Assembly (NCBI RefSeq): GCF_003952725.1
Contig: NZ_CP032509.1
Coordinates: 2,628,001-2,692,000, forward strand
DNA: 64,000 nucleotides
From: Georhizobium profundi
GTDB lineage: Bacteria; Pseudomonadota; Alphaproteobacteria; Rhizobiales; Rhizobiaceae
Reading direction: 5' to 3'
Shown here: positions 1 through 64,000 of the stretch, piece by piece
Layout: the number at the start of each line of letters is the position of its first letter
Numbering within the stretch: position 1 is the first letter of the stretch
Program-made: the position numbers and the translations under genes
Notes under the pieces: model-generated
Database searches by the model: none
What the model was told of the DNA's origin: nothing
What the model saw: only the letters and a program-made list of their open reading frames with translations

Positions 1-2
1 TT

Positions 3-2957
3 ACACTGACGAAGTTCGCGTCCGGCCTTCGCCCGGTCGAGAACTTCACTGGGAGCCTGCCTGCGACCGGAAACAGTGAGGGCCGGGTCGGGACGCTCAA
101 TGGCCAGCTTTACCGCTTCACCGGCGGTGTCTGGACGAAAGAAGTCGAGGCCGTCGACATCAGCGGCGAACTGGTCAGCGCCCAGATCGCAAACAGCGCC
201 GTCACCCAAGCGAAGATCGTGGCGGCGGCCATCGATGCGAGCCGGCTTCAGAACAATGCCGTCACCGAGCTGAAGCTCGCAGCCGATGCCGTGACGGCTG
301 CGAAACTGGCGACCGGCGCGGTGCTGACCGACAAGTTGGCCGACAATGCCGTCGTGCTTGCCAAGCTCGCGTCCAATTCCGTAGATGCCGCCAAGCTGGT
401 CAACGGCGCGGTCACACAGCTGAAAATCGCGCTGAATTCGATCAACTCGGACCGGATCGTCGACGGCACCATCATCGAAACGAAGATCGCCGGGAATGCT
501 GTAACGACGGGCAAGATCGCGGCCAACTCCGTCACATCGGCAGAGATCGCCACCAATGCCGTCGTCGCCGGGAAGATCGCCGCCGGGGCAGTGACCGCGA
601 TCGCGATCGTGGCCGGCGCAGTGACCGCCGACGCCGTTGCTGCCAATGCGATCACGACCGCGAAGATCGCGGTTGCAGCGGTCACAGCGAATGAATTGGC
701 CGTCGGCTCGGTCATTGCGGGCAAGATCGCAGCCAACGCGGTGACGACTGCGTCGATCGCGGCGGGTGCGGTGACCGCGAATGAGATCGCTGCCAATGCT
801 GTCGTGGCGGGCAAAATCGCGGCCGACAGCGTTTCGACCCGCGAAATCGTGGTGTCTGACACGGAAAATCTGGTTCCCGACAGTTCGCTGGAAAACACGT
901 CGTCCTGGTCGTTCAGCGCCGAGATCAACTTCACTCAGAATTCAAACGTCTCGAACTTCAAGAATCCGTGGGTCGCTCGTTTCAATCCCGGCGGCGGAAC
1001 GGGCTATGCGGCCTTTATCTCCAAGCGCTTTCCTGTCGAGAGCGGCAAGGAGTATCAGCAGATTTGCGACCTGTGGCGCGCGGCTGCTGGCACCTCGACA
1101 GCGTGGATCCGGTTCAACTGGTATGACGCCTATGGTGCTCAAGTCGGGGCAGGCTACTCGACGACGTTCAGCGGGTCGGTTCCGGCCGGTGTCACACGTT
1201 ACGAGTCGACGCTCGTGCCGCCGGCCACGGCAGCGTATGCGACTTTCGCGGTCTACTTCCTCCGGCAGGATACGACGGCCCAGACCAACATCGTCTACAT
1301 CGGCGCCTTCCGCCGCAAGGAAGGAAACCTGATCGTCGACGGTGCGATCATCGCGGACAAGCTCGCGGCGAATGCCGTTATCGCCTCGAAGATCGCCACC
1401 AATGCGGTCACCGCCGACAAGATTGCCGCCAATGCGATTGTCGCGGGCAAGATCGCCGCGAACGCTGTGACGACGGCCACGATCGCCGCTGGAGCGGTAA
1501 CGGCAACCGAGATTGCCGCAAGCGCCATCACCGCAGCCAAGATGGCAATCGGGTTCGGTGGGAACTTCTATTACAACACCGACTTCTCGCAGGGTGCAGA
1601 CCACTGGCTGCTCAATGCCGCAAGCAGCGTCGGTGCTCAAAGCAGTTTGTCAAAAAGGTCACCCGCCGCAGACTGGGGCCGCCCGACCGGCACGCTTCAG
1701 GTCTTCCAGAACGGCACCGCGACAGACGGGTATGCCGACATCACGGCGAACCGGCCCAACGATGGCAACGGTACGTCGGGGTCGGCCAACCAACGGTTCC
1801 CGGTAAAGCCTGGAGCAACCTACGAGCTATCCGCTTACGTCTCGCTTCATCGCTGCAACGCGCAGTTCTATCTGCAATGGTACGACGCTGCGGGAAACTC
1901 CTTGAGCGCACCGAATACTGGGTTGCTGCCTGAAGGTTCGTCCGACAGCAACGCGCCTGATGCCTGGCCTCGCTATGGGGTTCGTGCTGTTGCGCCGGCG
2001 AACGCCGTGTCGGTGCGTCCGCTGCTGCGCAAATGGGGGACGCTGTCGTCGACGAACAGCTTCATGTTCCTTCACAAGCCGATGATCTCGGAAGTTCCAG
2101 CCGGTGCCACAGAGCTGACGCCTTACACGCCCGGCGGCGGCACGATGGTCGACAGCAACGGCATCGTCACCAATGCCGTCACCGCCGACAAGATCCTTGC
2201 GGCCTCGATCATTGCCGGCAAGATCGCCACCAATGCCGTGACAACGACGACGATCGCGGCTGGTGCCGTCTCGGCCAATGAGCTGGCGGCGAACTCAGTC
2301 ATCGCCGCCAAGGTGGCTGCCGGGGCGATCCTGGCAGCGAGCATCGGGGCCAATGCCGTCACCGCCGATAAGATCGCTGCCAATGCCGTGACGGCCGACA
2401 AGATCCTCGCGGGGTCGGTCACTGCTGCGAAGATCAGTGTCGGCAGCCTGGCGGCCATCAGCGCCGTCCTCGGCAATGTCGATATCTCGAATGCCAACAT
2501 CGGCTCGCTGATCGTCGGTGAGAGCAATATCGGCTTCAAGTCGATGACCGAGCCGGCTGCGATATCGAATGCGGGTTCTTACTCGGGTCTGAGCCGCAAC
2601 TATACAACTGTCGCAACATTGAACACGCCGAAGCTCGTCGGTGGCTTCGTCCAGGTCGATGGGTCCTTCACACTCTCGACAAACGGCGCAACAAGCAGCC
2701 GCGCCAATATCCAGGCTCGAATTTTTCGTGTCGACACAGGGCAAGAGATTTGGGTGAGCCAGCTTTATACACTGCAAGGTCAGAACCAAGGACCGAACAG
2801 CGCCAACGTCTCGATAGTCCGCGATTTTGCGATGGACACAGGGGAGAGCCCTGGATCATCGGGTCAGTACGTCCTTCAAGTCCTCAACTCCAACATGGGC
2901 GGCACAGCGACGGCAAGCTGGAGCCTCGTGGGCAAGCTGCTGCTCTGGAAGAAGTGA
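3..2957 (+). CDS. Phage tail / host-specificity protein, 5' end cut by window edge
   Basis: The frame is open from base 3, so the first internal GTG/ATG codons are not the start and the N-terminus lies outside the window; 984 residues are visible. The first visible part contains an FTGGVWTKEV-like stretch as in the C-terminal region of lambda J-type host-specificity proteins. Then come many imperfect repeats of the type NAVTADKIAA (roughly nt 180-850, 1325-1545 and 2155-2460). They are separated by two non-repetitive modules (nt 850-1320 and 1550-2150), which look like jelly-roll carbohydrate-binding modules (start NLVPDSS; contain WYDA and F/YPV-G). The C-terminal 165 residues are unique. 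Likely role: distal tail fibre or adhesion protein that contacts the host surface, with a repetitive beta-helical shaft. A direct carbohydrate target cannot be inferred. Alternative: a non-J tail fibre of another siphophage type. Confidence 0.8.
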   Translation, partial: TLTKFASGLRPVENFTGSLPATGNSEGRVGTLNGQLYRFTGGVWTKEVEAVDISGELVSAQIANSAVTQAKIVAAAIDASRLQNNAVTELKLAADAVTAAKLATGAVLTDKLADNAVVLAKLASNSVDAAKLVNGAVTQLKIALNSINSDRIVDGTIIETKIAGNAVTTGKIAANSVTSAEIATNAVVAGKIAAGAVTAIAIVAGAVTADAVAANAITTAKIAVAAVTANELAVGSVIAGKIAANAVTTASIAAGAVTANEIAANAVVAGKIAADSVSTREIVVSDTENLVPDSSLENTSSWSFSAEINFTQNSNVSNFKNPWVARFNPGGGTGYAAFISKRFPVESGKEYQQICDLWRAAAGTSTAWIRFNWYDAYGAQVGAGYSTTFSGSVPAGVTRYESTLVPPATAAYATFAVYFLRQDTTAQTNIVYIGAFRRKEGNLIVDGAIIADKLAANAVIASKIATNAVTADKIAANAIVAGKIAANAVTTATIAAGAVTATEIAASAITAAKMAIGFGGNFYYNTDFSQGADHWLLNAASSVGAQSSLSKRSPAADWGRPTGTLQVFQNGTATDGYADITANRPNDGNGTSGSANQRFPVKPGATYELSAYVSLHRCNAQFYLQWYDAAGNSLSAPNTGLLPEGSSDSNAPDAWPRYGVRAVAPANAVSVRPLLRKWGTLSSTNSFMFLHKPMISEVPAGATELTPYTPGGGTMVDSNGIVTNAVTADKILAASIIAGKIATNAVTTTTIAAGAVSANELAANSVIAAKVAAGAILAASIGANAVTADKIAANAVTADKILAGSVTAAKISVGSLAAISAVLGNVDISNANIGSLIVGESNIGFKSMTEPAAISNAGSYSGLSRNYTTVATLNTPKLVGGFVQVDGSFTLSTNGATSSRANIQARIFRVDTGQEIWVSQLYTLQGQNQGPNSANVSIVRDFAMDTGESPGSSGQYVLQVLNSNMGGTATASWSLVGKLLLWKK

Positions 2958-3005
2958 GCCCTGCCGCTCGCCAACCACTCACCCTCGAAAATCAAAGGAT
3001 CTCTG

Positions 3006-3248
3006 ATGTCTGACAAGACAAAGCAGCCGGCTGCCAACACGGCAGTCGTCGATGAACTGCAGCGCGTGATCGCGGCCAAGGATCAGGAGCTGGCGACCAC
3101 CTATGCGCTGATCAACCACTACAAGCGCCGGGTCGACGATCTCGACGTCAAGCTGATCGAGACCGCGATGCAGCTGCACCGCACGCAGCAGGCCATCGGC
3201 ACGGTCGACCAGGGCGGCGATACGCCGGCGGAAACCACCACCCACTGA
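3006..3248 (+). CDS. Small phage protein with coiled coil
   Basis: 80 residues, 48 bp after the tail gene, preceded by AAAGGA six bases before ATG. Residues 15-65 are heptad-like and rich in E, K, Q and L (VVDELQRV, DDLDVKLIE), suggesting a short coiled coil. No family recognised. The position between tail fibre and lysis genes suggests a tail accessory or chaperone, but that is context only. Confidence 0.65.
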   Translation: MSDKTKQPAANTAVVDELQRVIAAKDQELATTYALINHYKRRVDDLDVKLIETAMQLHRTQQAIGTVDQGGDTPAETTTH

Positions 3249-3278
3249 CGCGACGCGTCCGCAACAGGAGATGAGACC

Positions 3279-3524
3279 ATGGAAACGAAGACTTACCGCG
3301 TGAAGATGACGGACGGCAGCGAAGTCGAACTTGCGAACGTCGTGAAGGCGAGGGCGGATGGCTCCGGCCGCCATTTTGAGATGGCCGATGGCGACGTCAT
3401 TTCGTTCAATGACGGGCAAACACTCTGGGCGATCCCGACCTCGGCGACGGTGACGCAGCCGGCACCGGTAATAACGGAACCTGCGGCTGACGAGACCCAC
3501 CCAGAGCAAGAGCAGTCGACTTAA
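3279..3524 (+). CDS. Small phage hypothetical protein
   Basis: 81 residues with AGGAG well placed before ATG. The first 55 residues read like a small beta-rich fold (YRVKMTDGSEVEL, GDVISFNDGQTLWAI) and the last 25 are a disordered P/A/E/T tail. No family recognised. It lies 30 bp after the coiled-coil gene and is probably cotranscribed with it. Confidence 0.6.
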   Translation: METKTYRVKMTDGSEVELANVVKARADGSGRHFEMADGDVISFNDGQTLWAIPTSATVTQPAPVITEPAADETHPEQEQST

Positions 3525-3861
3525 ATCGCTCCACTGCCCGGTCTATCGATCCATTCATGGACAAATTGCCGGAGATGGTGTGGCCGTTGTGACAGGCGGG
3601 TCGCGGCCATACTCAGGGGCAGGAAAGCGGCCACGACCCTAGTCCCTCGGGAAAGGGACCTTCACTAGGATGCCAAGCAAATCAGTAGGCCGCAACGAAT
3701 ATACGAGCCGAAAAAGGGCGGAGCAGAGCTGGAGGAGTGTGGGTCGCGGCGTCGAGCTGGGGGGCAAATGAGCGTCCGCGACCCGTGCACCACTCGGGTG
3801 CACCGTAGAGCTAGGATGCGAAAGCTAACGAGTCCTTACCGGATGCAGCCGAGTTCTCGCC
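3525..3861. other. Intergenic region with one hairpin
   Basis: About 337 bp without a convincing gene. It contains a hairpin at 3642-3659 (GTCCC, 8-nt loop, GGGAC), with no T-tract on either strand. No tRNA, repeat array or integrase fragment was seen. Confidence 0.4.
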
Positions 3862-4077
3862 TTATCCACGACTATCGGAACCGAAGCCGATGCCCATGTG
3901 CAGTTCGAGACCAATCTGCGTGCCTGTGTTGTCGAGAAGCCAGCGCACAACCTCGACCTCATAAGTCTTCTCGACGTCGTTGAGCGGCAACACGATCGAT
4001 TCACCCACGCGCGGGATAGCAGTCCAATCGACACCCATGCCGTCAGGATGGTCAGCGCTATAGATCATCAACTTCAA
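3862..4077 (-). CDS. Small conserved-looking protein in prophage
   Basis: 71 residues on the opposite strand to the phage genes. I place the start at TTG 4077 because AGGGG lies eight bases upstream; a TTG at 4083 is also open but too close to that site. The protein starts MKLMIYS and has a natural-looking alternation of hydrophobic strands (GESIVLPLN, YEVEVVRWLL, IGLELHMG), suggesting a small beta protein of about 70 residues. No named family recognised. Opposite orientation inside a late phage region suggests a lysogenically expressed (moron-type) gene; this is inference. Confidence 0.55.
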   Translation of the reverse strand: MKLMIYSADHPDGMGVDWTAIPRVGESIVLPLNDVEKTYEVEVVRWLLDNTGTQIGLELHMGIGFGSDSRG

Positions 4078-4220
4078 CTGCAATTCCCCTCAAATTTGAT
4101 GGGCGAAATACCGCATAAACCACTGATTGCAAGGTTCGATCCGGAAGCGTCGATCACCAATCTGTGAACCGCGCAGCGTGCCGACAGCGGCATCCAAACA
4201 CTCATTTTCTGGAGAACATC

Positions 4221-5384
4221 ATGAGCGACTGGAATTCGTTCCGGGGCGCGGCTCGACGTCTGGATGACATCGATCTGCCGCGCATCGGTCATCGCATCGG
4301 TGTGGGCGAAGACGAGTTGCACGCCTTCATGGATGTAGAGGCGGCCGGATCGGGCTTCGATCGGCAGGGCAGGCCGAAGATGCTATTCGAGCCGCATGTC
4401 TTCTATCGCAATCTGACGCCGGCCAAGCGGACAAAGGCGGTCAAGGCTGGCCTCGCCTATACCCGCTGGGGCGAGAAGCCCTATCCGAGCGACAGCTATC
4501 CACGGTTGGTTGAGGCGATGGCGATCGACGAGACGGCCGCGCTCAAAGCGGCTTCGTGGGGCCTCGGCCAGATCCTTGGCGGGAACTTCGCCATGGTCGG
4601 CTACGAAACACCGCAGGACATGGTCTGGGCCTTCATGGAAGACGAAGAGCATCACCTCGAAGCCATCGTCGACTTCCTGATCGACGCGAAGCTCGACGAT
4701 CACCTGCGTAATCATCGCTGGGAGGATCTGGCGCGCGGCTACAATGGGCCTGGCTATGCCAAGCATAATTATCACGGCCGAATGGCGGCGGCTTATGCCA
4801 AGTGGGCGAGGATCCCGGACACGCCCTGGGCGCCGGCCGTCGACGCGCTACCGCCGATCACAGTCAAGATGGTGTCGCCCGGCATGCGGGGCGCGCCGGT
4901 GCGAGCTCTCCAGATGCGCCTGCAGCGCCTCGGCCACTATGCCGGCGCGATCGACGGCATCTTCGGACCGATCACCGATGCGGCTCTCAGATCGTTCCAG
5001 CGGGCCGCTGGCATCATGGTCGACAGCTATGCCGGACCGCAGACCTTTGCCGCCATCGAAGCGGCGCTCGCACCCGAACCCATCATCGTCAAAGAGGAGG
5101 CTGCGATGCCTGCACCTGCACCTATCGGCCACAATGGTGGTCCTACCCTCGAACCGCAGATCTCTCGGCCGATGCCTTCGCCTGTCGAGCAGTCGGCCAA
5201 GGCCGTTGGCGCTGGTAAGTGGGCCGCTCTTGGCGGTGCGTTGTGGACTGTCGTCGTTGCGGCCGACATCCTGCCCGGGCAGTTCGCCTCGGCGGAGTTT
5301 AACGTCGCTGTTACGACGTTGATCGGCGCCGTTGCCGCCATGGTCGGCGCCTACCGGGCACCGAAGAACGCGGAGCCGGGCTGA
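4221..5384 (+). CDS. Phage endolysin: N-acetylmuramidase with peptidoglycan-binding domain and C-terminal membrane segment
   Basis: 387 residues from ATG 4221, chosen over an upstream GTG because GGAG lies six bases before it. Residues 30-195 match the N-acetylmuramidase family (DUF3380), with the likely catalytic Glu at 40 in DVEAAGSGF and the motif ASWGLGQI. Residues 207-275 form a PG_binding_1 domain (VRALQMRLQRLG, FGPITDAALRSFQ). After a Pro/Ala linker the last 55 residues carry one or two hydrophobic stretches (ALWTVVVAADIL; VAVTTLIGAVAAMVGA). It cleaves host peptidoglycan at lysis. The membrane tail is unusual for an endolysin with a globular binding domain and could tether it or give holin/spanin-like behaviour (inference). 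The stop overlaps the next ATG by one base. Confidence 0.9.
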   Translation: MSDWNSFRGAARRLDDIDLPRIGHRIGVGEDELHAFMDVEAAGSGFDRQGRPKMLFEPHVFYRNLTPAKRTKAVKAGLAYTRWGEKPYPSDSYPRLVEAMAIDETAALKAASWGLGQILGGNFAMVGYETPQDMVWAFMEDEEHHLEAIVDFLIDAKLDDHLRNHRWEDLARGYNGPGYAKHNYHGRMAAAYAKWARIPDTPWAPAVDALPPITVKMVSPGMRGAPVRALQMRLQRLGHYAGAIDGIFGPITDAALRSFQRAAGIMVDSYAGPQTFAAIEAALAPEPIIVKEEAAMPAPAPIGHNGGPTLEPQISRPMPSPVEQSAKAVGAGKWAALGGALWTVVVAADILPGQFASAEFNVAVTTLIGAVAAMVGAYRAPKNAEPG

Positions 5385-5854
5385 TGGACGGCCAGAAGGT
5401 GAGGCACCATTCTATCCGTGCTTCGATCGAGGGGCTCTGGATCGAATACCTTTATGGCGACGGCTGGCGCCTGGTGGAAATCGTGCTCGGCCTGCAGATC
5501 ATCGGCCGGGCGATCGCCATCCTCTTTTTCGGCGGCATGACTGCCGGTTACTACGAGACGTTCCCCTTTGTTGATCACGCTCTTGAATGGGGTCTGACCG
5601 CCTTCGGGATAGGCGTCGCGCGGATCTCCGGCACGATCATCAACGGGCGCTGGAAGCGGTCACCCCGTCTGCGCTGGGCCTGTGGCGTCGCTGCATTCCT
5701 CTACCAGGGCCTGCATTGCTTTTTCTTCTGGCAGATCGGCCTTTCCGTGATTGCGATTGGGTACCTGCTTTGGACTGTCTTCGAAGGCATGGCGATCACT
5801 CGCTCCACGATCGACATCGCGCGGAAGAGGAATGAGGGATGCCAGACTGGTTGA
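5384..5854 (+). CDS. Phage lysis-module membrane protein
   Basis: 156 residues starting in the stop of the endolysin (TGATG), so translation is probably coupled. Four hydrophobic helices are visible, around residues 28-50, 62-85, 100-120 and 122-140. The ends are basic. No named family recognised. Position between the endolysin and another small membrane protein suggests a lysis-timing or superinfection role; not proven. Confidence 0.7.
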   Translation: MDGQKVRHHSIRASIEGLWIEYLYGDGWRLVEIVLGLQIIGRAIAILFFGGMTAGYYETFPFVDHALEWGLTAFGIGVARISGTIINGRWKRSPRLRWACGVAAFLYQGLHCFFFWQIGLSVIAIGYLLWTVFEGMAITRSTIDIARKRNEGCQTG

Positions 5855-6144
5855 TTGCACTCTTGAACAACCCTGTCGCTGTAACCGCGCTCGGAGGTGC
5901 CATATTCGTTCCGTTCTTCAAGATGCTTGCAGACATCTTCATGCGCAGCGGTCCGAAGCCACCACCTCCCGCCTATGACGTTCGCGATCTGCCTGACCAC
6001 CCGCTGCTGGTTTCGACGAAGGTGCATCTTGGCGAGCCGGAGCTTGAGCTATTGAAGGATGCGGCGGCACGATCCCGCCGGATGGAACGACAGCTCGATC
6101 GGCTTATCGAGAAGGTCGACCATGTGAACGATCGGTTGGATTGA
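5839..6144 (+). CDS. Small phage membrane protein with C-terminal coiled coil (holin-like context)
   Basis: 101 residues, overlapping the preceding gene by 16 bp. One transmembrane helix (about residues 10-32) is followed by a Pro-rich linker and a charged coiled coil (RRMERQLDRLIEKVDHVNDRL). Such proteins are common in the lysis cassette of alphaproteobacterial phages. Holin or spanin accessory are possible readings; I cannot separate them from the sequence. Confidence 0.65.
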   Translation: MPDWLIALLNNPVAVTALGGAIFVPFFKMLADIFMRSGPKPPPPAYDVRDLPDHPLLVSTKVHLGEPELELLKDAAARSRRMERQLDRLIEKVDHVNDRLD

Positions 6145-6205
6145 CGGACGAGAACTGGAGCCTAGGTTCCTCGGCGCAACCACGGGTTATTGAGCTGAGG
6201 CGCTT

Positions 6206-6376
6206 GTGAACAAAGATTATGTCGATCCGCTTGTCCAAGCGATATCGGAGAGTTGCCAAACTGGGCACGTAAAACGTGCCAACACTGCGCTGCCTCAGTT
6301 CAAGCCGGAGGCAGACGTTCCTGATCAGCTGCTGGTTCTTCTGGAGCGTCTGGCCGAAGCTGAGAACGCAAAATAG
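6206..6376 (+). CDS. Small ORF, weakly NepR-like
   Basis: A 56-residue frame from GTG 6206 with GAGG five bases upstream. The C-terminal helix VPDQLLVLLERLAEAE resembles in spacing the VP-x-x-(F/L)-L-x-L-L segment of the anti-sigma factor NepR of the alphaproteobacterial general stress response. The N-terminal half does not show a clear NepR helix, and no phyR or ecfG gene is next to it, so the likeness may be chance. First feature after the phage lysis module. Confidence 0.4.
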   Translation: MNKDYVDPLVQAISESCQTGHVKRANTALPQFKPEADVPDQLLVLLERLAEAENAK

Positions 6377-6438
6377 ACCACTGCTGAAGGACAGGCGCCT
6401 TCCGACGCAACTGAACCCTCCCGTCGATGGTGTCTCCC

Positions 6439-6684
6439 TTACAAATCAGAGATCACCCGTCGAAAATCTTTCATCGATCCAGCCATAAGTCTCGAATCTT
6501 CACAGACTTTGGCCATCTGGATATTCAAATACGCGTTATGCATAAGGCGAAGGTTGCGCTCCGCTCTCTGGGCAGGCTCTGCTCTGCAGAGTTCGTGCAT
6601 CAACTCTTTGGCGTGTTGCAGTTCAGCAGGCTCCGGTATGCCCTCACAGGAGGCGAGCGCCAGAAGTTCGTCGGCCATGCCCAT
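6439..6684 (-). CDS. Small helical hypothetical protein
   Basis: 81 residues from ATG 6684, chosen because a strong AAGGAGG sits eight bases upstream (the frame stays open to 6750 but without such a site). Largely alpha-helical and rich in E, A and L (ADELLALAS, HAKELMHELC, RNLRLMHNAYLNIQ). No family recognised. It lies 86 bp downstream of the Crp/Fnr regulator gene on the same strand. Confidence 0.55.
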   Translation of the reverse strand: MGMADELLALASCEGIPEPAELQHAKELMHELCRAEPAQRAERNLRLMHNAYLNIQMAKVCEDSRLMAGSMKDFRRVISDL

Positions 6685-6770
6685 CGCAGCATCCTCCTTT
6701 GTCGCGTCCATCCAGCTTCGTAGTATTGCAGGTGACTGTGTCGCTGTCACGACTGCGTCGGAGGTGGAAA

Positions 6771-7532
6771 CTATGTGGCAACGAACTGCTGGAATCGTGA
6801 CGGCATCGGGTTGCCGGGCGCCAGATAGGTCTCATCGAAATCGGCAATATGCGCGAGTCTCTCGAAGTCCAGCACATGGACTTCATGGCGCGACCAAGTG
6901 AGCAGGCGGCGCGACCGTAGTTCGGCAAGAATCCGATTGATGTGCACTGTGGATATTCCCAGCATATCGGCCATATCTGCCTGTGTCGCGGGAAACTGAA
7001 AGCAATTATTTGGCGCTGCCCCCAATCGCCGAAGGCGTGTGAGCAGTTCGCAAACGAGGTGTGCCATTGCAGCATCCGCTCGTCGTCTGCCGAGGCATGT
7101 CATCCAGGTTCTAGCGAGTGCACCATCGAGAACGGTCAGCTGCCACAGCAACCAGGTCAATCTCGGACTATGCGCCATTGTTGAGACCAGTTCATCATGG
7201 CGAACAAAGGCAACGCCACATGGCCCGATAGCTATGACGCTATGATCCATCTGTCGCAGATGAAGCGAGTGCAGATCTACGAAATCGCCTGTGACATGTA
7301 GCTGGTCGAGTTGTCTGCCGCCATCCGCCAAGTACTGCGCCCGCGCGGCGAAGCCACCGACTATGAAGCAGCTTTCGCCAGGGTGGGTGCCGGATCGAAC
7401 AATATCATCATTGGCACCAAACTGCTTGAGCCGGAGGTCCAATCCGGCAAGGAGGTCTCGATCCCGTTGATCTAGGGGTTCGAGCCATTCCAGCGAAGCG
7501 ATGAGAATATCGATCGGTTTTGCCTTACTCAC
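6771..7532 (-). CDS. Crp/Fnr-family transcriptional regulator
   Basis: 253 residues from GTG 7532 with AGGAGG five bases upstream. Residues about 20-130 form a cyclic-nucleotide-binding-like beta barrel (GESCFIVGGFAARAQYLADGGRQL, GDFVDLHSLHL). Residues 145-225 are a helix-turn-helix of the HTH_Crp type (ATQADMADMLGISTVHINRILAELR). There are no N-terminal cysteines for an iron-sulfur cluster, so it is not an Fnr-type oxygen sensor. This subgroup of short Crp-like regulators is abundant in rhizobia next to stress genes. Effector unknown. The neighbouring DUF6894 and small-protein genes are possible targets. Confidence 0.88.
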   Translation of the reverse strand: MSKAKPIDILIASLEWLEPLDQRDRDLLAGLDLRLKQFGANDDIVRSGTHPGESCFIVGGFAARAQYLADGGRQLDQLHVTGDFVDLHSLHLRQMDHSVIAIGPCGVAFVRHDELVSTMAHSPRLTWLLWQLTVLDGALARTWMTCLGRRRADAAMAHLVCELLTRLRRLGAAPNNCFQFPATQADMADMLGISTVHINRILAELRSRRLLTWSRHEVHVLDFERLAHIADFDETYLAPGNPMPSRFQQFVAT

Positions 7533-7593
7533 AACTCCCTCCTTTCAGACATGCAAATTAATGCAGAGAAAAGGAGAAAGCTCCCGTGACGTT

Positions 7594-7845
7594 TTAGCCT
7601 TCGATCACATCTTGATGCACCTCGAGAAATTTCCGCGCGATCGAGTTGTCTTGATCATTGCGAACATCAATGCGCAAGCTGCCGCCTCGGCGCTTAGGCA
7701 TGTCCTCGCGGGCGATATCCAGCAGGGCGATAAGTGCTTCATCGTCAGCAGCTTGTGCGGTGGGGAACAACTGGCCTTCCTGATCGCGATGTACGCCTGC
7801 CGCGTCTATGACGTCAAAGAAATACCGTGGCATGGGAATGCTCAT
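7594..7845 (-). CDS. DUF6894-family small protein
   Basis: 83 residues beginning MSIPMPRYFFDV, with AGGAAGG about nine bases before the ATG at 7845. The pattern MPRYFFDV, RDQEGQLFPTAQAADDEAL, LDIAREDMP and LRIDVRN is typical of the DUF6894 family, which is highly multiplied in Hyphomicrobiales. Function unknown; members are often stress-associated. It is separated by 61 bp from the Crp/Fnr gene, in the same direction. Confidence 0.8.
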   Translation of the reverse strand: MSIPMPRYFFDVIDAAGVHRDQEGQLFPTAQAADDEALIALLDIAREDMPKRRGGSLRIDVRNDQDNSIARKFLEVHQDVIEG

Positions 7846-7886
7846 GTGTTTCATCCTTCCTGAACACCAACAAGGAGGGCTGGCGA

Positions 7887-8042
7887 ATGTTTCGTTGGAG
7901 TTCTCGGATTCTGCCAGATCAGAGAATATTGCTGATTGCCAACCAGGCGGCCCAGGCATTGAGACCTGCAGCAGCGAAAAGCGACAGGATCGGCCGCTGG
8001 GCGAACGCTAAGACGGCTAACTTGGCTGGAAAATCATCGTAA
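7887..8042 (+). CDS. Possible 51-residue basic protein
   Basis: A short frame with an unusually strong ribosome-binding site (AAGGAGGG, seven to eight bases before ATG 7887). The product is basic, with R/K and A repeats (ANQAAQALRPAAAKSDRIGRW). No homologous family recognised. It is divergent from the DUF6894 gene, so 7846-7886 would hold both start regions. The ribosome site is the main support. Confidence 0.4.
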   Translation: MFRWSSRILPDQRILLIANQAAQALRPAAAKSDRIGRWANAKTANLAGKSS

Positions 8043-8086
8043 AGTCGCCAAAAGTTGCGCTGGAGGTTTTAGCGCCTTCGGCGTAG

Positions 8087-8116
8087 GATAAGTCTTCTCG
8101 CTCGAGAAGACTTATC
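8087..8116. repeat. Perfect 30-bp palindrome
   Basis: The arm GATAAGTCTTCTCG is followed after two bases (CT) by its exact reverse complement. As RNA it would form a 14-bp stem, and as DNA it is a possible operator or cruciform. It lies 45 bp after the 51-residue frame and just before a second, terminator-like hairpin. Confidence 0.8.
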
Positions 8117-8154
8117 AGCCCCGATGGTTCCTTGCGGACTGCCGGGGCTCTTTC
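8116..8154 (+). terminator. Terminator-like hairpin
   Basis: AGCCCCG and CGGGGCT form a 7-bp stem around an 18-20 nt loop, followed by CTTTCTT. Together with the palindrome just upstream it could end the 51-residue ORF transcript or a small RNA of about 100 nt. No promoter for such an RNA was identified with confidence. Confidence 0.4.
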
Positions 8155-8242
8155 TTGCGTTCGGGGTACACAATCGATTTTTTGGGCCGAAAAGGACATC
8201 TGACTTCGCCGGTCGAGGGGTCAGAAATCGGTGATTGCTATC

Positions 8243-8329
8243 TTACAGCCAGCCCAGCAGCTGCGCGATGATCAGCGGCACGCCCACGACGGCCGCAATG
8301 GCGAGGATGCGGTTAGCCTTTCGGAACAT
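8243..8329 (-). CDS. Possible 28-residue membrane peptide
   Basis: The frame from ATG 8329 to TAA 8243 encodes MFRKANRILAIAAVVGVPLI followed by eight more residues (IAQLLGWL): a positively charged start and a single hydrophobic helix. It begins 14 nt before the stop of the upstream gene on the same strand, an overlap consistent with translational coupling. Such tiny membrane peptides are often missed; there is no homology evidence. Confidence 0.4.
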   Translation of the reverse strand: MFRKANRILAIAAVVGVPLIIAQLLGWL

Positions 8330-8681
8330 TGCGGTGCTGCCTTGCCCATTGCTTTTGCCCGGCGATTACGTCCTGTGCCTGCTGGTTGGCCCGCTCAAGC
8401 GCTTCAGGCGTGATCCATGCCCGGAAGGCCTGATAGGCCGCTTCACCCGCCTCGGCCGCCTCTCGCGTCGCTGGCGCGTCGCCCTGATTAGCTCCGGGGT
8501 AATTGCCGATCACGCCCGGAGCGATCAGGATCCAATGCCAGTCCGTCGGTATCCCGGTGCTGTCATTGTTCCGGATGATGTTCAGGACAGGCACCTCTCC
8601 AAAGGTGCCTGGATCCAGCGCTTGGAAGTGCTGGTCGCTATCCGGATATGAGCGTCGCCACTTAAGAATGAGATCAGTCAT
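8313..8681 (-). CDS. Hypothetical protein
   Basis: 122 residues from ATG 8681; the frame is open further upstream but the earlier sequence looks non-coding. No clear ribosome site. The mix of residues is protein-like (WHWILIAPGVIGNYP, EAAYQAFRAWITPEALERANQQAQDV). No family recognised. It overlaps the small membrane peptide frame by 17 bp. Confidence 0.55.
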   Translation of the reverse strand: MTDLILKWRRSYPDSDQHFQALDPGTFGEVPVLNIIRNNDSTGIPTDWHWILIAPGVIGNYPGANQGDAPATREAAEAGEAAYQAFRAWITPEALERANQQAQDVIAGQKQWARQHRNVPKG

Positions 8682-8994
8682 TGGGCTATGATGCCGTGGC
8701 TCGATGTGCATGGCCAGAATGCAGCGAAGCAGCGATGTGAGTTGGGAATTGTCGCGCACTTTGCGCCTCAAATTGTGATCCGCCACGGGCCACATTTGAG
8801 GCTTCAAGCACCGGAAAGCGTCATGAAATCAACGCGCGCTTGATGGCGTCGGTGCTTCTCGACCGCACCATTCTCCTTCGGGAGACTTCAAAAGCGCCGC
8901 ATGTCGGCGCTTTTTGCGTTTCAGGACGTCATCTTGCCATTGGGGTCGCACTTGGCGATCGTGTAGGGTGGTTCTCGGTTCGAGAGGATAGGCG
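8682..8994. other. Intergenic region before the DUF1003 gene
   Basis: About 313 bp. The only clear structure is the hairpin terminator at 8890-8914. I looked for a tRNA as a prophage attachment site and found none. Confidence 0.4.
8890..8914. terminator. Rho-independent terminator, bidirectional
   Basis: The A-tract, AAGCGCCG, CATGT loop, CGGCGCTT and T5 form a compact GC stem flanked by A and T runs, able to end transcription from either side. Confidence 0.8.
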
Positions 8995-9792
8995 ATGGCA
9001 CGCAAGGCGATCGCTGCCAGTTATTGCGGCATCTGCGGGCGCGGCGAGAGAGAGGCAGCACTTCTCTCCGTGGAATGGGTGCGCCCGAACATTGCGCGCT
9101 ATCTCGATGATGCGCATCCCAAGTGGCGTGAGAGCCGCTTCATCTGTTCGACCGATCTGCAGATGGCCAGGTGGCAGGCGCTGGAAAGTGTCATCGAGCG
9201 GGAGCGCGGCGAACTGACCGAGCTCGATCGGTCGGTCATTGCCAGCATGTCGCGAGACGAGACGCTGAGCCAGAACGTCGAGGAGGATTACGCCGAGCGG
9301 CTGAGCTTCGGCGAACGCGCGGCCGATCGTATCGCCGGCTTTGCAGGTTCCTGGGCCTTCATCCTGACCTTTGTCGGTGTGCTCATGCTGTGGGTCGCCG
9401 TCAATCTCGTGCCGCTCCTGCGCCAACCGTTCGATCCCTATCCCTTCATCCTGCTCAACCTGATGCTTTCGATGATCGCCGCATTTCAGGCGCCGTTGAT
9501 CATGATGAGCCAGAAGCGGCAGGAGGCGAAAGACCGCCTGCGCTCGCTCAACGATTACCGCGTGAACCTCAAGGCGGAGCTCGAGATTCGGCATCTCCAC
9601 GAAAAGTTCGACCATCATCTGATGCGTCAGTGGGAACGATTGACCGAGATTCAGGAGACGCAGATGGAGCTTCTCAGCCAGCCATTGCCGACATCGGCTC
9701 GCTCCGCCGTCAAAAAGAAAAAGGCGTCCAAAGCAGCAGCCGACAGCCCTCAGCGCTCTGCGCTTCCTCCATCCGATCCAAAGCCTTCTTGA
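8995..9792 (+). CDS. DUF1003 membrane protein
   Basis: 265 residues. Residues 1-100 are soluble, with a CGICG pair. Residues 100-190 hold the DUF1003 core: ERAADRIAGFAGSWAFI, a first helix (ILTFVGVLMLWVAVNL), then FDPYPFILLNLMLSMIAAFQAPLIMMSQ, followed by a charged coiled-coil tail (RQEAKDRLRSLNDYRVNLKA). Function of the family unknown; it is an inner-membrane protein with two helices. Basic, low-complexity C-terminus. Precedes mgtE by 183 bp, and DUF1003 genes are often near divalent-cation transport genes. Confidence 0.88.
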   Translation: MARKAIAASYCGICGRGEREAALLSVEWVRPNIARYLDDAHPKWRESRFICSTDLQMARWQALESVIERERGELTELDRSVIASMSRDETLSQNVEEDYAERLSFGERAADRIAGFAGSWAFILTFVGVLMLWVAVNLVPLLRQPFDPYPFILLNLMLSMIAAFQAPLIMMSQKRQEAKDRLRSLNDYRVNLKAELEIRHLHEKFDHHLMRQWERLTEIQETQMELLSQPLPTSARSAVKKKKASKAAADSPQRSALPPSDPKPS

Positions 9793-9975
9793 GCGATTGC
9801 TTCGAAACCAATTGTGGTCCAAGCCGTTTACGATGCGGTGGGATAACAGGGATGCGGAGTGATTGGTCTTCGCCATGCTCCGATCGTCTTCCGTCAGATC
9901 AGAAGTTCGTGGATTGTCGCTTGCGTGTCGTCGCAGCGGGCTAACGCTATCGCTTTCCGAAGGTGAAGGATCTTC

Positions 9976-11403
9976 ATGGAAGATAACGCAGATAAGACGA
10001 GCGAAGCACGCAATGCTGACGCCCAGCCCGTGAGCGACGATGACGTTTATACGGAAGACGGTGACCTGCGCAGCGACTTCGTCGAGCGCGTCACCACGGC
10101 GCTTGAACAGGGTGACCGCGACTCGCTGACCGACGAGGTCGGCGAACTGCACGAATCCGAACTTGGCGACCTTCTCGAATCGCTCGATTCGGACGAGCGC
10201 GGACAGCTCGTCACGATGCTTGGCTCGGACTTCGATTTCTCGGCGCTGACCGAAGTCGACGAGGCCGTTCGCCTCGAAATCATCGACGCGATGCCCAACG
10301 AGCGCATCGCGGAAGGGCTCGCCGACCTCGATTCCGACGATGCGGTCTACATTCTCGAAGACCTCGACCAGGAAGACCAGGACGACATTCTGGCAAAGCT
10401 GCCGTTCACGGAGCGGATTCGGCTTCGTCGGGCGCTGGACTATCCGGAAGATACCGCCGGCCGCCGCATGCAGACGGAGTTCGTCGCAGTCCCGCCCTTC
10501 TGGACGGTCGGCCAGACGATCGACTACATGCGCGAAGACGAGGACCTGCCGGAGAGCTTCTCGCAGATCTTCGTCGTCGATCCGACGTTCAAGCTGATGG
10601 GCGTCATTGATCTCGACCGCATCCTGCGCACCAAGCGCAAGGTCAAGATCGAAGACATCATGCGGGATACCAACTATCCCATCGCCGCCGAGATGGACCA
10701 GGAGGAGGCGGCACAGCTTTTCGAGCAGTACGATCTTCTCTCGGCAGCCGTCGTCGACAAGAACGGGCGGCTCGTGGGCGTGCTCACCATCGATGATGTC
10801 GTGGACGTCATTCAGGAGGAGGCAGAGGAGGACCTGATGCGCATGGGCGGCGTCGGGGACGAGGAACTTTCCGACAGCGTTCGGGCGACATCGCGTTCGC
10901 GCGTCCCGTGGCTGCTTGCCAACCTTTTCACCGCCTTCATGGCGGCCTCCGTGATTTCGCTCTTCGAAGCGACCATTCAAGAGATCGTCGCGCTTGCGGT
11001 GCTCATGCCCATCGTTGCCGGCATGGGCGGCAATGCCGGGTCGCAGACCATGACCGTGACGGTGCGTGCCCTGGCGACGCGCAATCTCAGCTTTCGCAAC
11101 GCACCCCGCATCATCCGCCGCGAATGCCTGGTCGGACTGATCAACGGACTGATCTTCGGACTGCTGATTGCCACCGTCGCCGGCTTCTGGTTCCAGAGCG
11201 CCGAGATCGCAGGAATCATCGCGGCCGCGATGCTCATCAACATGTTCGTGGCAGCGCTTGCCGGTATTGTAGTGCCGCTGATCCTCGATCGATTTGGGGC
11301 GGATCCCGCAGTCGGCTCGGCCGTTTTCGTGACGACCACGACCGACATCATCGGCTTCTTCGCGTTTCTCGGGATCGCCACGTGGTGGTTCGGCGTGTCA
11401 TGA
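9976..11403 (+). CDS. mgtE: Magnesium transporter MgtE
   Basis: 475 residues. Residues about 30-145 form the acidic superhelical N domain (repeated DL-x-S-L-D and L-E-D-L patterns), 150-280 a tandem CBS pair (EFVAVPPFWTVGQTIDYMRE; VVDKNGRLVGVLTIDDVVDVI), and 300-475 five transmembrane helices. The pore signature GGNAGSQ is present after LMPIVAG. The cytosolic domains sense Mg2+ and gate the channel-like pore. GAAGGA-type site before ATG 9976. No Mg-responsive leader was recognised upstream. Confidence 0.96.
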   Translation: MEDNADKTSEARNADAQPVSDDDVYTEDGDLRSDFVERVTTALEQGDRDSLTDEVGELHESELGDLLESLDSDERGQLVTMLGSDFDFSALTEVDEAVRLEIIDAMPNERIAEGLADLDSDDAVYILEDLDQEDQDDILAKLPFTERIRLRRALDYPEDTAGRRMQTEFVAVPPFWTVGQTIDYMREDEDLPESFSQIFVVDPTFKLMGVIDLDRILRTKRKVKIEDIMRDTNYPIAAEMDQEEAAQLFEQYDLLSAAVVDKNGRLVGVLTIDDVVDVIQEEAEEDLMRMGGVGDEELSDSVRATSRSRVPWLLANLFTAFMAASVISLFEATIQEIVALAVLMPIVAGMGGNAGSQTMTVTVRALATRNLSFRNAPRIIRRECLVGLINGLIFGLLIATVAGFWFQSAEIAGIIAAAMLINMFVAALAGIVVPLILDRFGADPAVGSAVFVTTTTDIIGFFAFLGIATWWFGVS

Positions 11404-11415
11404 TCCGAGAAAATT

Positions 11416-11433
11416 GACTTTTACGTAAAAGTC
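11416..11433. promoter_or_regulatory. 18-bp perfect palindrome, likely MerR operator
   Basis: GACTTTTACGTAAAAGTC is exactly self-complementary and lies 36 bp before the merR-type gene. A TTGACT at 11414-11419 could be its -35 element, placing the palindrome in the promoter spacer as expected for MerR-family autoregulation. The -10 is weak. Confidence 0.65.
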
Positions 11434-11468
11434 GCTACCGTCTTTTCCTTGTCGGGGATCGGACTGCG

Positions 11469-11855
11469 TTGAACAAATATTACACCATTACGGAATTGAC
11501 GCGCGAGTTTGGCGTGTCGACCCGGACGCTTCGCTTCTACGAAGACGAAGGCCTCGTGCAGCCGGAGCGTCGCGGCCGCACCCGTCTCTTCCGCCAGGCT
11601 GACCGCCGTCTGATCCAGGAAATCCTGCGCGGCCGTCGCATCGGTTTCACGATCGCCGAGATTCGCGAGATCATTCAGGTCTACAAGGATCCTCCGGGCG
11701 AAGAGGGGCAGCTCAAGCTTCTGATGAAGCGCGTCGACGAGAAGCGCAACGAGTTGCGGCAAAAGCGCAAGGACATCGAAGAGACGCTGAACGAGCTCGA
11801 CAATGTCGAGGAGGCCTGCCTGACACGTCTGGCCGAAATCGGCGTCAGCACCTGA
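11469..11855 (+). CDS. MerR-family transcriptional regulator (LiuR-like subgroup)
   Basis: 128 residues from TTG 11469 (product starts MNKYYTITELTREFGVSTRT). Winged-helix HTH in residues 1-70 (TLRFYEDEGLVQPERRGRTRLF), then a long dimerisation helix (residues 75-120). There is no C-terminal metal-binding cysteine pair: the only Cys lies in EEACLTRL. The YKDPPGEEGQL segment is typical of the short MerR group that controls branched-chain/acyl-CoA catabolism (LiuR-like) in proteobacteria. No such catabolic genes are adjacent, so target genes are elsewhere or unknown. Probably autoregulated through the palindrome upstream. Confidence 0.88.
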   Translation: MNKYYTITELTREFGVSTRTLRFYEDEGLVQPERRGRTRLFRQADRRLIQEILRGRRIGFTIAEIREIIQVYKDPPGEEGQLKLLMKRVDEKRNELRQKRKDIEETLNELDNVEEACLTRLAEIGVST

Positions 11856-11871
11856 TTCAAAGCTTCGGATT

Positions 11872-12855
11872 CTAGCGCTGGCCGCCGAAGATATCCGCCG
11901 TGCATTGATTTGCTATCTCGACCGCGCGTGGATCGCCGGCGGGGTCGAGCGTTCCCGCGATCAGATCGTCAAACAGGTCGGCAGCGTTCAACGCGTCCAG
12001 CGTGCATCCGCAAAATGACTGACAAAATGTCTCGCCCTGTGTAGCCGAGCAGCTTGGGACGCAGCTGTTCATATAGGCGACGCCGGGATCGGCCGCAGGC
12101 GGTGGCGCGACGATGCTCGCCAGATAGACAAGGCCGAGCAGGATCGGCTGGTGGATCAGGTAGACAGCAAGGCTGTGGCGGCCCGCAAACGCCAGCCCAC
12201 GGGTCAAGCGGCCAGGCTCGGAGCGGGTCGCGAGGTGACCGAGCCAACCATTCGCCTTCATGATCCGTGCCGCGGCAATGCCGAGCAGCGTTGCACCGAG
12301 CCATGGAAAGAGCGGCACGTAGTCGTTCGAGACGGGCCGGTTTTCCGAGAGGCCGACCCACCACAGGCCGGGCCAATCGAATGCCGTCGAGCTGAAAACA
12401 TTCGGCGTGATGATGATGAGCACCGCGATGATCGCCGTGATTGCCGGCGGCAATCTCAGGAACGCGAGGCCGATCAGACTTGCGGCTGCGATGGCGTGCA
12501 AAATGCCGAAGAAGATGAACGCTTGCGAAAAGGCGATATAGGTGGCGACCGTGATCACCAACGCGGCCGTGACGATCATGGCCAGCCGCCGCAGGAACGG
12601 GCGCCAGCGGATCGTCGGGTAGTGGCCGAGCACAAGGCTGAAGCCCGCCAGGATCAGGAAGGTGCTGGCGATGCCGCGAGCAAATATCTTCCAGCCGCCT
12701 TCGGACGTCAGCCCGAGCGGGACATAACGAAAGAACTCGAGGTCCCAGGTGAAATGATAGATGGCCATGGCCACGAGCGCCAATCCACGCGCCACATCCA
12801 GGCGCATCAGACGCGTCGAGGGGCTTCGATGGGGCATACCGGCCTGATCTACCAT
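11872..12855 (-). CDS. HGSNAT/DUF1624-type membrane acyltransferase with Cys-rich tail
   Basis: 327 residues from ATG 12855, chosen because GGGGAGA lies four bases upstream; the longer frame lacks support. The DUF1624 signature RLMRLDVARGLALVAMAIYHFTWDL, with a His in the first helix, is followed by about eight transmembrane helices. This family acetylates or modifies sugars across the membrane. The last 80 residues are soluble and contain a cysteine cluster (CVPSC, FCQSFCGC, and one near the end), which probably faces the periplasm. Divergent from the aldo/keto reductase gene. Confidence 0.85.
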   Translation of the reverse strand: MVDQAGMPHRSPSTRLMRLDVARGLALVAMAIYHFTWDLEFFRYVPLGLTSEGGWKIFARGIASTFLILAGFSLVLGHYPTIRWRPFLRRLAMIVTAALVITVATYIAFSQAFIFFGILHAIAAASLIGLAFLRLPPAITAIIAVLIIITPNVFSSTAFDWPGLWWVGLSENRPVSNDYVPLFPWLGATLLGIAAARIMKANGWLGHLATRSEPGRLTRGLAFAGRHSLAVYLIHQPILLGLVYLASIVAPPPAADPGVAYMNSCVPSCSATQGETFCQSFCGCTLDALNAADLFDDLIAGTLDPAGDPRAVEIANQCTADIFGGQR

Positions 12856-12968
12856 CTTGTCTCCCCGCGGCGGACGCTTACGTCGAATCGACGACGGCAC
12901 TCGATCCGATCTAGATCGTTTCACACTCAGATGCGAATGAAACCGAACACAGCAAAGGAGTACCCTTG

Positions 12969-13805
12969 ATGAAGACCGTATCCGCCCATGGCGCAAACAT
13001 TCCCGTGTTGGGGCTCGGCACCTGGACCTTGAAGGGCGATGATTGCGTCGAGATGGTGCGTGCTGCGCTCGATGCAGGTTACCGCCATATCGACACCGCC
13101 ATCATGTACGACAACGAGGAAGCAGTCGGAGAGGGCATCCGTGCAGGCGGTGTGGCAAGGGACGACATCTTCCTGACCAGCAAGGTCTGGTACACCGATA
13201 TCGGCGCCGGCGCGCTCGAGCGTGCTGCAGAGGCGAGCCTGAAGCGGCTTGGCGTGGATCATCTCGACCTGCTCCTCATCCACTGGCCGAACCCGCAGAT
13301 TCCGCTCGCCGACTCGATCGCTGCCCTCAATCGGGTCAAGAAGCAGGGGCTGACGCGCCACATCGGTGTATCGAATTTCACCACGCGGTTGCTCGACGAG
13401 GCCTGGGCGCTGACGGACGAGCCGCTCGTCTGTAACCAGGTCGAATACCATCCGATGCTCGACCAATCGAAGGTGCATGCGGCCTGCAGAGCGCGTGGCA
13501 TGGCCATGACATCGTATTGCCCGCTCGGGCGTGGCGGCGACGTGTTCGAAGCAGCCCCCGTGGCGGCGGCCGCGGAGGCGCATGGCAAATCGCCGGCGCA
13601 AATCGTGCTGCGTTGGCACGTTCAGCAGGATGGCGTGGTGGCGATACCGCGCACGTCCAAGCCGGGTCGGCTGCCTCAGAATTCGGATATCTTCGACTTC
13701 GAGCTCAGCGATGCCGAGATGGCGGCGATCTCGGGGCTGCGATCCGCCAACCACCGGATCTGCGACTACGATTTCTCGCCTGACTGGGATTCCGTCGCAG
13801 CCTGA
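12969..13805 (+). CDS. Aldo/keto reductase
   Basis: 278 residues from ATG 12969, with AAGGAG eight bases upstream (a TTG one codon earlier is less likely). The catalytic tetrad is complete: Asp42, Tyr47, Lys72 and His105 (HIDTAIMYDNE, LTSKVW, LLLIHWP). NADPH-dependent reduction of aldehydes or 2,5-diketo-gluconate-like substrates is the family activity; the substrate cannot be told. The last 40 bp overlap the convergent DUF599 gene. Confidence 0.93.
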   Translation: MKTVSAHGANIPVLGLGTWTLKGDDCVEMVRAALDAGYRHIDTAIMYDNEEAVGEGIRAGGVARDDIFLTSKVWYTDIGAGALERAAEASLKRLGVDHLDLLLIHWPNPQIPLADSIAALNRVKKQGLTRHIGVSNFTTRLLDEAWALTDEPLVCNQVEYHPMLDQSKVHAACRARGMAMTSYCPLGRGGDVFEAAPVAAAAEAHGKSPAQIVLRWHVQQDGVVAIPRTSKPGRLPQNSDIFDFELSDAEMAAISGLRSANHRICDYDFSPDWDSVAA

Positions 13806-14500
13806 TTGTCGGCCAGAACCTGGCGCGCCGCCGAGAAGAACTGGCGGTGCACCAGGACCGCCAGGACGAGCAGCGTGCTCGCCATGAAGACTACCGGTCC
13901 GATGAACCAGCCGAGATAGCCGATCGACAGGAAGATAGAGCGCAGGCCGGCATTGAAATGCCGGCCTGCCAGCACATTCATCATGATGGCGCTTTCGACC
14001 AGCTTCTCCGAGCGCTCCGGTGCGCGTTCGAGTTCATCCCGCATCGGCAAGGCGCCGTAGAGAATCGACGAGTAATTGAAGAGACGGTAGGACCAGCCGA
14101 ACTTGAAGAAGGCGTGGCCGAAAATGGTGATGAGGCCGACGACCTTCAGTTCGAACGCCGCTCTGCCACCGGGAATCGCAACAGGCAGGTCCGCATAGAC
14201 GCGCAGCACCTGATCGGTTGCGCCGAGCAGGGCAAAGCAGCCACCGATCGCGATTATTGCCGTTGAGGCAAAAAAGGCCGTGCCGTTTTGCAAGCCAGCG
14301 ATGATCTGCGTGTCGATCATCCGCAAATCCCGCTTCAGACTGTTGCGAATCCACAGCGCCCGGTTGCGGTTCATCAATCGCGTCAAACTCTGCCGGCCAA
14401 AGCGTCGCGCGCCGTCCGTCAGCCATGCAAACAGCGCCCAGGACAGGAGAAACAGGACGATGGCGGCGCCATCCAGGTAGGTCATCAGCAGGCATTCCAT
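13766..14500 (-). CDS. DUF599 membrane protein
   Basis: 244 residues from ATG 14500; an ATG at 14485 is equally possible. Five hydrophobic helices: residues 10-30, 80-105, 125-150, 190-215 and 215-235. The DUF599 pattern is seen in RNSLKRDLRMIDTQIIAGLQNGTAFFASTAI, FGHAFFKFGWSYRLFNY and AGRHFNAGLRSIF. Function unknown; common in rhizobia and other proteobacteria. Convergent overlap with the aldo/keto reductase gene. Confidence 0.88.
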   Translation of the reverse strand: MECLLMTYLDGAAIVLFLLSWALFAWLTDGARRFGRQSLTRLMNRNRALWIRNSLKRDLRMIDTQIIAGLQNGTAFFASTAIIAIGGCFALLGATDQVLRVYADLPVAIPGGRAAFELKVVGLITIFGHAFFKFGWSYRLFNYSSILYGALPMRDELERAPERSEKLVESAIMMNVLAGRHFNAGLRSIFLSIGYLGWFIGPVVFMASTLLVLAVLVHRQFFSAARQVLADNQAATESQSGEKS

Positions 14501-14760
14501 GGAGTTGGAGAGGTCGAGGCACCATGCCTTGAGCTCGACACATGACGCAACCAAATGCGGCAGCCCGCGTTGGAGCTGGCAACCAAATCTTCACGCATGC
14601 GGTGAAAATGGGGCCAAGTTTAACGGTCTATTTAACCGTTTGTTAACCAAGCGACCCCTTGAATGGCAGCGTGGGGTGCGAATTGTTCACAGGTGCCATG
14701 CGAAATTGTGCCCAGAAGTGGCCATATTTCGCAGTTGCGAAGTCTGAAAGGGTTCTGTAG

Positions 14761-14934
14761 ATGACGGCCTTCAGGAGCGAGACAAGAACAACAACCGTTC
14801 CCTACGATATCGGGGCATCAAGTGGAGTCATGATGGAAGAGACCGCTCAAAAGTCCTGCTGGGCCTTCACGGCCCGTGCAGTGGTCGGTTTTGCCGGAAT
14901 TCTGGTGTTGGCCTATCTGTTCGGCGGCATCTAA
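14761..14934 (+). CDS. Small single-helix membrane protein
   Basis: 57 residues with GAAAGGG eight bases before ATG 14761. The N-terminal 35 residues are polar (MTAFRSETRTTTVPYDIGAS) and residues 37-56 form one hydrophobic helix (ARAVVGFAGILVLAYLFGGI). The frame is followed within 28 bp by a strong terminator, which supports a real transcription unit. Family unknown. Confidence 0.6.
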   Translation: MTAFRSETRTTTVPYDIGASSGVMMEETAQKSCWAFTARAVVGFAGILVLAYLFGGI

Positions 14935-14961
14935 GAGCCACCAGGAAAGACCAAGATTTCT

Positions 14962-14989
14962 AAAAGCGCGGGTGATCCCGCGCTTTTTT
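14962..14989 (+). terminator. Rho-independent terminator
   Basis: AAAAGCGCGGG, TGAT loop, CCCGCGCTTTTTT: a 9-11 bp stem and T6, directly after the 57-residue membrane protein gene. Confidence 0.9.
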
Positions 14990-15109
14990 GCGTTAAAGGG
15001 CCGCCGATTGTGCCGGATGCCGCGAACCCGCGACTGCGATGCCGCTCCTGGATGTTGCGCCCGATTTCGATGAAGTTAGGGTGCTTGTCTCATGAAGGAC
15101 CGCGCGCCC

Positions 15110-16510
15110 ATGTTTCTCTCCGTCTTCGACGTCTTCAAGATCGGCGTCGGCCCATCGAGCTCCCACACAATGGGACCGATGTCGGCAGCGGTGCGCTTTC
15201 TCCACGAAATCTTGCATGGCGATTGGCCGCGGCCCAGTTCGGCGCAGGTCGCGCGCATAAGAGTAAGCCTGCACGGATCGCTGGCCTTCACGGGTATCGG
15301 ACACGGCACAGGGCGGGCGGTCATACTTGGTCTGACCGGTGAAACACCGGATCAGGTCGATCCGGACCGCATGGACGCCATCATCGACGGTGTCGAACGG
15401 AAAATGAGAATCGAGCCGGCCGGGCATCCAACCTATGCGTTCGATCCCGCGCAGGACCTGATCTTCGATCGCAAGCAGCCCTTGGCGGGTCATGCGAACG
15501 GGATGGCGTTCCTGGCGCTCGACCGCGACGACCGGGTGCTGCTGCGGCGCGTTTATTATTCGATCGGCGGCGGTTTCGTGCTTTCGGAAGAGGAACTTGC
15601 GGCGAAGGATCGCGCGAGGCCTTCTACGTCGAATCGACCGGTACCGTTTCCATTCGCGACGGCGAACGAGATGCTGGAGATGGCGTCCCGCTCGGGCCTC
15701 AGCATCGCGGAGATGAAGCGGGCCAACGAAGAGATATTCGTCGATGCAGCCGAGCTCGATCGAGGCCTGGATCGCATCTGGATGGCCATGGATGGCTGTA
15801 TCGAGCGCGGGCTCGGTCAGGACGGCATCATGCCGGGTGGACTGAAGGTGAAGCGCCGAGCGCGGGCAATTCACCAGAAGCTCGAGGACGACTGGCAACG
15901 CAACACGGTCAACCCGCTGCTCGCCAATGACTGGCTGTCCGTTTTCGCCATGGCCGTCAACGAGGAGAACGCGTCGGGCGGCCGCGTCGTCGCGGCACCG
16001 ACCAACGGCGCTGCCGGGGTCATTCCTGCGACCATTCGCTACTATCTCAAGTTCCACAACGACGCGGACCCTCGCTCCATTCGCGATTACCTGCTAACGG
16101 CAGCGGCGATCGGCGGGCTGATCAAGCACAACGCTTCCATCTCCGGGGCCGAAGTGGGCTGTCAGGGCGAAGTCGGTTCGGCGGCCGCGATGGCCGCGGC
16201 GGGCCTTGCAGCACTCATGGGCGGAACGCCAGCACAGGTGGAAAACGCCGCCGAGATCGCGCTGGAACATCATCTCGGCATGACGTGCGACCCGGTCGGC
16301 GGGCTGGTGCAGGTGCCCTGCATCGAACGCAATGCGCTCGGCGCCGTGAAGGCCGTGACCGCCGCATCGCTCGCGATGAAGGGGGACGGCACGCATTTCG
16401 TCTCGCTCGACGCGTGTGTGGAAACCATGCGCCAGACCGGTCTCGACATGAACGAGCGCTACAAGGAAACCAGCACCGGCGGTCTCGCGGTCAATGTCGT
16501 GGAGTGCTGA
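15110..16510 (+). CDS. sdaA: L-serine ammonia-lyase (serine dehydratase), iron-sulfur type
   Basis: 466 residues from ATG 15110 (start [20 protein letters not shown], the usual family start, with AAGGA ten bases upstream); an ATG at 15092 is also open. One chain carries both the beta domain (residues 1-160) and the catalytic alpha domain (from about 185). Three cysteines expected to hold the 4Fe-4S cluster are visible in [17 protein letters not shown] and LDACVETM. Converts L-serine to pyruvate and ammonia in the cytoplasm. Stands alone between a terminator and the DUF1489 gene. Confidence 0.96.
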
Positions 16511-16584
16511 TCGCGGTACGCCTGCCGGCTGTGGAAAAACCGGTGGGCCTTCCATCGGCCATGCTTTTTAACTAACCGGGGGCA

Positions 16585-17022
16585 ATGGCTCTCCATCTTC
16601 TGAAACTGTGCGTCGGTGCGGAAAGCATCGAGGATCTGGCAGCCCATATCGAGTGGCGCTTCTCCACCATGCGTGCTCAGGGGCTCGAGCCCGAGCAGTT
16701 TCACACCACGCGCATGCTGCCCAAGCGGATGGACGAACTGCTGGATGGCGGGTCGCTTTACTGGGTGATCAAGGGCAACGTGCAGGTGCGCCAGCGCCTG
16801 AAGGACATCCGGCCCTTCATCGACGGCGAAGGCATTTCGCGCTGCAATCTCGTGCTGCATCCCGAGCTGATCGCCACCAACTGGCAACCGCGCCGACCAT
16901 TTCAGGGCTGGCGATATCTCGTTTCTGCCGATGCGCCTGCCGACTTGGGATCCACCGGCGCGGAGATCGCCGATATGCCGATGGAAATGCGGCAGGAACT
17001 CGCTTCGCTCGGTCTTCTCTAA
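16585..17022 (+). CDS. DUF1489 family protein
   Basis: 145 residues; matches the alphaproteobacterial DUF1489 family (LHLLKLCVGAESIEDL, YWVIKGNVQVRQRL, RPRRPFQGWRYL-like segment). Soluble, function unknown; the gene is widely conserved next to sdaA or cell-envelope genes. Starts 74 bp after sdaA on the same strand. Confidence 0.88.
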   Translation: MALHLLKLCVGAESIEDLAAHIEWRFSTMRAQGLEPEQFHTTRMLPKRMDELLDGGSLYWVIKGNVQVRQRLKDIRPFIDGEGISRCNLVLHPELIATNWQPRRPFQGWRYLVSADAPADLGSTGAEIADMPMEMRQELASLGLL

Positions 17023-17100
17023 GCGCTGCGCGCCTACGGCGCTCTTGCGTTTGCGGCCCGAGACGCCAGATTCGGTTCATGAGAAGGAAATGCGACCATC

Positions 17101-17847
17101 ATGACCGATAAGGATAAGGATCGCACGGCGAACCGGCCGCTGGCACGCCAAGGCAGCGACGACGTGGCCGTTTCGGCCAAAAGCGCCATCAGCGGCTTCC
17201 TGGCCGCGGCACGCGCCATCAAGCCGCAGGCGGGTGGCGGACGCCTCGTCTTTGCCCTCGACGCTACCATGAGCCGGCAACCGACTTGGGATGCGGCCTG
17301 TCAGCTTCAGGGCGAGATGTTCGGCGCTGTGGGAGCCGCGGGCAATCTGGCGGTGCAGCTAGTTTATTTCCGCGGCTATGACGAATGCCGCGCCTCGCGC
17401 TGGGTATCGGATACGCGCAGCCTCCGCGACCTGATGACGAAGATCGACTGCCGGGGCGGCCAGACGCAGATTGGCAAGGTGCTCAGCCACATCCGCGACG
17501 AGACAGTCAAGAAGCCCATCAGCGCCGCCGTCTATATTGGCGACGCGATGGAAGAGGATATCGACGCGCTGTGCCACAAGGCCGGCGAACTGGGGCTGCG
17601 CAAGGTGCCGCTGTTCCTGTTTCAGGAAGGACGCAACAGCGTAGCCGAGACGGCCTTCAAGGAAATGGCGCGATTGTCTGGTGGCGCACATATCCGCTTC
17701 GACGAAAACGCTGCCGGCGAACTGGCCGAATTGCTGAAAGCCGTGGCGACCTATGCATCCGGCGGACTGAAGGCGCTCAAGGCATCGAAGAGCCGAGGTT
17801 CGCAGCTTCTGTTGTCGCAGCTGCCCGGCGGGCGGCAGGGCACGTAG
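17101..17847 (+). CDS. VWA-domain protein
   Basis: 248 residues. A von Willebrand A fold from about residue 45 contains the MIDAS-like motif DATMS in [16 protein letters not shown] and a Rossmann pattern ([33 protein letters not shown]). No signal peptide, so cytoplasmic. One base separates its stop from the DnaJ-domain membrane protein, so the two are probably one unit and may act together in assembly or quality control (inference). Confidence 0.85.
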
Positions 17848-17848
17848 G

Positions 17849-18544
17849 ATGGCGGTGCTTTTCTATATCGTCCTGGCGCTGCTGGTTCTGTCGGCGCTCG
17901 GCTTCGCCTTCACGAAAGCGAACCCCAGGCATCTCGCTTTCGGACTGAAATACGCGGGTCCCAGCCTTCTGGCGCTCTTCGGTCTCGTTCTGACCCTGGT
18001 TGGTCGGGCAGGGGTCGGGATGACGCTGATCGGCTTGTCGGCAGCCATGTTCGGCAGGCTCGGCCGGTCGACAACGGTGCAGTCGGAGCCGGGGCGCTAT
18101 TCGACCGTGCGCAGCGCAGCGCTGGAGATGGAGCTCGATCTCGATACCGGAGACATGAACGGCCTGGTGCTTGCCGGCCCGTTCGAAGGCGCCGATCTCG
18201 CTTCGCTCGACGAAACCGAATTGCTCACCCTGCACGAGGCTCTGCTCAGCGACGAGGAAAGCCGGCAGCTGCTAGAGGCGTATCTTGACCGCCGCATACC
18301 CCGCTGGCGAGGCGACGCTGAGGCGGACGCGGACGACGGGCTGGGAGCTGCGCCAGGCACGGGCGCCATGACAGAGAAGGAGGCCTACGAGGTCCTTGGT
18401 CTTCGTCCGGGTGCGAGTGAAGCCGAAATCCGCCAAGCGCATCGCAGCCTCATGAAGCGGGTTCATCCGGACACGGGCGGCTCGGTCTTTCTTGCTGCGC
18501 GCATCAATGAAGCCAAGGATATTCTCTTGCGTCGTCATCGCTGA
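17849..18544 (+). CDS. Membrane-anchored DnaJ-domain protein
   Basis: 231 residues. Two N-terminal hydrophobic helices (residues 3-20, 34-65), then an acidic middle, then a C-terminal J domain ([20 protein letters not shown]) with the HPD motif in KRVHPDTGG. This is the DjlA/Tim14-like class in which the J domain recruits DnaK to the membrane. Cotranscribed with the VWA gene, one base apart. Confidence 0.88.
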
Positions 18545-18638
18545 TCCCCATCAACTCAATACAAACAGGGGTGGATCTCGAAAACTCGACCGCGCGGCCT
18601 GAAACACATGCGTCCGCGCGGCTTGATTGTTGGCAGCC

Positions 18639-20105
18639 TTACTGCTGCGTGGCCCAGCAACCGTAGCCGGAGCGCTTCAGGCTCTCGCAGGCGGCCCAGG
18701 CATCGTTCTTGCCGGCAAAGCCACCGAAGCGGGCGCGATGCAGGGTGGAGCCGCCATCCTGGAAGGCAACGGTGAACGGCGTCGCCGAAGAGATCTGCCC
18801 ACCCGCCTTGCGCTGCGCATTCTGAAGATAGGCCATCGCTTCGGACGCATCGGGCATGGCTGCGACTTGGACGACCCAGCCGCTCGGCATGGCGGCAGAG
18901 GCTGTTGCGACTTCTGCAGCAGTGCTCGCGGTCGTGACGGCGTCGATTTCGGAGGAGCCCATTTCCTGGCCGACGATGGGGGCAGGCGGGGTGGGCACAG
19001 ATGCCTGTTGTTCACGAAGAACCTGAGCCAGCGCCTCGCGACCGACCACCGGACGCTCGTTCGGCACGGGGAAGGCTGCGGCGATGGCGGCCTGGGCCGA
19101 AGCCGGAGCAGGTGCCGCATAGGCCGTTGCCACGCGCATGTCGATCGGGTCGCGGAAGACCGGTACCGGGCCGCGCTCGGGCAAAGCCCATGCACTCGCC
19201 GCGAGAACGGGCGATGCGCCGGAGCGGGCGATCAGGTTGCCACCGCCGCCGCGTGTTGCCTGCGGCAGATATTCGGCGATCAGCTTGCGCATCTGTGCGT
19301 CGCGGCTTGCGCCGGTGCGTCCACCCAAGACGACGGCGACGACAAGGCGGTCATTGTCGTTGACGGAAGAGACGAGGTTGAAGCCCGAAGCGTTGATGAA
19401 GCCGGTCTTGATGCCGTCGACGCCGCGCACATTGCCAAGAAGACGGTTGTGGTTGCCGAAGGTGGCGCCGCCGAACTGGAACGAGCGGGTCGAGAAATAG
19501 TGGTAGTGGTGCGGGAAATGTTCCCGCAGCGCGATGCCGAGACGGGCCATGTCGCGGGCCGTCGTCACCTGCTGCGAGTTCGGCAGGCCGTGGGCATTGC
19601 GGAAAGTCGTCTTGGACATGCCGAGTTGGCGGGCCTTCTGGGTCATCAGTTCGGCAAAACGCGATTCCGAGCCGCCAAGGAATTCGCCGAGCGCCGTCGC
19701 CGCGTCGTTGGCAGAGCGGGTGACAAGGGCGCGCATCGCCTGCTCGACGGTAATCGTTGTGCCGGAACGGATGCCGATCTTGGATGGCGGCTCGGCAGCA
19801 GCCTTTCGGGAAACGGGGATGCGGCTCTCCTTGGTGACGCGGCCAGCATCGATCGCCTCGAAGGCGAGATACATGGTCATCATCTTGGTGAGCGACGCCG
19901 GATAGCGCGGCGCGTCGGCATTGGCCGCATAGAGCGTCTTGCCCGTGCGCGCATCGATGACGATGCCCGCATATTTGGGATTGGCGGCAGCCGGTGAAGC
20001 GGCTGCAACAATCAGGACGATCATTGCGGTGAAGAGGAGTCTCGTGGCGATAGCGAGGATTTCGCCCGTTTTACGGCCGGCGATGCCTTCTGCGATATAG
20101 ATCAC
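18639..20105 (-). CDS. D-alanyl-D-alanine carboxypeptidase with SPOR domain
   Basis: 488 residues. N-terminal hydrophobic signal or anchor (about residues 22-40), then a peptidase S11 domain with S71-x-x-K74 (SLTK), SAND as the SxN motif and KTG in GIKTGFINASG. A Pro/Ala-rich linker leads to a SPOR domain (residues about 405-488; WVVQVAAM, ARFGGFAGKNDAWAACE). It trims the terminal D-Ala of peptidoglycan stem peptides. The SPOR domain binds denuded septal glycan, so action at the division site is likely. Convergent with the DnaJ gene; only 94 bp lie between. Confidence 0.94.
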   Translation of the reverse strand: MIYIAEGIAGRKTGEILAIATRLLFTAMIVLIVAAASPAAANPKYAGIVIDARTGKTLYAANADAPRYPASLTKMMTMYLAFEAIDAGRVTKESRIPVSRKAAAEPPSKIGIRSGTTITVEQAMRALVTRSANDAATALGEFLGGSESRFAELMTQKARQLGMSKTTFRNAHGLPNSQQVTTARDMARLGIALREHFPHHYHYFSTRSFQFGGATFGNHNRLLGNVRGVDGIKTGFINASGFNLVSSVNDNDRLVVAVVLGGRTGASRDAQMRKLIAEYLPQATRGGGGNLIARSGASPVLAASAWALPERGPVPVFRDPIDMRVATAYAAPAPASAQAAIAAAFPVPNERPVVGREALAQVLREQQASVPTPPAPIVGQEMGSSEIDAVTTASTAAEVATASAAMPSGWVVQVAAMPDASEAMAYLQNAQRKAGGQISSATPFTVAFQDGGSTLHRARFGGFAGKNDAWAACESLKRSGYGCWATQQ

Positions 20106-20290
20106 GGGCTAACTCTTGATACGCGACGCAGTATTGAATTGCTTCCGGCAGCCGAGCCCCCACAACAGCCACCGTTACCAAGACCATAATGGCGGCATCG
20201 TTACCAACTGGTTTATGATGGACAAAGTCTGAATCCCCCGGTTCGCATTTGACCCAAAGCGGGCAAATCCGACCATTTGGAGACGGCCAT

Positions 20291-20339
20291 GCTGCAATGC
20301 ACCAGAAAACTTGACCTCGTGCTGCAGTGCACTTATGAA
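20291..20339 (+). promoter_or_regulatory. Phasin promoter with two PhaR-like operators
   Basis: Two near-identical direct repeats, GCTGCAATGCAC (20291-20302) and GCTGCAGTGCAC (20321-20332), lie 30 bp apart. Between them is TTGACC (20311-20316), and 17 bp further is TATGAA (20334-20339), a good sigma70 pair. The second repeat therefore sits in the promoter spacer. TGCA/CTGC-GCAG repeats are the known target type of PhaR, the polyhydroxybutyrate-sensing repressor of phasin genes. Confidence 0.7.
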
Positions 20340-20400
20340 TGCGGCCATGCAAGATGCGTGAGATCATACCTGCGCGACCAACCCAGAAGGTGAGTGCGAC

Positions 20401-20730
20401 ATGTTGAATTTCGATGATGCCAACAAGGCCGGTAAAGACACCATGGACACGATGCTGAAGAGCTATTCGACCATGGCGACAGGCATGCAGACAATCGCTT
20501 CGGAAGCTGCCGACTACTCCAAGAAGTCTTTTGAGCACAGCGCTGCGATGGTCGAGAAGCTGTCGGCTGCCAAGTCGATGGAAAAGGTCTTCGAAATCCA
20601 GACCGACTACGCCAAATCGTCTTACGAAGCCTTCGTCCAACAGGCAACGAAGATGGGTGAAATCTATGCCGATCTCGCCAAGGACGTTTACAAGCCGTTT
20701 GAACGCTCCATGGGCAAGGCTGCCAACTAA
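20401..20730 (+). CDS. Phasin family protein
   Basis: 109 residues, almost fully alpha-helical and amphipathic, of the Phasin_2 type (DYSKKSFEHSAAMVEKLSAA, AKSSYEAFVQQATKMGEIY). Coats polyhydroxyalkanoate granules or acts as a granule-associated stress protein. AGAAGG site before ATG. Own promoter with PhaR-like repeats and own terminator, so a monocistronic unit in front of clpS-clpA. Confidence 0.92.
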   Translation: MLNFDDANKAGKDTMDTMLKSYSTMATGMQTIASEAADYSKKSFEHSAAMVEKLSAAKSMEKVFEIQTDYAKSSYEAFVQQATKMGEIYADLAKDVYKPFERSMGKAAN

Positions 20731-20790
20731 GCGCCAAAGGCTGAAAAACCCACGCTGCCCTGTCCGACGGGCGATGGGAGACGGCAAGCA

Positions 20791-20833
20791 CCCGGCCAGA
20801 CCGCTGATCGCAGCGGCCCGGCCGGGTTTTTTT
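20791..20833 (+). terminator. Rho-independent terminator after phasin gene
   Basis: CCCGGCC and GGCCGGG form the outer stem and CCGCTG/CAGCGG an inner stem, followed by T7. Confidence 0.9.
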
Positions 20834-20986
20834 GTGCCCGACATCCTGAGCCCATCGCAGCGAATGTGATGAAACGGCAGTGCGGGGGGCTTAAAATGCA
20901 GTGGCGAAGACTTAGATTACGCTTAGGATGATCGAGGGCGACGCACGGCGGGTGCGTCGATCCGATGAATGAGGTGACTTCTCAAG

Positions 20987-21340
20987 ATGCACGCTTGGCC
21001 TGTTCGCTCGCAAGGCGGAAACGACAAGAACGGCGATGGACCCGGGCGCGGGACTTCGGTGATCACGCGCACCAAACCCAAGGTCAAAAAACCGAGCCTC
21101 TACCGGGTCCTCCTGATCAACGACGACTACACGCCCATGGAGTTCGTCATCCACGTGCTCGAGCGGTTCTTTCAAAAGGACCGTGAAGCCGCCACGATCA
21201 TCATGCTGCATGTTCACAATCATGGTGTCGGCGAATGCGGTGTGTTCACCTACGAGGTGGCCGAGACCAAGGTGACGCAGGTTATGGATTTCGCACGTCA
21301 GAACCAGCACCCGCTGCAATGCGTGATGGAAAAGAAATAA
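20987..21340 (+). CDS. clpS: ClpS adaptor protein
   Basis: 117 residues; the core [20 protein letters not shown] and [21 protein letters not shown] is the ClpS fold. It binds N-degron substrates through the NDDYTPMEF region and delivers them to ClpA. The N-terminal 35 residues are a flexible arm of usual length for rhizobia. Twelve bases before clpA. Confidence 0.97.
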
Positions 21341-21352
21341 GGAACCGATAGC

Positions 21353-23887
21353 GTGCCGACATTTTCTTCCAGCCTTGAAAAGGCACTGCACCAGGCACTT
21401 ACACTGGCAAACGAGCGCCACCACGAATATGCGACGCTCGAACATCTGTTGCTGGCCCTGATCGACGACGCCGATGCGGCCGCCGTCATGGGTGCCTGCA
21501 ACGTCAATCTTGACCAACTGCGCTCGATCGTGACGCAATATGTCGACAACGAGCTGCAGAACCTCGTCACCGGATATGACGAGGATTCCAAACCGACATC
21601 CGGCTTCCAGCGCGTCATCCAGCGCGCGGTCATTCACGTGCAATCGTCCGGTCGCGAGGAAGTGACCGGCGCCAACGTGCTGGTCGCGATCTTTGCCGAG
21701 CGCGAAAGCCACGCCGCCTATTTCCTGCAGGAGCAGGAGATGACGCGCTACGATGCGGTGAACTTCATCTCGCATGGCATCGCCAAGCGTCCCGGCGCTT
21801 CCGAGGCACGTCCGGTCTCCGGAGCGGACGAGCAGGAGGAAGGCGGTCCGAATGCCGGTTCCGACCAGGATGAGAACGGCAAGAAGAAGGCGCAGGACGC
21901 GCTCACAGCTTACTGCGTCAACCTGAACGAGAAGGCCAAGAAGGGCCGAGTCGATCCGCTGATCGGCAGGCAGGACGAGGTCAACCGCACGATCCAGGTG
22001 CTTTGCCGCCGGTCCAAGAACAACCCGCTTTACGTGGGTGATCCGGGCGTCGGCAAGACCGCCATCGCCGAGGGGCTTGCCAAGCGCATCGTCGAGAAGG
22101 AAGTGCCGGAAGTGCTTCTGGACGCGACCATCTTCTCGCTCGACATGGGCACGCTGCTTGCGGGCACGCGGTACCGTGGCGATTTCGAAGAGCGCCTGAA
22201 GCAGGTCGTCAAGGAGCTCGAGGACACGCCGGGAGCTGTCCTCTTCATCGACGAGATCCATACGGTGATCGGCGCCGGCGCGACCTCCGGCGGCGCGATG
22301 GATGCTTCAAACCTTCTGAAGCCGGCCCTGTCTTCCGGCCTGATCCGGTGCATCGGCTCGACGACCTACAAGGAATATCGTCAGTTCTTCGAGAAGGACC
22401 GTGCCTTGGTACGGCGCTTCCAGAAGATCGACGTGAAGGAGCCCTCCGTCGAAGACGCGGTGAAGATCCTCAAGGGCCTAAAGCCCTATTACGAGGACTA
22501 TCACAAGATCAAATTCACCGATCAGGCGATCAAATCGGCAGTTGAGCTGTCGGCGCGCTACATCAATGACCGCAAGCTGCCGGACAAGGCGATCGACGTG
22601 ATCGACGAGACCGGTGCGTCGCAGATGCTGCTGCCGGCAAACAAGCGTCGGAAAACCGTGACGGAGAAGGAGATCGAGGCCACCATCGCAACGATGGCCC
22701 GGATTCCTCCGAAGAATGTGTCCCAGAACGACGAGCAGGTGCTGGCCAATCTCGAAAAGGAACTGCGCACGGTCGTTTACGGCCAGGATACTGCAATCGA
22801 CGCGCTGTCATCGGCCATCAAGCTGGCACGTGCGGGCCTGCGTGAACCGGACAAGCCGATCGGCAGCTATTTGTTCTCCGGCCCGACGGGCGTCGGCAAG
22901 ACGGAAGTGGCCAAGCAGCTGGCAAAGTCGCTCGGCGTCGAGCTTCTGCGCTTCGACATGTCGGAATACATGGAGCGGCACACGGTTTCGCGTCTGCTCG
23001 GTGCACCTCCCGGCTATGTCGGCTTCGACCAGGGTGGTCTGCTGACCGACGGCATCGACCAGCATCCGCACTGCGTGCTGCTGCTCGACGAGATCGAGAA
23101 GGCCCATCCGGATCTGTTCAACATCCTGTTGCAGGTCATGGATCACGGCAAGCTCACCGATCACAACGGAAAGCAGATCGACTTCCGCAACGTCATCTTG
23201 ATCATGACGACCAATGCGGGCGCTTCGGACATGCAAAAGGCTGCGATCGGCTTCGGTTCCGCCAAGCGGACCGGCGAGGACACGGAGGCGATCAACCGGC
23301 TCTTCACGCCGGAGTTCCGCAACCGTCTCGACGCGATCATTCCGTTCGGCTCGCTGCCGACGCCGGTGATCCACCAGGTGGTGCAGAAGTTCGTCATGCA
23401 GCTCGAGGCCCAGCTGGCCGAACGTGGCGTGACCTTCGACCTGTCCAAGGATGCAATCGCCTGGCTCGCCGAGAAGGGCTACGACGAGAACATGGGTGCC
23501 CGTCCGCTCGGCCGCGTCATCCAGGAGCACATCAAGAAGGAACTCGCCAACGAGGTTCTCTTCGGCAAGCTCAAGAAGGGTGGCACGGTCAAGGTGACCG
23601 TCGAGACGAAGGAAGGCGGCAAGACCGGCCTCAAGCTCGATGCAATCCCCGACGAGGTGCCGGTCAAGCCAGAGCGCAAGCCGGCGGCGAAAAAGGCTGC
23701 GAAGCCGAAGCCTGCCGCAGCCAAGACGCGGGCACCAAAGCGCTCTGCCGAACGGCCGGACGACGGGCCCATGCCAGACGGCGATCCAGCAGCCGACACG
23801 GGTTCCGGCGTTGCGGTCGCCGAGCGCTCCGATCAGGCAAGCCGCAAGTCAGGCAGCTCCGTGCCGAAGGTTCCGCGCCGCAAGTAG
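21353..23887 (+). CDS. clpA: ClpA, ATPase subunit of ClpAP protease
   Basis: 844 residues from GTG 21353 with AAGGAA upstream. The Clp_N repeat domain (residues 1-145) is followed by two AAA+ modules with Walker A GDPGVGKT (near residue 228) and GPTGVGKT (near 511), and Walker B motifs LFIDEIH and LLLDEIE. Unfolds substrates delivered by ClpS into ClpP. The last 80 residues are a K/A/P-rich, disordered extension ([19 protein letters not shown]) not present in E. coli ClpA. Ends at a strong terminator. Confidence 0.98.
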
Positions 23888-23910
23888 ACGGCAAGTAGCC
23901 TCAGATCATC

Positions 23911-23943
23911 AAAGGCCCGGCTGGTCTCCAGCCGGGCCTTTCT
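23911..23943 (+). terminator. Rho-independent terminator after clpA
   Basis: AAAGGCCCGGCTG, GTCT loop, CAGCCGGGCCTTT followed by CTCG: a perfect 13-bp stem ending in a short T run. Confidence 0.85.
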
Positions 23944-24025
23944 CGTCCGGCCAGCGAGATCAAACGCTAAGGCAGCCTGATCTTTTCATTTCTTCGTGCG
24001 GACGGCTGTGCTATCGCCGGCTTCG

Positions 24026-24796
24026 ATGCTGCAGAACGATCCTTCACAAGACCCCGCAGAGCCTATCCCAGGTCCCGATGACACCCATTTGCGGTGGTTG
24101 CTGCGTGGGATCGGGGCTGCATTTTCCATCCCGGCATTGATCCTGATGTCGAGTTTCATCGGCTTTGCCGCTCTCGCGGTCGAGTCGGGGCTGTCGATGG
24201 CCCATGCAGTTTTCATGACGGCCGTCGTCTGGGCGCTGCCCGCCAAGGTCGTGCTCGTCGGCGCGATCGCGGCTGGCAATGGCATTGCTGCCGCGACGTT
24301 CGCCGTGGCGCTCTCGTCGATTCGGCTGGGTCCGATGGTTGTTGCGCTGGTGCCTGAGATCCGAGGGCCGCGCACGCGAAGGTGGGTGCTCTACATGCTC
24401 GCGCATTTTGTCGCGGTCACGTCCTGGGTGCTCGCCATGCAGGAAGTGCGCTCGATCCCGCGCGATTTCCGCACCGCCTGGTATGGCGGCCTCGGCGCGT
24501 CGCTCATTCTTCTAAACATGATGGTGGTGGCTGCCGTCTACATGGTGGCGGACGTGCTGCCGCCGAGCGTCTCTGCCGCCCTGTTCTTTCTGACGCCGCT
24601 CTATTTCCTTACCTCGCTCTGGGGATCGGCGCGCGAGCGGGCTGGGCATGTCGCCATGGTGCTTGGCCTTTTGCTCGGCCCGTTGATGGCGATGGTGACG
24701 CCCGATTTCGCGCTTCTCGCCACCGGCTTGTTGGGCGGCTTTGCGGCCTATGGGTTTCACCGTTACAGCCGTCGGAAGAAGGGCGTAAACCCATGA
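24026..24796 (+). CDS. azlC: AzlC-family branched-chain amino acid exporter, large subunit
   Basis: 256 residues from ATG 24026; a GTG at 23996 is a possible longer start and no ribosome site decides. Seven to eight transmembrane helices with the AzlC hallmarks (GIGAAFSIPALILMSSFIGF, VWALPAKVVLVGAIAAGN, SSIRLGPMVVALVPEIRG). Exports branched-chain amino acids or analogues together with AzlD. Its TGA overlaps the azlD ATG by four bases. Confidence 0.9.
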   Translation: MLQNDPSQDPAEPIPGPDDTHLRWLLRGIGAAFSIPALILMSSFIGFAALAVESGLSMAHAVFMTAVVWALPAKVVLVGAIAAGNGIAAATFAVALSSIRLGPMVVALVPEIRGPRTRRWVLYMLAHFVAVTSWVLAMQEVRSIPRDFRTAWYGGLGASLILLNMMVVAAVYMVADVLPPSVSAALFFLTPLYFLTSLWGSARERAGHVAMVLGLLLGPLMAMVTPDFALLATGLLGGFAAYGFHRYSRRKKGVNP

Positions 24797-25143
24797 GCTT
24801 CGTCGCGATCGATGCCTGGTGGTGGCCTTATCTCTTCATTCTCGTGGCGGGCTGGCTAGCAACGGATAGCTGGCGTTTTCTCGGCGTCTATCTCGGGGGC
24901 CAACTCTCCGATGACGCCGACATCCTTGTTCTCGTCCGGTGCATTGCGACCGCGCTGGTGGCGGCCGTGATCGCCAACCTCGTCGTCTCTCCGTCCGGTG
25001 CACTTGCAGATGTTCCGGCGGTCTTGCGTGTCGGGGCTGCGGCAGCTGGTTTCGTCGCGTACCTGCTTTCCGGCCACCGGATCCTCGTGGGAATCCTTGT
25101 GGGTGAGGCGCTTCTGCTGCTCGGGATACTTCTCGCAGCCTGA
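24793..25143 (+). CDS. azlD: AzlD-family branched-chain amino acid exporter, small subunit
   Basis: 116 residues from ATG 24793, in the ATGA overlap with azlC. Four hydrophobic helices, with a start (SFVAIDAWWWPYLFILVAG) as in AzlD proteins. Forms the exporter with AzlC. Convergent with cinA; four bases separate the stops. Confidence 0.88.
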   Translation: MSFVAIDAWWWPYLFILVAGWLATDSWRFLGVYLGGQLSDDADILVLVRCIATALVAAVIANLVVSPSGALADVPAVLRVGAAAAGFVAYLLSGHRILVGILVGEALLLLGILLAA

Positions 25144-25147
25144 TCGG

Positions 25148-25636
25148 TCAGTGAATTTCGAGCGTCAGAGCCCGCAGCGCCGCTTCCAGCGTCGCCTGCC
25201 GTACGGCCCCTCGGCCAACATCGCCGAAGCGCTGCTCGGCGACCTGCGTCTTCCCGTCGAGTTCGGCGACCCCGATGTAAACGAGCCCCACCGGCTTCTC
25301 TGGTGTCCCTCCCGCAGGTCCGGCGATCCCGGTCACTGCAACGGCGAAGTCCGCGTTGGAATTGGCGAGCGCGCCGAAGGCCATTTCCCGGGCAGTTTCA
25401 GCCGAGACAGCCCCGTATGTCGACAAGGTCTCTGCTTTGACGCCCAGCATCTTCATCTTGGCGTCGTTCGAATAGGTCACGAAGCCACGGTCGAAAATAT
25501 CGGATGAGCCGGGCACTTCGGTGATGGCGCCTGCGATCAGTCCACCGGTGCAGGATTCGGCGGTTGCGATCATCACCTTGGCGTTGCGTGCCTTTTCGAC
25601 GAGCGAAGCGGCGAGTTCAACGATTGTCGCGTCCAT
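25148..25636 (-). CDS. pncC: CinA C-terminal type nicotinamide-nucleotide amidohydrolase
   Basis: 162 residues, the stand-alone amidohydrolase domain: [63 protein letters not shown]. Deamidates NMN to nicotinate mononucleotide in NAD recycling. The start overlaps the end of ispDF by 20 bp, so it is translationally coupled. Confidence 0.94.
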
Positions 25637-26831
25637 CTCTCAAACCTCCGTAAATGACCGTCGCCGTGGCGATGGCCGCAATGCCTTCACCGCGGCCGAT
25701 GAAGCCAAGCATCTCGTTGGTCGTCGCCTTCACCGAACAACGCTCCATCGCGATTGCGAGATCCTTTGCCATGGCGGCGCGCATCGCTTCCCGATGCGGC
25801 CCGATCCTCGGCGCCTCGCAGATGAGAGAAACATCGGCATTGGTGATTGTTCCCCCGCGGCTGCGCACGATTTCGGCCGCGTACTGCAGGAAGATGCTCG
25901 AGCGTGCGCCTTTCCACTGCGGGTCCGATGGCGGGAAATGGTCGCCGATGTCTCCTGCGCCGCACGTGGCCAGAAGCGCATCGGTCAATGCGTGATAGCC
26001 GACATCGGCATCGGAATGGCCGCTGAGGCGTTGGTCGTGGGCGATGAAAACGCCGCAGAGCGTGACGCCATCACCGGGTTCGAGCCGGTGCACATCGTAA
26101 CCGTTGCCGGTGCGGACGTCGGGATAAGCGGCCTTGGCGCTGAGCTTCTGGTCGGCCATGGCAATATCCTCACGTACGGTCAGTTTGATGTTCTGCGTGG
26201 AGCCTTCGACGACTCCTACAGGAATGTCGGCCCATTCGGCGATGGATGCGTCGTCGGTGAAACCGTCGTCGGCGGAAATCGCCGCGCGCCGATGCGCGTC
26301 CAGGATCGCTGAATAGGCGAAGCCTTGAGGGGTCTGCGCCGCATAGAGCCCGTCGCGCGGGACAGTCTTGAGCACGCGCTGGCTGAGCGTCGTCGACTTC
26401 AACGTGTCGGCAACGGCGATCCCCGGCAGGATCGCGTCGCCGACCTCCTTCAGCCCGGCAAGCACCCGGTCAATGACAGGTCGCTCGATGAAGGGCCGTG
26501 CGCCGTCATGGATCATAACATGGCTTGGGCGGCGGTCCGACAGCGATTCGAGCCCGCGGCGCACCGACATCTGCCGCGTCCTGTCGCCGAAGACGATCTT
26601 GATGTCGGCGCCGCCAAGATGCGGCTGAACGGTTTGCGTGAACACATCTTCGTCATCCGGATGGATGACCACGACGATGTCGTCGATCTTTTCATGAACA
26701 ATGAATGGCAAAAGGGCATGGGCGAGCACTGGGGCGTTGCCGATCTGCCGATACTGTTTCGGCCCCTCGGACGGGTCGCCGGCCCGTTCCCCTCGGCCGG
26801 CCGCCACGATCACGGCTGCCACGCGATCCAT
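25617..26831 (-). CDS. ispDF: Bifunctional IspDF of the MEP isoprenoid pathway
   Basis: 404 residues from ATG 26831 (a GTG seven codons upstream is possible). Residues 1-230 are the IspD cytidylyltransferase ([29 protein letters not shown]) acting on methylerythritol 4-phosphate. Residues 245-404 are the IspF cyclodiphosphate synthase ([42 protein letters not shown]). The fusion is typical for many alphaproteobacteria. Divergent from dusB over about 170 bp. Confidence 0.96.
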
Positions 26832-27005
26832 TTCAGTCGTCAACTCAGTCACCTCTGCGTGCGATGCACACGAGCCGTGTGCGACATACGAATGGTCTAT
26901 CGCGAGCCTATGTGAAATGCCATCGATCAGCCAAGAAGGCTTCCCATGCCCCTTGGCAGCGGCCGGAAACCTGTCTAAAAATAAGGCAACTACAAAGGAT
27001 GCCCT

Positions 27006-28037
27006 TTGCGCATGCAGCCTCAACTGAACTCCCATCTTTTTGATCCCTGGATGATCGGCTCCGTCGCGGTGCGCAACCGCGTCGTGCTGGCGCCGATGTC
27101 GGGCGTGACCGACCTGCCGTTTCGGCGGCTGGCGCATCGCTTCGGTGCGGGGCTCGTCGTCACCGAGATGATCGCAAGCCGTGAACTCGTCGGCGACAGC
27201 GGCGACTCCCGCCGGCGCATGGCGCAGGAAGATGGCGTCGTGCATGTCGTTCAGCTTGCCGGCCGCGATGCCTCCTGGATGGCAGAGGCCGCCAGGATAG
27301 CGGAAGGCGAGGGCGCGGATGTCATCGACATTAACATGGGCTGCCCTGCCAAGAAGGTCATTGGCGGCTACTCCGGTTCGGCGCTGATGCGCGATCCAGA
27401 TCATGCGCTGTCGCTCGTCGACGCCACGATCACGGCCGTGTCCGTGCCGGTGACCGTCAAGATGCGCCTCGGTTGGGACGAGAACTCCATCAACGCGCCG
27501 GAGATCGCAGCGCGGGCAGAAGATGCCGGGGCGGCGATGATCACGGTTCACGGACGCACCCGCGAACAATTCTATGAAGGACGTGCCGACTGGAATGCGA
27601 TCCGGGCCGTGCGGGATGCCATCTCGGTACCGCTGGTTGCCAATGGCGATGTGGCGACGGAGGCCGACTGCCACGCGATCAGGGTCGCTTCAGGCGCCGA
27701 TGCCGTGATGGTGGGGCGTGCCGCGCAGGGCCAGCCATGGTTGCCGGGGGCGCTTGCGGGACGCGGGCTTGGCCCATCCAGCGCCGCGGAGATCGTCGAT
27801 GTGGTCATCGAGCATTATGAGGCGATGCTCGCTCACTACGGCACCGAGCTTGGGCTGCGCTGCGCGCGCAAGCATCTCGGCTGGTATCTCGGCCTGCATT
27901 GTACCGATGTTCCTGCGGAGATGCGGGCCATCGTCATGGGCAGTCGTGATCCGAAAGCCGTCATCGCGGCCCTGTCGCAGCTGTTTCTGAATTGCGAAAA
28001 TTTGGCAAAGCCATCGGCTTACGGCGAGGCCGCCTGA
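27006..28037 (+). CDS. dusB: tRNA-dihydrouridine synthase DusB (NifR3)
   Basis: 343 residues. Start at TTG 27006 because AAAGGA ends six bases before it; ATG 27012 is two codons later. TIM barrel with FMN motifs [28 protein letters not shown] (catalytic Cys) and [11 protein letters not shown]. Reduces uridine in the tRNA D-loop. It heads the dusB-ntrB-ntrC operon usual in rhizobia. Confidence 0.96.
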
Positions 28038-28051
28038 TGAGGAGCGCAAAG

Positions 28052-29209
28052 ATGAGCGCAAGCTCGGCTGGTCCCACCGATCTTCCTACTGACATCGGCG
28101 TGACGGCCCATGTTTTGAACACCATCCAGCACCCGGTCATCATGGTGAACGGCGCAGGCAACATTTCCTACGCCAACTGGGCCGCAGAGAACTTTTTTGG
28201 TGTGAGCGCCGATCTTTTGCGTCGCCACACGATCGACCAGTATACTCCGTTCGGCAGTCCGCTTCTTGCGCTTATCGACCATGTGCGTGAGCGTCGCGGA
28301 CCCATCAACGAATACCGTGTGGATCTGAGTTCGCCCAAGCTCGGCGGGGAGAAGCTCGTCGATCTCTACGTCGCGCCGGTTTCGGGTGAAGCTGATGACG
28401 AAGATTCGGTCGTCATCGTGCTGCAGGTTCGCACCATGGCAGACAAGATCGACCGACAGCTGACGCACCGGGCCGCGGCACGCTCCGTCACCGGGCTTGC
28501 CTCGATGCTTGCGCATGAGATCAAGAATCCGCTGTCGGGCATTCGCGGGGCAGCGCAGCTTCTGGAAAGCTCGGTCAATGACGAAGACCGCGCGCTCACT
28601 AGGCTCATCCGCGACGAGACGGACCGGATCGTCTCGCTCGTCGATCGGATGGAAGTGTTCTCCGACGAGCGCCCGGTCGATCGCCAGCCGGTCAACATTC
28701 ACTCCGTGCTCGATCACGTGAAGGCTGTCGCCATGGCCGGCTTTGCCCGCGACATCCGCATCAGCGAGCAATACGACCCGTCGCTTCCCTTCGTTTTTGC
28801 CAATCGCGATCAGCTGATCCAGGTCTTCCTCAATCTGGTGAAGAACGCGAGCGAAGCGATCGGCGATGCGGCCGATGGCGAAATCATGCTCACCACTGCC
28901 TACCGTCCGGGGATCCGTCTGTCTGTTCCCGGTTCCAGGGAAAAGGTGTCGCTGCCGCTGGAATTTTGCGTCATCGACAATGGGCCGGGGGTACCCGACG
29001 ATCTGCTGCCGCATCTCTTCGACCCGTTCATCACTACAAAAACCAACGGCTCGGGGCTCGGCCTTGCACTGGTCGCAAAGATCGTGGGCGCCCATGGCGG
29101 GATCGTCGAGTGCGACAGCCAAAACAAGAAGACCGTGTTCCGCATATTGATGCCGGTGTCGAAGGGCACCGCACTCTGGCCGGACGACAACGCCGAGGCC
29201 AAGGCATGA
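28052..29209 (+). CDS. ntrB: Nitrogen sensor histidine kinase NtrB
   Basis: 385 residues from ATG 28052, chosen for GAGGAG seven bases upstream; ATG 28037 overlaps the dusB stop. A PAS domain (residues 15-130) has no membrane segment. The H box is HEIKNPLSG with His155, and the ATPase motifs [18 protein letters not shown] and GSGLGLAL are present. With PII it phosphorylates or dephosphorylates NtrC according to nitrogen status. Overlaps ntrC by four bases. Confidence 0.97.
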
Positions 29210-30657
29210 AATCAGCGACAATTCTGGTAGCCGACGACGACGCCGCGATCCGCACGGTGCTCAATCAGGCTCTGACGCGGGCGGGATATGATGTTCGCAT
29301 CACGTCGAACGCGTCGACACTCTGGCGGTGGATTTCAGCAGGCGAGGGCGATCTCGTCATCACGGACGTCGTGATGCCCGATGAAAACGCCTTCGACCTT
29401 CTACCGCGGATCAAGAAGGCACGGCCGGAGTTGCCGGTGCTCGTGATGAGCGCGCAGAATACCTTCATGACGGCGATCAAGGCTTCCGAGAAGGGCGCCT
29501 ACGATTATCTGCCGAAGCCGTTCGATCTGACCGAGATGATCGGCATCATCGGGCGGGCGCTATCCGAACCCAAAAAGCGCGTCGATCGTGCCGATGCCGA
29601 CCAGAATGATGGGATCCCGCTGGTCGGTCGCTCCGCTGCCATGCAGGAAATCTACCGCGTATTGGCGCGGTTGATGCAGACCGACCTGACGCTGATGATC
29701 ACGGGCGAATCCGGAACTGGCAAGGAACTGGTCGCCCGCGCGCTGCACGATTACGGCAAGCGTCGCAATGGCCCCTTCGTGGCCATCAACATGGCGGCGA
29801 TCCCGCGCGATCTCATCGAATCGGAACTGTTCGGCCACGAGAAGGGCGCGTTCACCGGGGCGCAGAACCGCTCGACGGGCCGCTTCGAGCAGGCCGAGGG
29901 CGGCACTCTGTTCCTCGATGAAATCGGCGACATGCCGATGGAGGCGCAAACGCGGCTTCTGCGCGTGCTGCAGCAGGGCGAGTACACGACTGTCGGTGGC
30001 CGGACGCCGATCAAGACCGACGTGCGCATCGTTGCCGCCACCAACAAGGATTTAAAGACGTCGATCAACCAGGGTCTCTTCAGAGAAGACCTTTATTATC
30101 GCTTGAACGTCGTGCCGCTGCGCCTGCCGGCACTGCGAGACCGGGCCGAGGACGTGCCCGATCTGGTGCGCCACTTCGTCAAGCTCTGCCAGAAGGAGGG
30201 GCTGGACGCCAAACGCTTCGACGGCGATGCGCTCGAGCTCATGAAATCCTATCCTTGGCCGGGCAATGTGCGCGAACTGGAGAACGTGGTTCGGCGCCTG
30301 ACGGCGCTCTATCCACAAGAAGTGATCACGCGCGAGATCATCGACAACGAGTTGCGCACCGATGCGCCGGCGAGTGCGATCAGCACTGAGGGGTTGTCCG
30401 GCCCGGTCACGATCGCCCAGGCCGTCGAAGAGAACATGCGCACTTATTTCGCCCAATATGGCGAAGATCTGCCGCCGCCGGGCCTCTATCATCGCGTGCT
30501 GCACGAGATGGAATTTCCGCTCATCCTCGCTGCGCTCACCGCCACGCGTGGTAACCAGATTCGCGCTGCAGAGCTTCTCGGCCTCAACCGGAACACGCTG
30601 CGCAAGAAGATCCGCGAGCTCGGTGTCAGCGTCTATCGCAGCCAGCGGAGCGCTTGA
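29206..30657 (+). CDS. ntrC: Nitrogen response regulator NtrC (sigma54 activator)
   Basis: 483 residues from the ATG in the ATGA overlap with ntrB. Receiver residues 1-120 with phospho-acceptor Asp54; AAA+ domain with GESGTGKE, the sigma54-contact loop GAFTGA intact, and [13 protein letters not shown]; Fis-type HTH at the end ([17 protein letters not shown]). Activates sigma54 promoters under nitrogen limitation, so it is the obvious candidate activator for the sigma54 promoter at 34977 in this same window. Confidence 0.98.
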
Positions 30658-30753
30658 CCGGCCGTCCGGATAGTTGCATTTTCGCCACAAAGCGTTGCTC
30701 TAAGGCAACGGCGGCCGAGTCGCCGCGGGGGAACATCCAACCATCTGGCGGAC

Positions 30754-33039
30754 ATGGCGATCAGCACTTTTTCAGTCGATAGCCAAAGTCACGGCGCTCC
30801 TCCACCGGGGGCGCTCGAGCAGGGCGAAGGCCGCCGCATTTTGGCAAATCCGGGTCTCATCGTCGTCGTCACTGCGCTGATCAGCGCCGTCGGCTCGTTC
30901 GTGATCTTGATGGGCCTGACACCGATTGCGCCACGCAATGAAGTCGTGATGACGGCCGTCATCGTCAACCTCGTCTTCGTCCTCGCGCTTCTCGGATTGA
31001 TCGCCTACGAGATCCGACGCGTTTTCCAGGCGCGTCGTCGCGGAAAGGCGGCCGCGCGTCTTCATGTGCGCATTATCGGGCTCTTCTCGATCGTCGCCAT
31101 CGTGCCGGCCATCCTGGTGGCGATCGTCGCATCGATCACGCTCGATATCGGGCTCGACCGCTGGTTCTCGATGCGCACGCAATCGATCGTCAGCTCCTCG
31201 CTGGATGTTGCCGAAGCCTATGTGATGGAGAACGCGCGCTACCTGCAGGGCCAGACCGTTTCGATGGCGAACGATCTGGACAATGCACGACAGCTCTATT
31301 CCCTGGACCGGACGGGCTTTCAGGTGCTGCTCACCCGGCAGGCGACGGGGCGCGGCTTGCTGGGTGCGTTTCTCGTTCGAAACGACGGCACCGTCATCTT
31401 GCGCGCGGACATCGAAACGGAGCGACCGCTGCCGGCCATTCCACCGGATGCGCTGCGCTCGGCGAGCGAGGGCCGTCCGACGCTCATTCCTCCGGGTGTC
31501 ACCAATCTCGTCGGTGCGATCATGCGCCTGCAGGACATTCCGGACACGTTTCTCTACGCGATCCGTGCCGTCGATCCCGATGTCATCCAGTCCATGCGGC
31601 TGATGGAAGACAACATCGCCGAATACCAGGCGCTGGAGGCCAATCGCGGGCCGCTGCAGCTTGCCTTCGGCATTCTCTATATCGGCTTCGCCCTGATCGT
31701 GCTTCTCGCCGCGATCTGGACTGCAATCGCCGTTGCCGACCGTATCGTGCGGCCGATCCGGCAGCTGATCGGCGCGGCCGACCAGGTGGCGGCGGGCGAT
31801 CTTTCCGTTCAGGTGCCAGTGCGTGGATCGGACGGCGACGTCGCGCATCTGTCGGACACGTTCAACAACATGATCGTGCAGATCGGCACGCAGCGCGACC
31901 AGATCCTGTCCGCGAAGGACGAAATGGACGAACGCCGCCGCTTTACCGAAGCGGTGCTGTCCGGTGTCTCGGCAGGGGTGATGGGCATCGACCGGGACGG
32001 TCGGGTGGCGATCTCCAATTCGTCCGCTGAAATCATGATGAATACGCCGCCCGGTGCCCTCGTCGGACGGCGGCTGGCGGACATAGCGCCGGAGATCGAC
32101 GCCGTGCTGTCACAGGCCGTGCAGCGCAGGCGCCAGGAAGCGCGCGAGCAGGTAACGGTCATCCGCAGCGGCACGGAACGCACCTTGAACGTCCAGGTGA
32201 CCCGCGAGGAATCACTCAGCGACGAGAACTCCTATGTGGTGACGCTGGACGACATCACAGATCTCGTCATTGCGCAGCGTTCCACCGCTTGGGCCGACGT
32301 TGCGCGCCGAATCGCGCACGAGATCAAGAACCCGCTGACGCCGATCCAGCTTTCGGCCGAACGTATTCGGCGGCGCTACGGAAAGCAGATCAACCAGGAC
32401 GACCGCACCGTGTTCGACCAGTGCACGGACACGATCGTGCGGCAGGTGGAAGATATCGGCCGCATGGTCGACGAGTTCTCGGCATTCGCCCGCATGCCCA
32501 AGCCGACCAAGGAGCCGGCGGACCTCAAGAACATCCTCCGTGATGCGATTTTCCTGCGTGAGGTCAGCCGGAACGACATTTCCTTCAAGCTCGTTGCCGA
32601 CAGCGGGCCGATCCAGGGGCTTTTCGATGCGCGGATGCTTGGCCAGGCATTTTCCAACCTGATCAAGAATGCCAGCGAAGCGATTGATGCCGTGCCCGCC
32701 GATGCCGAGCGCGATGGCCGGCGCATCGAGGTGCGCGCGCGCACCGAGGACGACCAGATCGTCGTCGATGTGATCGACAATGGTCGCGGACTGCCGATGG
32801 AAAACAGGAACCGCATCCTGGAGCCCTACATCACCATGCGTGAGAAGGGCACCGGTCTTGGTCTCGCGATCGTCAAGAAGATCGTCGAGGACCATGACGG
32901 CTCCCTCGAACTGCACGACGCGCCGCCGGACTTCGATTCCGGCCGTGGCGCGATGGTTCGGGTGCGCCTTTCGACGGGTGCGAAAGAAACCGATAGGGAC
33001 AGCACAATGCTTGAGGAGGCCAATCACCATGGCGTCTGA
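30754..33039 (+). CDS. ntrY: Membrane histidine kinase NtrY
   Basis: 761 residues. Four hydrophobic helices (about 30-55, 65-90, 110-135 and 300-330) flank a periplasmic sensor region. HAMP, PAS and kinase domains follow; the H box is HEIKNPLTP with His522, and the N and G boxes are NLIKNASEA, DNGRGL and GTGLGLAI. Partner of NtrX; linked to nitrogen, redox and envelope control in alphaproteobacteria. Overlaps ntrX by 11 bp. Confidence 0.96.
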   Translation: MAISTFSVDSQSHGAPPPGALEQGEGRRILANPGLIVVVTALISAVGSFVILMGLTPIAPRNEVVMTAVIVNLVFVLALLGLIAYEIRRVFQARRRGKAAARLHVRIIGLFSIVAIVPAILVAIVASITLDIGLDRWFSMRTQSIVSSSLDVAEAYVMENARYLQGQTVSMANDLDNARQLYSLDRTGFQVLLTRQATGRGLLGAFLVRNDGTVILRADIETERPLPAIPPDALRSASEGRPTLIPPGVTNLVGAIMRLQDIPDTFLYAIRAVDPDVIQSMRLMEDNIAEYQALEANRGPLQLAFGILYIGFALIVLLAAIWTAIAVADRIVRPIRQLIGAADQVAAGDLSVQVPVRGSDGDVAHLSDTFNNMIVQIGTQRDQILSAKDEMDERRRFTEAVLSGVSAGVMGIDRDGRVAISNSSAEIMMNTPPGALVGRRLADIAPEIDAVLSQAVQRRRQEAREQVTVIRSGTERTLNVQVTREESLSDENSYVVTLDDITDLVIAQRSTAWADVARRIAHEIKNPLTPIQLSAERIRRRYGKQINQDDRTVFDQCTDTIVRQVEDIGRMVDEFSAFARMPKPTKEPADLKNILRDAIFLREVSRNDISFKLVADSGPIQGLFDARMLGQAFSNLIKNASEAIDAVPADAERDGRRIEVRARTEDDQIVVDVIDNGRGLPMENRNRILEPYITMREKGTGLGLAIVKKIVEDHDGSLELHDAPPDFDSGRGAMVRVRLSTGAKETDRDSTMLEEANHHGV

Positions 33040-34393
33040 CATTCTCGTCGTGGACGACGAGCAGGACATCCGCGAACTGGTCGCAGGTATCCTCTCCGAC
33101 GAAGGACATGAAACACGCACCGCTTTCGATAGCGACAGCGCAATCCAGGCGATTTCCGACCGCGTGCCGCGGCTCGTATTCCTAGACATCTGGCTGCAAG
33201 GATCGAAATTGGACGGTCTGGCTCTGCTGGACGAGATCAAGACGCGCTATCCGGACCTTCCGGTGGTGATGATCTCGGGTCACGGCAACATCGAGACTGC
33301 CGTTTCGGCGATCAAGCGCGGTGCCTATGATTTCATCGAAAAGCCGTTCAAGAGCGACCGCCTGATCCTCATCGCCGAACGTGCGCTGGAGACATCGAAG
33401 CTCAAGCGCGAAGTCAGCGAACTGAAGCGCCGGAGCGGCGATCCGGTCGAGCTGATCGGGACGTCGATCGCCATCTCGCAGTTGAAGAATACGATCGACA
33501 AGGTGTCGCCCACCAACAGCCGCGTGATGATCCTCGGTCCGTCGGGGTCGGGAAAGGAACTGGTCGCGCGTCTTATCCATCGCAATTCCAGCCGGGCGAA
33601 TGGCCCGTTCGTTGCGATGAACGCCGCAGCGATCACGCCGGAGCGCATGGAAATGGCTCTGTTCGGCACCGAAAACAACAATGGCTATGAGCGCAAGGTC
33701 GGTGCGCTGGAGGAGGCCCATGGCGGCATCCTCTATCTCGACGAAGTGGCGGACATGCCGCGCGAGACGCAGAACAAGATCCTGCGCGTGCTCGTCGACC
33801 AGCAGTTCGAGCGGGTCGGCGGCTCCAAGCGGGTGAAGGTGGATGTGCGCATCATCTCATCCACCGCATTCAATCTCGAGCAGATGATTGCGGAAGGGCT
33901 TTTTCGACAGGATCTATTCCATCGACTGGCGGTCGTGCCGATCAAGGTGCCGTCGCTGGCCGAACGGCGCGAGGACATTCCGTTTCTGGTCGACATCTTC
34001 ATGCGTCAGATTGCGGAGCAGGCCGGCATCCGGCCGCGACCGATCGCCGATGACGCCATGGCGGTTCTGCAGGCGCATGACTGGCCGGGCAATATCCGGC
34101 AGTTGCGCAACAACATCGAGCGGCTGATGATCCTTGCGCGCAACGACGGCACGGACAAACCGATCACGGCTGACATGCTGCCCGGCGAGATCGGCGACAT
34201 GCTGCCGAAGACGGCCAGCCGCGGCGACAGCCACATCATGACGCTGCCGCTGCGCGAAGCCCGCGAGATGTTCGAACGCGACTACCTGATCGCGCAGATC
34301 AACCGGTTCGGTGGCAACATCTCGCGGACATCGGAGTTCGTCGGCATGGAGCGCTCGGCGTTGCACAGAAAGCTGAAATCGCTGGGCGTTTAG
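33029..34393 (+). CDS. ntrX: Response regulator NtrX
   Basis: 454 residues from ATG 33029 with GAGGAGG nine bases upstream. Receiver with Asp53 (VFLDIWLQGSKLDG), AAA+ domain with GPSGSGKE and GGILYLDEVADMP, and a C-terminal Fis-like HTH (NISRTSEFVGMERSALHRKL). The GAFTGA loop is replaced by ENNNGYERKVGALEE, so it should not drive sigma54 itself, as known for alphaproteobacterial NtrX. In most rhizobia trkA follows; here that gene is 23 kb away on the other strand. Confidence 0.97.
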   Translation: MASDILVVDDEQDIRELVAGILSDEGHETRTAFDSDSAIQAISDRVPRLVFLDIWLQGSKLDGLALLDEIKTRYPDLPVVMISGHGNIETAVSAIKRGAYDFIEKPFKSDRLILIAERALETSKLKREVSELKRRSGDPVELIGTSIAISQLKNTIDKVSPTNSRVMILGPSGSGKELVARLIHRNSSRANGPFVAMNAAAITPERMEMALFGTENNNGYERKVGALEEAHGGILYLDEVADMPRETQNKILRVLVDQQFERVGGSKRVKVDVRIISSTAFNLEQMIAEGLFRQDLFHRLAVVPIKVPSLAERREDIPFLVDIFMRQIAEQAGIRPRPIADDAMAVLQAHDWPGNIRQLRNNIERLMILARNDGTDKPITADMLPGEIGDMLPKTASRGDSHIMTLPLREAREMFERDYLIAQINRFGGNISRTSEFVGMERSALHRKLKSLGV

Positions 34394-34521
34394 TGGACTG
34401 CCACAGACCGGGCTTCATCCTTCCTTAACTCTGGCGATTGAAAATTCCCGTCGAAAGGATCGCATCCGCGCTGTCAGACCTTTGAGAATCTGGCCTTATT
34501 GAACGCACGAGGAGTCGAGCG

Positions 34522-34857
34522 ATGGCTGGCATGATGACGCCGATTGTTCAAACCAGCACGGTCTGGTCGGCCAGCGCGGCTCCGGCGCAGACTAAGGGTC
34601 CCTCGGTCACGTACGCGATCACTCCAACAGTGGCAGCATCGCGCTCGCCGGTGACGCTTCAGGCTGCGGGCTCGATCGGATCTGCGCTCCTCACACAGCA
34701 GGGTGGCGCAGCCGGCGCGGGTAGCATCGAAGGTGATGGGGCGCTCGGGATCCGGACCTATTACGAGCAGATGGCCGACCGGTTCGATCCGGCCGAGGAG
34801 CCGGTCATCTTCGGGTTGCGCGACGACGTCGCGACAATCACATCCTTCTGGGTCTGA
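34522..34857 (+). CDS. Small hypothetical protein
   Basis: 111 residues with GAGGAG seven bases before ATG 34522. The first 75 residues are low in charge and rich in A, S, T, G and V. The last 35 are ordinary (YYEQMADRFDPAEEPVIFGL). No signal peptide or family recognised. It lies between ntrX and the guanidine operon leader. A frame on the other strand covers the same bases but has no ribosome site. Confidence 0.45.
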   Translation: MAGMMTPIVQTSTVWSASAAPAQTKGPSVTYAITPTVAASRSPVTLQAAGSIGSALLTQQGGAAGAGSIEGDGALGIRTYYEQMADRFDPAEEPVIFGLRDDVATITSFWV

Positions 34858-34976
34858 ATTCTGAAGGTCGCCAAAGGCTTCTGAGAACCGCTTATTTAAG
34901 GGGCAGGGTGCCGATCGGTTGCGCACTGTGGCGCCAGATGCTGCCGTCATCTGCGTAGATGCGGGCCTTTGAAGCC

Positions 34977-34992
34977 TGGCACGAAGTTTGCT
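34977..34992 (+). promoter_or_regulatory. Sigma54 (-24/-12) promoter of the guanidine operon
   Basis: TGGCACGAAGTTTGCT agrees at every defined position with the sigma54 consensus TGGCACG-N4-TTGCW, including GG (-24) and GC (-12) ten bases apart. Transcription would start near 35003, just before the riboswitch aptamer. No fully convincing NtrC dyad was seen upstream; an imperfect one (TGCGCACTGTGGCGCCA, 34920-34936) is the only candidate. Confidence 0.8.
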
Positions 34993-35016
34993 TCGACAGG
35001 GTCAGTGTGGTGACGG

Positions 35017-35160
35017 CATCTAGGGTTCCGTCCGATCCCGCCAATGCGGGGTAGGAGCTGGTCCGAGAGGTGCAAGCCGGGGTTCTTTGCCCGGTGACAC
35101 GGCGGGACAAAATCCCGGGAGGCACCACGCAGGTTTGTCGCGCGCAAACCTCTCCCGGAT
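35017..35160 (+). ncRNA. Guanidine-I riboswitch (ykkC) with expression platform
   Basis: The conserved blocks of the ykkC/guanidine-I aptamer appear in order: ATCTAGGGTTCCG (35018-35030), CTGGTCCGAGAGG (35058-35070) and ACACGGCGGGAC followed by AAAATCCCGGGAG (35097-35122). Downstream a hairpin AGGTTTG/CAAACCT (from about 35132) is followed by CTCCCGG, complementary to the aptamer segment CCGGGAG (35116-35122), so aptamer folding and a downstream helix should compete. The first ORF starts 77 bp further. Guanidine binding is expected to raise expression of the operon. Confidence 0.93.
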
Positions 35161-35236
35161 GCGCGTGGGAAATCTCCATCAACAGGATCGGCCGGCCGAG
35201 CGCCTTCCGACGACAGCCTGACTGGAGACGATTGAC

Positions 35237-36295
35237 ATGAAGTCGCTTGCCATTGCCGCCCTGATCTCGTCCACGCTCATCGCGCCTCTGCCGGTCTTTG
35301 CGCAGGAGAAGACGGAGTTCAACGTCTGCTGGTCGATTTATGCCGGCTGGATGCCATGGGGTTACCTCGCCGACAGCGGGATCATGGACAAATGGGCGGA
35401 GAAATACGGCATTTCCGTCGAGATCACGCAGATCAACGACTATGTCGAATCCATCAACCAATACACGGCCGGCCAGTATGACGGCTGCACCATGACCAAT
35501 ATGGATGCGCTGTCGATCCCGGCAGCAGGCGGCGTCGATACGACCGCGTTGATCATCGGGGATTATTCGAACGGCAATGACGGCCTCGTGCTGAAGGATG
35601 GCGGGGACCTGGCCTCCATCGCCGGGCAGAGCGTCAACCTCGTCGAGCTTTCCGTTTCCCACTACTTCCTGGCGCGCGCTCTTGAGAGCGTCGGCTTGTC
35701 CGAGCGCGACATTACCGTGGTCAACACGTCCGATGCGGACATGGTCTCCATCTACGGCACGCCCGATGTCACCGCGGTGGCGACCTGGAACCCGATGCTT
35801 TCGGAGATCCTGGCCTCCGGTGAAGGTGAACTGGTTTACGACTCCGCTGAGATTCCCGGCGAAATCCTGGACTTGATGGTGGTGAACACCGAGGTGCTTG
35901 CCGCCAATCCCGACTTCGGCAAGGCGCTCGTCGGCGCGTGGTTCGAAGTGCTTGCGCTGATGCAATCGGACACGCCGGAGGGAACTGCGGCACTCGAGGC
36001 GATGGCGGCTGCTGCCGGCACGGATCTCGAAGGCTACCAGGAGCAGCTCGCCGCCACCGAACTGTTCTACACGCCGGCCGATCTCATCGCATTTGCGAAT
36101 GACGAGGATTTGGCGGAGACGACGCAGTTCGTAACGGAGTTCCTGTTCGAGAAGGGCATCCTGGGGCAGGGTGCACCGAGCGCGGAATTCGTCGGCGTCT
36201 CGTTTCCCGGCGGCGCCACCTATGGCGACCAGGCCAATCTCAAGCTGAGGTTCGACACAAGCGTCGTTCAGATGGCCGCAGACGGCGCACTCTGA
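35237..36295 (+). CDS. ABC transporter substrate-binding protein, guanidine/urea-carboxylase-region type
   Basis: 352 residues with a signal peptide (residues 1-22, cleavage near VFAQE). The mature start FNVCWSIYAGWMPWGYLAD and INDYVESINQYTAGQYDGC match the periplasmic binding proteins annotated as putative urea transport next to urea (guanidine) carboxylase genes, in the taurine/nitrate family. Trp and Tyr residues near the start could form a cation-pi box for guanidinium. First gene behind the riboswitch, so guanidine or a guanidino compound is the likely ligand (inference). Confidence 0.88.
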   Translation: MKSLAIAALISSTLIAPLPVFAQEKTEFNVCWSIYAGWMPWGYLADSGIMDKWAEKYGISVEITQINDYVESINQYTAGQYDGCTMTNMDALSIPAAGGVDTTALIIGDYSNGNDGLVLKDGGDLASIAGQSVNLVELSVSHYFLARALESVGLSERDITVVNTSDADMVSIYGTPDVTAVATWNPMLSEILASGEGELVYDSAEIPGEILDLMVVNTEVLAANPDFGKALVGAWFEVLALMQSDTPEGTAALEAMAAAAGTDLEGYQEQLAATELFYTPADLIAFANDEDLAETTQFVTEFLFEKGILGQGAPSAEFVGVSFPGGATYGDQANLKLRFDTSVVQMAADGAL

Positions 36296-36307
36296 GGGGC
36301 CGGCGGC

Positions 36308-37372
36308 ATGGCCAGCGCATCCACGGCTTTCACCAGTCTGCCACTGATCGACGTAAGCGGGCTTTACAGCGACAAATCGAGCGACCGCATCGCGGTCGCC
36401 GACAGGCTCGGCAAGGCAGCACGCGAGGTCGGGTTCTTCTACGTCACCGGACATCGCGTCGATGGCGAGATGCGAGCGCGACTGCTGGATCAGACCAAAC
36501 GCTTCTTCGCTCAACCGGTCGAGCGGAAGATGGACGTCTATATCGGCAATTCGACGAACCATCGCGGCTATGTGCCGGAGGGCGAGGAGGTGCTGGTCGG
36601 CGGCAAGCGCGACAAGAAGGAAGCGCTCGATCTCGGCCGGGATCTTCCGGCCGACCATGCAGACGTCGTCGCCGGCACGCCAATGATCGGGCCGAACCAG
36701 TGGCCGGAACTCGATGGGTTCCGCGAGGACATCACCGCCTATTACGATGCGGTTTTCGAGCTGGGTCGAAGGTTGCTCACCGGATTTGCGTTGGCACTCG
36801 GCAAGGAGGAAGGCTTCTTCCAGCGCTTCGTCACCCGTCCGCCAAGCCAGCTGCGCTTGCTGCACTATCCCTTCGATGCGACGGCGGAGGACGTTCAGGG
36901 CTTCGGCGCGCACACCGATTACGAGTGCTTTACGCTTCTTCTGCCGACGGCGCCTGGCCTTGAGGTGATGAACGGCGAGGGGGCCTGGGTCGACGTGCCG
37001 CTCGTGCCGGATGCGTTCGTCGTCAATATTGGCGACATGATGGAGGTCTGGACGAACGGGCAGTTCGTGGCGACCTCGCACCGGGTGCGCAAAGTCCAGG
37101 AGGAACGCTATTCCTTCCCGCTGTTCTTCGCCTGCGACTACGACACGGTCGTCGCGCCGCTCGATGAGTTGATTGCGCCCGGCGACGCACCGCGTTTCGA
37201 GCCGATCCGTGCGGGCGAGCACCTTTTTGCCCAGACCGTGCAAAGCTTCACCTATCTGCGTGAGCGGCTTGCCCGAGGCGAGATTGTGCTGCCCAAAAAT
37301 GCAAAGGCGCTGTCGTCGTTCGGACAGGCGGCACGTCACGATGCGCCGACGGGCAAGGCCGGCCATGGGTGA
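36308..37372 (+). CDS. 2-oxoglutarate/Fe(II) dioxygenase-like oxygenase (isopenicillin N synthase family)
   Basis: 354 residues. N-terminal DIOX_N region (LPLIDVSGLY, REVGFFYVTGH) and a C-terminal 2OG-Fe(II) domain with iron ligands His202 and Asp204 (GAHTDYE) and His258 (SHRVR). Arg267 with Ser269 (RYSF) binds the 2-oxoglutarate carboxylate. All key residues are present, so it should be active. Located inside the guanidine-riboswitch operon, 12 bp after the binding-protein gene. Possible role: oxidising a substituted guanidine (methylguanidine, homoarginine or similar) to release guanidine, since related dioxygenases can free guanidine from arginine-like substrates. The substrate is not known. 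Confidence 0.88.
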   Translation: MASASTAFTSLPLIDVSGLYSDKSSDRIAVADRLGKAAREVGFFYVTGHRVDGEMRARLLDQTKRFFAQPVERKMDVYIGNSTNHRGYVPEGEEVLVGGKRDKKEALDLGRDLPADHADVVAGTPMIGPNQWPELDGFREDITAYYDAVFELGRRLLTGFALALGKEEGFFQRFVTRPPSQLRLLHYPFDATAEDVQGFGAHTDYECFTLLLPTAPGLEVMNGEGAWVDVPLVPDAFVVNIGDMMEVWTNGQFVATSHRVRKVQEERYSFPLFFACDYDTVVAPLDELIAPGDAPRFEPIRAGEHLFAQTVQSFTYLRERLARGEIVLPKNAKALSSFGQAARHDAPTGKAGHG

Positions 37373-38057
37373 AATGATCGAGCATCACCTGCCGCCGGTA
37401 CCGCAGGCTTATCGGGGCCTCTGGGAAAGGACGCTGATCGAACGCGATGGCGTGGCTGGAGCCGGCAATGAGCAGGACGAGCGCGTCTTTTGGCTGCAGA
37501 CGGAGAACTGGCATGCGGACCTGCGCATTCCCCTCGATCGTCCCGCATTCGCAGGCGTAGAAGCGCTCGATGGGTGCAGTGACGCACAGCTCGGCTTTAT
37601 CACCAGGCAGGAAGGCTTCTGCGGGCTGACGAAAGTCGAGGGGAGCGTTTGTACGTGGCTCCGCATCCACGATCTGCGGCCCGGCACGGCACTCGATGTC
37701 GGTCGCATGTCCTTTGCAGAGCCAAACTTCATCATCGAGACCGGCATTTCCAGCGATTATCTTGAACACTGGCGGAAGGTCCCCGGATCGGACGGCGCCT
37801 GTGGCGTGACGAGCGCGGCTGGCGAACTGATGCTTCAGGCCGGGCGGTTCTCGATGCGCATTCGACCGCGACCTCCTGCGCCGGCTCATGCCGACAGCTA
37901 CGCACCGGTCGAGACGCTTGATCGGGCGCATCTGTTGTGGAGGGCGTCGCTGGAAATCACCCTTCTCGAGGAGACCCGCGCGGTTCTGTCCACGCATCCA
38001 TGGTTGGAACAGGAAGCAGGCTCGTCGGTCATCGCCCAGGTGGCCCGATGCGCCTGA
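37365..38057 (+). CDS. HRI1-like protein of the guanidine operon
   Basis: 230 residues from ATG 37365, overlapping the dioxygenase stop by eight bases. The opening (YRGLWERTLIERDGV, VFWLQTENWHADLRIPLDRP) resembles the HRI1/lipocalin-like family known from fungi and scattered bacteria. A second beta-rich half ends in SLEITLLEETRAVLSTHPWL. No catalytic motif recognised. Its fixed place between the oxygenase and permease genes suggests a role in the same pathway, perhaps substrate or cofactor binding. Family assignment is from memory of the pattern and moderate. Confidence 0.7.
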   Translation: MGEMIEHHLPPVPQAYRGLWERTLIERDGVAGAGNEQDERVFWLQTENWHADLRIPLDRPAFAGVEALDGCSDAQLGFITRQEGFCGLTKVEGSVCTWLRIHDLRPGTALDVGRMSFAEPNFIIETGISSDYLEHWRKVPGSDGACGVTSAAGELMLQAGRFSMRIRPRPPAPAHADSYAPVETLDRAHLLWRASLEITLLEETRAVLSTHPWLEQEAGSSVIAQVARCA

Positions 38058-38869
38058 TGAACCGCAAGCCCTCGCGCACCACGGCGCTGTTTCTCGGCCT
38101 CTTGCCGTTCGCGTTGTTGGCGATCGTCTACGTTCTCGCCAGTTCGGCACGGCTTGCCGACAATCCGGCCGACAAGCTTCTGCCGTCGCTGTCGACCATG
38201 GCCGAAACCTTTCGCATCATGGCATTCGAGGAGGACGTTCGCTCCGGTGACCGGCTCCTTTGGCTCGATACGGCGGCGAGCCTGTGGCGCCTGGGGCTGG
38301 GTCTTGCCATCTCGGCGACGCTCAGCCTCTTCATCGGCATCTTCATCGGGTTCCTGCCCTATGGACGCGCTTTTCTGGCGCCATTCATCTCGGCGTTCTC
38401 GCTGATCCCGCCCATCACCGTGCTGCCGATCCTCTTCATCGTGCTCGTGCTTGGGGAGGCGTCGAAGATCGGGCTGATCGTGGTCGGCACCGCACCTTTG
38501 ATGATCCGATCGCTTGCGCAGACGGTGCTGTCGATCCCGCGCGAGGAGATGGTGAAGGCGCAGACGCTCGGCGCATCTTCCTGGCAGATCGCATTGCGCG
38601 TCGTGCTTCCGCAGATCTGGCCGGCGCTGATCACGGCGATCCGCATGGGCCTGATCCCAGCGTGGATATTTCTGATCTCCGCCGAAGCGATCGCGTCTAC
38701 CGAAGGCCTTGGGTACCGGATCTTTCTCGTTCGGCGCTATCTCGCGATGGACGTGATCGTGCCTTATGTCGCCTGGATCACGCTGATTGCCTATCTCACC
38801 GACCGGCTGCTGGCGCTTTTGTCCCGACGGGCTTTCCGCTGGGCGCATTTGCAGGGGGATGCGCTATGA
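38048..38869 (+). CDS. ABC transporter permease (guanidine operon)
   Basis: 273 residues from ATG 38048, overlapping the upstream gene by ten bases; ATG 38057 is an alternative. Six transmembrane helices; the EAA loop is seen in EEMVKAQTLGASSWQIALRV followed by VLPQIWPALI, as in the BPD_transp_1 permeases for taurine, nitrate and urea-like solutes. Works with the adjacent ATPase and the binding protein at 35237. Four-base overlap with the ATPase gene. Confidence 0.92.
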   Translation: MRLMNRKPSRTTALFLGLLPFALLAIVYVLASSARLADNPADKLLPSLSTMAETFRIMAFEEDVRSGDRLLWLDTAASLWRLGLGLAISATLSLFIGIFIGFLPYGRAFLAPFISAFSLIPPITVLPILFIVLVLGEASKIGLIVVGTAPLMIRSLAQTVLSIPREEMVKAQTLGASSWQIALRVVLPQIWPALITAIRMGLIPAWIFLISAEAIASTEGLGYRIFLVRRYLAMDVIVPYVAWITLIAYLTDRLLALLSRRAFRWAHLQGDAL

Positions 38870-39675
38870 GCGGAGCAGGCAAAGCCTTCGTCGAAGCCCG
38901 CGGCATCCATGTCAGCTATGACGGCAACCCGATCCTCGAACGTGTGCACATGTCGGTAGAGCGCGGTGCCTTCGTCACAATCCTCGGCGCTTCTGGATGC
39001 GGGAAATCGACCTTTCTGCGGCTTCTGCTCGGGCAGGAGACGCCGCAGAAGGGCGAGATCCTGGTGGATGGCAAGCAGATTGCCGCGGAACCTGATCCAG
39101 ACCGTGGGGTAGTCTTTCAGAAATACTCGGTCTTTCCGCATTTGACGGTGTGGCAGAACCTGCTTCTGCCCGCTGAAATCGGCGGCTCGCCGTTTCTCGC
39201 GCGGCTCTTCGGCGCGGCGCGGCGACACGCGGAGGAGGCGGCCGAGGAAATGCTGGTCGAGATCGGGCTCAGCCATGCGCGCAACCGCTATCCGGCGCAG
39301 CTTTCAGGCGGCATGCAGCAGCGCCTGGCAATCGGCCAGGCACTCTTGAAGAAGCCGCGAATCCTTCTGCTCGACGAACCCTTCGGCGCGCTCGATCCGG
39401 GCATCCGCGCTGATATGCATGTGCTCATCACCGAGTTGTGGCGGTCCTGCGGGATGACGGTCTTCATGGTCACGCACGACATCCAGGAAGCCTTCAAGCT
39501 CGGAACGCGCATCCTCGTCTTCGACAAGGTGCGCCATGACCCGCACGCGCCGGAACGGTTCGGAGCGACCATCACCTACGATCTGCCGCTTGATCACAAG
39601 GCGAAGGCGGCTGCGGCCTTGCCGCCAGATCTATTGAAAACTCAGTCGCATCAGGGAGTTGACGTTCATGCGTAA
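38866..39675 (+). CDS. ABC transporter ATP-binding protein (guanidine operon)
   Basis: 269 residues from the ATG overlapping the permease stop (ATGA). Walker A GASGCGKST, Q-loop VFQKYSVFPH, signature LSGGMQQRLAIGQALL, Walker B ILLLDEPFGALD and the H-loop MVTHDIQEA are all present. The C-terminal tail after residue 225 (HDPHAPERFGATITYDLPLD) is typical for ATPases of the urea-carboxylase-region transporters. Overlaps the hydrolase gene by eight bases. Confidence 0.95.
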   Translation: MSGAGKAFVEARGIHVSYDGNPILERVHMSVERGAFVTILGASGCGKSTFLRLLLGQETPQKGEILVDGKQIAAEPDPDRGVVFQKYSVFPHLTVWQNLLLPAEIGGSPFLARLFGAARRHAEEAAEEMLVEIGLSHARNRYPAQLSGGMQQRLAIGQALLKKPRILLLDEPFGALDPGIRADMHVLITELWRSCGMTVFMVTHDIQEAFKLGTRILVFDKVRHDPHAPERFGATITYDLPLDHKAKAAAALPPDLLKTQSHQGVDVHA

Positions 39676-40912
39676 TCCATTCTTTGCAGAGCCGGGCCGG
39701 GCGGGCCGCACCATGGGTGCCGGCCGAATGGCACGGCCTGCGCCGAGCCGCTCGCATCATCCCGATTTCGACAAGCTGAACCTGCGTGGGTGGAAGGCGG
39801 CGGAAAAGGAAGCGCTGCTGCCTTCGGCTGCCTGGAACAAGGAGCGCCAATGGGCGCTGCGGATGGGGCTCACGGGCTCCGACAGCCTGACAGACAAGAA
39901 CATCCCGACATTTGCGCGCGGCGAGCTGCCCCATTATGCCGGCATCAACACGTTCCTCAAAGCGCCTTACATCGAAGACGTCACCAAGGTGGGCGCCTAC
40001 GATGCGGCCGTGATCGGCATTCCCTTCGATGGCGGCACGACCTACCGGCCCGGAACGCGCTTCGGCCCGCAGGGCGTGCGCAAGATTTCGGCGCTCTATA
40101 CGCCCTACAATTACGAAATGGGCGTCGACCTTCGCGAGCAGATGACGCTCTGCGATGTCGGCGACGTCTTCACCATCCCCGCCAACATCGAAAAGACCTT
40201 CGACCAGATCACGCGTGCCGTCAGCCACGTGTTCTCCTCCGGTGCCTTGCCGATCATGATCGGTGGCGACCATTCGATCGGCTTTCCATGCGTGCGCGGC
40301 ATTGCCGAATGCACCTCGAAGCGCATCGGGATCGTGCATTTTGACCGGCACATCGACATTCAGGAACGCGACCTCGACGAGCGCATGCACACGACGCCCT
40401 GGTTCCACGCGACCAACCTTGCCAATGTACCCGCGGTCAATCTCGTTCAGGTCGGCATCGGCGGCTGGCAGGTGCCGCGCGAAGGCGTCGAGATCGCCAG
40501 GGAGCGCAACACCAACATCTTCACCATGCGCGACATCGAGGAACTCGGTCTCGCCGAGACGGCGACGCGCGCTCTGGAGCTTGCGTGGAAAGATGCCGAC
40601 GCAGTCTACATCTCCTTCGACATCGACAGCGTCGATTGCGGCTTCGTGCCCGGCACGGGCTGGCCGGAGCCGGGTGGCTTCCTGCCGCGCGAGGCACTGG
40701 AACTCGTTGGACGTGTGGCGGCGGAGGGGATCTGCGGGCTGGAGGTCGTGGAAGTCTCACCGCCTTACGACACGTCCGACATCACGGCCCTGCTTGCGAC
40801 CCGCGTGATCGTCGATGTGCTCGGAACGCTCGTCTCGCACGGCAAGATCGGCTCGCACCGCGGCATCATCGACAAGCCGGTGACGATCCCGGCCGGCCCC
40901 GACGTCGAGTGA
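39668..40912 (+). CDS. gdmH: Ureohydrolase, likely nickel-dependent guanidine hydrolase (GdmH-like)
   Basis: 414 residues from ATG 39668 (GGGAG nine bases upstream). Arginase/agmatinase fold with metal ligands His202 (GGDHSIG), Asp226-His228-Asp230 (FDRHID) and Asp318/Asp320 (SFDIDSVD). About 105 extra N-terminal residues precede the fold (which begins AAVIGIPFDGG), longer than in normal agmatinases (about 300 residues) but as expected for guanidine hydrolases. The usual DAHxD is DRHID, and the substrate loop reads PGTGWPEPGG. Known GdmH enzymes need Ni and give urea plus ammonia. The riboswitch and transporter make guanidine the likely substrate; agmatinase or guanidinobutyrase is the alternative. 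Confidence 0.8.
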   Translation: MRNPFFAEPGRAGRTMGAGRMARPAPSRSHHPDFDKLNLRGWKAAEKEALLPSAAWNKERQWALRMGLTGSDSLTDKNIPTFARGELPHYAGINTFLKAPYIEDVTKVGAYDAAVIGIPFDGGTTYRPGTRFGPQGVRKISALYTPYNYEMGVDLREQMTLCDVGDVFTIPANIEKTFDQITRAVSHVFSSGALPIMIGGDHSIGFPCVRGIAECTSKRIGIVHFDRHIDIQERDLDERMHTTPWFHATNLANVPAVNLVQVGIGGWQVPREGVEIARERNTNIFTMRDIEELGLAETATRALELAWKDADAVYISFDIDSVDCGFVPGTGWPEPGGFLPREALELVGRVAAEGICGLEVVEVSPPYDTSDITALLATRVIVDVLGTLVSHGKIGSHRGIIDKPVTIPAGPDVE

Positions 40913-40925
40913 AGGATCAGCGACC

Positions 40926-41456
40926 ATGCACGGCTCCCGACCGCATCATCTGCACGGCCATCACCATCACCACCATCATGGCCTCGACGATCACGGCCAT
41001 GGCACCCATGGTACCCATGACCACCGCGGCCATCACCATGAGGCGACAGGCCCGGCTCTCGGCCACAACCACAGCCATGCCGACCATCTGCATTCGCACC
41101 CGCACGGGTCGTCGCGCGTGCGCCAGGACCTGCAGGAGCTCGCCGCGAGTTTCGTCGAGAGCTTCCGGGCTGCCGGCGACAAAACCAGCTATCTGAGGCT
41201 GGCCGGAATTCCTTTCCAGATGCCGGACAGCGGCGGCAAGGCCATGCATCTGGTGGACACCCGCATCGAAACCAATTGGCAGATCGGCACCGCGACGCCC
41301 GGCTTCGGCACCAGCGAACTCGCCTATCTGCCGTTCCCTGGAAAGATGGTGACCGAGCGCGAGGTGATGATGTTCACCTATGTCTCGATGAAGGAGCGCC
41401 GCGACGTCGATCTCTGCACGCTTCTGGCGGACCGATTCCGGGATCAGGAGCACTAG
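40926..41456 (+). CDS. Histidine-rich protein, putative nickel/metal donor for the hydrolase
   Basis: 176 residues with GAAGGA nine bases before ATG 40926, 13 bp after the hydrolase gene. Residues 1-62 hold 26 histidines, including a run of seven (residues 12-18) and many HGH, HSH and HPH units. From residue 63 there is a normal globular domain of about 110 residues (LRLAGIPFQMPDSGGKAMHL, TATPGFGTSELAYLPFPGK) that I do not recognise. Guanidine hydrolases studied so far rely on HypA/HypB-like chaperones. None is visible here, so this protein may store or deliver nickel instead (inference). Last gene of the operon. Confidence 0.85.
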   Translation: MHGSRPHHLHGHHHHHHHGLDDHGHGTHGTHDHRGHHHEATGPALGHNHSHADHLHSHPHGSSRVRQDLQELAASFVESFRAAGDKTSYLRLAGIPFQMPDSGGKAMHLVDTRIETNWQIGTATPGFGTSELAYLPFPGKMVTEREVMMFTYVSMKERRDVDLCTLLADRFRDQEH

Positions 41457-41457
41457 G

Positions 41458-42738
41458 TCAGATCGCGGTGTCGGTGCGGTGGTTGGCGTCCAGTGAGCCG
41501 GCCGCCCCGGCAAGACGCTCGTGCCGTTCGATGAGATGGGCGCGCACGGCTTCGTCCTCGGTGAGCGCGATTGCTTCCTGGATCGAAGCGACGGCGTCGT
41601 CCCGCAAACCGGCCAGGGCAGAAACATGGCTGCGGGCGACCCACCAGGGTTGGTGGGCGCGCACACGCGCTAAGGGCAGGGTGTCGAGTTCGGCGAGTGC
41701 TGCCGTCGGATCGCCCGCTTCGGCAATAACGACAGCACGCCCGATCCGTGCCGCGATGCTGTCGGCCCGATCGATCAGCAGATCATAGATCGTCCGCAGC
41801 GCAGCCAGATTGAGCGCACCGGTGATCGGACGCTGGATATGCACCGATTGAATTGCTGCCTCGCATTGGAACCGCCCGAACGTCCCGGCGCGGGCTGCCG
41901 TCATCAACAACCCTTCCGCTTCGATGATGAGATTGCGATCCCAAAGGCGCGGATCCTGCTGGTCCAGTGGAACGAAGCGGCCTTTGCCGTCTCGCCGTGC
42001 GGTTTGCCGGGCCGCGCAATAGAGCATCAAAGCCAACAGCCCCTTCGGCTCCGGTTGATCAGGCATCAGCTGGACAATGAGACGCGCAAGCCAGATCGCT
42101 TCCCCGGTCAAAGCATCCGGCGTGTCGAGGCCATCGAGCCTGTCCCAGCCTTGGCCGAAGGCTGCATAGATCGCGTCGAGCACGGCGCCGAGGCGTTCGG
42201 GCATGTCCCCGGCCTCAGGCAACGCATAGCGCAGGCCCGCATCCCGGATGCGCGCTTTTGCACGGACAAGTCGTTGCGACATGGCAGTCGGTTCGACGAG
42301 AAATGCGCGGGCGATGCGGCCAGCATCGATGCCGAGCACCACCTGCAGGATCAAAGGGGTACGCACAGCGATGTCGATCGCCGGATGCGCACAGAGGAAC
42401 ATCAGGGACAGCCGCTCGTCGAATTGATCTCCATGCGGCGCCAATTCATCGAGACGCCGCTGAATTTCGGGCTCGGCCGCCCTTTGGATACCGTGGGCCC
42501 GGGCGCGGTTTTTCAGCCGGTTGCGCGCGGCGGTGATCAGCCATGCTTCGGGATTGTTCGGCACGCCATCGACTGGCCAGCGCTGGAGCGCCGCCACGAG
42601 CGCTTCGGACAGCGCATCTTCGGCGGCCGCAATATCCTTGTCTCGGCGGGTCAGGATCGCGATCAGCTTGCCATAACTCGATCGGGCGACCCGCTCGGCC
42701 GCCCGATCCACGCCTTCGATAGTAGACGGGGTGGTCAT
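41458..42738 (-). CDS. ECF42-type RNA polymerase sigma factor
   Basis: 426 residues. Sigma region 2 (SYGKLIAILTRRDKDIAAAEDALSEAL-type, AWLITAARNRLKN) and region 4 (residues about 110-170, EPTAMSQRLVRAKARI) are followed by a long C-terminal domain (DUF6596 plus TPR-like helices, LDAIYAAFGQGW, GLLALMLYCAARQTAR). This extended architecture and the YciI/DGPF neighbour define group ECF42. It has no classical anti-sigma factor; the C-terminal domain is thought to control it. The ATG overlaps the DGPF gene stop by one base. Its stop lies one base from the His-rich gene. Confidence 0.95.
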   Translation of the reverse strand: MTTPSTIEGVDRAAERVARSSYGKLIAILTRRDKDIAAAEDALSEALVAALQRWPVDGVPNNPEAWLITAARNRLKNRARAHGIQRAAEPEIQRRLDELAPHGDQFDERLSLMFLCAHPAIDIAVRTPLILQVVLGIDAGRIARAFLVEPTAMSQRLVRAKARIRDAGLRYALPEAGDMPERLGAVLDAIYAAFGQGWDRLDGLDTPDALTGEAIWLARLIVQLMPDQPEPKGLLALMLYCAARQTARRDGKGRFVPLDQQDPRLWDRNLIIEAEGLLMTAARAGTFGRFQCEAAIQSVHIQRPITGALNLAALRTIYDLLIDRADSIAARIGRAVVIAEAGDPTAALAELDTLPLARVRAHQPWWVARSHVSALAGLRDDAVASIQEAIALTEDEAVRAHLIERHERLAGAAGSLDANHRTDTAI

Positions 42739-43103
42739 TATTGCGATGAAGGCATCGGCGGCAGCACCGGACGCACTTCGACAGATGCCGTCCTGGCCGA
42801 CGGCGCCTTAGCCGCCCAGTCGATCGCGGTGTCGAGATCCGGCACATCAACGATGAAATAGCCGCCCAACTGCTCCTTGGTGTCGGCGAAGGGCCCGTCT
42901 TCGACTGTGCGGTTGCCATCGCGCACCCGGACGGTGGTCGAAGTGTGCGGCGCCTGAAGGCCATCGCCTTTGACGACGATGCCGGACTGCGCCATGGCCT
43001 CGATGAAAGCGTTCCAGCCGCCCCAGTAGTCGGCAGATTGAGCGGGGTCCGCACGGCGCGCGAAATCATCGTGGGTTTCGCGCAGGATGAGCATGAACTG
43101 CAT
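42738..43103 (-). CDS. YciI/DGPF-domain protein, ECF42 partner
   Basis: 121 residues, AAGGAG seven bases before ATG. The YCII-related fold with DGPF signature (VEDGPFADTKEQLGGYFIVDVPD) marks it as the usual companion and target of ECF42 sigma factors. Enzymatic role unknown. Overlaps the sigma factor start (TAATG). Confidence 0.94.
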   Translation of the reverse strand: MQFMLILRETHDDFARRADPAQSADYWGGWNAFIEAMAQSGIVVKGDGLQAPHTSTTVRVRDGNRTVEDGPFADTKEQLGGYFIVDVPDLDTAIDWAAKAPSARTASVEVRPVLPPMPSSQ

Positions 43104-43150
43104 GGCTTAGCTCCTTCTGAAACAGCGTAGCATGAAATGGAGATTGGGGA

Positions 43151-43615
43151 TCAGGACCGAACAGCCGCGTGGCGACTGACGGCGAAAAGCAGGGCGGCAA
43201 TTACCACGACGGCGCTCAGGATGATGATTTGTGGCGCCCCCATGGCTGCAAAGACGCCGTGGACGGCATCGCCAATCCAGAGGGCGACATAGGCCATGAG
43301 GGAGATCGAAAGGAACCAGGAAGCAAGCCGGTGGCGCAGCAGCAGGAGGACACTTCCGACAAGCCCACCAAGGACGCCGATGCCGAAGGCCAGCGTCATC
43401 CAGCCCGGATAGCCTGTCATGACAGAAGCTTGTTCTGGCGTCAGACCGGATGCGACGAGGCTTTCGGTGGTGGCGGTCACTGCTGCCTGGAACTGGACGG
43501 CGCCGAACAGGTTCCAAGCTACGCCGCCCACAGCAATAACTGTCGTCCAGATCGGCAACCGGTGACTTTGCGGAGCGGCAAAGGTGGCCGCGCCATTCGG
43601 ATGTATATCACGCAT
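43151..43615 (-). CDS. Small four-helix membrane protein in ECF42 unit
   Basis: 154 residues with AGGGAG six bases before ATG 43615. Four hydrophobic helices (about residues 22-42, 70-90, 98-120 and 125-148). A motif between helices 1 and 2 (LTPEQASVMTGYPGWM) is seen in small sugar-transport/DoxX-like membrane proteins often found with DGPF genes. First gene of the unit; 47 bp before the DGPF gene on the same strand. Function unknown. Confidence 0.75.
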   Translation of the reverse strand: MRDIHPNGAATFAAPQSHRLPIWTTVIAVGGVAWNLFGAVQFQAAVTATTESLVASGLTPEQASVMTGYPGWMTLAFGIGVLGGLVGSVLLLLRHRLASWFLSISLMAYVALWIGDAVHGVFAAMGAPQIIILSAVVVIAALLFAVSRHAAVRS

Positions 43616-43748
43616 GGATCACTCCCTTTTCGCGGAGCCTCCGGGATGGACGCTCTCGACGGGATGACACGCGACAATGCGAGATTTCGACAGCGGCCCG
43701 GAAAAAATTCGGCCCAAGCCAGATGTGGTGAGAGCGATTGCTGAGAAG

Positions 43749-43838
43749 TGGCGGAGGGGGTGGGATTCGAACCCACGGTACGGTCTCCCGCACGCCGGTT
43801 TTCAAGACCGGTGCCTTAAACCGCTCGGCCACCCCTCC
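43749..43838 (-). tRNA. tRNA-Ser (UGA)
   Basis: 90 nt including an encoded CCA. The acceptor stem GGAGGGG/CCCCTCC, long variable arm (GTGCGGGAGACCGTACC region), anticodon TGA in CTTGAAA, T-loop GGTTCGAATCC and discriminator G are all as in tRNA-Ser. Confidence 0.96.
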
Positions 43839-44110
43839 GAGGGATGCGATGGTTGCATCTGCGTCGCTAGCGAACGTGGAACGATCGCCTGCGCAGTCCG
43901 AGCATCGGCGCTTCTAGCGCGGGGCCAATGGCTGCGTCAATGGCAGCTGTGCTGCGCTTGAAGCCGGTTTGTGATCCCTAAAATCGCCTTTATGTCAAAA
44001 GGCAAGAAAAAGTGACCCGTCTGGCCTGCAACGATGTCGCTCACACTGAACCGTTTGCCTTGAGACTGCGTTTTGAAGATCAGACAGCTCAACCTGATCC
44101 GGAGACGATG

Positions 44111-44506
44111 ATGAACACGTTGAACAAGCTGGCCGCCTTTGCGGCCCTATCGAGCGTCGTGCTCATGAGCGGCGCTTCGGCCCAGGAAGCGGTCGAAGGC
44201 AGTGGTCTCGAGGCATTAATTTCCGGCAAGCGGGTCTACCTGTCGACGCCGTACGGAGGCGAATTTCCGTTGATTTACAATGCGGATGGCACTGTGACCG
44301 GTGATGGTACGGAGCTTGGTCTCGCCCGCTTCTTTGCCCCGCGCGAGACCGGAAAATGGTGGGTGGAGGGCGCAAATCTCTGCCAGCAATTCCCGACATG
44401 GTATCGCGGTGAGGTCTCCTGCTTCACCATTGAGAAGACGGGTGACACGACCATCACCTGGGTTCGCGATGACGGACAAAGCGGCAGCGCCCGCATAGAG
44501 GGCTGA
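44111..44506 (+). CDS. Small secreted hypothetical protein
   Basis: 131 residues from ATG 44111 (GGAG six bases upstream; an adjacent ATG at 44108 is closer than ideal). Signal peptide with cleavage near ASAQEA (residue 24). The mature part has a Cys pair (NLCQQFPTWYRGEVSC) and an extended beta pattern (YLSTPYGGEFPLIYNADGTVTG, KWWVEGANLC). Similar small periplasmic proteins are common in rhizobia; no function. Followed by a strong terminator. Confidence 0.8.
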   Translation: MNTLNKLAAFAALSSVVLMSGASAQEAVEGSGLEALISGKRVYLSTPYGGEFPLIYNADGTVTGDGTELGLARFFAPRETGKWWVEGANLCQQFPTWYRGEVSCFTIEKTGDTTITWVRDDGQSGSARIEG

Positions 44507-44528
44507 TCACATCACAGTGGATTTCCCA

Positions 44529-44565
44529 AAGGGCGCGGTCGCGAATGTGGCCGCGCCCTTCTCAT
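44529..44565 (+). terminator. Rho-independent terminator
   Basis: AAGGGCGCGG and CCGCGCCCTT form a 10-bp stem around a 12-nt loop, followed by CTCATTTCT, just after the secreted-protein gene. Confidence 0.8.
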
Positions 44566-44679
44566 TTCTGCCATGATTGGCCAGGATTTAGGCGATCGAA
44601 AACGTGGGGACGTTGTGTTGTCTGGCTGTGGCTGTATCTTACGGCGCGCGGCGGCAGAGATTGCGGGACGAGAGGCGGC

Positions 44680-45885
44680 TTGACCTATTCAAAAAGACCA
44701 GCTGGTGCGGGGGCGCATCGGGACAGCAACGGCAGCGCGCAAGCAGCACCGTTTCGTTCGTTGGGCGCGAGCCGCGTCGTCACCCTCTGCTTCCTCGGCC
44801 TTTCCACGGCGGCGTGTACCACGACGGGTGACACCACAGCCACAACACAGCCGGTCGTCCAGCAGGCCGAAATCGACACGGCGCCGCCATTCACCGAAGC
44901 TGAGTATGGTGTGCCCGCCAGCACGCGGGTGACCACGGCGCTCGCTGTTCCCAAAGGCGGCGGTCGGGAGTTGATCGGCAAGCCCTACCAGATCGCCGGT
45001 AAGTGGTACACGCCGGCCGAAGATCCCGATTACAATCGCTCCGGCCTGGCATCCTGGTACGGCCCGAATTTCCATGGTCGCCGCACGGCGAATGGCGAGA
45101 TCTACGATCAGTACCACCTGTCGGCTGCACATCCGACGTTTCCTCTGCCGAGCTACGCACGCGTAACGAACGAGGAAAACGGCCATTCCGTCATGGTTCG
45201 TGTCAACGATCGTGGCCCCTTCACCCGCGGCCGGATCATCGACGTCTCCAGCAAGGCTGCCGATCTTCTTGGTTTCAAGAATGACGGCGTCGCCAACGTC
45301 AATGTCGAGTATGTCGGGCCTGCGGAGCTCGATGGACACGACATGCCATTCCTGATGGCCTCCTATCGCCGTCCAGGCGAGAGTGGCCCGACTATCGCTC
45401 CGGAAGGCCAGATCGCTTCTGGCGTCATGCTGGCGATGAACAGCGGCGCTGCGAGCGGCGTGCCCGGCGTCATGAGCGATGCCCAGATGGCGCAGCAGCA
45501 GCTGCTTCAGCCCGCGTCGGCACCTGCCGCATCTGACGCCACGACTGCAGCGCCTGTCGCGCAGCAGGCCGAAGAGACAGTCGTTGCCGTTGCGGCTCCC
45601 GCGCCGGCGCAAGCTCTCGAAGCAACGGCTGTGCCTGCCGCGGCAGCCGTCGGCAGCGAAGCGATTGCCGTCGTCCTGTCCTTGCCGGAGATCGGACCGG
45701 TTCTGCCCGAGCGTCCTTCCTTCGAAACTGCGAAGACGGAGCGCGTCTCGGTATCGGCCTATGCGGAGAATCGCCTGCAGGCTGCTTCCGGTGCCTTCGA
45801 GACGGTTCTGGTGGACGATGACGCAGTGCTTTCCGTGGAAACGATCATCGGCGCCTGGAAAAACCGGGTGACCAGCGGCCGCTGA
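44680..45885 (+). CDS. rlpA: RlpA-family septal lytic transglycosylase (lipoprotein)
   Basis: 401 residues if TTG 44680 is the start. The frame is open to 44545, but that lies inside a terminator. A hydrophobic stretch ending LSTAAC looks like a lipobox. The double-psi beta barrel with catalytic residues is seen in GLASWYGPNFHGRRTANGE, AAHPTFPLPSYARVTN, VRVNDRGPFTRGRIIDVS and SKAADLLGF. The last 170 residues are Ala/Pro-rich and lack a clear SPOR domain. Cleaves naked glycan strands at the septum. Precedes a D,D-carboxypeptidase gene, as is common. Confidence 0.9.
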   Translation: MTYSKRPAGAGAHRDSNGSAQAAPFRSLGASRVVTLCFLGLSTAACTTTGDTTATTQPVVQQAEIDTAPPFTEAEYGVPASTRVTTALAVPKGGGRELIGKPYQIAGKWYTPAEDPDYNRSGLASWYGPNFHGRRTANGEIYDQYHLSAAHPTFPLPSYARVTNEENGHSVMVRVNDRGPFTRGRIIDVSSKAADLLGFKNDGVANVNVEYVGPAELDGHDMPFLMASYRRPGESGPTIAPEGQIASGVMLAMNSGAASGVPGVMSDAQMAQQQLLQPASAPAASDATTAAPVAQQAEETVVAVAAPAPAQALEATAVPAAAAVGSEAIAVVLSLPEIGPVLPERPSFETAKTERVSVSAYAENRLQAASGAFETVLVDDDAVLSVETIIGAWKNRVTSGR

Positions 45886-46005
45886 GGCTCGCTGGTCCAG
45901 TTGTTACCCACAAATCGGAAACGTATCCCGAGGATTCATTGATCGGGGTCGTTGCGCTTGCTACGCTCTTCCTCGGTAGGGATGCCTTTGGACTGGGGTG
46001 GCGGC

Positions 46006-47172
46006 ATGGTTCGTTCGACCAATGATTTCGCACGTTTGATCGGTTTCAGCGTCATCTTGCTGGTGGCATGCATGGGCTTTGCGCATGCGCAGCTTTTCGA
46101 AACGCGCGCAAAGCAGGCCTATCTGGTCGAGGCGGAAACGGGCACGGTTCTCTACGCCAAAAACGAAAACGAAGCCGTTCCACCCGCATCCCTCGCCAAG
46201 CTCATGACCATGGAACTGGTCTTCAGCGCCATCAAGTCGGGCCGGCTCACGATGAACGACGAGTTCGTCGTCTCCGAAAACGCTTGGCGAACGGGTGGGG
46301 CCATTTCCGGGACATCGACGATGTTCGCGGAACTTGGCTCCTCCATTCGGCTGGAAGACCTCATCCAGGGCGTGATCGTCCAATCCGGCAACGATGCCTG
46401 CATCGTGATTGCCGAAGGCATGGCGGGTTCGGAGCCAAACTTTGCGGGGCTGATGACCGAGCGCGCCCGGCAATTGGGGATGGAAACGTCGGTCTTCGGC
46501 AATTCGACCGGTCTGCCCCATCCCGATGCACGCGTGACGATGCGCGAGCTTGTCATTTTGGCGCGCCACATTCAGGCGGCTTATCCGGAATATTATCGCT
46601 TCTATTCGCAGCCCGATTTCACTTGGAACAACATTCGCCAGTCGAACCGCAACCCGCTGCTCAACGCCAATATCGGCGTCGACGGGTTGAAGACCGGGTA
46701 TACGGAAGAATCGGGTTACGCCATCGTCTCCTCGATCGACCGCGATGGCCGGCGGCTGTTTCTCGCAATGAGCGGCATGGCGACCGAGCGCGAGCGGGCT
46801 GAAGAAGCGCGCAAGATCCTTGAATGGGGCATGCGCGCCTTCGAGCGCCGCCCGGTCTTTGCAGCCGACGAAGTCGTCGGCTGGGCGAGTGTCTATGGCG
46901 GAGAAGGCGGCTCCGTGCCGCTGAAGGCCAAAGGGCCGATCGACATTTTCGTGCCGGCGGCCAATGCTGACCGGCTCTCTGCGCGGATCGTCTATGACTG
47001 GCCGCTTCAAGCGCCGCTGGAAGAGGGCGCGCAAGTCGGTCACCTCCGCGTCTGGATCGGCGAGACACTGAGCCAGGAAACGCCGCTCTATGCGGCCGCT
47101 GCGGTCGGCAAGGGGCCCATTCACCGGCAGGCTCTCGACGCGCTGCAGGAATTGCTGCTCGGCTGGATGTAG
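46006..47172 (+). CDS. D-alanyl-D-alanine carboxypeptidase (PBP5/6 type, DacA/DacF-like)
   Basis: 388 residues from ATG 46006 (GGGGTGG upstream). Signal peptide cleaved near AHAQ. The S11 peptidase motifs are S62-x-x-K65 (SLAK), SGN (VQSGNDAC) and KTG (LKTGYTEESG). The C-terminal PBP5_C domain (residues 285-375) ends in an amphipathic helix (ALDALQELLLGWM) for membrane attachment. Removes terminal D-Ala from peptidoglycan. Second such enzyme in the window, without the SPOR tail of the first. Likely cotranscribed with rlpA. Confidence 0.95.
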   Translation: MVRSTNDFARLIGFSVILLVACMGFAHAQLFETRAKQAYLVEAETGTVLYAKNENEAVPPASLAKLMTMELVFSAIKSGRLTMNDEFVVSENAWRTGGAISGTSTMFAELGSSIRLEDLIQGVIVQSGNDACIVIAEGMAGSEPNFAGLMTERARQLGMETSVFGNSTGLPHPDARVTMRELVILARHIQAAYPEYYRFYSQPDFTWNNIRQSNRNPLLNANIGVDGLKTGYTEESGYAIVSSIDRDGRRLFLAMSGMATERERAEEARKILEWGMRAFERRPVFAADEVVGWASVYGGEGGSVPLKAKGPIDIFVPAANADRLSARIVYDWPLQAPLEEGAQVGHLRVWIGETLSQETPLYAAAAVGKGPIHRQALDALQELLLGWM

Positions 47173-47295
47173 CGGCATCAACGCGACGAGGCGTGTTTAA
47201 AGGCGGTTCACCGACGTGTGGAATTCCTTTAAGACACCCGGCATCGGCTCGGTCTTCCGGGTTTGCCACATGAACTTCTGCAGGTAACGCCCATC

Positions 47296-47970
47296 TTGTC
47301 CGAACGCCGCGGCATATTCATCACGTTCGAAGGCGGCGAGGGCACCGGCAAGTCGACACAAGTCCGAGCTTTGAAGGAGACGTTGACTGAGCGCGGCTAT
47401 GACGTGCTCGCGACGCGCGAACCGGGCGGGTCTCCCGGGGCAGAAGCCGTTCGGCATGTGCTCCTGTCCGGCGCCGCCGAGGAATTCGGCATACGCATGG
47501 AGGCGACACTCTTCGCCGCGGCCCGCAGCGACCATGTTGAAGAGATCATCCGGCCGGCTGTCACAAATGGGATGATCGTCCTTTGCGATCGCTTCATGGA
47601 TTCGACGCGGGTCTACCAGGGCGTGACAGGCAATCTCGAGCCGCAATTCGTCAAGGCGCTCGAGCGGATCGCGGTCAACGGCATGATCCCTGACCTCACC
47701 ATCGTCATAGACGTTCCCGCAGCGACCGGCCTCGAACGTGCGGCGCTGAGAGCAGGGAGCGAGGCCGCACCGGACCGCTTTGAGAAGGAGACGGTCGCGA
47801 CGCATGAGATGCGACGTCAGGCTTTCCTCGATATCGCGCGCGCCGAACCGGACCGCTGCAAGATCGTCGATGGAACGCGGCCACTTGCCGAGGTGACGGC
47901 AGACATCCTCGCGCTGGTCGATCTGCGATTGGATCAGATGGACCGCTTCCTGGGGAGTGCCCGATCTTGA
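47296..47970 (+). CDS. tmk: Thymidylate kinase
   Basis: 224 residues if TTG 47296 starts the protein (start [20 protein letters not shown]); the frame also allows TTG 47263. Walker [12 protein letters not shown](Y/F) motif [13 protein letters not shown] and TREPGG are all present. Phosphorylates dTMP to dTDP. Overlaps holB by four bases (TTGA). Confidence 0.95.
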
Positions 47971-49013
47971 GTTCAGACGCTGACGGGCTTGATGGCGGGA
48001 TCAGCCCGCGTGAAAATACCCATCTCGTCGGGCATCATGATGCAGCGGCGTTTCTTGCAAAGGCCTATCGCAGCGGCCGCATCCATCATGCGGTGCTGAT
48101 CGAAGGTCCCGAGGGGATCGGCAAGGCAACGCTTGCCTTTCACTTCGCGCAGCATGTGCTCACCTATCCCGATGCGGCGAAAGCTCCCGAGCGGCTTGCC
48201 GTGCCGGATCCCGCATCTGCAGTCTTTCGCCAGGTGGCGGCGGGCGCCTCACACGATCTGATGCATCTCACACGTCCGGTGGACGAAAAGACTGGGCGTG
48301 TGAAAAGCGCGATCACGGTCGACGAGGTTCGTCGGGCAGGGCGCTTTCTTCAGCAGACATCCGGAACCGGCGGCTGGCGCATCGTGATCGTCGATCCGGC
48401 CGACGACCTGCACCGGTCGGCGGCGAACGCCATCCTCAAGATGCTGGAGGAGCCACCGGCACGGGCGATGTTCCTCGTGGTGTCTCATGCGCCCGGCAGG
48501 CTCCTGCCCACCATCCGGTCGCGATGCCTGACGCTGCGCCTGACACAGCTTCCTCCAGACGACGTCGTGGCAGGACTGCGTCGGCTACCTGTCGGCGCCG
48601 GTCTCGACCCTGGGAAGCTCGAAAAGGTCGCCCAGCGGTCCGAAGGCAGTCTGCGCCGCGCGATCATGATGCTGAACTATGGAGGGCTGGATCTGATCGA
48701 CGCCCTCGAAAAGCTTCTGCAAGCGGGCAAAGATGCATCACGTCGCGAGATGCATGTGCTGGCAGCCACGCTGGCCGCAAAGGAGCGCGAGGAGGCCTAC
48801 GGTTTCTTTTGCGACTATGCGCTCGTACGCCTCGGCGACATGGCGCACGACTCCGGCGTTCAGGGTATGACCGCTCGTGCCGCGCGGCAGGCAGAGGCGG
48901 CAGAGAGAGCGGCGCGCGATTTGCAGACGGCGCAGGCCTACAATCTCGACCGCAAGCAAACGATGCTTTCACTGCTGGGCGTGCTGATCGAGGCCGCTCA
49001 GCCATGGCCATGA
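47967..49013 (+). CDS. holB: DNA polymerase III delta-prime subunit
   Basis: 348 residues from TTG 47967 overlapping the tmk stop. AAA+ clamp-loader fold: [54 protein letters not shown] (SRC motif). Part of the clamp loader that puts the beta clamp on DNA. tmk-holB-metG-tatD-MBL is the standard alphaproteobacterial order. Confidence 0.95.
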
Positions 49014-49069
49014 CGGGCCTTTTGCCCTAAGACGCCACAAACGCAATGGAACCGCTCGATCCCGACGCC

Positions 49070-50620
49070 ATGAACAAGAACAATCGCTTCTACATCACGA
49101 CTGCCATTTCCTATCCGAATGCGAAGCCGCATATCGGCCATGCCTACGAGCTGATCGCAACCGATGCGCTGGCGCGCTTTCAGCGCCATGACGGAAAGGA
49201 CGTGCTGTTCCTTACCGGTACGGACGAGCATGGCCAGAAGATGCTGCAGACCGCGCGCAAGCTCGACATGGAGGTGCAGGAGCTTGCAGACCGAAACTCG
49301 TCCGAATTCAAGAGGATGGGTGAACTTCTCAATGCGTCGAATGATGACTTCATCCGCACGAGCGAAGAGCGTCACCACGCCGCCTGCAGAGACATCTGGA
49401 AACGGATGGAGGCGGCTGGCCACCTCTACAAGGACGTGTATTCCGGATGGTACTCGGTGCGCGACGAAGCCTACTACCAGGAAAGCGAAACCGAGTTGCG
49501 CGCCGACGGCCAGCGCTACGGACCGCAGGGGACGATCGTCGAGTGGGTCGAGGAGGAGAGCTACTTCTTCAAGCTTTCAGCCTTCGCCGAACCGTTGCTG
49601 CAGCACTATGAGCAGAACCCAGACTTCATTGGCCCGGCCGAGCGTCGCAACGAGGTGATCTCCTTCGTGAAGGGCGGGCTCAAGGACCTGTCCATGTCGC
49701 GCACGACGTTCGACTGGGGCATCAAGGTCCCCGGCGACGAGCGGCACGTCATGTATGTGTGGGTGGACGCCCTCACAAACTACATCACTGCAACCGGCTA
49801 TCCCGATGAAAACAGTGAGAGAGCGGGCTTCTGGCCGGCCGACCTCCACATCATCGGCAAGGATATCATCCGCTTCCACGCCGTCTACTGGCCGGCATTC
49901 CTGATGTCGGCAGGCCTGCCTTTGCCGAAGCGCGTCTATGCGCACGGCTTCGTCTTCAATCGCGGGGAGAAGATGTCGAAATCGGTAGGCAACGTCGTCG
50001 ATCCGGTCGATCTCGTCACGCATTTCGGGTTGGATCAGGTCCGATATTTCCTGCTGCGCGAGGTGCCGTTCGGGCAGGACGGCAATTATAGCGAAGAGGC
50101 GATCGCGACGCGCACCAATGCCGATCTCGCCAACGATCTCGGCAATCTGGCCCAGCGGTCGCTGTCGATGATCGCCAAGAACTGCGAGGGCAGGGTGCCG
50201 GTATGCGGCGAACTCTCGGCCAACGACCGCGAGATCCTTTCGGCTGCCGATGGGCTTCTGGAGCCGGTGCGCGAGGACATGAACACCCAGGCCATCCACA
50301 AGGCGCTCGGCCGCGTATTCACGGTCGTTTCAGATGCCAACCGCTATTTTGCAGGTGAAGAACCCTGGGCACTGCGCAAGACCGATCCGGCACGCATGGA
50401 AACGGTGCTGTATGTGACGATCGAAGTCATCCGGCAGGTGGCGATCCTCTGCCAGCCGTTCATGCCGCAATCGGCCGCGAAGCTTCTGGATCTCCTGGCG
50501 GTGGGCGAAGATTCGCGGGATTTCGCGCAGCTCGGCGATGCCGGACGTCTGGTGAGCGGCACGGCCTTGCCAGCGCCATCGGGTGTCTTCCCGCGTTACG
50601 TCGCGCCCGAAGGCGTCTGA
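49070..50620 (+). CDS. metG: Methionyl-tRNA synthetase
   Basis: 516 residues from ATG 49070 (product [23 protein letters not shown] 49046 is possible). HIGH-type motif [17 protein letters not shown] and KMSKS in [10 protein letters not shown] are present. No C-terminal dimerisation (EMAP) domain and no zinc knuckle cysteines, as usual for the short MetG of rhizobia. Charges tRNA-Met. Confidence 0.97.
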
Positions 50621-50656
50621 GCGCCGGATCGTTCGAAATCAGCATGAGGCGTGGGA

Positions 50657-51451
50657 ATGCTCATCGATAGCCATTGCCATCTCGACTTTCCCGATTTCGC
50701 CGAGGAGCGCGACGCGATCGTGGAGCGTGCACGGGCGGCCGGCGTCGGTCGGCTCGTCACGATCTCGACGCGTGTGCGGCGCTTCGACGGCATCCTCGCG
50801 CTGGCGGAAGCCTATGACACCGTGTTTTGTTCTGTCGGCACCCACCCGCACAATGCGGCCGAAGAACAGGATGTCACGACCAAAGAACTGATCGAACTGT
50901 CGCGGCATCCCAAGGTCGTCGCGATCGGCGAAGCCGGCCTCGACTATTTCTACGACAAGGCGCCACGGGGCCTTCAGGCCCAAGGCTTTCGCCGACACAT
51001 CGCCGCGTCGCGCGACACCGGGCTGCCGCTCGTGATCCATTCCCGCGATGCCGACGACGACATGATCGCGATCCTCGAGGAAGAAAGCGGGAAGGGCGCC
51101 TTCCCGTTCATCCTGCATTGCTTCTCGTCCGGCGCGCGCCTGGCGGAAGTCGGCGTGGCGCTTGGCGGCTACGTGTCGTTCTCGGGCATTCTCACCTTCA
51201 AGAAGTCGGACGCGCTGCGTGCAATCGCTGAAACCGTGCCGCTCGACCGGTTGCTCGTCGAAACGGACGCACCTTATCTTGCGCCTCAACCTTATCGTGG
51301 AAAACGCAATGAGCCGGCCTATGTCGTCGAGACAGCGCGCGTGCTCGCAGAGGTGAAGGGCATCAGCGCCGAAGCCCTGGCCAAACAGACGACGGATAAC
51401 GTGTTGAAAGTGTTTTCCCGCATGCCCGCCATTGCCGCTAACAGCGAATGA
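50657..51451 (+). CDS. tatD: TatD-family metal-dependent deoxyribonuclease
   Basis: 264 residues from ATG 50657 (GAGG seven bases upstream). TIM barrel with metal ligands H6 and H8 (DSHCHLDF), Glu in AIGEAGLDYFYD, VIHSRDADDD, LHCFSS and ETDAPYLAP. 3'-5' DNA or D-aminoacyl-tRNA hydrolysis is known for the family. Overlaps the next gene by four bases. Confidence 0.95.
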   Translation: MLIDSHCHLDFPDFAEERDAIVERARAAGVGRLVTISTRVRRFDGILALAEAYDTVFCSVGTHPHNAAEEQDVTTKELIELSRHPKVVAIGEAGLDYFYDKAPRGLQAQGFRRHIAASRDTGLPLVIHSRDADDDMIAILEEESGKGAFPFILHCFSSGARLAEVGVALGGYVSFSGILTFKKSDALRAIAETVPLDRLLVETDAPYLAPQPYRGKRNEPAYVVETARVLAEVKGISAEALAKQTTDNVLKVFSRMPAIAANSE

Positions 51452-52290
51452 CAGACCGCATGGTGCGCAGGCGGTTCACCATTCTCGGATGCGGCTCTTC
51501 GCCAGGAACGCCGCGCATCGATGGCGACTGGGGCGCATGCGATCCCAGCGAGCAGAAGAACCGGCGCACACGTGCGTCATTCCTGATCGAACAGATCGCA
51601 GAGGATGGCGGCCGCACGACCGTGGTCATCGATACCGGTCCAGATTTCCGGGCGCAGATGATCGCAGCGGAGGTGCGATCGCTTGACGCCGTCGTCTACA
51701 CGCACCCGCATGCCGATCACATCCATGGCATCGACGACCTGCGCATCTTCGCGCTGTCGGCACGGCGCCGCATGCCGATCCATGCCGACGCGTTTACCCT
51801 CCAGCGCATTCAGGAAGGCTTTGCCTACTGCATAGAGACGCCGGAAGGCAGCGATTATCCGCCGATCGTCATGCCTGTTCTGATCGAGAATGATGACCGT
51901 CCGATCGTCATTTCAGGCGCCGGTGGGGAGATCGAGTTCCAGCCGTTGAGGCAGGTCCACGGGTCGATACAGTCCCTGGGGTTTCGGATCGGTGATATCG
52001 CATATTGCTGTGATATCAGTGACTTTCCGGATGACACCGTTGCGAAACTTCAAGGCCTTGATGTTCTGATCATCGATGCACTTCAGTACCGCGAGCACCC
52101 GAGCCATCTGTCGCTGGGCCAAGCGATGTCCTGGATCGAGCGGCTAAAGCCTCGTCAGACCTATCTGACCCACATGCATATTCCGATGGACTACGCGACG
52201 GTGGACAGAGAGACGCCGGACAATGTGACACCGGCTTTCGATCTGCTGCGATTTGAACGGGACATCATTTTGGAGGATCGGACCAAGTGA
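51448..52290 (+). CDS. MBL-fold metallohydrolase (PhnP-like)
   Basis: 280 residues from the ATGA overlap with tatD. The metal site THPHADHIHGIDDLR (HxHxDH) and later CCDISDFPDD, IDALQYREHPSHLSLGQA and THMHI match the PhnP-like phosphodiesterases. In rhizobia it always follows tatD. Substrate probably a cyclic phosphodiester. Confidence 0.93.
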   Translation: MTDRMVRRRFTILGCGSSPGTPRIDGDWGACDPSEQKNRRTRASFLIEQIAEDGGRTTVVIDTGPDFRAQMIAAEVRSLDAVVYTHPHADHIHGIDDLRIFALSARRRMPIHADAFTLQRIQEGFAYCIETPEGSDYPPIVMPVLIENDDRPIVISGAGGEIEFQPLRQVHGSIQSLGFRIGDIAYCCDISDFPDDTVAKLQGLDVLIIDALQYREHPSHLSLGQAMSWIERLKPRQTYLTHMHIPMDYATVDRETPDNVTPAFDLLRFERDIILEDRTK

Positions 52291-52799
52291 GCAGCGAAGC
52301 TTTCTCGACCAAGATGGCAAGCATCGACCGGGTTGCGGCAGACGCTGCCAATCTGGGGCTGGAAATCGAAATCCGCACGCTCGACGCTTCGACCCGCACG
52401 GCGGAAGAAGCCGCTTCGGCATGCGGCTGTGACGTCGCTCAGATCGTCAAATCGCTCGTCTTCGAAGACAGCGGCACCTGCAAGATCGTCCTGCTGCTCG
52501 TGTCCGGTCGTCACAATGTGGATCTCGATTTCCTACGTCACCATCACGGCCTCGACCTGCGTCGCTGCGATCCGCGCCGGGTGCGTGACGAGACGGGATT
52601 TGCGATCGGAGGCGTCGCGCCGATAGGTCATCTGGCGAAGCCGACCATCTGGATGGATCGCGTGCTGGATGGCTTCGAGATTGTCTATGCGGCGGCAGGC
52701 AGGCCGGACAGCGTCTTTGCCGTCGATCCGGCCAAGCTACGGCAGGCCATCGGTGCAGAAGTTCTCGACGTGAATCAGGAAAGCGCCGTATCACGTTGA
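52287..52799 (+). CDS. YbaK/EbsC-family aminoacyl-tRNA deacylase
   Basis: 170 residues from GTG 52287, overlapping the MBL gene stop (GTGA). YbaK fold: AASACGCDVAQIVKSLVFE, Lys conserved in IVKSL, IGGVAPIGHLAKPTIWMDR. Edits mischarged tRNAs (Cys/Pro-type). Last gene of the tmk-holB-metG-tatD block. Confidence 0.92.
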   Translation: MSSEAFSTKMASIDRVAADAANLGLEIEIRTLDASTRTAEEAASACGCDVAQIVKSLVFEDSGTCKIVLLLVSGRHNVDLDFLRHHHGLDLRRCDPRRVRDETGFAIGGVAPIGHLAKPTIWMDRVLDGFEIVYAAAGRPDSVFAVDPAKLRQAIGAEVLDVNQESAVSR

Positions 52800-52971
52800 T
52801 CGGGAAATCTAATTTTACCGCAATCTCCTTGAGCATGCCACATCGCATAGTTCCATAATATATCTTATGCGATTTTGATCTGTCGGTCGTTGGCATCGTG
52901 CGCCTGTGGAAATTTGCGACCGGTGAAGATCGTGCCGTGCTCCGGCAGAGATGCTGCGCTAAACATATCTC

Positions 52972-53799
52972 ATGCAGCCCTCACGTGACATCGCCACCCT
53001 TCTCGACATCATGGCCAGGCTTCGGGATCCGGAGACGGGCTGTCCCTGGGACATCAAGCAGTCCTTCGAGACGATCAAGCCCTATACGATCGAGGAAGCT
53101 TACGAGGTCGCCGATGCCATCGAGCGTGGCGATCGTGACGATCTCTGTGACGAACTGGGCGATCTTCTTCTGCAGGTGGTCTTCCACGCCCGAATGGCCG
53201 AGGAAGAGCAATCCTTCGATTTCGGCGAAGTCGTGCGCGCCATCACGGCGAAGATGATCCGACGCCATCCTCATATCTTCGCAGATCGTGAGGCTTCCGA
53301 CGCTGCGGCCGTCAAGGTAAACTGGGATGAAATCAAGGCTGCCGAACAGGCTGCGAAGGCGCAAAATCGGGCAGCCCGAGGACTGCCGGCGACGGACCGG
53401 GAAGGGCTGCTGGATGGTGTGCCCCGCGCCCTGCCCGCATTGACCGAAGGCCTGAAGCTCCAGCAGAAAGCCTCGAAGGTCGGATTCGACTGGGCCGATC
53501 CTGCACCTGTGCTCGACAAGATCGAGGAAGAAATCGCCGAGCTGCGTGAGGCACTTGCCGGCGGACGCGTTGAAGCCGTGAAGGACGAAATCGGCGACCT
53601 GATCTTTGCGATGGCCAATCTCGCACGCCAGCTCGATGTGGATCCCGAGCAGGCATTGCGTAACACCAATGGGAAGTTCCGGCGCCGTTTCGGCCATATC
53701 GAACGGACGCTCAGGGCCGATGGCGTTCCGCTTGAAGACGCCGGGCTGGAACGCATGGAAGCGCTTTGGCAGCAGGCAAAACAGATCGAGCGCAGCTGA
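52972..53799 (+). CDS. mazG: MazG nucleoside triphosphate pyrophosphohydrolase
   Basis: 275 residues with two MazG domains (LRDPETGCPWDIKQS, EEAYEVADAIE, DELGDLLLQVVFHA; second EIAELREALA, DEIGDLIFAMANLARQLD). Hydrolyses NTPs, including (d)NTPs and non-canonical ones, to monophosphates and affects ppGpp levels. Preceded by a short AT-rich region with a 7-bp dyad. Convergent with hflX, 41 bp between stops. Confidence 0.95.
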   Translation: MQPSRDIATLLDIMARLRDPETGCPWDIKQSFETIKPYTIEEAYEVADAIERGDRDDLCDELGDLLLQVVFHARMAEEEQSFDFGEVVRAITAKMIRRHPHIFADREASDAAAVKVNWDEIKAAEQAAKAQNRAARGLPATDREGLLDGVPRALPALTEGLKLQQKASKVGFDWADPAPVLDKIEEEIAELREALAGGRVEAVKDEIGDLIFAMANLARQLDVDPEQALRNTNGKFRRRFGHIERTLRADGVPLEDAGLERMEALWQQAKQIERS

Positions 53800-53840
53800 C
53801 GGCGAATGCGCTCGCCGCTCAGCTGATGCCGATCAGGACG

Positions 53841-55217
53841 TCATTCTTCCGAATGGTTGCCGAGGCGAATCTCGAAATCGCGAAAATCGTGTTCGGTGAT
53901 CTCGACGTCGAGTGAGACCGTGCCGTCGTCGTTATCCACGCGATTGCGGATGTTTGCGTGCTCGTAGAGCCAAGAAAGCGTCGCCTGATCGTCGGTTCCG
54001 ATGACCACCTGGCGTTCGACTGTCTGGCCCGACAACGCCTCTTCCACCTTCGACAGCAGGCGATCGACGCCCTCGCCCGTGATGGCGGACACGACCACCG
54101 TATCGGCCATGGTGGCGGCTTTCTCGGTGATGGCCGTTGCCGCTTCGGGTGCGAGCCGGTCGATCTTGTTCCAGACCTCGATGATCGGTGCGCGAGAGAT
54201 CGCGTCTTCGCCACCGAGGCCGAGCTGTTCGAGGATAGCGCGCACGTCTTCTGCCTGGGCGCCCGTATCCGGGTCGGCGATGTCGCGCACGTGAAGAACG
54301 AGATCGGCTTCCAGCACCTCTTCCAGCGTCGCACGGAAGGCGGCCACGAGATGCGTCGGCAGGTTGGAGATGAAGCCCACCGTATCGGACAGGATCACCG
54401 CCCTGCCCTTGGGCAGCTTCATGCGCCGAAGCGTCGGGTCCAGCGTCGCGAACAACATGTCCTGCGCCATCACCGAGGCGCCCGTGATGCTGTTGAAGAG
54501 CGTCGATTTGCCGGCATTGGTATAGCCGACAAGCGCAACGATCGGATGCGGCACCTTCTTGCGCTTGGCACGGTGCAGCTGGCGGGTGCGGCGCACTTGC
54601 TCCAGCTCGCGCTCGAGCTTGATGATCTTGTCCTGAAGGATGCGGCGATCGGCTTCGATCTGCGTCTCGCCAGGACCGCCGATGAAGCTCGTCGATCCAC
54701 GCTGGCGCTCAAGGTGGGTCCAGCTGCGAACCAAACGGCCCTTCTGATAATTCAGATGTGCGAGCTCGACCTGCAGCACGCCTTCCCGCGTCGAAGCGCG
54801 GCTGCCGAAGATTTCAAGAATGAGGCCTGTGCGATCGATGACCTTCGCATGCCATTCGCGCTCGAGATTGCGCTGCTGGACGGGTGTCAGCGGGTGATCG
54901 ACGATGACAAGGCCAGCATCGAGGCTGTCGAGCATGCCGCCGATCTCTTCGACCTTGCCGCTGCCGAGCAGCGTCGCCGGCTGCGGCTTGGCAACCGACA
55001 CCACGGCGGAATGCACGATCTCGAGATCGATCGCGCGGGCAAGACCCACGGCTTCTTCGAGACGCGCCTCGTCAGAGCGTTCGACCGAGCCGGACTTATC
55101 GCCCCGCGTGTCACGTTTCAGGATTGGTACGAGCACGAAGGCGCGCTTATCGTCACGAAGCTTCCGCTTCGGCGTATCGTCGGCCTTCTCGTCTTTATCA
55201 CGCTGTCTGATGATCAA
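53841..55217 (-). CDS. hflX: Ribosome-associated GTPase HflX
   Basis: 458 residues. HflX N-terminal domain (VLVPILKRD, LLGSGKVEEI, VIVDHPLTPVQQRNLER) and a G domain with GYTNAGKST, DTVGFI and NKIDRL. Splits stalled ribosomes under stress. Ten bases after hfq on the same strand, the usual hfq-hflX operon. Confidence 0.96.
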   Translation of the reverse strand: MIIRQRDKDEKADDTPKRKLRDDKRAFVLVPILKRDTRGDKSGSVERSDEARLEEAVGLARAIDLEIVHSAVVSVAKPQPATLLGSGKVEEIGGMLDSLDAGLVIVDHPLTPVQQRNLEREWHAKVIDRTGLILEIFGSRASTREGVLQVELAHLNYQKGRLVRSWTHLERQRGSTSFIGGPGETQIEADRRILQDKIIKLERELEQVRRTRQLHRAKRKKVPHPIVALVGYTNAGKSTLFNSITGASVMAQDMLFATLDPTLRRMKLPKGRAVILSDTVGFISNLPTHLVAAFRATLEEVLEADLVLHVRDIADPDTGAQAEDVRAILEQLGLGGEDAISRAPIIEVWNKIDRLAPEAATAITEKAATMADTVVVSAITGEGVDRLLSKVEEALSGQTVERQVVIGTDDQATLSWLYEHANIRNRVDNDDGTVSLDVEITEHDFRDFEIRLGNHSEE

Positions 55218-55227
55218 TCAGCCTTGG

Positions 55228-55479
55228 TCACGATCCACTGCCGGCACTGTCGTCGCTCTCGAACATCTGAAGCGGCTGGCCCGGCATGATCGTTGAAATC
55301 GCATGTTTGTAAACGAGCTGCGAATGCCCGTCTCGGCGCAAGAGTACGCAGAAATTATCGAATGACGTCACGACACCGGTTAGCTTGACCCCATTGATCA
55401 AAAAGATCGTCAGGGAAATCTTCTGCTTGCGGACGGTGTTGAGAAACAGGTCCTGCAAATTTTGAGAACGTTCCGCCAT
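55228..55479 (-). CDS. hfq: RNA chaperone Hfq
   Basis: 83 residues with Sm1 ([27 protein letters not shown]) and Sm2 (YKHAISTI) motifs. Hexameric RNA-binding protein promoting sRNA-mRNA pairing, including control of nitrogen-fixation and metabolic genes in rhizobia. Short acidic tail. In operon with hflX. Confidence 0.98.
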
Positions 55480-55596
55480 GGCGTCGCATCTTTCTTTTTT
55501 GCCGACCTCGACCGGGCCGGATAATCGTCACACTGTAACCCTTTGAAAATATGCTAAAAAAGAGAAGTGTGAAGGTCCCCTATTCCCTTGGTGGTA

Positions 55597-56460
55597 TCAG
55601 GTTGGTGTCTTTTCTGCAACGTCAAAAAAGGCGTCCCGCATTTCAGCAGACATGGTGCCGGGGTGGCCATTGGCAATGGTGGTGCCATCCAGCGACACGA
55701 TCGGTATAACGACGGAGGTTGCAGCCGTCAGGAACATTTCGCGCGCACGCTTGGCTTCCTCGACAGTAAAGGCGCGCTCTTCCACCTTTAGGCCGAGCTT
55801 TGCTGCCACATCCATGACTGTGGCCCGGGTGATGCCGCGCAAGATCCCATGGTCGGCCGGCCGGGTCATGAGCACACCGTCTTCGCTGACAATCCAGACA
55901 TTGGTGGCCGCACCTTCCTTGATGGTACCGTCGACATCCACGAATATCGCCTCCTGCGCGCCCTCGGCTTTGGCTTTCTGACGGGCCAGCACGTTGGGCA
56001 GGAGGCCGACAGTCTTGATGTCGACGCGGTCCCAACGGTTCTCGGGCACCGTGATGACGCTGATCCCCTTCTCGACCTTGGCGCGCACGACGCGCGGATC
56101 AGTCTTTTTCGCCGTCACCACGAGCGACGGCATGGTGGCAGCGTTTGGAAACACATGGTCGCGACGGGCGACGCCGCGGGTAACCTGCAGGTAGACGAGC
56201 CCGTTGCGCACGCGGTTGCGACGCACCACTTCACGCAGCACCATCTTGAACGCGTCCCGGCTCAGCGGCCAGCCCATCTGCAACTCGCTCAGAGAGCGCG
56301 CTAGGCGATCGAGATGACGCGTCATGTCGACGATAAAGCCTTGGCGAACCTCGCAGACCTCATAGACGCCGTCGGCAAACTGGTAGCCGCGATCTTCCAC
56401 ATGCACGGCCGCCGCGCCATGGGGCAGATAGCGTCCATTCACATAGGCAATGCGCGACAT
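55597..56460 (-). CDS. dat: D-amino-acid aminotransferase (class IV)
   Basis: 287 residues. PLP-fold class IV: YVNGRYLPHGAAAVHVEDRG, catalytic Lys in DIKTVGLLPNVLA, and ITRATVMDVAAKLGLKVEE. Transfers amino groups between D-amino acids and 2-oxo acids, supplying D-Glu/D-Ala for the cell wall; branched-chain aminotransferase is the alternative. 34 bp after trkH. Confidence 0.93.
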   Translation of the reverse strand: MSRIAYVNGRYLPHGAAAVHVEDRGYQFADGVYEVCEVRQGFIVDMTRHLDRLARSLSELQMGWPLSRDAFKMVLREVVRRNRVRNGLVYLQVTRGVARRDHVFPNAATMPSLVVTAKKTDPRVVRAKVEKGISVITVPENRWDRVDIKTVGLLPNVLARQKAKAEGAQEAIFVDVDGTIKEGAATNVWIVSEDGVLMTRPADHGILRGITRATVMDVAAKLGLKVEERAFTVEEAKRAREMFLTAATSVVIPIVSLDGTTIANGHPGTMSAEMRDAFFDVAEKTPT

Positions 56461-56494
56461 GATCGACGTCCTTTTTCCAGTCGTTGCAGATGGT

Positions 56495-57979
56495 TCAGCG
56501 CTGCAGCCAGTATTTGATGTTGATTACGGCGAAGACGATGAGCACTTCAAGCCTGCCGATCGTCATGAGCACGATTGCCGGAAGAAGCGCCGTCGTCGGC
56601 AGCGCCTCGAAGGCGGGCCACGCTTCGGCGATTGCCTGTGACCCTTGCGCCTCGATCGGGATGAGTGATTCATAGGCCGGGCTCGCGCCGGCGAAAAAGG
56701 TCACCGCCATGGCCAGCCCACCTTCGAAATTCGCCGCCGTTGCGGTGATCAGGACGGTTCCGGTGGCAACGCATAGCAGCGCCAGCACGAAATAGGACCA
56801 GACGGCGCGAATGGCGTCATCATCGATCTGGTCGCGGCCGAATTTCGATGGCGCGACCGCGCTCGGATAGATCAGGCGGTTGAGTTCAGCCTTGGCAAAG
56901 ATCCACATGGTCGCGAGGCGATAGACCTTGATGCCGCCTGAAGTGGAATAGACGCTCGCACCCACGAACACGACGCACAAAACGAGGAAGGAAGGCAAAA
57001 GCCCGAAAACGCCGGGTCGCGTTTCGGCGCCGCTGGTGGCGATGAGCGATGATGCGGTGAAAAAGCCTTCCACGAGTGCTGTCAGAACCCCCACCGCCGA
57101 GAAGGAGCCGGACGCTTCGGAGATGCGCGCCGCGTAGATGATGCCAAGCCCAAGGATCGCAAGGATCACGATCCGTGCCTCCCGATTTTCAGCCAGCACC
57201 CGCCTTGGATTGCGCAGGATATTGCGCCGCCAGAAGACGCTGAGCGTGCCGAAACAGAGGCCGATCGCAAGAACGAAGATCGCCCCGAGACCGATATGCT
57301 CGTCGAGCGTGCCTTCGAAGGGAAGAAATCCCCCAGTTGAAATGCTCATCATGGCGAGCATAACGGCGTTGGCAGGATCGACTCGCGCAATGATGAGCAG
57401 CAGCGCGATGGCAATCGTCAACGCGCCGTACTGCCAAAAAATCGAGGAATACGCGCCGATGGCGCCCCAATGTCCATCGGCTTTGCCACCGGTTCCGCGC
57501 CGCCTCCCGCTCGCCTTCAGCCCGCCGAAGCCTGCGGGAGCGAGGACGTGGATGATGGAGACGAGAATCAGAAAGCCGCCGTACCATTCCAAGGCCGAGC
57601 GCCAGAAAAGCAGCGCGGTCGGTACGGTTTGCCGCTGCAGCACGGTCGCCCCGGCGGTTGTGAGCGCCGACACACCTTCGAACCACGCCTGCATGGGACC
57701 GAGGCCGACCAATGCCATCAGGCAAAGTGCGGCCGTGATGGGGGTGACGAGCCAGACCAGGACCAACGAAACGAAATTCAACTCGCGCTCGAGCGGTCCG
57801 ATGCGCTGCGACAGCGAGGCGAGCACCATGGTGCAGATGCAGGCACCGAACGCGGTGACGAGCGCCATGTCCTCCGCCAGCGCGAAATCGCCACCGGCAA
57901 GCGCAATCAACACTGCAGGGACGAGAAGTGCGAGAACGCCACCGGAGGCAAGGGTAAGGAGATAGATCGCGCCGAGCAT
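56495..57979 (-). CDS. trkH: Potassium uptake protein TrkH
   Basis: 494 residues, about ten transmembrane helices with the four pore-loop repeats of the Trk/Ktr family (SALTTAGATVL, SISTGGFLPF, and later Ser/Gly-rich loops ATSGAETRPG and STSGGIKVYRL). Takes up K+ together with TrkA. Starts six bases after trkA. Confidence 0.95.
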   Translation of the reverse strand: MLGAIYLLTLASGGVLALLVPAVLIALAGGDFALAEDMALVTAFGACICTMVLASLSQRIGPLERELNFVSLVLVWLVTPITAALCLMALVGLGPMQAWFEGVSALTTAGATVLQRQTVPTALLFWRSALEWYGGFLILVSIIHVLAPAGFGGLKASGRRRGTGGKADGHWGAIGAYSSIFWQYGALTIAIALLLIIARVDPANAVMLAMMSISTGGFLPFEGTLDEHIGLGAIFVLAIGLCFGTLSVFWRRNILRNPRRVLAENREARIVILAILGLGIIYAARISEASGSFSAVGVLTALVEGFFTASSLIATSGAETRPGVFGLLPSFLVLCVVFVGASVYSTSGGIKVYRLATMWIFAKAELNRLIYPSAVAPSKFGRDQIDDDAIRAVWSYFVLALLCVATGTVLITATAANFEGGLAMAVTFFAGASPAYESLIPIEAQGSQAIAEAWPAFEALPTTALLPAIVLMTIGRLEVLIVFAVINIKYWLQR

Positions 57980-57985
57980 CGGCGG

Positions 57986-59362
57986 TCAGAAGAATTCGAG
58001 GCTGACGCGGAACATCTGTTCGACATGGCGGACATCGCGTGAGCGCGCGAACATCACGACCCGGTCCTTCGACTTGATCTTGGTCGAGCCGGTCGGCTGC
58101 ACCACCTGCTTATCGCGGTAGATGGCACCGATGCGCACGCCGTCCGGCAGATCGAGATCCCGCAATGGCTTGCCGACGAGTGGCGACGTGTCCATCGCTT
58201 CCGCCTCGATCACCTCGGCCTGGCCCTTCTCCACGCTGTAGACAGCGCGGATGCGACCGCGGCGCACATGCTGCAGGATGCGCGAAATGGTGACGGCGCG
58301 GGGATTGATGTAGGCGTCGATCCCCATCGGCTTGGTGAATTCCTGGAACGATGGCTCGTTGATCAATGCAAGGCTTGCCTTGCAGCCCAGACGCTTGGCC
58401 ATGACGCTGGTGAGAATGTTCACCTGGTCGTCGTTGGTCAGCGATACGATCAGATCGGCATCGTGGATATCGGCTTCCGTCAGAATCGACTGGTCGAGCG
58501 AAGAGCCGTTCAGCACCACCGCGCGGCGCAGCTGATCCGCGATGGCAATGGCGCGGCTGCGATCGTGTTCGATGATCTTGACCTTGATGTTCGGCTGCCG
58601 TTCCTCGATCGCCTTGGCGACGAAATAGCCGACATTGCCGCCGCCGGCGATGACGATTCGGATGGCCTCTGGCTCTTCATGCCCGAAAAGGCCGAGCGTG
58701 CGGCGGACGTGATCCTTGTCGCAGATCACATAGGCCAGATCCCCAGTGCTGAGCTGATCGGTCGAATGGGGCACCATCAACTCGCCATCGCGCACGACGC
58801 CGACGACCGTCGCTGTCAGGTCCGGGAAGAGTTCCGAAAGCTGCTCCAGCGGCGTATTGACGACCGGGCAGTCTTCCAGGCACTCGATTGCGACGAGCAC
58901 GATCGCGTCATTGGCGAAGCGGACGGCATCGGTCGCGCCTGGCAAAGCGATGCGGCGCAGCACCATCTTGCCGACTTCAACCTCAGGCGAGATGATGACG
59001 TCGATCGGCATGTGCTCGCGCGAGAAAAGATCGAGATAATGCGGGGCCAGATAATTCTGTGCGCGGATACGGGCAATCTTGGTCGGGACGTTGAAGAGAG
59101 AATGCGCCACCTGGCAGGCGACCATGTTCACTTCATCCGAAAGCGTGACGGCGATAATCATGTCCGCCTCCTCCGCCCCGGCCTGCGCCAGCACTTCGGG
59201 ATGGGCGCCATGGCCGACATAGCCGCGCACGTCGAGCGTGTCGCGTATCGCGTTGATGAGCGTGGCTGAGGTATCGATGACGGAAACGTCGTTTTGTTCC
59301 TGGGCCAGCTTTTCGGCGATGCCGAAGCCGACGCGCCCCGCCCCACAAATAATGATCCGCAT
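57986..59362 (-). CDS. trkA: Potassium uptake regulator TrkA
   Basis: 458 residues, two RCK modules with GxGxxG nucleotide sites GAGRVGFGIAEKL (residue 7) and GGGNVGYFVAKAI (residue 236), plus TrkA_C domains. Binds NAD(H)/ATP and gates TrkH. In most rhizobia this gene follows ntrX; here it is inverted and distant. Confidence 0.97.
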   Translation of the reverse strand: MRIIICGAGRVGFGIAEKLAQEQNDVSVIDTSATLINAIRDTLDVRGYVGHGAHPEVLAQAGAEEADMIIAVTLSDEVNMVACQVAHSLFNVPTKIARIRAQNYLAPHYLDLFSREHMPIDVIISPEVEVGKMVLRRIALPGATDAVRFANDAIVLVAIECLEDCPVVNTPLEQLSELFPDLTATVVGVVRDGELMVPHSTDQLSTGDLAYVICDKDHVRRTLGLFGHEEPEAIRIVIAGGGNVGYFVAKAIEERQPNIKVKIIEHDRSRAIAIADQLRRAVVLNGSSLDQSILTEADIHDADLIVSLTNDDQVNILTSVMAKRLGCKASLALINEPSFQEFTKPMGIDAYINPRAVTISRILQHVRRGRIRAVYSVEKGQAEVIEAEAMDTSPLVGKPLRDLDLPDGVRIGAIYRDKQVVQPTGSTKIKSKDRVVMFARSRDVRHVEQMFRVSLEFF

Positions 59363-59452
59363 GCCCTGCCCGTTCGGTCGCGAGGATTCGCTTCAATGCG
59401 CCGCACCATAATGCGCCGCGTCGGGCAGAGCTATAGGTGTGTTCGGCGAGTT

Positions 59453-59483
59453 GGAGGGCGGGCCGAAAGAACCACCCTCCTGC
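59453..59483 (-). terminator. Weak terminator-like hairpin after the porin gene
   Basis: GGAGGG/CCCTCC stem with a 16-20 nt loop, without a clear T-tract, just after the stop of the Omp25-like gene. Confidence 0.35.
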
Positions 59484-59488
59484 TCAGT

Positions 59489-60253
59489 TTAGAAGCGGAA
59501 GGAGACCTTCGCCTGAACGGTGTGGAAGTCGAACGAACGATCCGTTCCAAATCCAGTCGTGCCGGCGCCGAACGGGCCGCCTACGAGGTTGGCATTGAAA
59601 TCGTTGTCGCCGAGATCGGTGTAGAGGTACTCGAGACCGACCGAGATGTTCGACGTGACCATGGCTTCCACGCCTGCACCGACGGTGTAGCCGAAGTCGT
59701 CGTCCTGACCGCCGGACGTCGTGGTCGTGGCACCCGAACCTGGCTGCTCGTAGGAGAAGTCGACCTGGCCATAGGCGAGACCGGCCGTTCCGTAGACGAG
59801 GAAGCTGCTGCCGATCGCATAGCCGATTCGGCCGCGCAGCGTCGCGAGGTAGTCGAGTTCACGGGTGACCGTGTAGCGCGCAGGCGTGACGGAGAAGCCG
59901 TTCTGCGTGTCCGAAACGTCCGTGGCCGAAATATCGATAATGCCGCCGAAGACGAAGTTGCCGGACTGGATGTCGTAACCGGCATGGACGCCGCCGATCA
60001 GGCCGGAATCGAAATCGCCCGAGAAGCCGGGTGCGAAAGCGCCCTGCAGTGCCGGCGTAAAGGGTGACAGGCCGAATGTGCCCGTTTCGCCGAAAACGCC
60101 GCCGAGCTGGCCGCCGACATATAAGCCCGACCAATCGGCAGCAGCCATCATTGGGGCCGCCGCAGGCGTCGGCTCGTTGTACATTACCGCGTCGGCTGCC
60201 ATAGCCGGTGCGGCCGCGGCCAAGATGGACGCGGTCAAGATCAGTCTCTTCAT
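59489..60253 (-). CDS. Omp25/Omp31-family outer membrane beta-barrel protein
   Basis: 254 residues from ATG 60253 (GGAGAA seven bases upstream). Signal peptide cleaved after AMA (residue about 20). Eight-stranded barrel pattern (WSGLYVGGQLGGVFGE, HAGYDIQSGNFVFGGIIDI, TLRGRIGYAIGSSFLVYGTAGLAYG, ISVGLEYLYTDLG) ending in Phe (VQAKVSFRF) as outer membrane proteins do. Major surface proteins of this family occur in Brucella and rhizobia. Confidence 0.94.
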   Translation of the reverse strand: MKRLILTASILAAAAPAMAADAVMYNEPTPAAAPMMAAADWSGLYVGGQLGGVFGETGTFGLSPFTPALQGAFAPGFSGDFDSGLIGGVHAGYDIQSGNFVFGGIIDISATDVSDTQNGFSVTPARYTVTRELDYLATLRGRIGYAIGSSFLVYGTAGLAYGQVDFSYEQPGSGATTTTSGGQDDDFGYTVGAGVEAMVTSNISVGLEYLYTDLGDNDFNANLVGGPFGAGTTGFGTDRSFDFHTVQAKVSFRF

Positions 60254-60466
60254 GTTCCGATTCTCCAGAAACGTATGAGGCTGTCCGGCCACGAACACTA
60301 TTGGTCGCGTGCGATGCATCCGCAAGCTGAGATTGCGGCGCGATGTCGGTGGTGCGTGTAGTGATGCCAGAATGTCACTTTTTGGAGCTTGCAGCCGTAG
60401 ATTACGGCGCTCGAAATGACAAAATGTCAGGAAAATTGGTGGCCAGGCCGATCTTTGCGCCTGAAC

Positions 60467-60542
60467 TGGTGCCCCCGGAGAGACTCGAACTCCCGACCCT
60501 CTGATTACAAATCAGATGCTCTACCAACTGAGCTACAAGGGC
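60467..60542 (-). tRNA. tRNA-Thr (UGU)
   Basis: 76 nt with encoded CCA. Acceptor GCCCTTG/CGGGGGC, D-arm TAGCTCAGTTGGTAGAGC, anticodon TGT in ATTTGTAAT, T-loop AGTTCGAGTCT. Confidence 0.95.
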
Positions 60543-60695
60543 ACGGGCGGGTGATTAGCATAATTGCCGGCGCTGTAAAACGAGAAATGCACAGGGCGGC
60601 GTCGCGGTAAAAATTAGCGCGGCGACCGGCCGCTTCGCGCTTGCCCGATCCGCCATCCCTCGCCAATGTGCCGCAGCAATGGGAGATGAGACTGG

Positions 60696-61469
60696 ATGGC
60701 GCGTGCTACGGAAAAATTGAGTTTCATTTCGAGCAACGCTCCGGACGCGCAAGCGGCGCGACTCGAACTGGAAGCGCTTTACGGTGCGCATGCCCCAGAA
60801 GATGCCGACGTCATCATTGCACTCGGTGGCGACGGCTTCATGCTGCAAACGCTGCATCGCATGATGAATTCCAACAAAGTGCTTTACGGCATGAACCGGG
60901 GCTCGATCGGCTTCCTGATGAACGAGTACGCCACCGATGGACTGCGCGAGCGCATCGAGCGGGCGGTGGAAAGCGAGATCAATCCGCTGGAAATGGTCGC
61001 GACCGACGAGGATGGCGCTGAAACGCACGCCTTTGCGATCAATGAAGTGTCGGTTCTTCGCCAGTCGTATCAGGCCGCCAAGCTGCGCGTCAGCGTCGAT
61101 GGCAAGGTCAGGCTCGAAGAGCTCGTCTGTGACGGGCTGATGGTGGCGACGCCTGCGGGCTCGACGGCCTATAATCTTTCTGCCCACGGCCCGATCCTGC
61201 CGCTCGTCGCGCCATTGCTCGCACTGACGCCGGTCAGCGCATTCCGCCCGCGGCGGTGGAGAGGTGCGCTGCTCTCCAACAAGGCGGAGGTGACGATCGA
61301 GGTGCTGGAGCGCGAAAAACGGCCGGTCAACGCAGTCGCCGACAACACGGAGGTCAAATCTATTCGGCTCGTCCGCATCGTTCAGTCAAAACAGACGACC
61401 GCGCGCCTCTTGTCGGATCCCGATCATTCCTGGGATGACCGCATCCTGGCCGAGCAGTTTCTTTATTGA
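60696..61469 (+). CDS. nadK: NAD kinase
   Basis: 257 residues with the family motifs GGDGFML, NRGSIGFLMNE, CDGLMVATPAGSTAYNLSAHGPILPL and NAVADNTE. Phosphorylates NAD to NADP. A tRNA-Thr gene lies 150 bp upstream on the other strand. Confidence 0.96.
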   Translation: MARATEKLSFISSNAPDAQAARLELEALYGAHAPEDADVIIALGGDGFMLQTLHRMMNSNKVLYGMNRGSIGFLMNEYATDGLRERIERAVESEINPLEMVATDEDGAETHAFAINEVSVLRQSYQAAKLRVSVDGKVRLEELVCDGLMVATPAGSTAYNLSAHGPILPLVAPLLALTPVSAFRPRRWRGALLSNKAEVTIEVLEREKRPVNAVADNTEVKSIRLVRIVQSKQTTARLLSDPDHSWDDRILAEQFLY

Positions 61470-61526
61470 TGCGATCTGCGATACGGGTTTCCCCGCCTCG
61501 CTTTCATAGCTCTTGGTCCGCGCCAA

Positions 61527-62036
61527 TCAGAACGGGATTTCGTCGTCCATGTCGCGGGAGAAATCGTCGTTGCGCGATGCCGGCGACTGTCGGTTGTAGT
61601 CGTTGCCGCCACCGCCCCCGCCCGAATAATCGGAGCCGCCGCGACCACCGCCGCCGCCACCCTGCCCCATGCCACCGCCCTCGCCGCGTCCGTCGAGCAT
61701 GGTCAGTGTCGAGTTGAACCCCTGCAGAACGATCTCGGTGGAGTATTTGTCCTGGCCGCTCTGATCCTGCCATTTGCGGGTCTGGAGCTGGCCCTCGATA
61801 TACACCTTGGCGCCCTTCTTCAGGTAGCTTTCCGCAACCTTGCACAGGCCCTCATTGAAAATGACGACGCGGTGCCACTCGGTCTTCTCCTTGCGTTCGC
61901 CGGAGTTACGATCGCGCCAGGTTTCCGAAGTCGCAACGGACAGATTGGCAATCGGGCGGCCGTCCTGTGTGCGACGGATTTCCGGGTCGGCACCCAGATT
62001 TCCGACGAGAATGACCTTGTTGACGCTTCCTGCCAT
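61527..62036 (-). CDS. ssb: Single-stranded DNA-binding protein
   Basis: 169 residues from ATG 62036 (AGAAGG eight bases upstream). OB fold ([32 protein letters not shown]), a Gly-rich linker ([15 protein letters not shown]) and the protein-binding tail DMDDEIPF. Coats ssDNA in replication and repair. Divergent from uvrA across a LexA box, so probably SOS-induced. Confidence 0.97.
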
Positions 62037-62393
62037 GGTGATTGCCTTCTTGTAGTCGCCGGTTGAATGATCTCCGGCCAAACAGCCTTTAAGCCGCTGC
62101 CGCGCGATCATTGTTGAAAGGCGGCATCTTATCGGAACTCGCAGGAACCTGCGCCCCATACGCCGCATTTCCACAGGGCAGTTGGGCGTTTGCAAGGCAG
62201 GCTATGTTTTGTTCTTTTTTTGTTCTAAAAGCCTCTTGCTTGCTTGTCAACCGAGTCGGTCGGCGGTGGGCAAGTTGCCCTCGACATTGTCTTGCGAGAA
62301 CCTACATGATTTGACGGCAACTGCGCTGTTCGACGAGGGTGGATGCGCAGCCTCGAACCTCCCCATCTTACCGACGTGTCATCTGGCGATCTC
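62037..62393. other. Divergent ssb-uvrA promoter region
   Basis: About 357 bp between the two starts. It contains the SOS box described separately; no small ORF with a convincing ribosome site was seen. Confidence 0.6.
62211..62225. promoter_or_regulatory. LexA (SOS) box
   Basis: GTTCTTTTTTTGTTC is a full match to the alphaproteobacterial LexA site GTTC-N7-GTTC, located between divergent ssb and uvrA, both known SOS genes. Confidence 0.85.
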
Positions 62394-64000
62394 ATGAGCG
62401 AACTCAAGACCATTTCCATTCGCGGTGCACGTGAGCACAATCTCAAGGGGATCGATCTCGATCTGCCGCGCAACAGCCTGATCGTCATGACCGGGCTTTC
62501 CGGATCGGGCAAATCATCGCTCGCCTTCGATACGATTTATGCGGAGGGCCAGAGGCGCTATGTCGAAAGCCTCTCGGCCTATGCGCGCCAGTTCCTGGAA
62601 ATGATGCAGAAGCCGGATGTCGACCAGATCGACGGCCTAAGCCCGGCGATCTCCATCGAGCAGAAGACCACGTCGAAGAACCCGCGCTCGACGGTCGGTA
62701 CCGTCACCGAAATCTACGATTATATGCGGCTTCTGTTTGCCCGCGTCGGCGTGCCCTATTCGCCGGCCACGGGCTTGCCGATCGAGAGCCAGACGGTCAG
62801 CCAGATGGTCGACCGGGTTATGGCGCTCGAGGAAGGGACGCGGCTTTACGTGCTTGCGCCGATCGTGCGCGGACGCAAGGGCGAGTACCGCAAGGAACTT
62901 GCTGAGTTGCTGAAGAAGGGATTTCAGCGCGTCAAGATCGACGGCGAATTCTATGAGATTGCCGAAGCGCCGACCCTCGACAAGAAATACAAGCACGACA
63001 TTGATATCGTGGTGGACCGCATCGTCGTTCGTGATGACATCGGCGCGCGGCTTGCCGACAGCCTTGAGACTTGCCTTCGACTGGCAGACGGCCTGGCGGT
63101 TGCCGAGTTTGCTGACAAGCCATTGCCGGCGGGCGAAACGGCGGAAGGCGGCGGCGCGAACAAGTCCAAGAACGAGACCCATGAGCGAATCCTCTTTTCG
63201 GAGAAGTTCGCCTGCCCCGTCTCGGGTTTCACGATTTCGGAGGTCGAGCCGCGGCTCTTTTCGTTCAACAACCCATCAGGCGCATGCCCCACCTGCGACG
63301 GCCTGGGCACCCAGCAGAAGATCGATCCAGCACTAATCGTTCCGGAGACGGCGCGCACGCTGCGTGACGGCGCCATTGCGCCATGGGCGAAATCCTCGTC
63401 GCCCTATTATCGCCAGACGCTCGAGGCGCTCGGCAAGCATTTCGGCTTCAAGATTTCGGATAAATGGACCGACCTGTCGGCAGATGCGCAGAACGCAATC
63501 CTGCACGGTACGGAGGACAAGATCGTCTTCAACTATGACGACGGCCTGCGCTCCTACAAAACGGCGAAGACCTTCGAAGGCATCGTGCCGAATCTGGAGA
63601 GGCGCTGGAAAGAAACCGACAGCGCCTGGGCCCGCGAGGAGATCGAGCGCTACATGTCGGCGGCCCCCTGCCCGGCTTGCAACGGCTATCGCCTGAAGCC
63701 CGAGGCGCTCGCCGTCAAAATCGATGGACGCCACATCGGCGAAGTCTCGCAGATGTCGATCCGGCAGGGGGGTACCTGGTTCCAGGATCTGCCGACCGCG
63801 ATGAACGACAAGCAGAACGAGATCGCCGTTCGCATCCTGAAGGAAATCCGCGACCGGTTGAACTTCCTGAACGATGTCGGGCTCGACTACCTGACGCTGT
63901 CGCGCAACTCGGGCAGCTTGTCCGGTGGCGAAAGCCAGCGCATTCGCCTTGCCTCACAGATCGGTTCGGGCCTGACAGGCGTGCTCTACGTCCTCGACGA
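62394..64000 (+). CDS. uvrA: Excinuclease ABC subunit A, 3' end cut by window edge
   Basis: 535 residues visible from ATG 62394; the frame runs off the right edge. Walker [14 protein letters not shown], the UvrB-binding/insertion region, zinc pairs CPTC and CPAC and, near the edge, the ABC signature [12 protein letters not shown]. Recognises bulky DNA lesions and loads UvrB. Under the SOS box shared with ssb. Confidence 0.97.

Follow-up and report, generated by a model that had tools for sequence, protein, structure and literature searches.

A guanidine-I riboswitch operon of Georhizobium profundi that joins a guanidinase to a candidate methylguanidine demethylation pair and a histidine-rich protein

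The operon described here, found in a 64,000-nucleotide stretch of Georhizobium profundi DNA (the window), joins two known pathways in a new way around an enzyme already known, and includes a candidate nickel partner. A single guanidine-I riboswitch is followed by seven tightly packed genes on the + strand (35237-41456; Table 1), encoding an ABC importer, a candidate pair for methylguanidine demethylation (MgdH and MgdL), the guanidine hydrolase GdmH and a histidine-rich protein, HisR. Judged from its sequence, the operon would serve as a whole pathway for scavenging nitrogen from guanidine and methylguanidine, a reading in which we have fairly high confidence. The gene calls and the Rfam model RF00442 bore out the original prediction of seven tightly spaced or overlapping genes after one riboswitch, and the predicted transporter proved to be an ABC importer with substrate-binding protein (SBP), permease and ATPase all present. 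Two intergenic gaps measure 12 and 13 bases and the remaining gene ends overlap, those of mgdH and mgdL by 8 bases. The model matched by the SBP, TIGR03427, carries the name "putative urea ABC transporter substrate-binding protein", and the N-terminus of the SBP, judged by eye, resembles a signal peptide. With their Rhizobium albus counterparts the operon proteins share 94-100% identity. Four studies are cited below from excerpts of their text (PMC11410670, PMC12508155, PMC12186494 and PMC11399263).

Table 1. Features of the guanidine operon, in window coordinates.
Feature	Position	Strand	Evidence
Sigma-54 (-24/-12) promoter TGGCACGAAGTTTGCT	34977..34992	+	12/12 consensus positions, 32 nt 5' of aptamer
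Guanidine-I riboswitch aptamer	35009..35123	+	RF00442, 68.9 bits
Periplasmic substrate-binding protein (SBP) of ABC importer	35237..36295	+	TIGR03427, 533 bits, cut-off 334
Candidate methylguanidine hydroxylase MgdH (2OG-Fe(II) dioxygenase)	36308..37372	+	Pfam DIOX_N, 2OG-FeII_Oxy
Candidate N-(hydroxymethyl)guanidine lyase MgdL (orf3), HRI1-like beta-barrel	37365..38057	+	
ABC permease	38048..38869 (start 38048 or 38057)	+	BPD_transp_1, 70.2 bits
ABC ATPase	38866..39675	+	ABC_tran, 122.1 bits
Guanidine hydrolase GdmH	39668..40912	+	Similarity to characterised guanidinases, residues, tree
His-rich GdmH-partner protein (HisR), candidate nickel donor/store	40926..41456	+	His content, adjacency to gdmH, predicted structure

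Against Synechocystis GdmH the hydrolase scored 549 bits, and against the N. inopinata guanidinase 533 bits; among ureohydrolases of known structure the next best reached 175 bits, and the metformin hydrolase chains 126-138 bits. The six residues that we take to bind metal (HDHDDD) are all kept. Also kept are the guanidine-specificity residues Thr125, Trp332, His241 and Glu362, the four named in PMC11410670, with Thr125 and Trp332 at the positions of the Thr97/Trp305 specificity pair. In a quick tree with other ureohydrolases, built after removal of two fragment rows, the window GdmH and 41 relatives with a His-rich neighbour formed one group beside the two characterised guanidinases (SH-aLRT 89 for the joint guanidinase group, a value to which a long-branch warning applies). 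The genome encodes three other ureohydrolases, of which two fell in the tree's other-ureohydrolase group, where Ser and Thr occupy the positions of the specificity Thr and Trp in both, and the third lies outside the tree sample. By sequence similarity, tree and specificity residues, which agree with one another, the enzyme is a guanidinase of the GdmH type, as had been predicted, and the phylogeny proposed as a check places it with guanidinases, not with agmatinases. Five GdmH homologues in which Ser or Thr replaces the Trp sit outside the guanidinase group. These enzymes (L121-L125), a sister group of GdmH, are probably nickel ureohydrolases; no guanidine riboswitch was found in the stretches scanned, and two of the five (L124 and L125) have a LysR-type gene nearby and are followed by a hupE gene.

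HisR is the new element of the operon. It has 26 His among its first 60 residues; the predicted structure comprises a folded core and a low-confidence His tract, and comparison of the core with the PDB gave no clear fold match. It is 97% identical to a protein of Georhizobium sp. MAB10 over 84% of its length. Among 397 sampled genomes of the order, 41 gave HisR matches, one of which, in G138, covered a stretch of 37 residues at E 6.5e-4 and was discarded as spurious; in all 40 remaining genomes HisR lies directly 3' of gdmH on the same strand, and outside the order it adjoins gdmH in three of three cases. GdmH matches at E <= 1e-60 were obtained in 45 of the 397 genomes. The guanidine-specific Trp is present in all 40 enzymes with a HisR neighbour, and the five Trp-less homologues have none. 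As originally predicted, HypA is missing: it was found neither in the window genome nor near gdmH in the loci of other genomes. The view that missing HypA/HypB is an oddity did not hold up, as comammox guanidinase regions are likewise without nickel chaperones (PMC11410670). No Pfam match to a HypA or CobW/HypB/UreG domain was obtained among 34 HisR members at E <= 0.1, the only matches being to DUF761 (0.037) and Zip (0.055), in one member each. Across 45 HisR loci (39 from the order sample, three from its class, R. albus and two Jiella; window excluded), in which UreG-like genes were also sought, a HupE/UreJ-type nickel permease gene lies 3' of hisR in 13, seven of them confirmed by Pfam. 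A HupE gene also follows two of the five Trp-less homologues without HisR, suggesting that HisR is dispensable for some enzymes of the wider group.

These patterns make HisR a probable donor or store of nickel dedicated to GdmH. We regard its role as the nickel partner of GdmH as evenly poised, and give belief and doubt in equal measure to the fuller proposal that HisR represents a new dedicated nickel metallochaperone family (a folded domain plus a His tract), which would replace HypA/HypB for GdmH across Alphaproteobacteria and pass down together with gdmH as the transporter and demethylation genes around the two are exchanged. Tentatively, one may keep the same pathway and give HisR no role in loading GdmH: it would be a general metal buffer or a zinc/nickel detoxifier, and nickel would come from urease accessory proteins or bind unaided. 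The UreG-type gene in the urease region of the genome and the five Trp-less homologues, which lack HisR and of which two have a HupE gene, are in accordance with this, as is the comammox guanidinase, which is still active, with partial nickel occupancy, and has no nickel chaperones nearby (PMC11410670). However, a general buffer should turn up elsewhere too, whereas HisR is exclusively adjacent to gdmH, one to one, in 40 of 40 genomes, and its nearest rows agree with those of GdmH, not with those of the SBP, in the operons viewed (an informal comparison).

The original prediction assigned the oxygenase an optional oxidation of guanidine. This step found no support: the oxygenase and orf3 match the methylguanidine-demethylating enzymes MgdH and MgdL, published in October 2025, of which MgdH also takes dimethylguanidine (PMC12508155). 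The comparison was made with Salinisphaera and Halomonadaceae homologues, relatives of Vreelandella boliviensis MgdH and MgdL. The window oxygenase is 61% identical to a Salinisphaera oxygenase (L040), a neighbour of an mgdL homologue, and 64% identical to Halomonadaceae P0256. The family is so large, with 3977 of 8000 scored candidates reaching E <= 1e-60, that the oxygenase alone is weak evidence. We found mgdL directly after mgdH under the guanidine riboswitch. MgdL identity is only about 40%; Asp-x-Arg (Asp52/Arg54) is kept in all 28 aligned MgdL homologues and lies on strand 49-56 of the predicted beta-barrel model, and the published catalytic pair is D49/R51 (PMC12508155). The predicted fold matches yeast Hri1. 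The Pfam profile of the HRI1 family, PF16815, did not match the window MgdL, and it matches five of the 28 members of the MgdL alignment at E <= 0.1 (best 1.4e-5). Taken together, the oxygenase and orf3 are a candidate MgdH/MgdL pair, which would act before the hydrolase and widen the range of substrates.

It is unlikely that the oxygenase instead uses another guanidino compound (e.g., arginine, homoarginine or dimethylguanidine), with orf3 aiding the release of guanidine from the product. Its best PDB match, 9ovh (225 bits), is annotated as an ethylene/succinate-forming enzyme, the 2OG oxygenases that release guanidine include the ethylene-forming enzyme and plant homoarginine hydroxylases, and dimethylguanidine is accepted by MgdH itself (PMC12508155). 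Against this, the window oxygenase is 61-64% identical to those from the published genus and family, and its partner is an MgdL homologue in which Asp-x-Arg is conserved (28/28 aligned). It is highly improbable that the operon serves other guanidino compounds and that its hydrolase acts as an agmatinase or guanidinobutyrase: the two best NCBIfam models are agmatinases, both under cut-off (209.5 vs 302; 170.1 vs 174.3, the closest falling 4 bits short), whereas the enzyme carries the Thr/Trp specificity residues, clusters with two characterised guanidinases and away from two of the genome's other ureohydrolases, and belongs to an operon with a guanidine-I riboswitch at its 5' side.

The genome scan with the MgdL family yielded 38 loci, of which four (R. 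albus, Labrenzia sp. OB1 and two Jiella species) unite mgdH, mgdL, gdmH and hisR; a further such locus, G155, came from the order sample. In the window and in these five other combined operons, mgdHL sits between the SBP and permease genes. A carboxylase is present instead in seven of the 38 loci (score threshold 600 bits), and Salinisphaera hydrothermalis, of a genus named in PMC12508155, has a carboxylase and a Gd-II riboswitch beside mgdHL. An Rfam search of 14 of the 38 loci found a guanidine riboswitch in 10, and none in L012, L018, L023 and L033. The composition of the operon had been called unusual; its backbone is that of a widespread alphaproteobacterial operon, and its unusual features are the inserted mgdHL genes and the His-rich protein. 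Other surroundings of MgdL were also seen. In four beta- and gammaproteobacterial loci (L015, L016, L028 and L037), an MgdL homologue and a guanidine-I riboswitch lie no more than about 6 kb apart and no MgdH homologue was detected, so that MgdL possibly has another partner oxygenase or substrate. MgdL-like genes adjoin two tandem ureohydrolase genes in L167 (8032-10624) and L168 (6495-9078), reminiscent of the dimethylguanidine hydrolase pair, and single ureohydrolases occur near MgdL homologues in L026, L034, L035 and L043.

The histories of the operon genes were compared in quick trees from 51 loci (rows past the score thresholds: SBP 42, permease 41, ATPase 42, GdmH 46 and HisR 46). SBPs from five of the six operons with mgdHL formed one group with SH-aLRT 100 (two label changes; one of 500 shuffles as low), and the permeases of these operons clustered too (two label changes; 0/500). 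The ATPase was intermediate (four label changes; 17/500), and the GdmH and HisR trees required five each (104/500 and 105/500). The GdmH proteins of the five operons fell in two distant groups, and a single clade was rejected with p-AU 2.2e-6, the five-row clade having been picked on the SBP tree and then tested on GdmH; conversely, the SBP data rejected the major GdmH clade with p-AU 5.6e-4. The remaining operon, G155, is nearest to relatives without mgdHL in the SBP, permease, ATPase, GdmH and HisR trees. These trees suggest that SBP-mgdH-mgdL-permease is a mobile cassette entering resident gdmH operons, and that gdmH and hisR remained together while the cassette moved. Movement of the SBP with the mgdHL cassette further suggests that this protein is fitted to methylguanidine.

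The predicted sigma-54 promoter was well supported, with all 12 consensus positions in the window and a GG-N10-GC motif 21-36 nt 5' of the aptamer in 32 of 38 operons (1000 base shuffles: mean 5.6, max 14). Of the 38 upstream regions, 35 come from the 40 genomes with HisR and three from R. albus and two Jiella; L007 was left out of an initial 39 as a copy of G286, whose contig has the same length. The site is missing in six (G058, G358, G077, G326, G349 and L008). Across operons, the -24/-12 site lies 27-32 bases 5' of the aptamer start. The window aptamer passed the covariance model (68.9 bits vs a gathering score of 63), and guanidine-I was found in 40 of the 45 genomes with a GdmH match, 39 of them among the 40 HisR genomes (exception, G031). 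The other is G368, whose riboswitch is distant from its gdmH-like gene; riboswitch and gdmH are on different contigs in G215, G232 and G214, and in G072, where gdmH is split, the riboswitch shares a contig with the 5' part of the gene. A terminator scan 3' of the aptamer in the window operon gave no intrinsic terminator, and no Gd-II riboswitch was found in the window. A sigma-54 site 5' of the aptamer implies two-signal control, and it is likely, from sequence, that nitrogen starvation and guanidine are both required. As the Gd-I switch of V. boliviensis does not respond to methylguanidine (PMC12508155), methylguanidine would induce the window operon only after some demethylation.

Genes of the ntrB-ntrC-ntrY-ntrX type (27992-34393) end directly 5' of the operon in the window; the same arrangement was seen in R. 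albus and in none of the other loci examined. In rhizobia, trkA and hflX are usually near ntrX. In the window they lie about 20-25 kb beyond the ntr genes on the opposite strand (52972-59362), and this separation looks like a rearrangement at the site of the operon. Downstream, outside the operon (41458-43103), are two convergent genes, one for a sigma-70-region-2/DUF6596 protein and one for a YCII-domain protein.

From gene content, synteny, residues, trees, and promoter and riboswitch matches, we infer the following enzymatic steps, regulation and role of nickel. Under nitrogen limitation, sigma-54 transcription, with NtrC as the probable activator, would start just 5' of the guanidine-I aptamer, and the guanidine-bound riboswitch would permit expression of the operon. 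The ABC importer would take up guanidine and probably also methylguanidine. MgdH would hydroxylate methylguanidine, MgdL would split the hydroxymethyl product into guanidine and formaldehyde, and GdmH, for which HisR probably stores or loads nickel in place of HypA/HypB, would convert guanidine to urea and ammonia; the chromosomal urease would complete nitrogen release from urea. A single urease alpha gene is present in the genome, one 4.36 Mb contig, and the region around it also holds a gene of the UreG type. Two dehydrogenases exceeded the cut-off for the class III formaldehyde-type family. No guanidine carboxylase over cut-off was found in the genome, in line with the predicted lack of the carboxylase route.

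The Synechocystis PCC 6803 GdmH operon has accessory nickel-delivery proteins, reportedly of the HypA/HypB type; none were found in the window operon, which has HisR instead and differs further in mgdHL and the sigma-54 promoter. Both operons have a guanidine-I riboswitch, an ABC importer and a Ni guanidinase with the Thr/Trp pair (PMC12186494). The comammox Nitrospira locus also combines a guanidine-I riboswitch with a guanidinase and is without nickel chaperone genes, but has an APC permease in place of the ABC importer, and the excerpt mentions neither mgdHL nor a His-rich protein (PMC11410670). The V. boliviensis mgdHL-gca operon shares the riboswitch-controlled ABC importer, mgdH and mgdL; unlike the window operon, with one switch and a guanidinase, it has a second (Gd-II) switch and removes guanidine by carboxylase, carboxyguanidine hydrolase and allophanate hydrolase (PMC12508155). 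Metformin and dimethylguanidine hydrolases (MefH, DmgH) are likewise Ni ureohydrolases acting on guanidines, but the enzyme is heteromeric and accompanied by hypA/hypB; the metformin operon has hupE downstream (PMC11399263).

The literature searched, to which the 2022 Nature GdmH paper does not belong, held no description of HisR, the mgdHL-gdmH operon or the sigma-54/Gd-I layout, and no paper devoted to guanidine riboswitches and sigma-54 (few spellings of the sigma factor covered); the excerpted literature on the two pathways does not mention mgdHL together with a guanidinase. Methylguanidine demethylation and nickel guanidinase, both recently described, meet in one operon. HisR, one small protein that tracks GdmH in every sampled case, bears on how guanidinases without HypA/HypB are supplied with nickel, a point left open for comammox (PMC11410670). 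The bacterial look-alike MgdL, probably a lyase, provides a biochemical hint for yeast Hri1, which, given the likeness of the predicted fold, might be an enzyme. With its sigma-54 site and riboswitch, the operon offers a clear example of how two signals likely govern the use of a rare nitrogen source.
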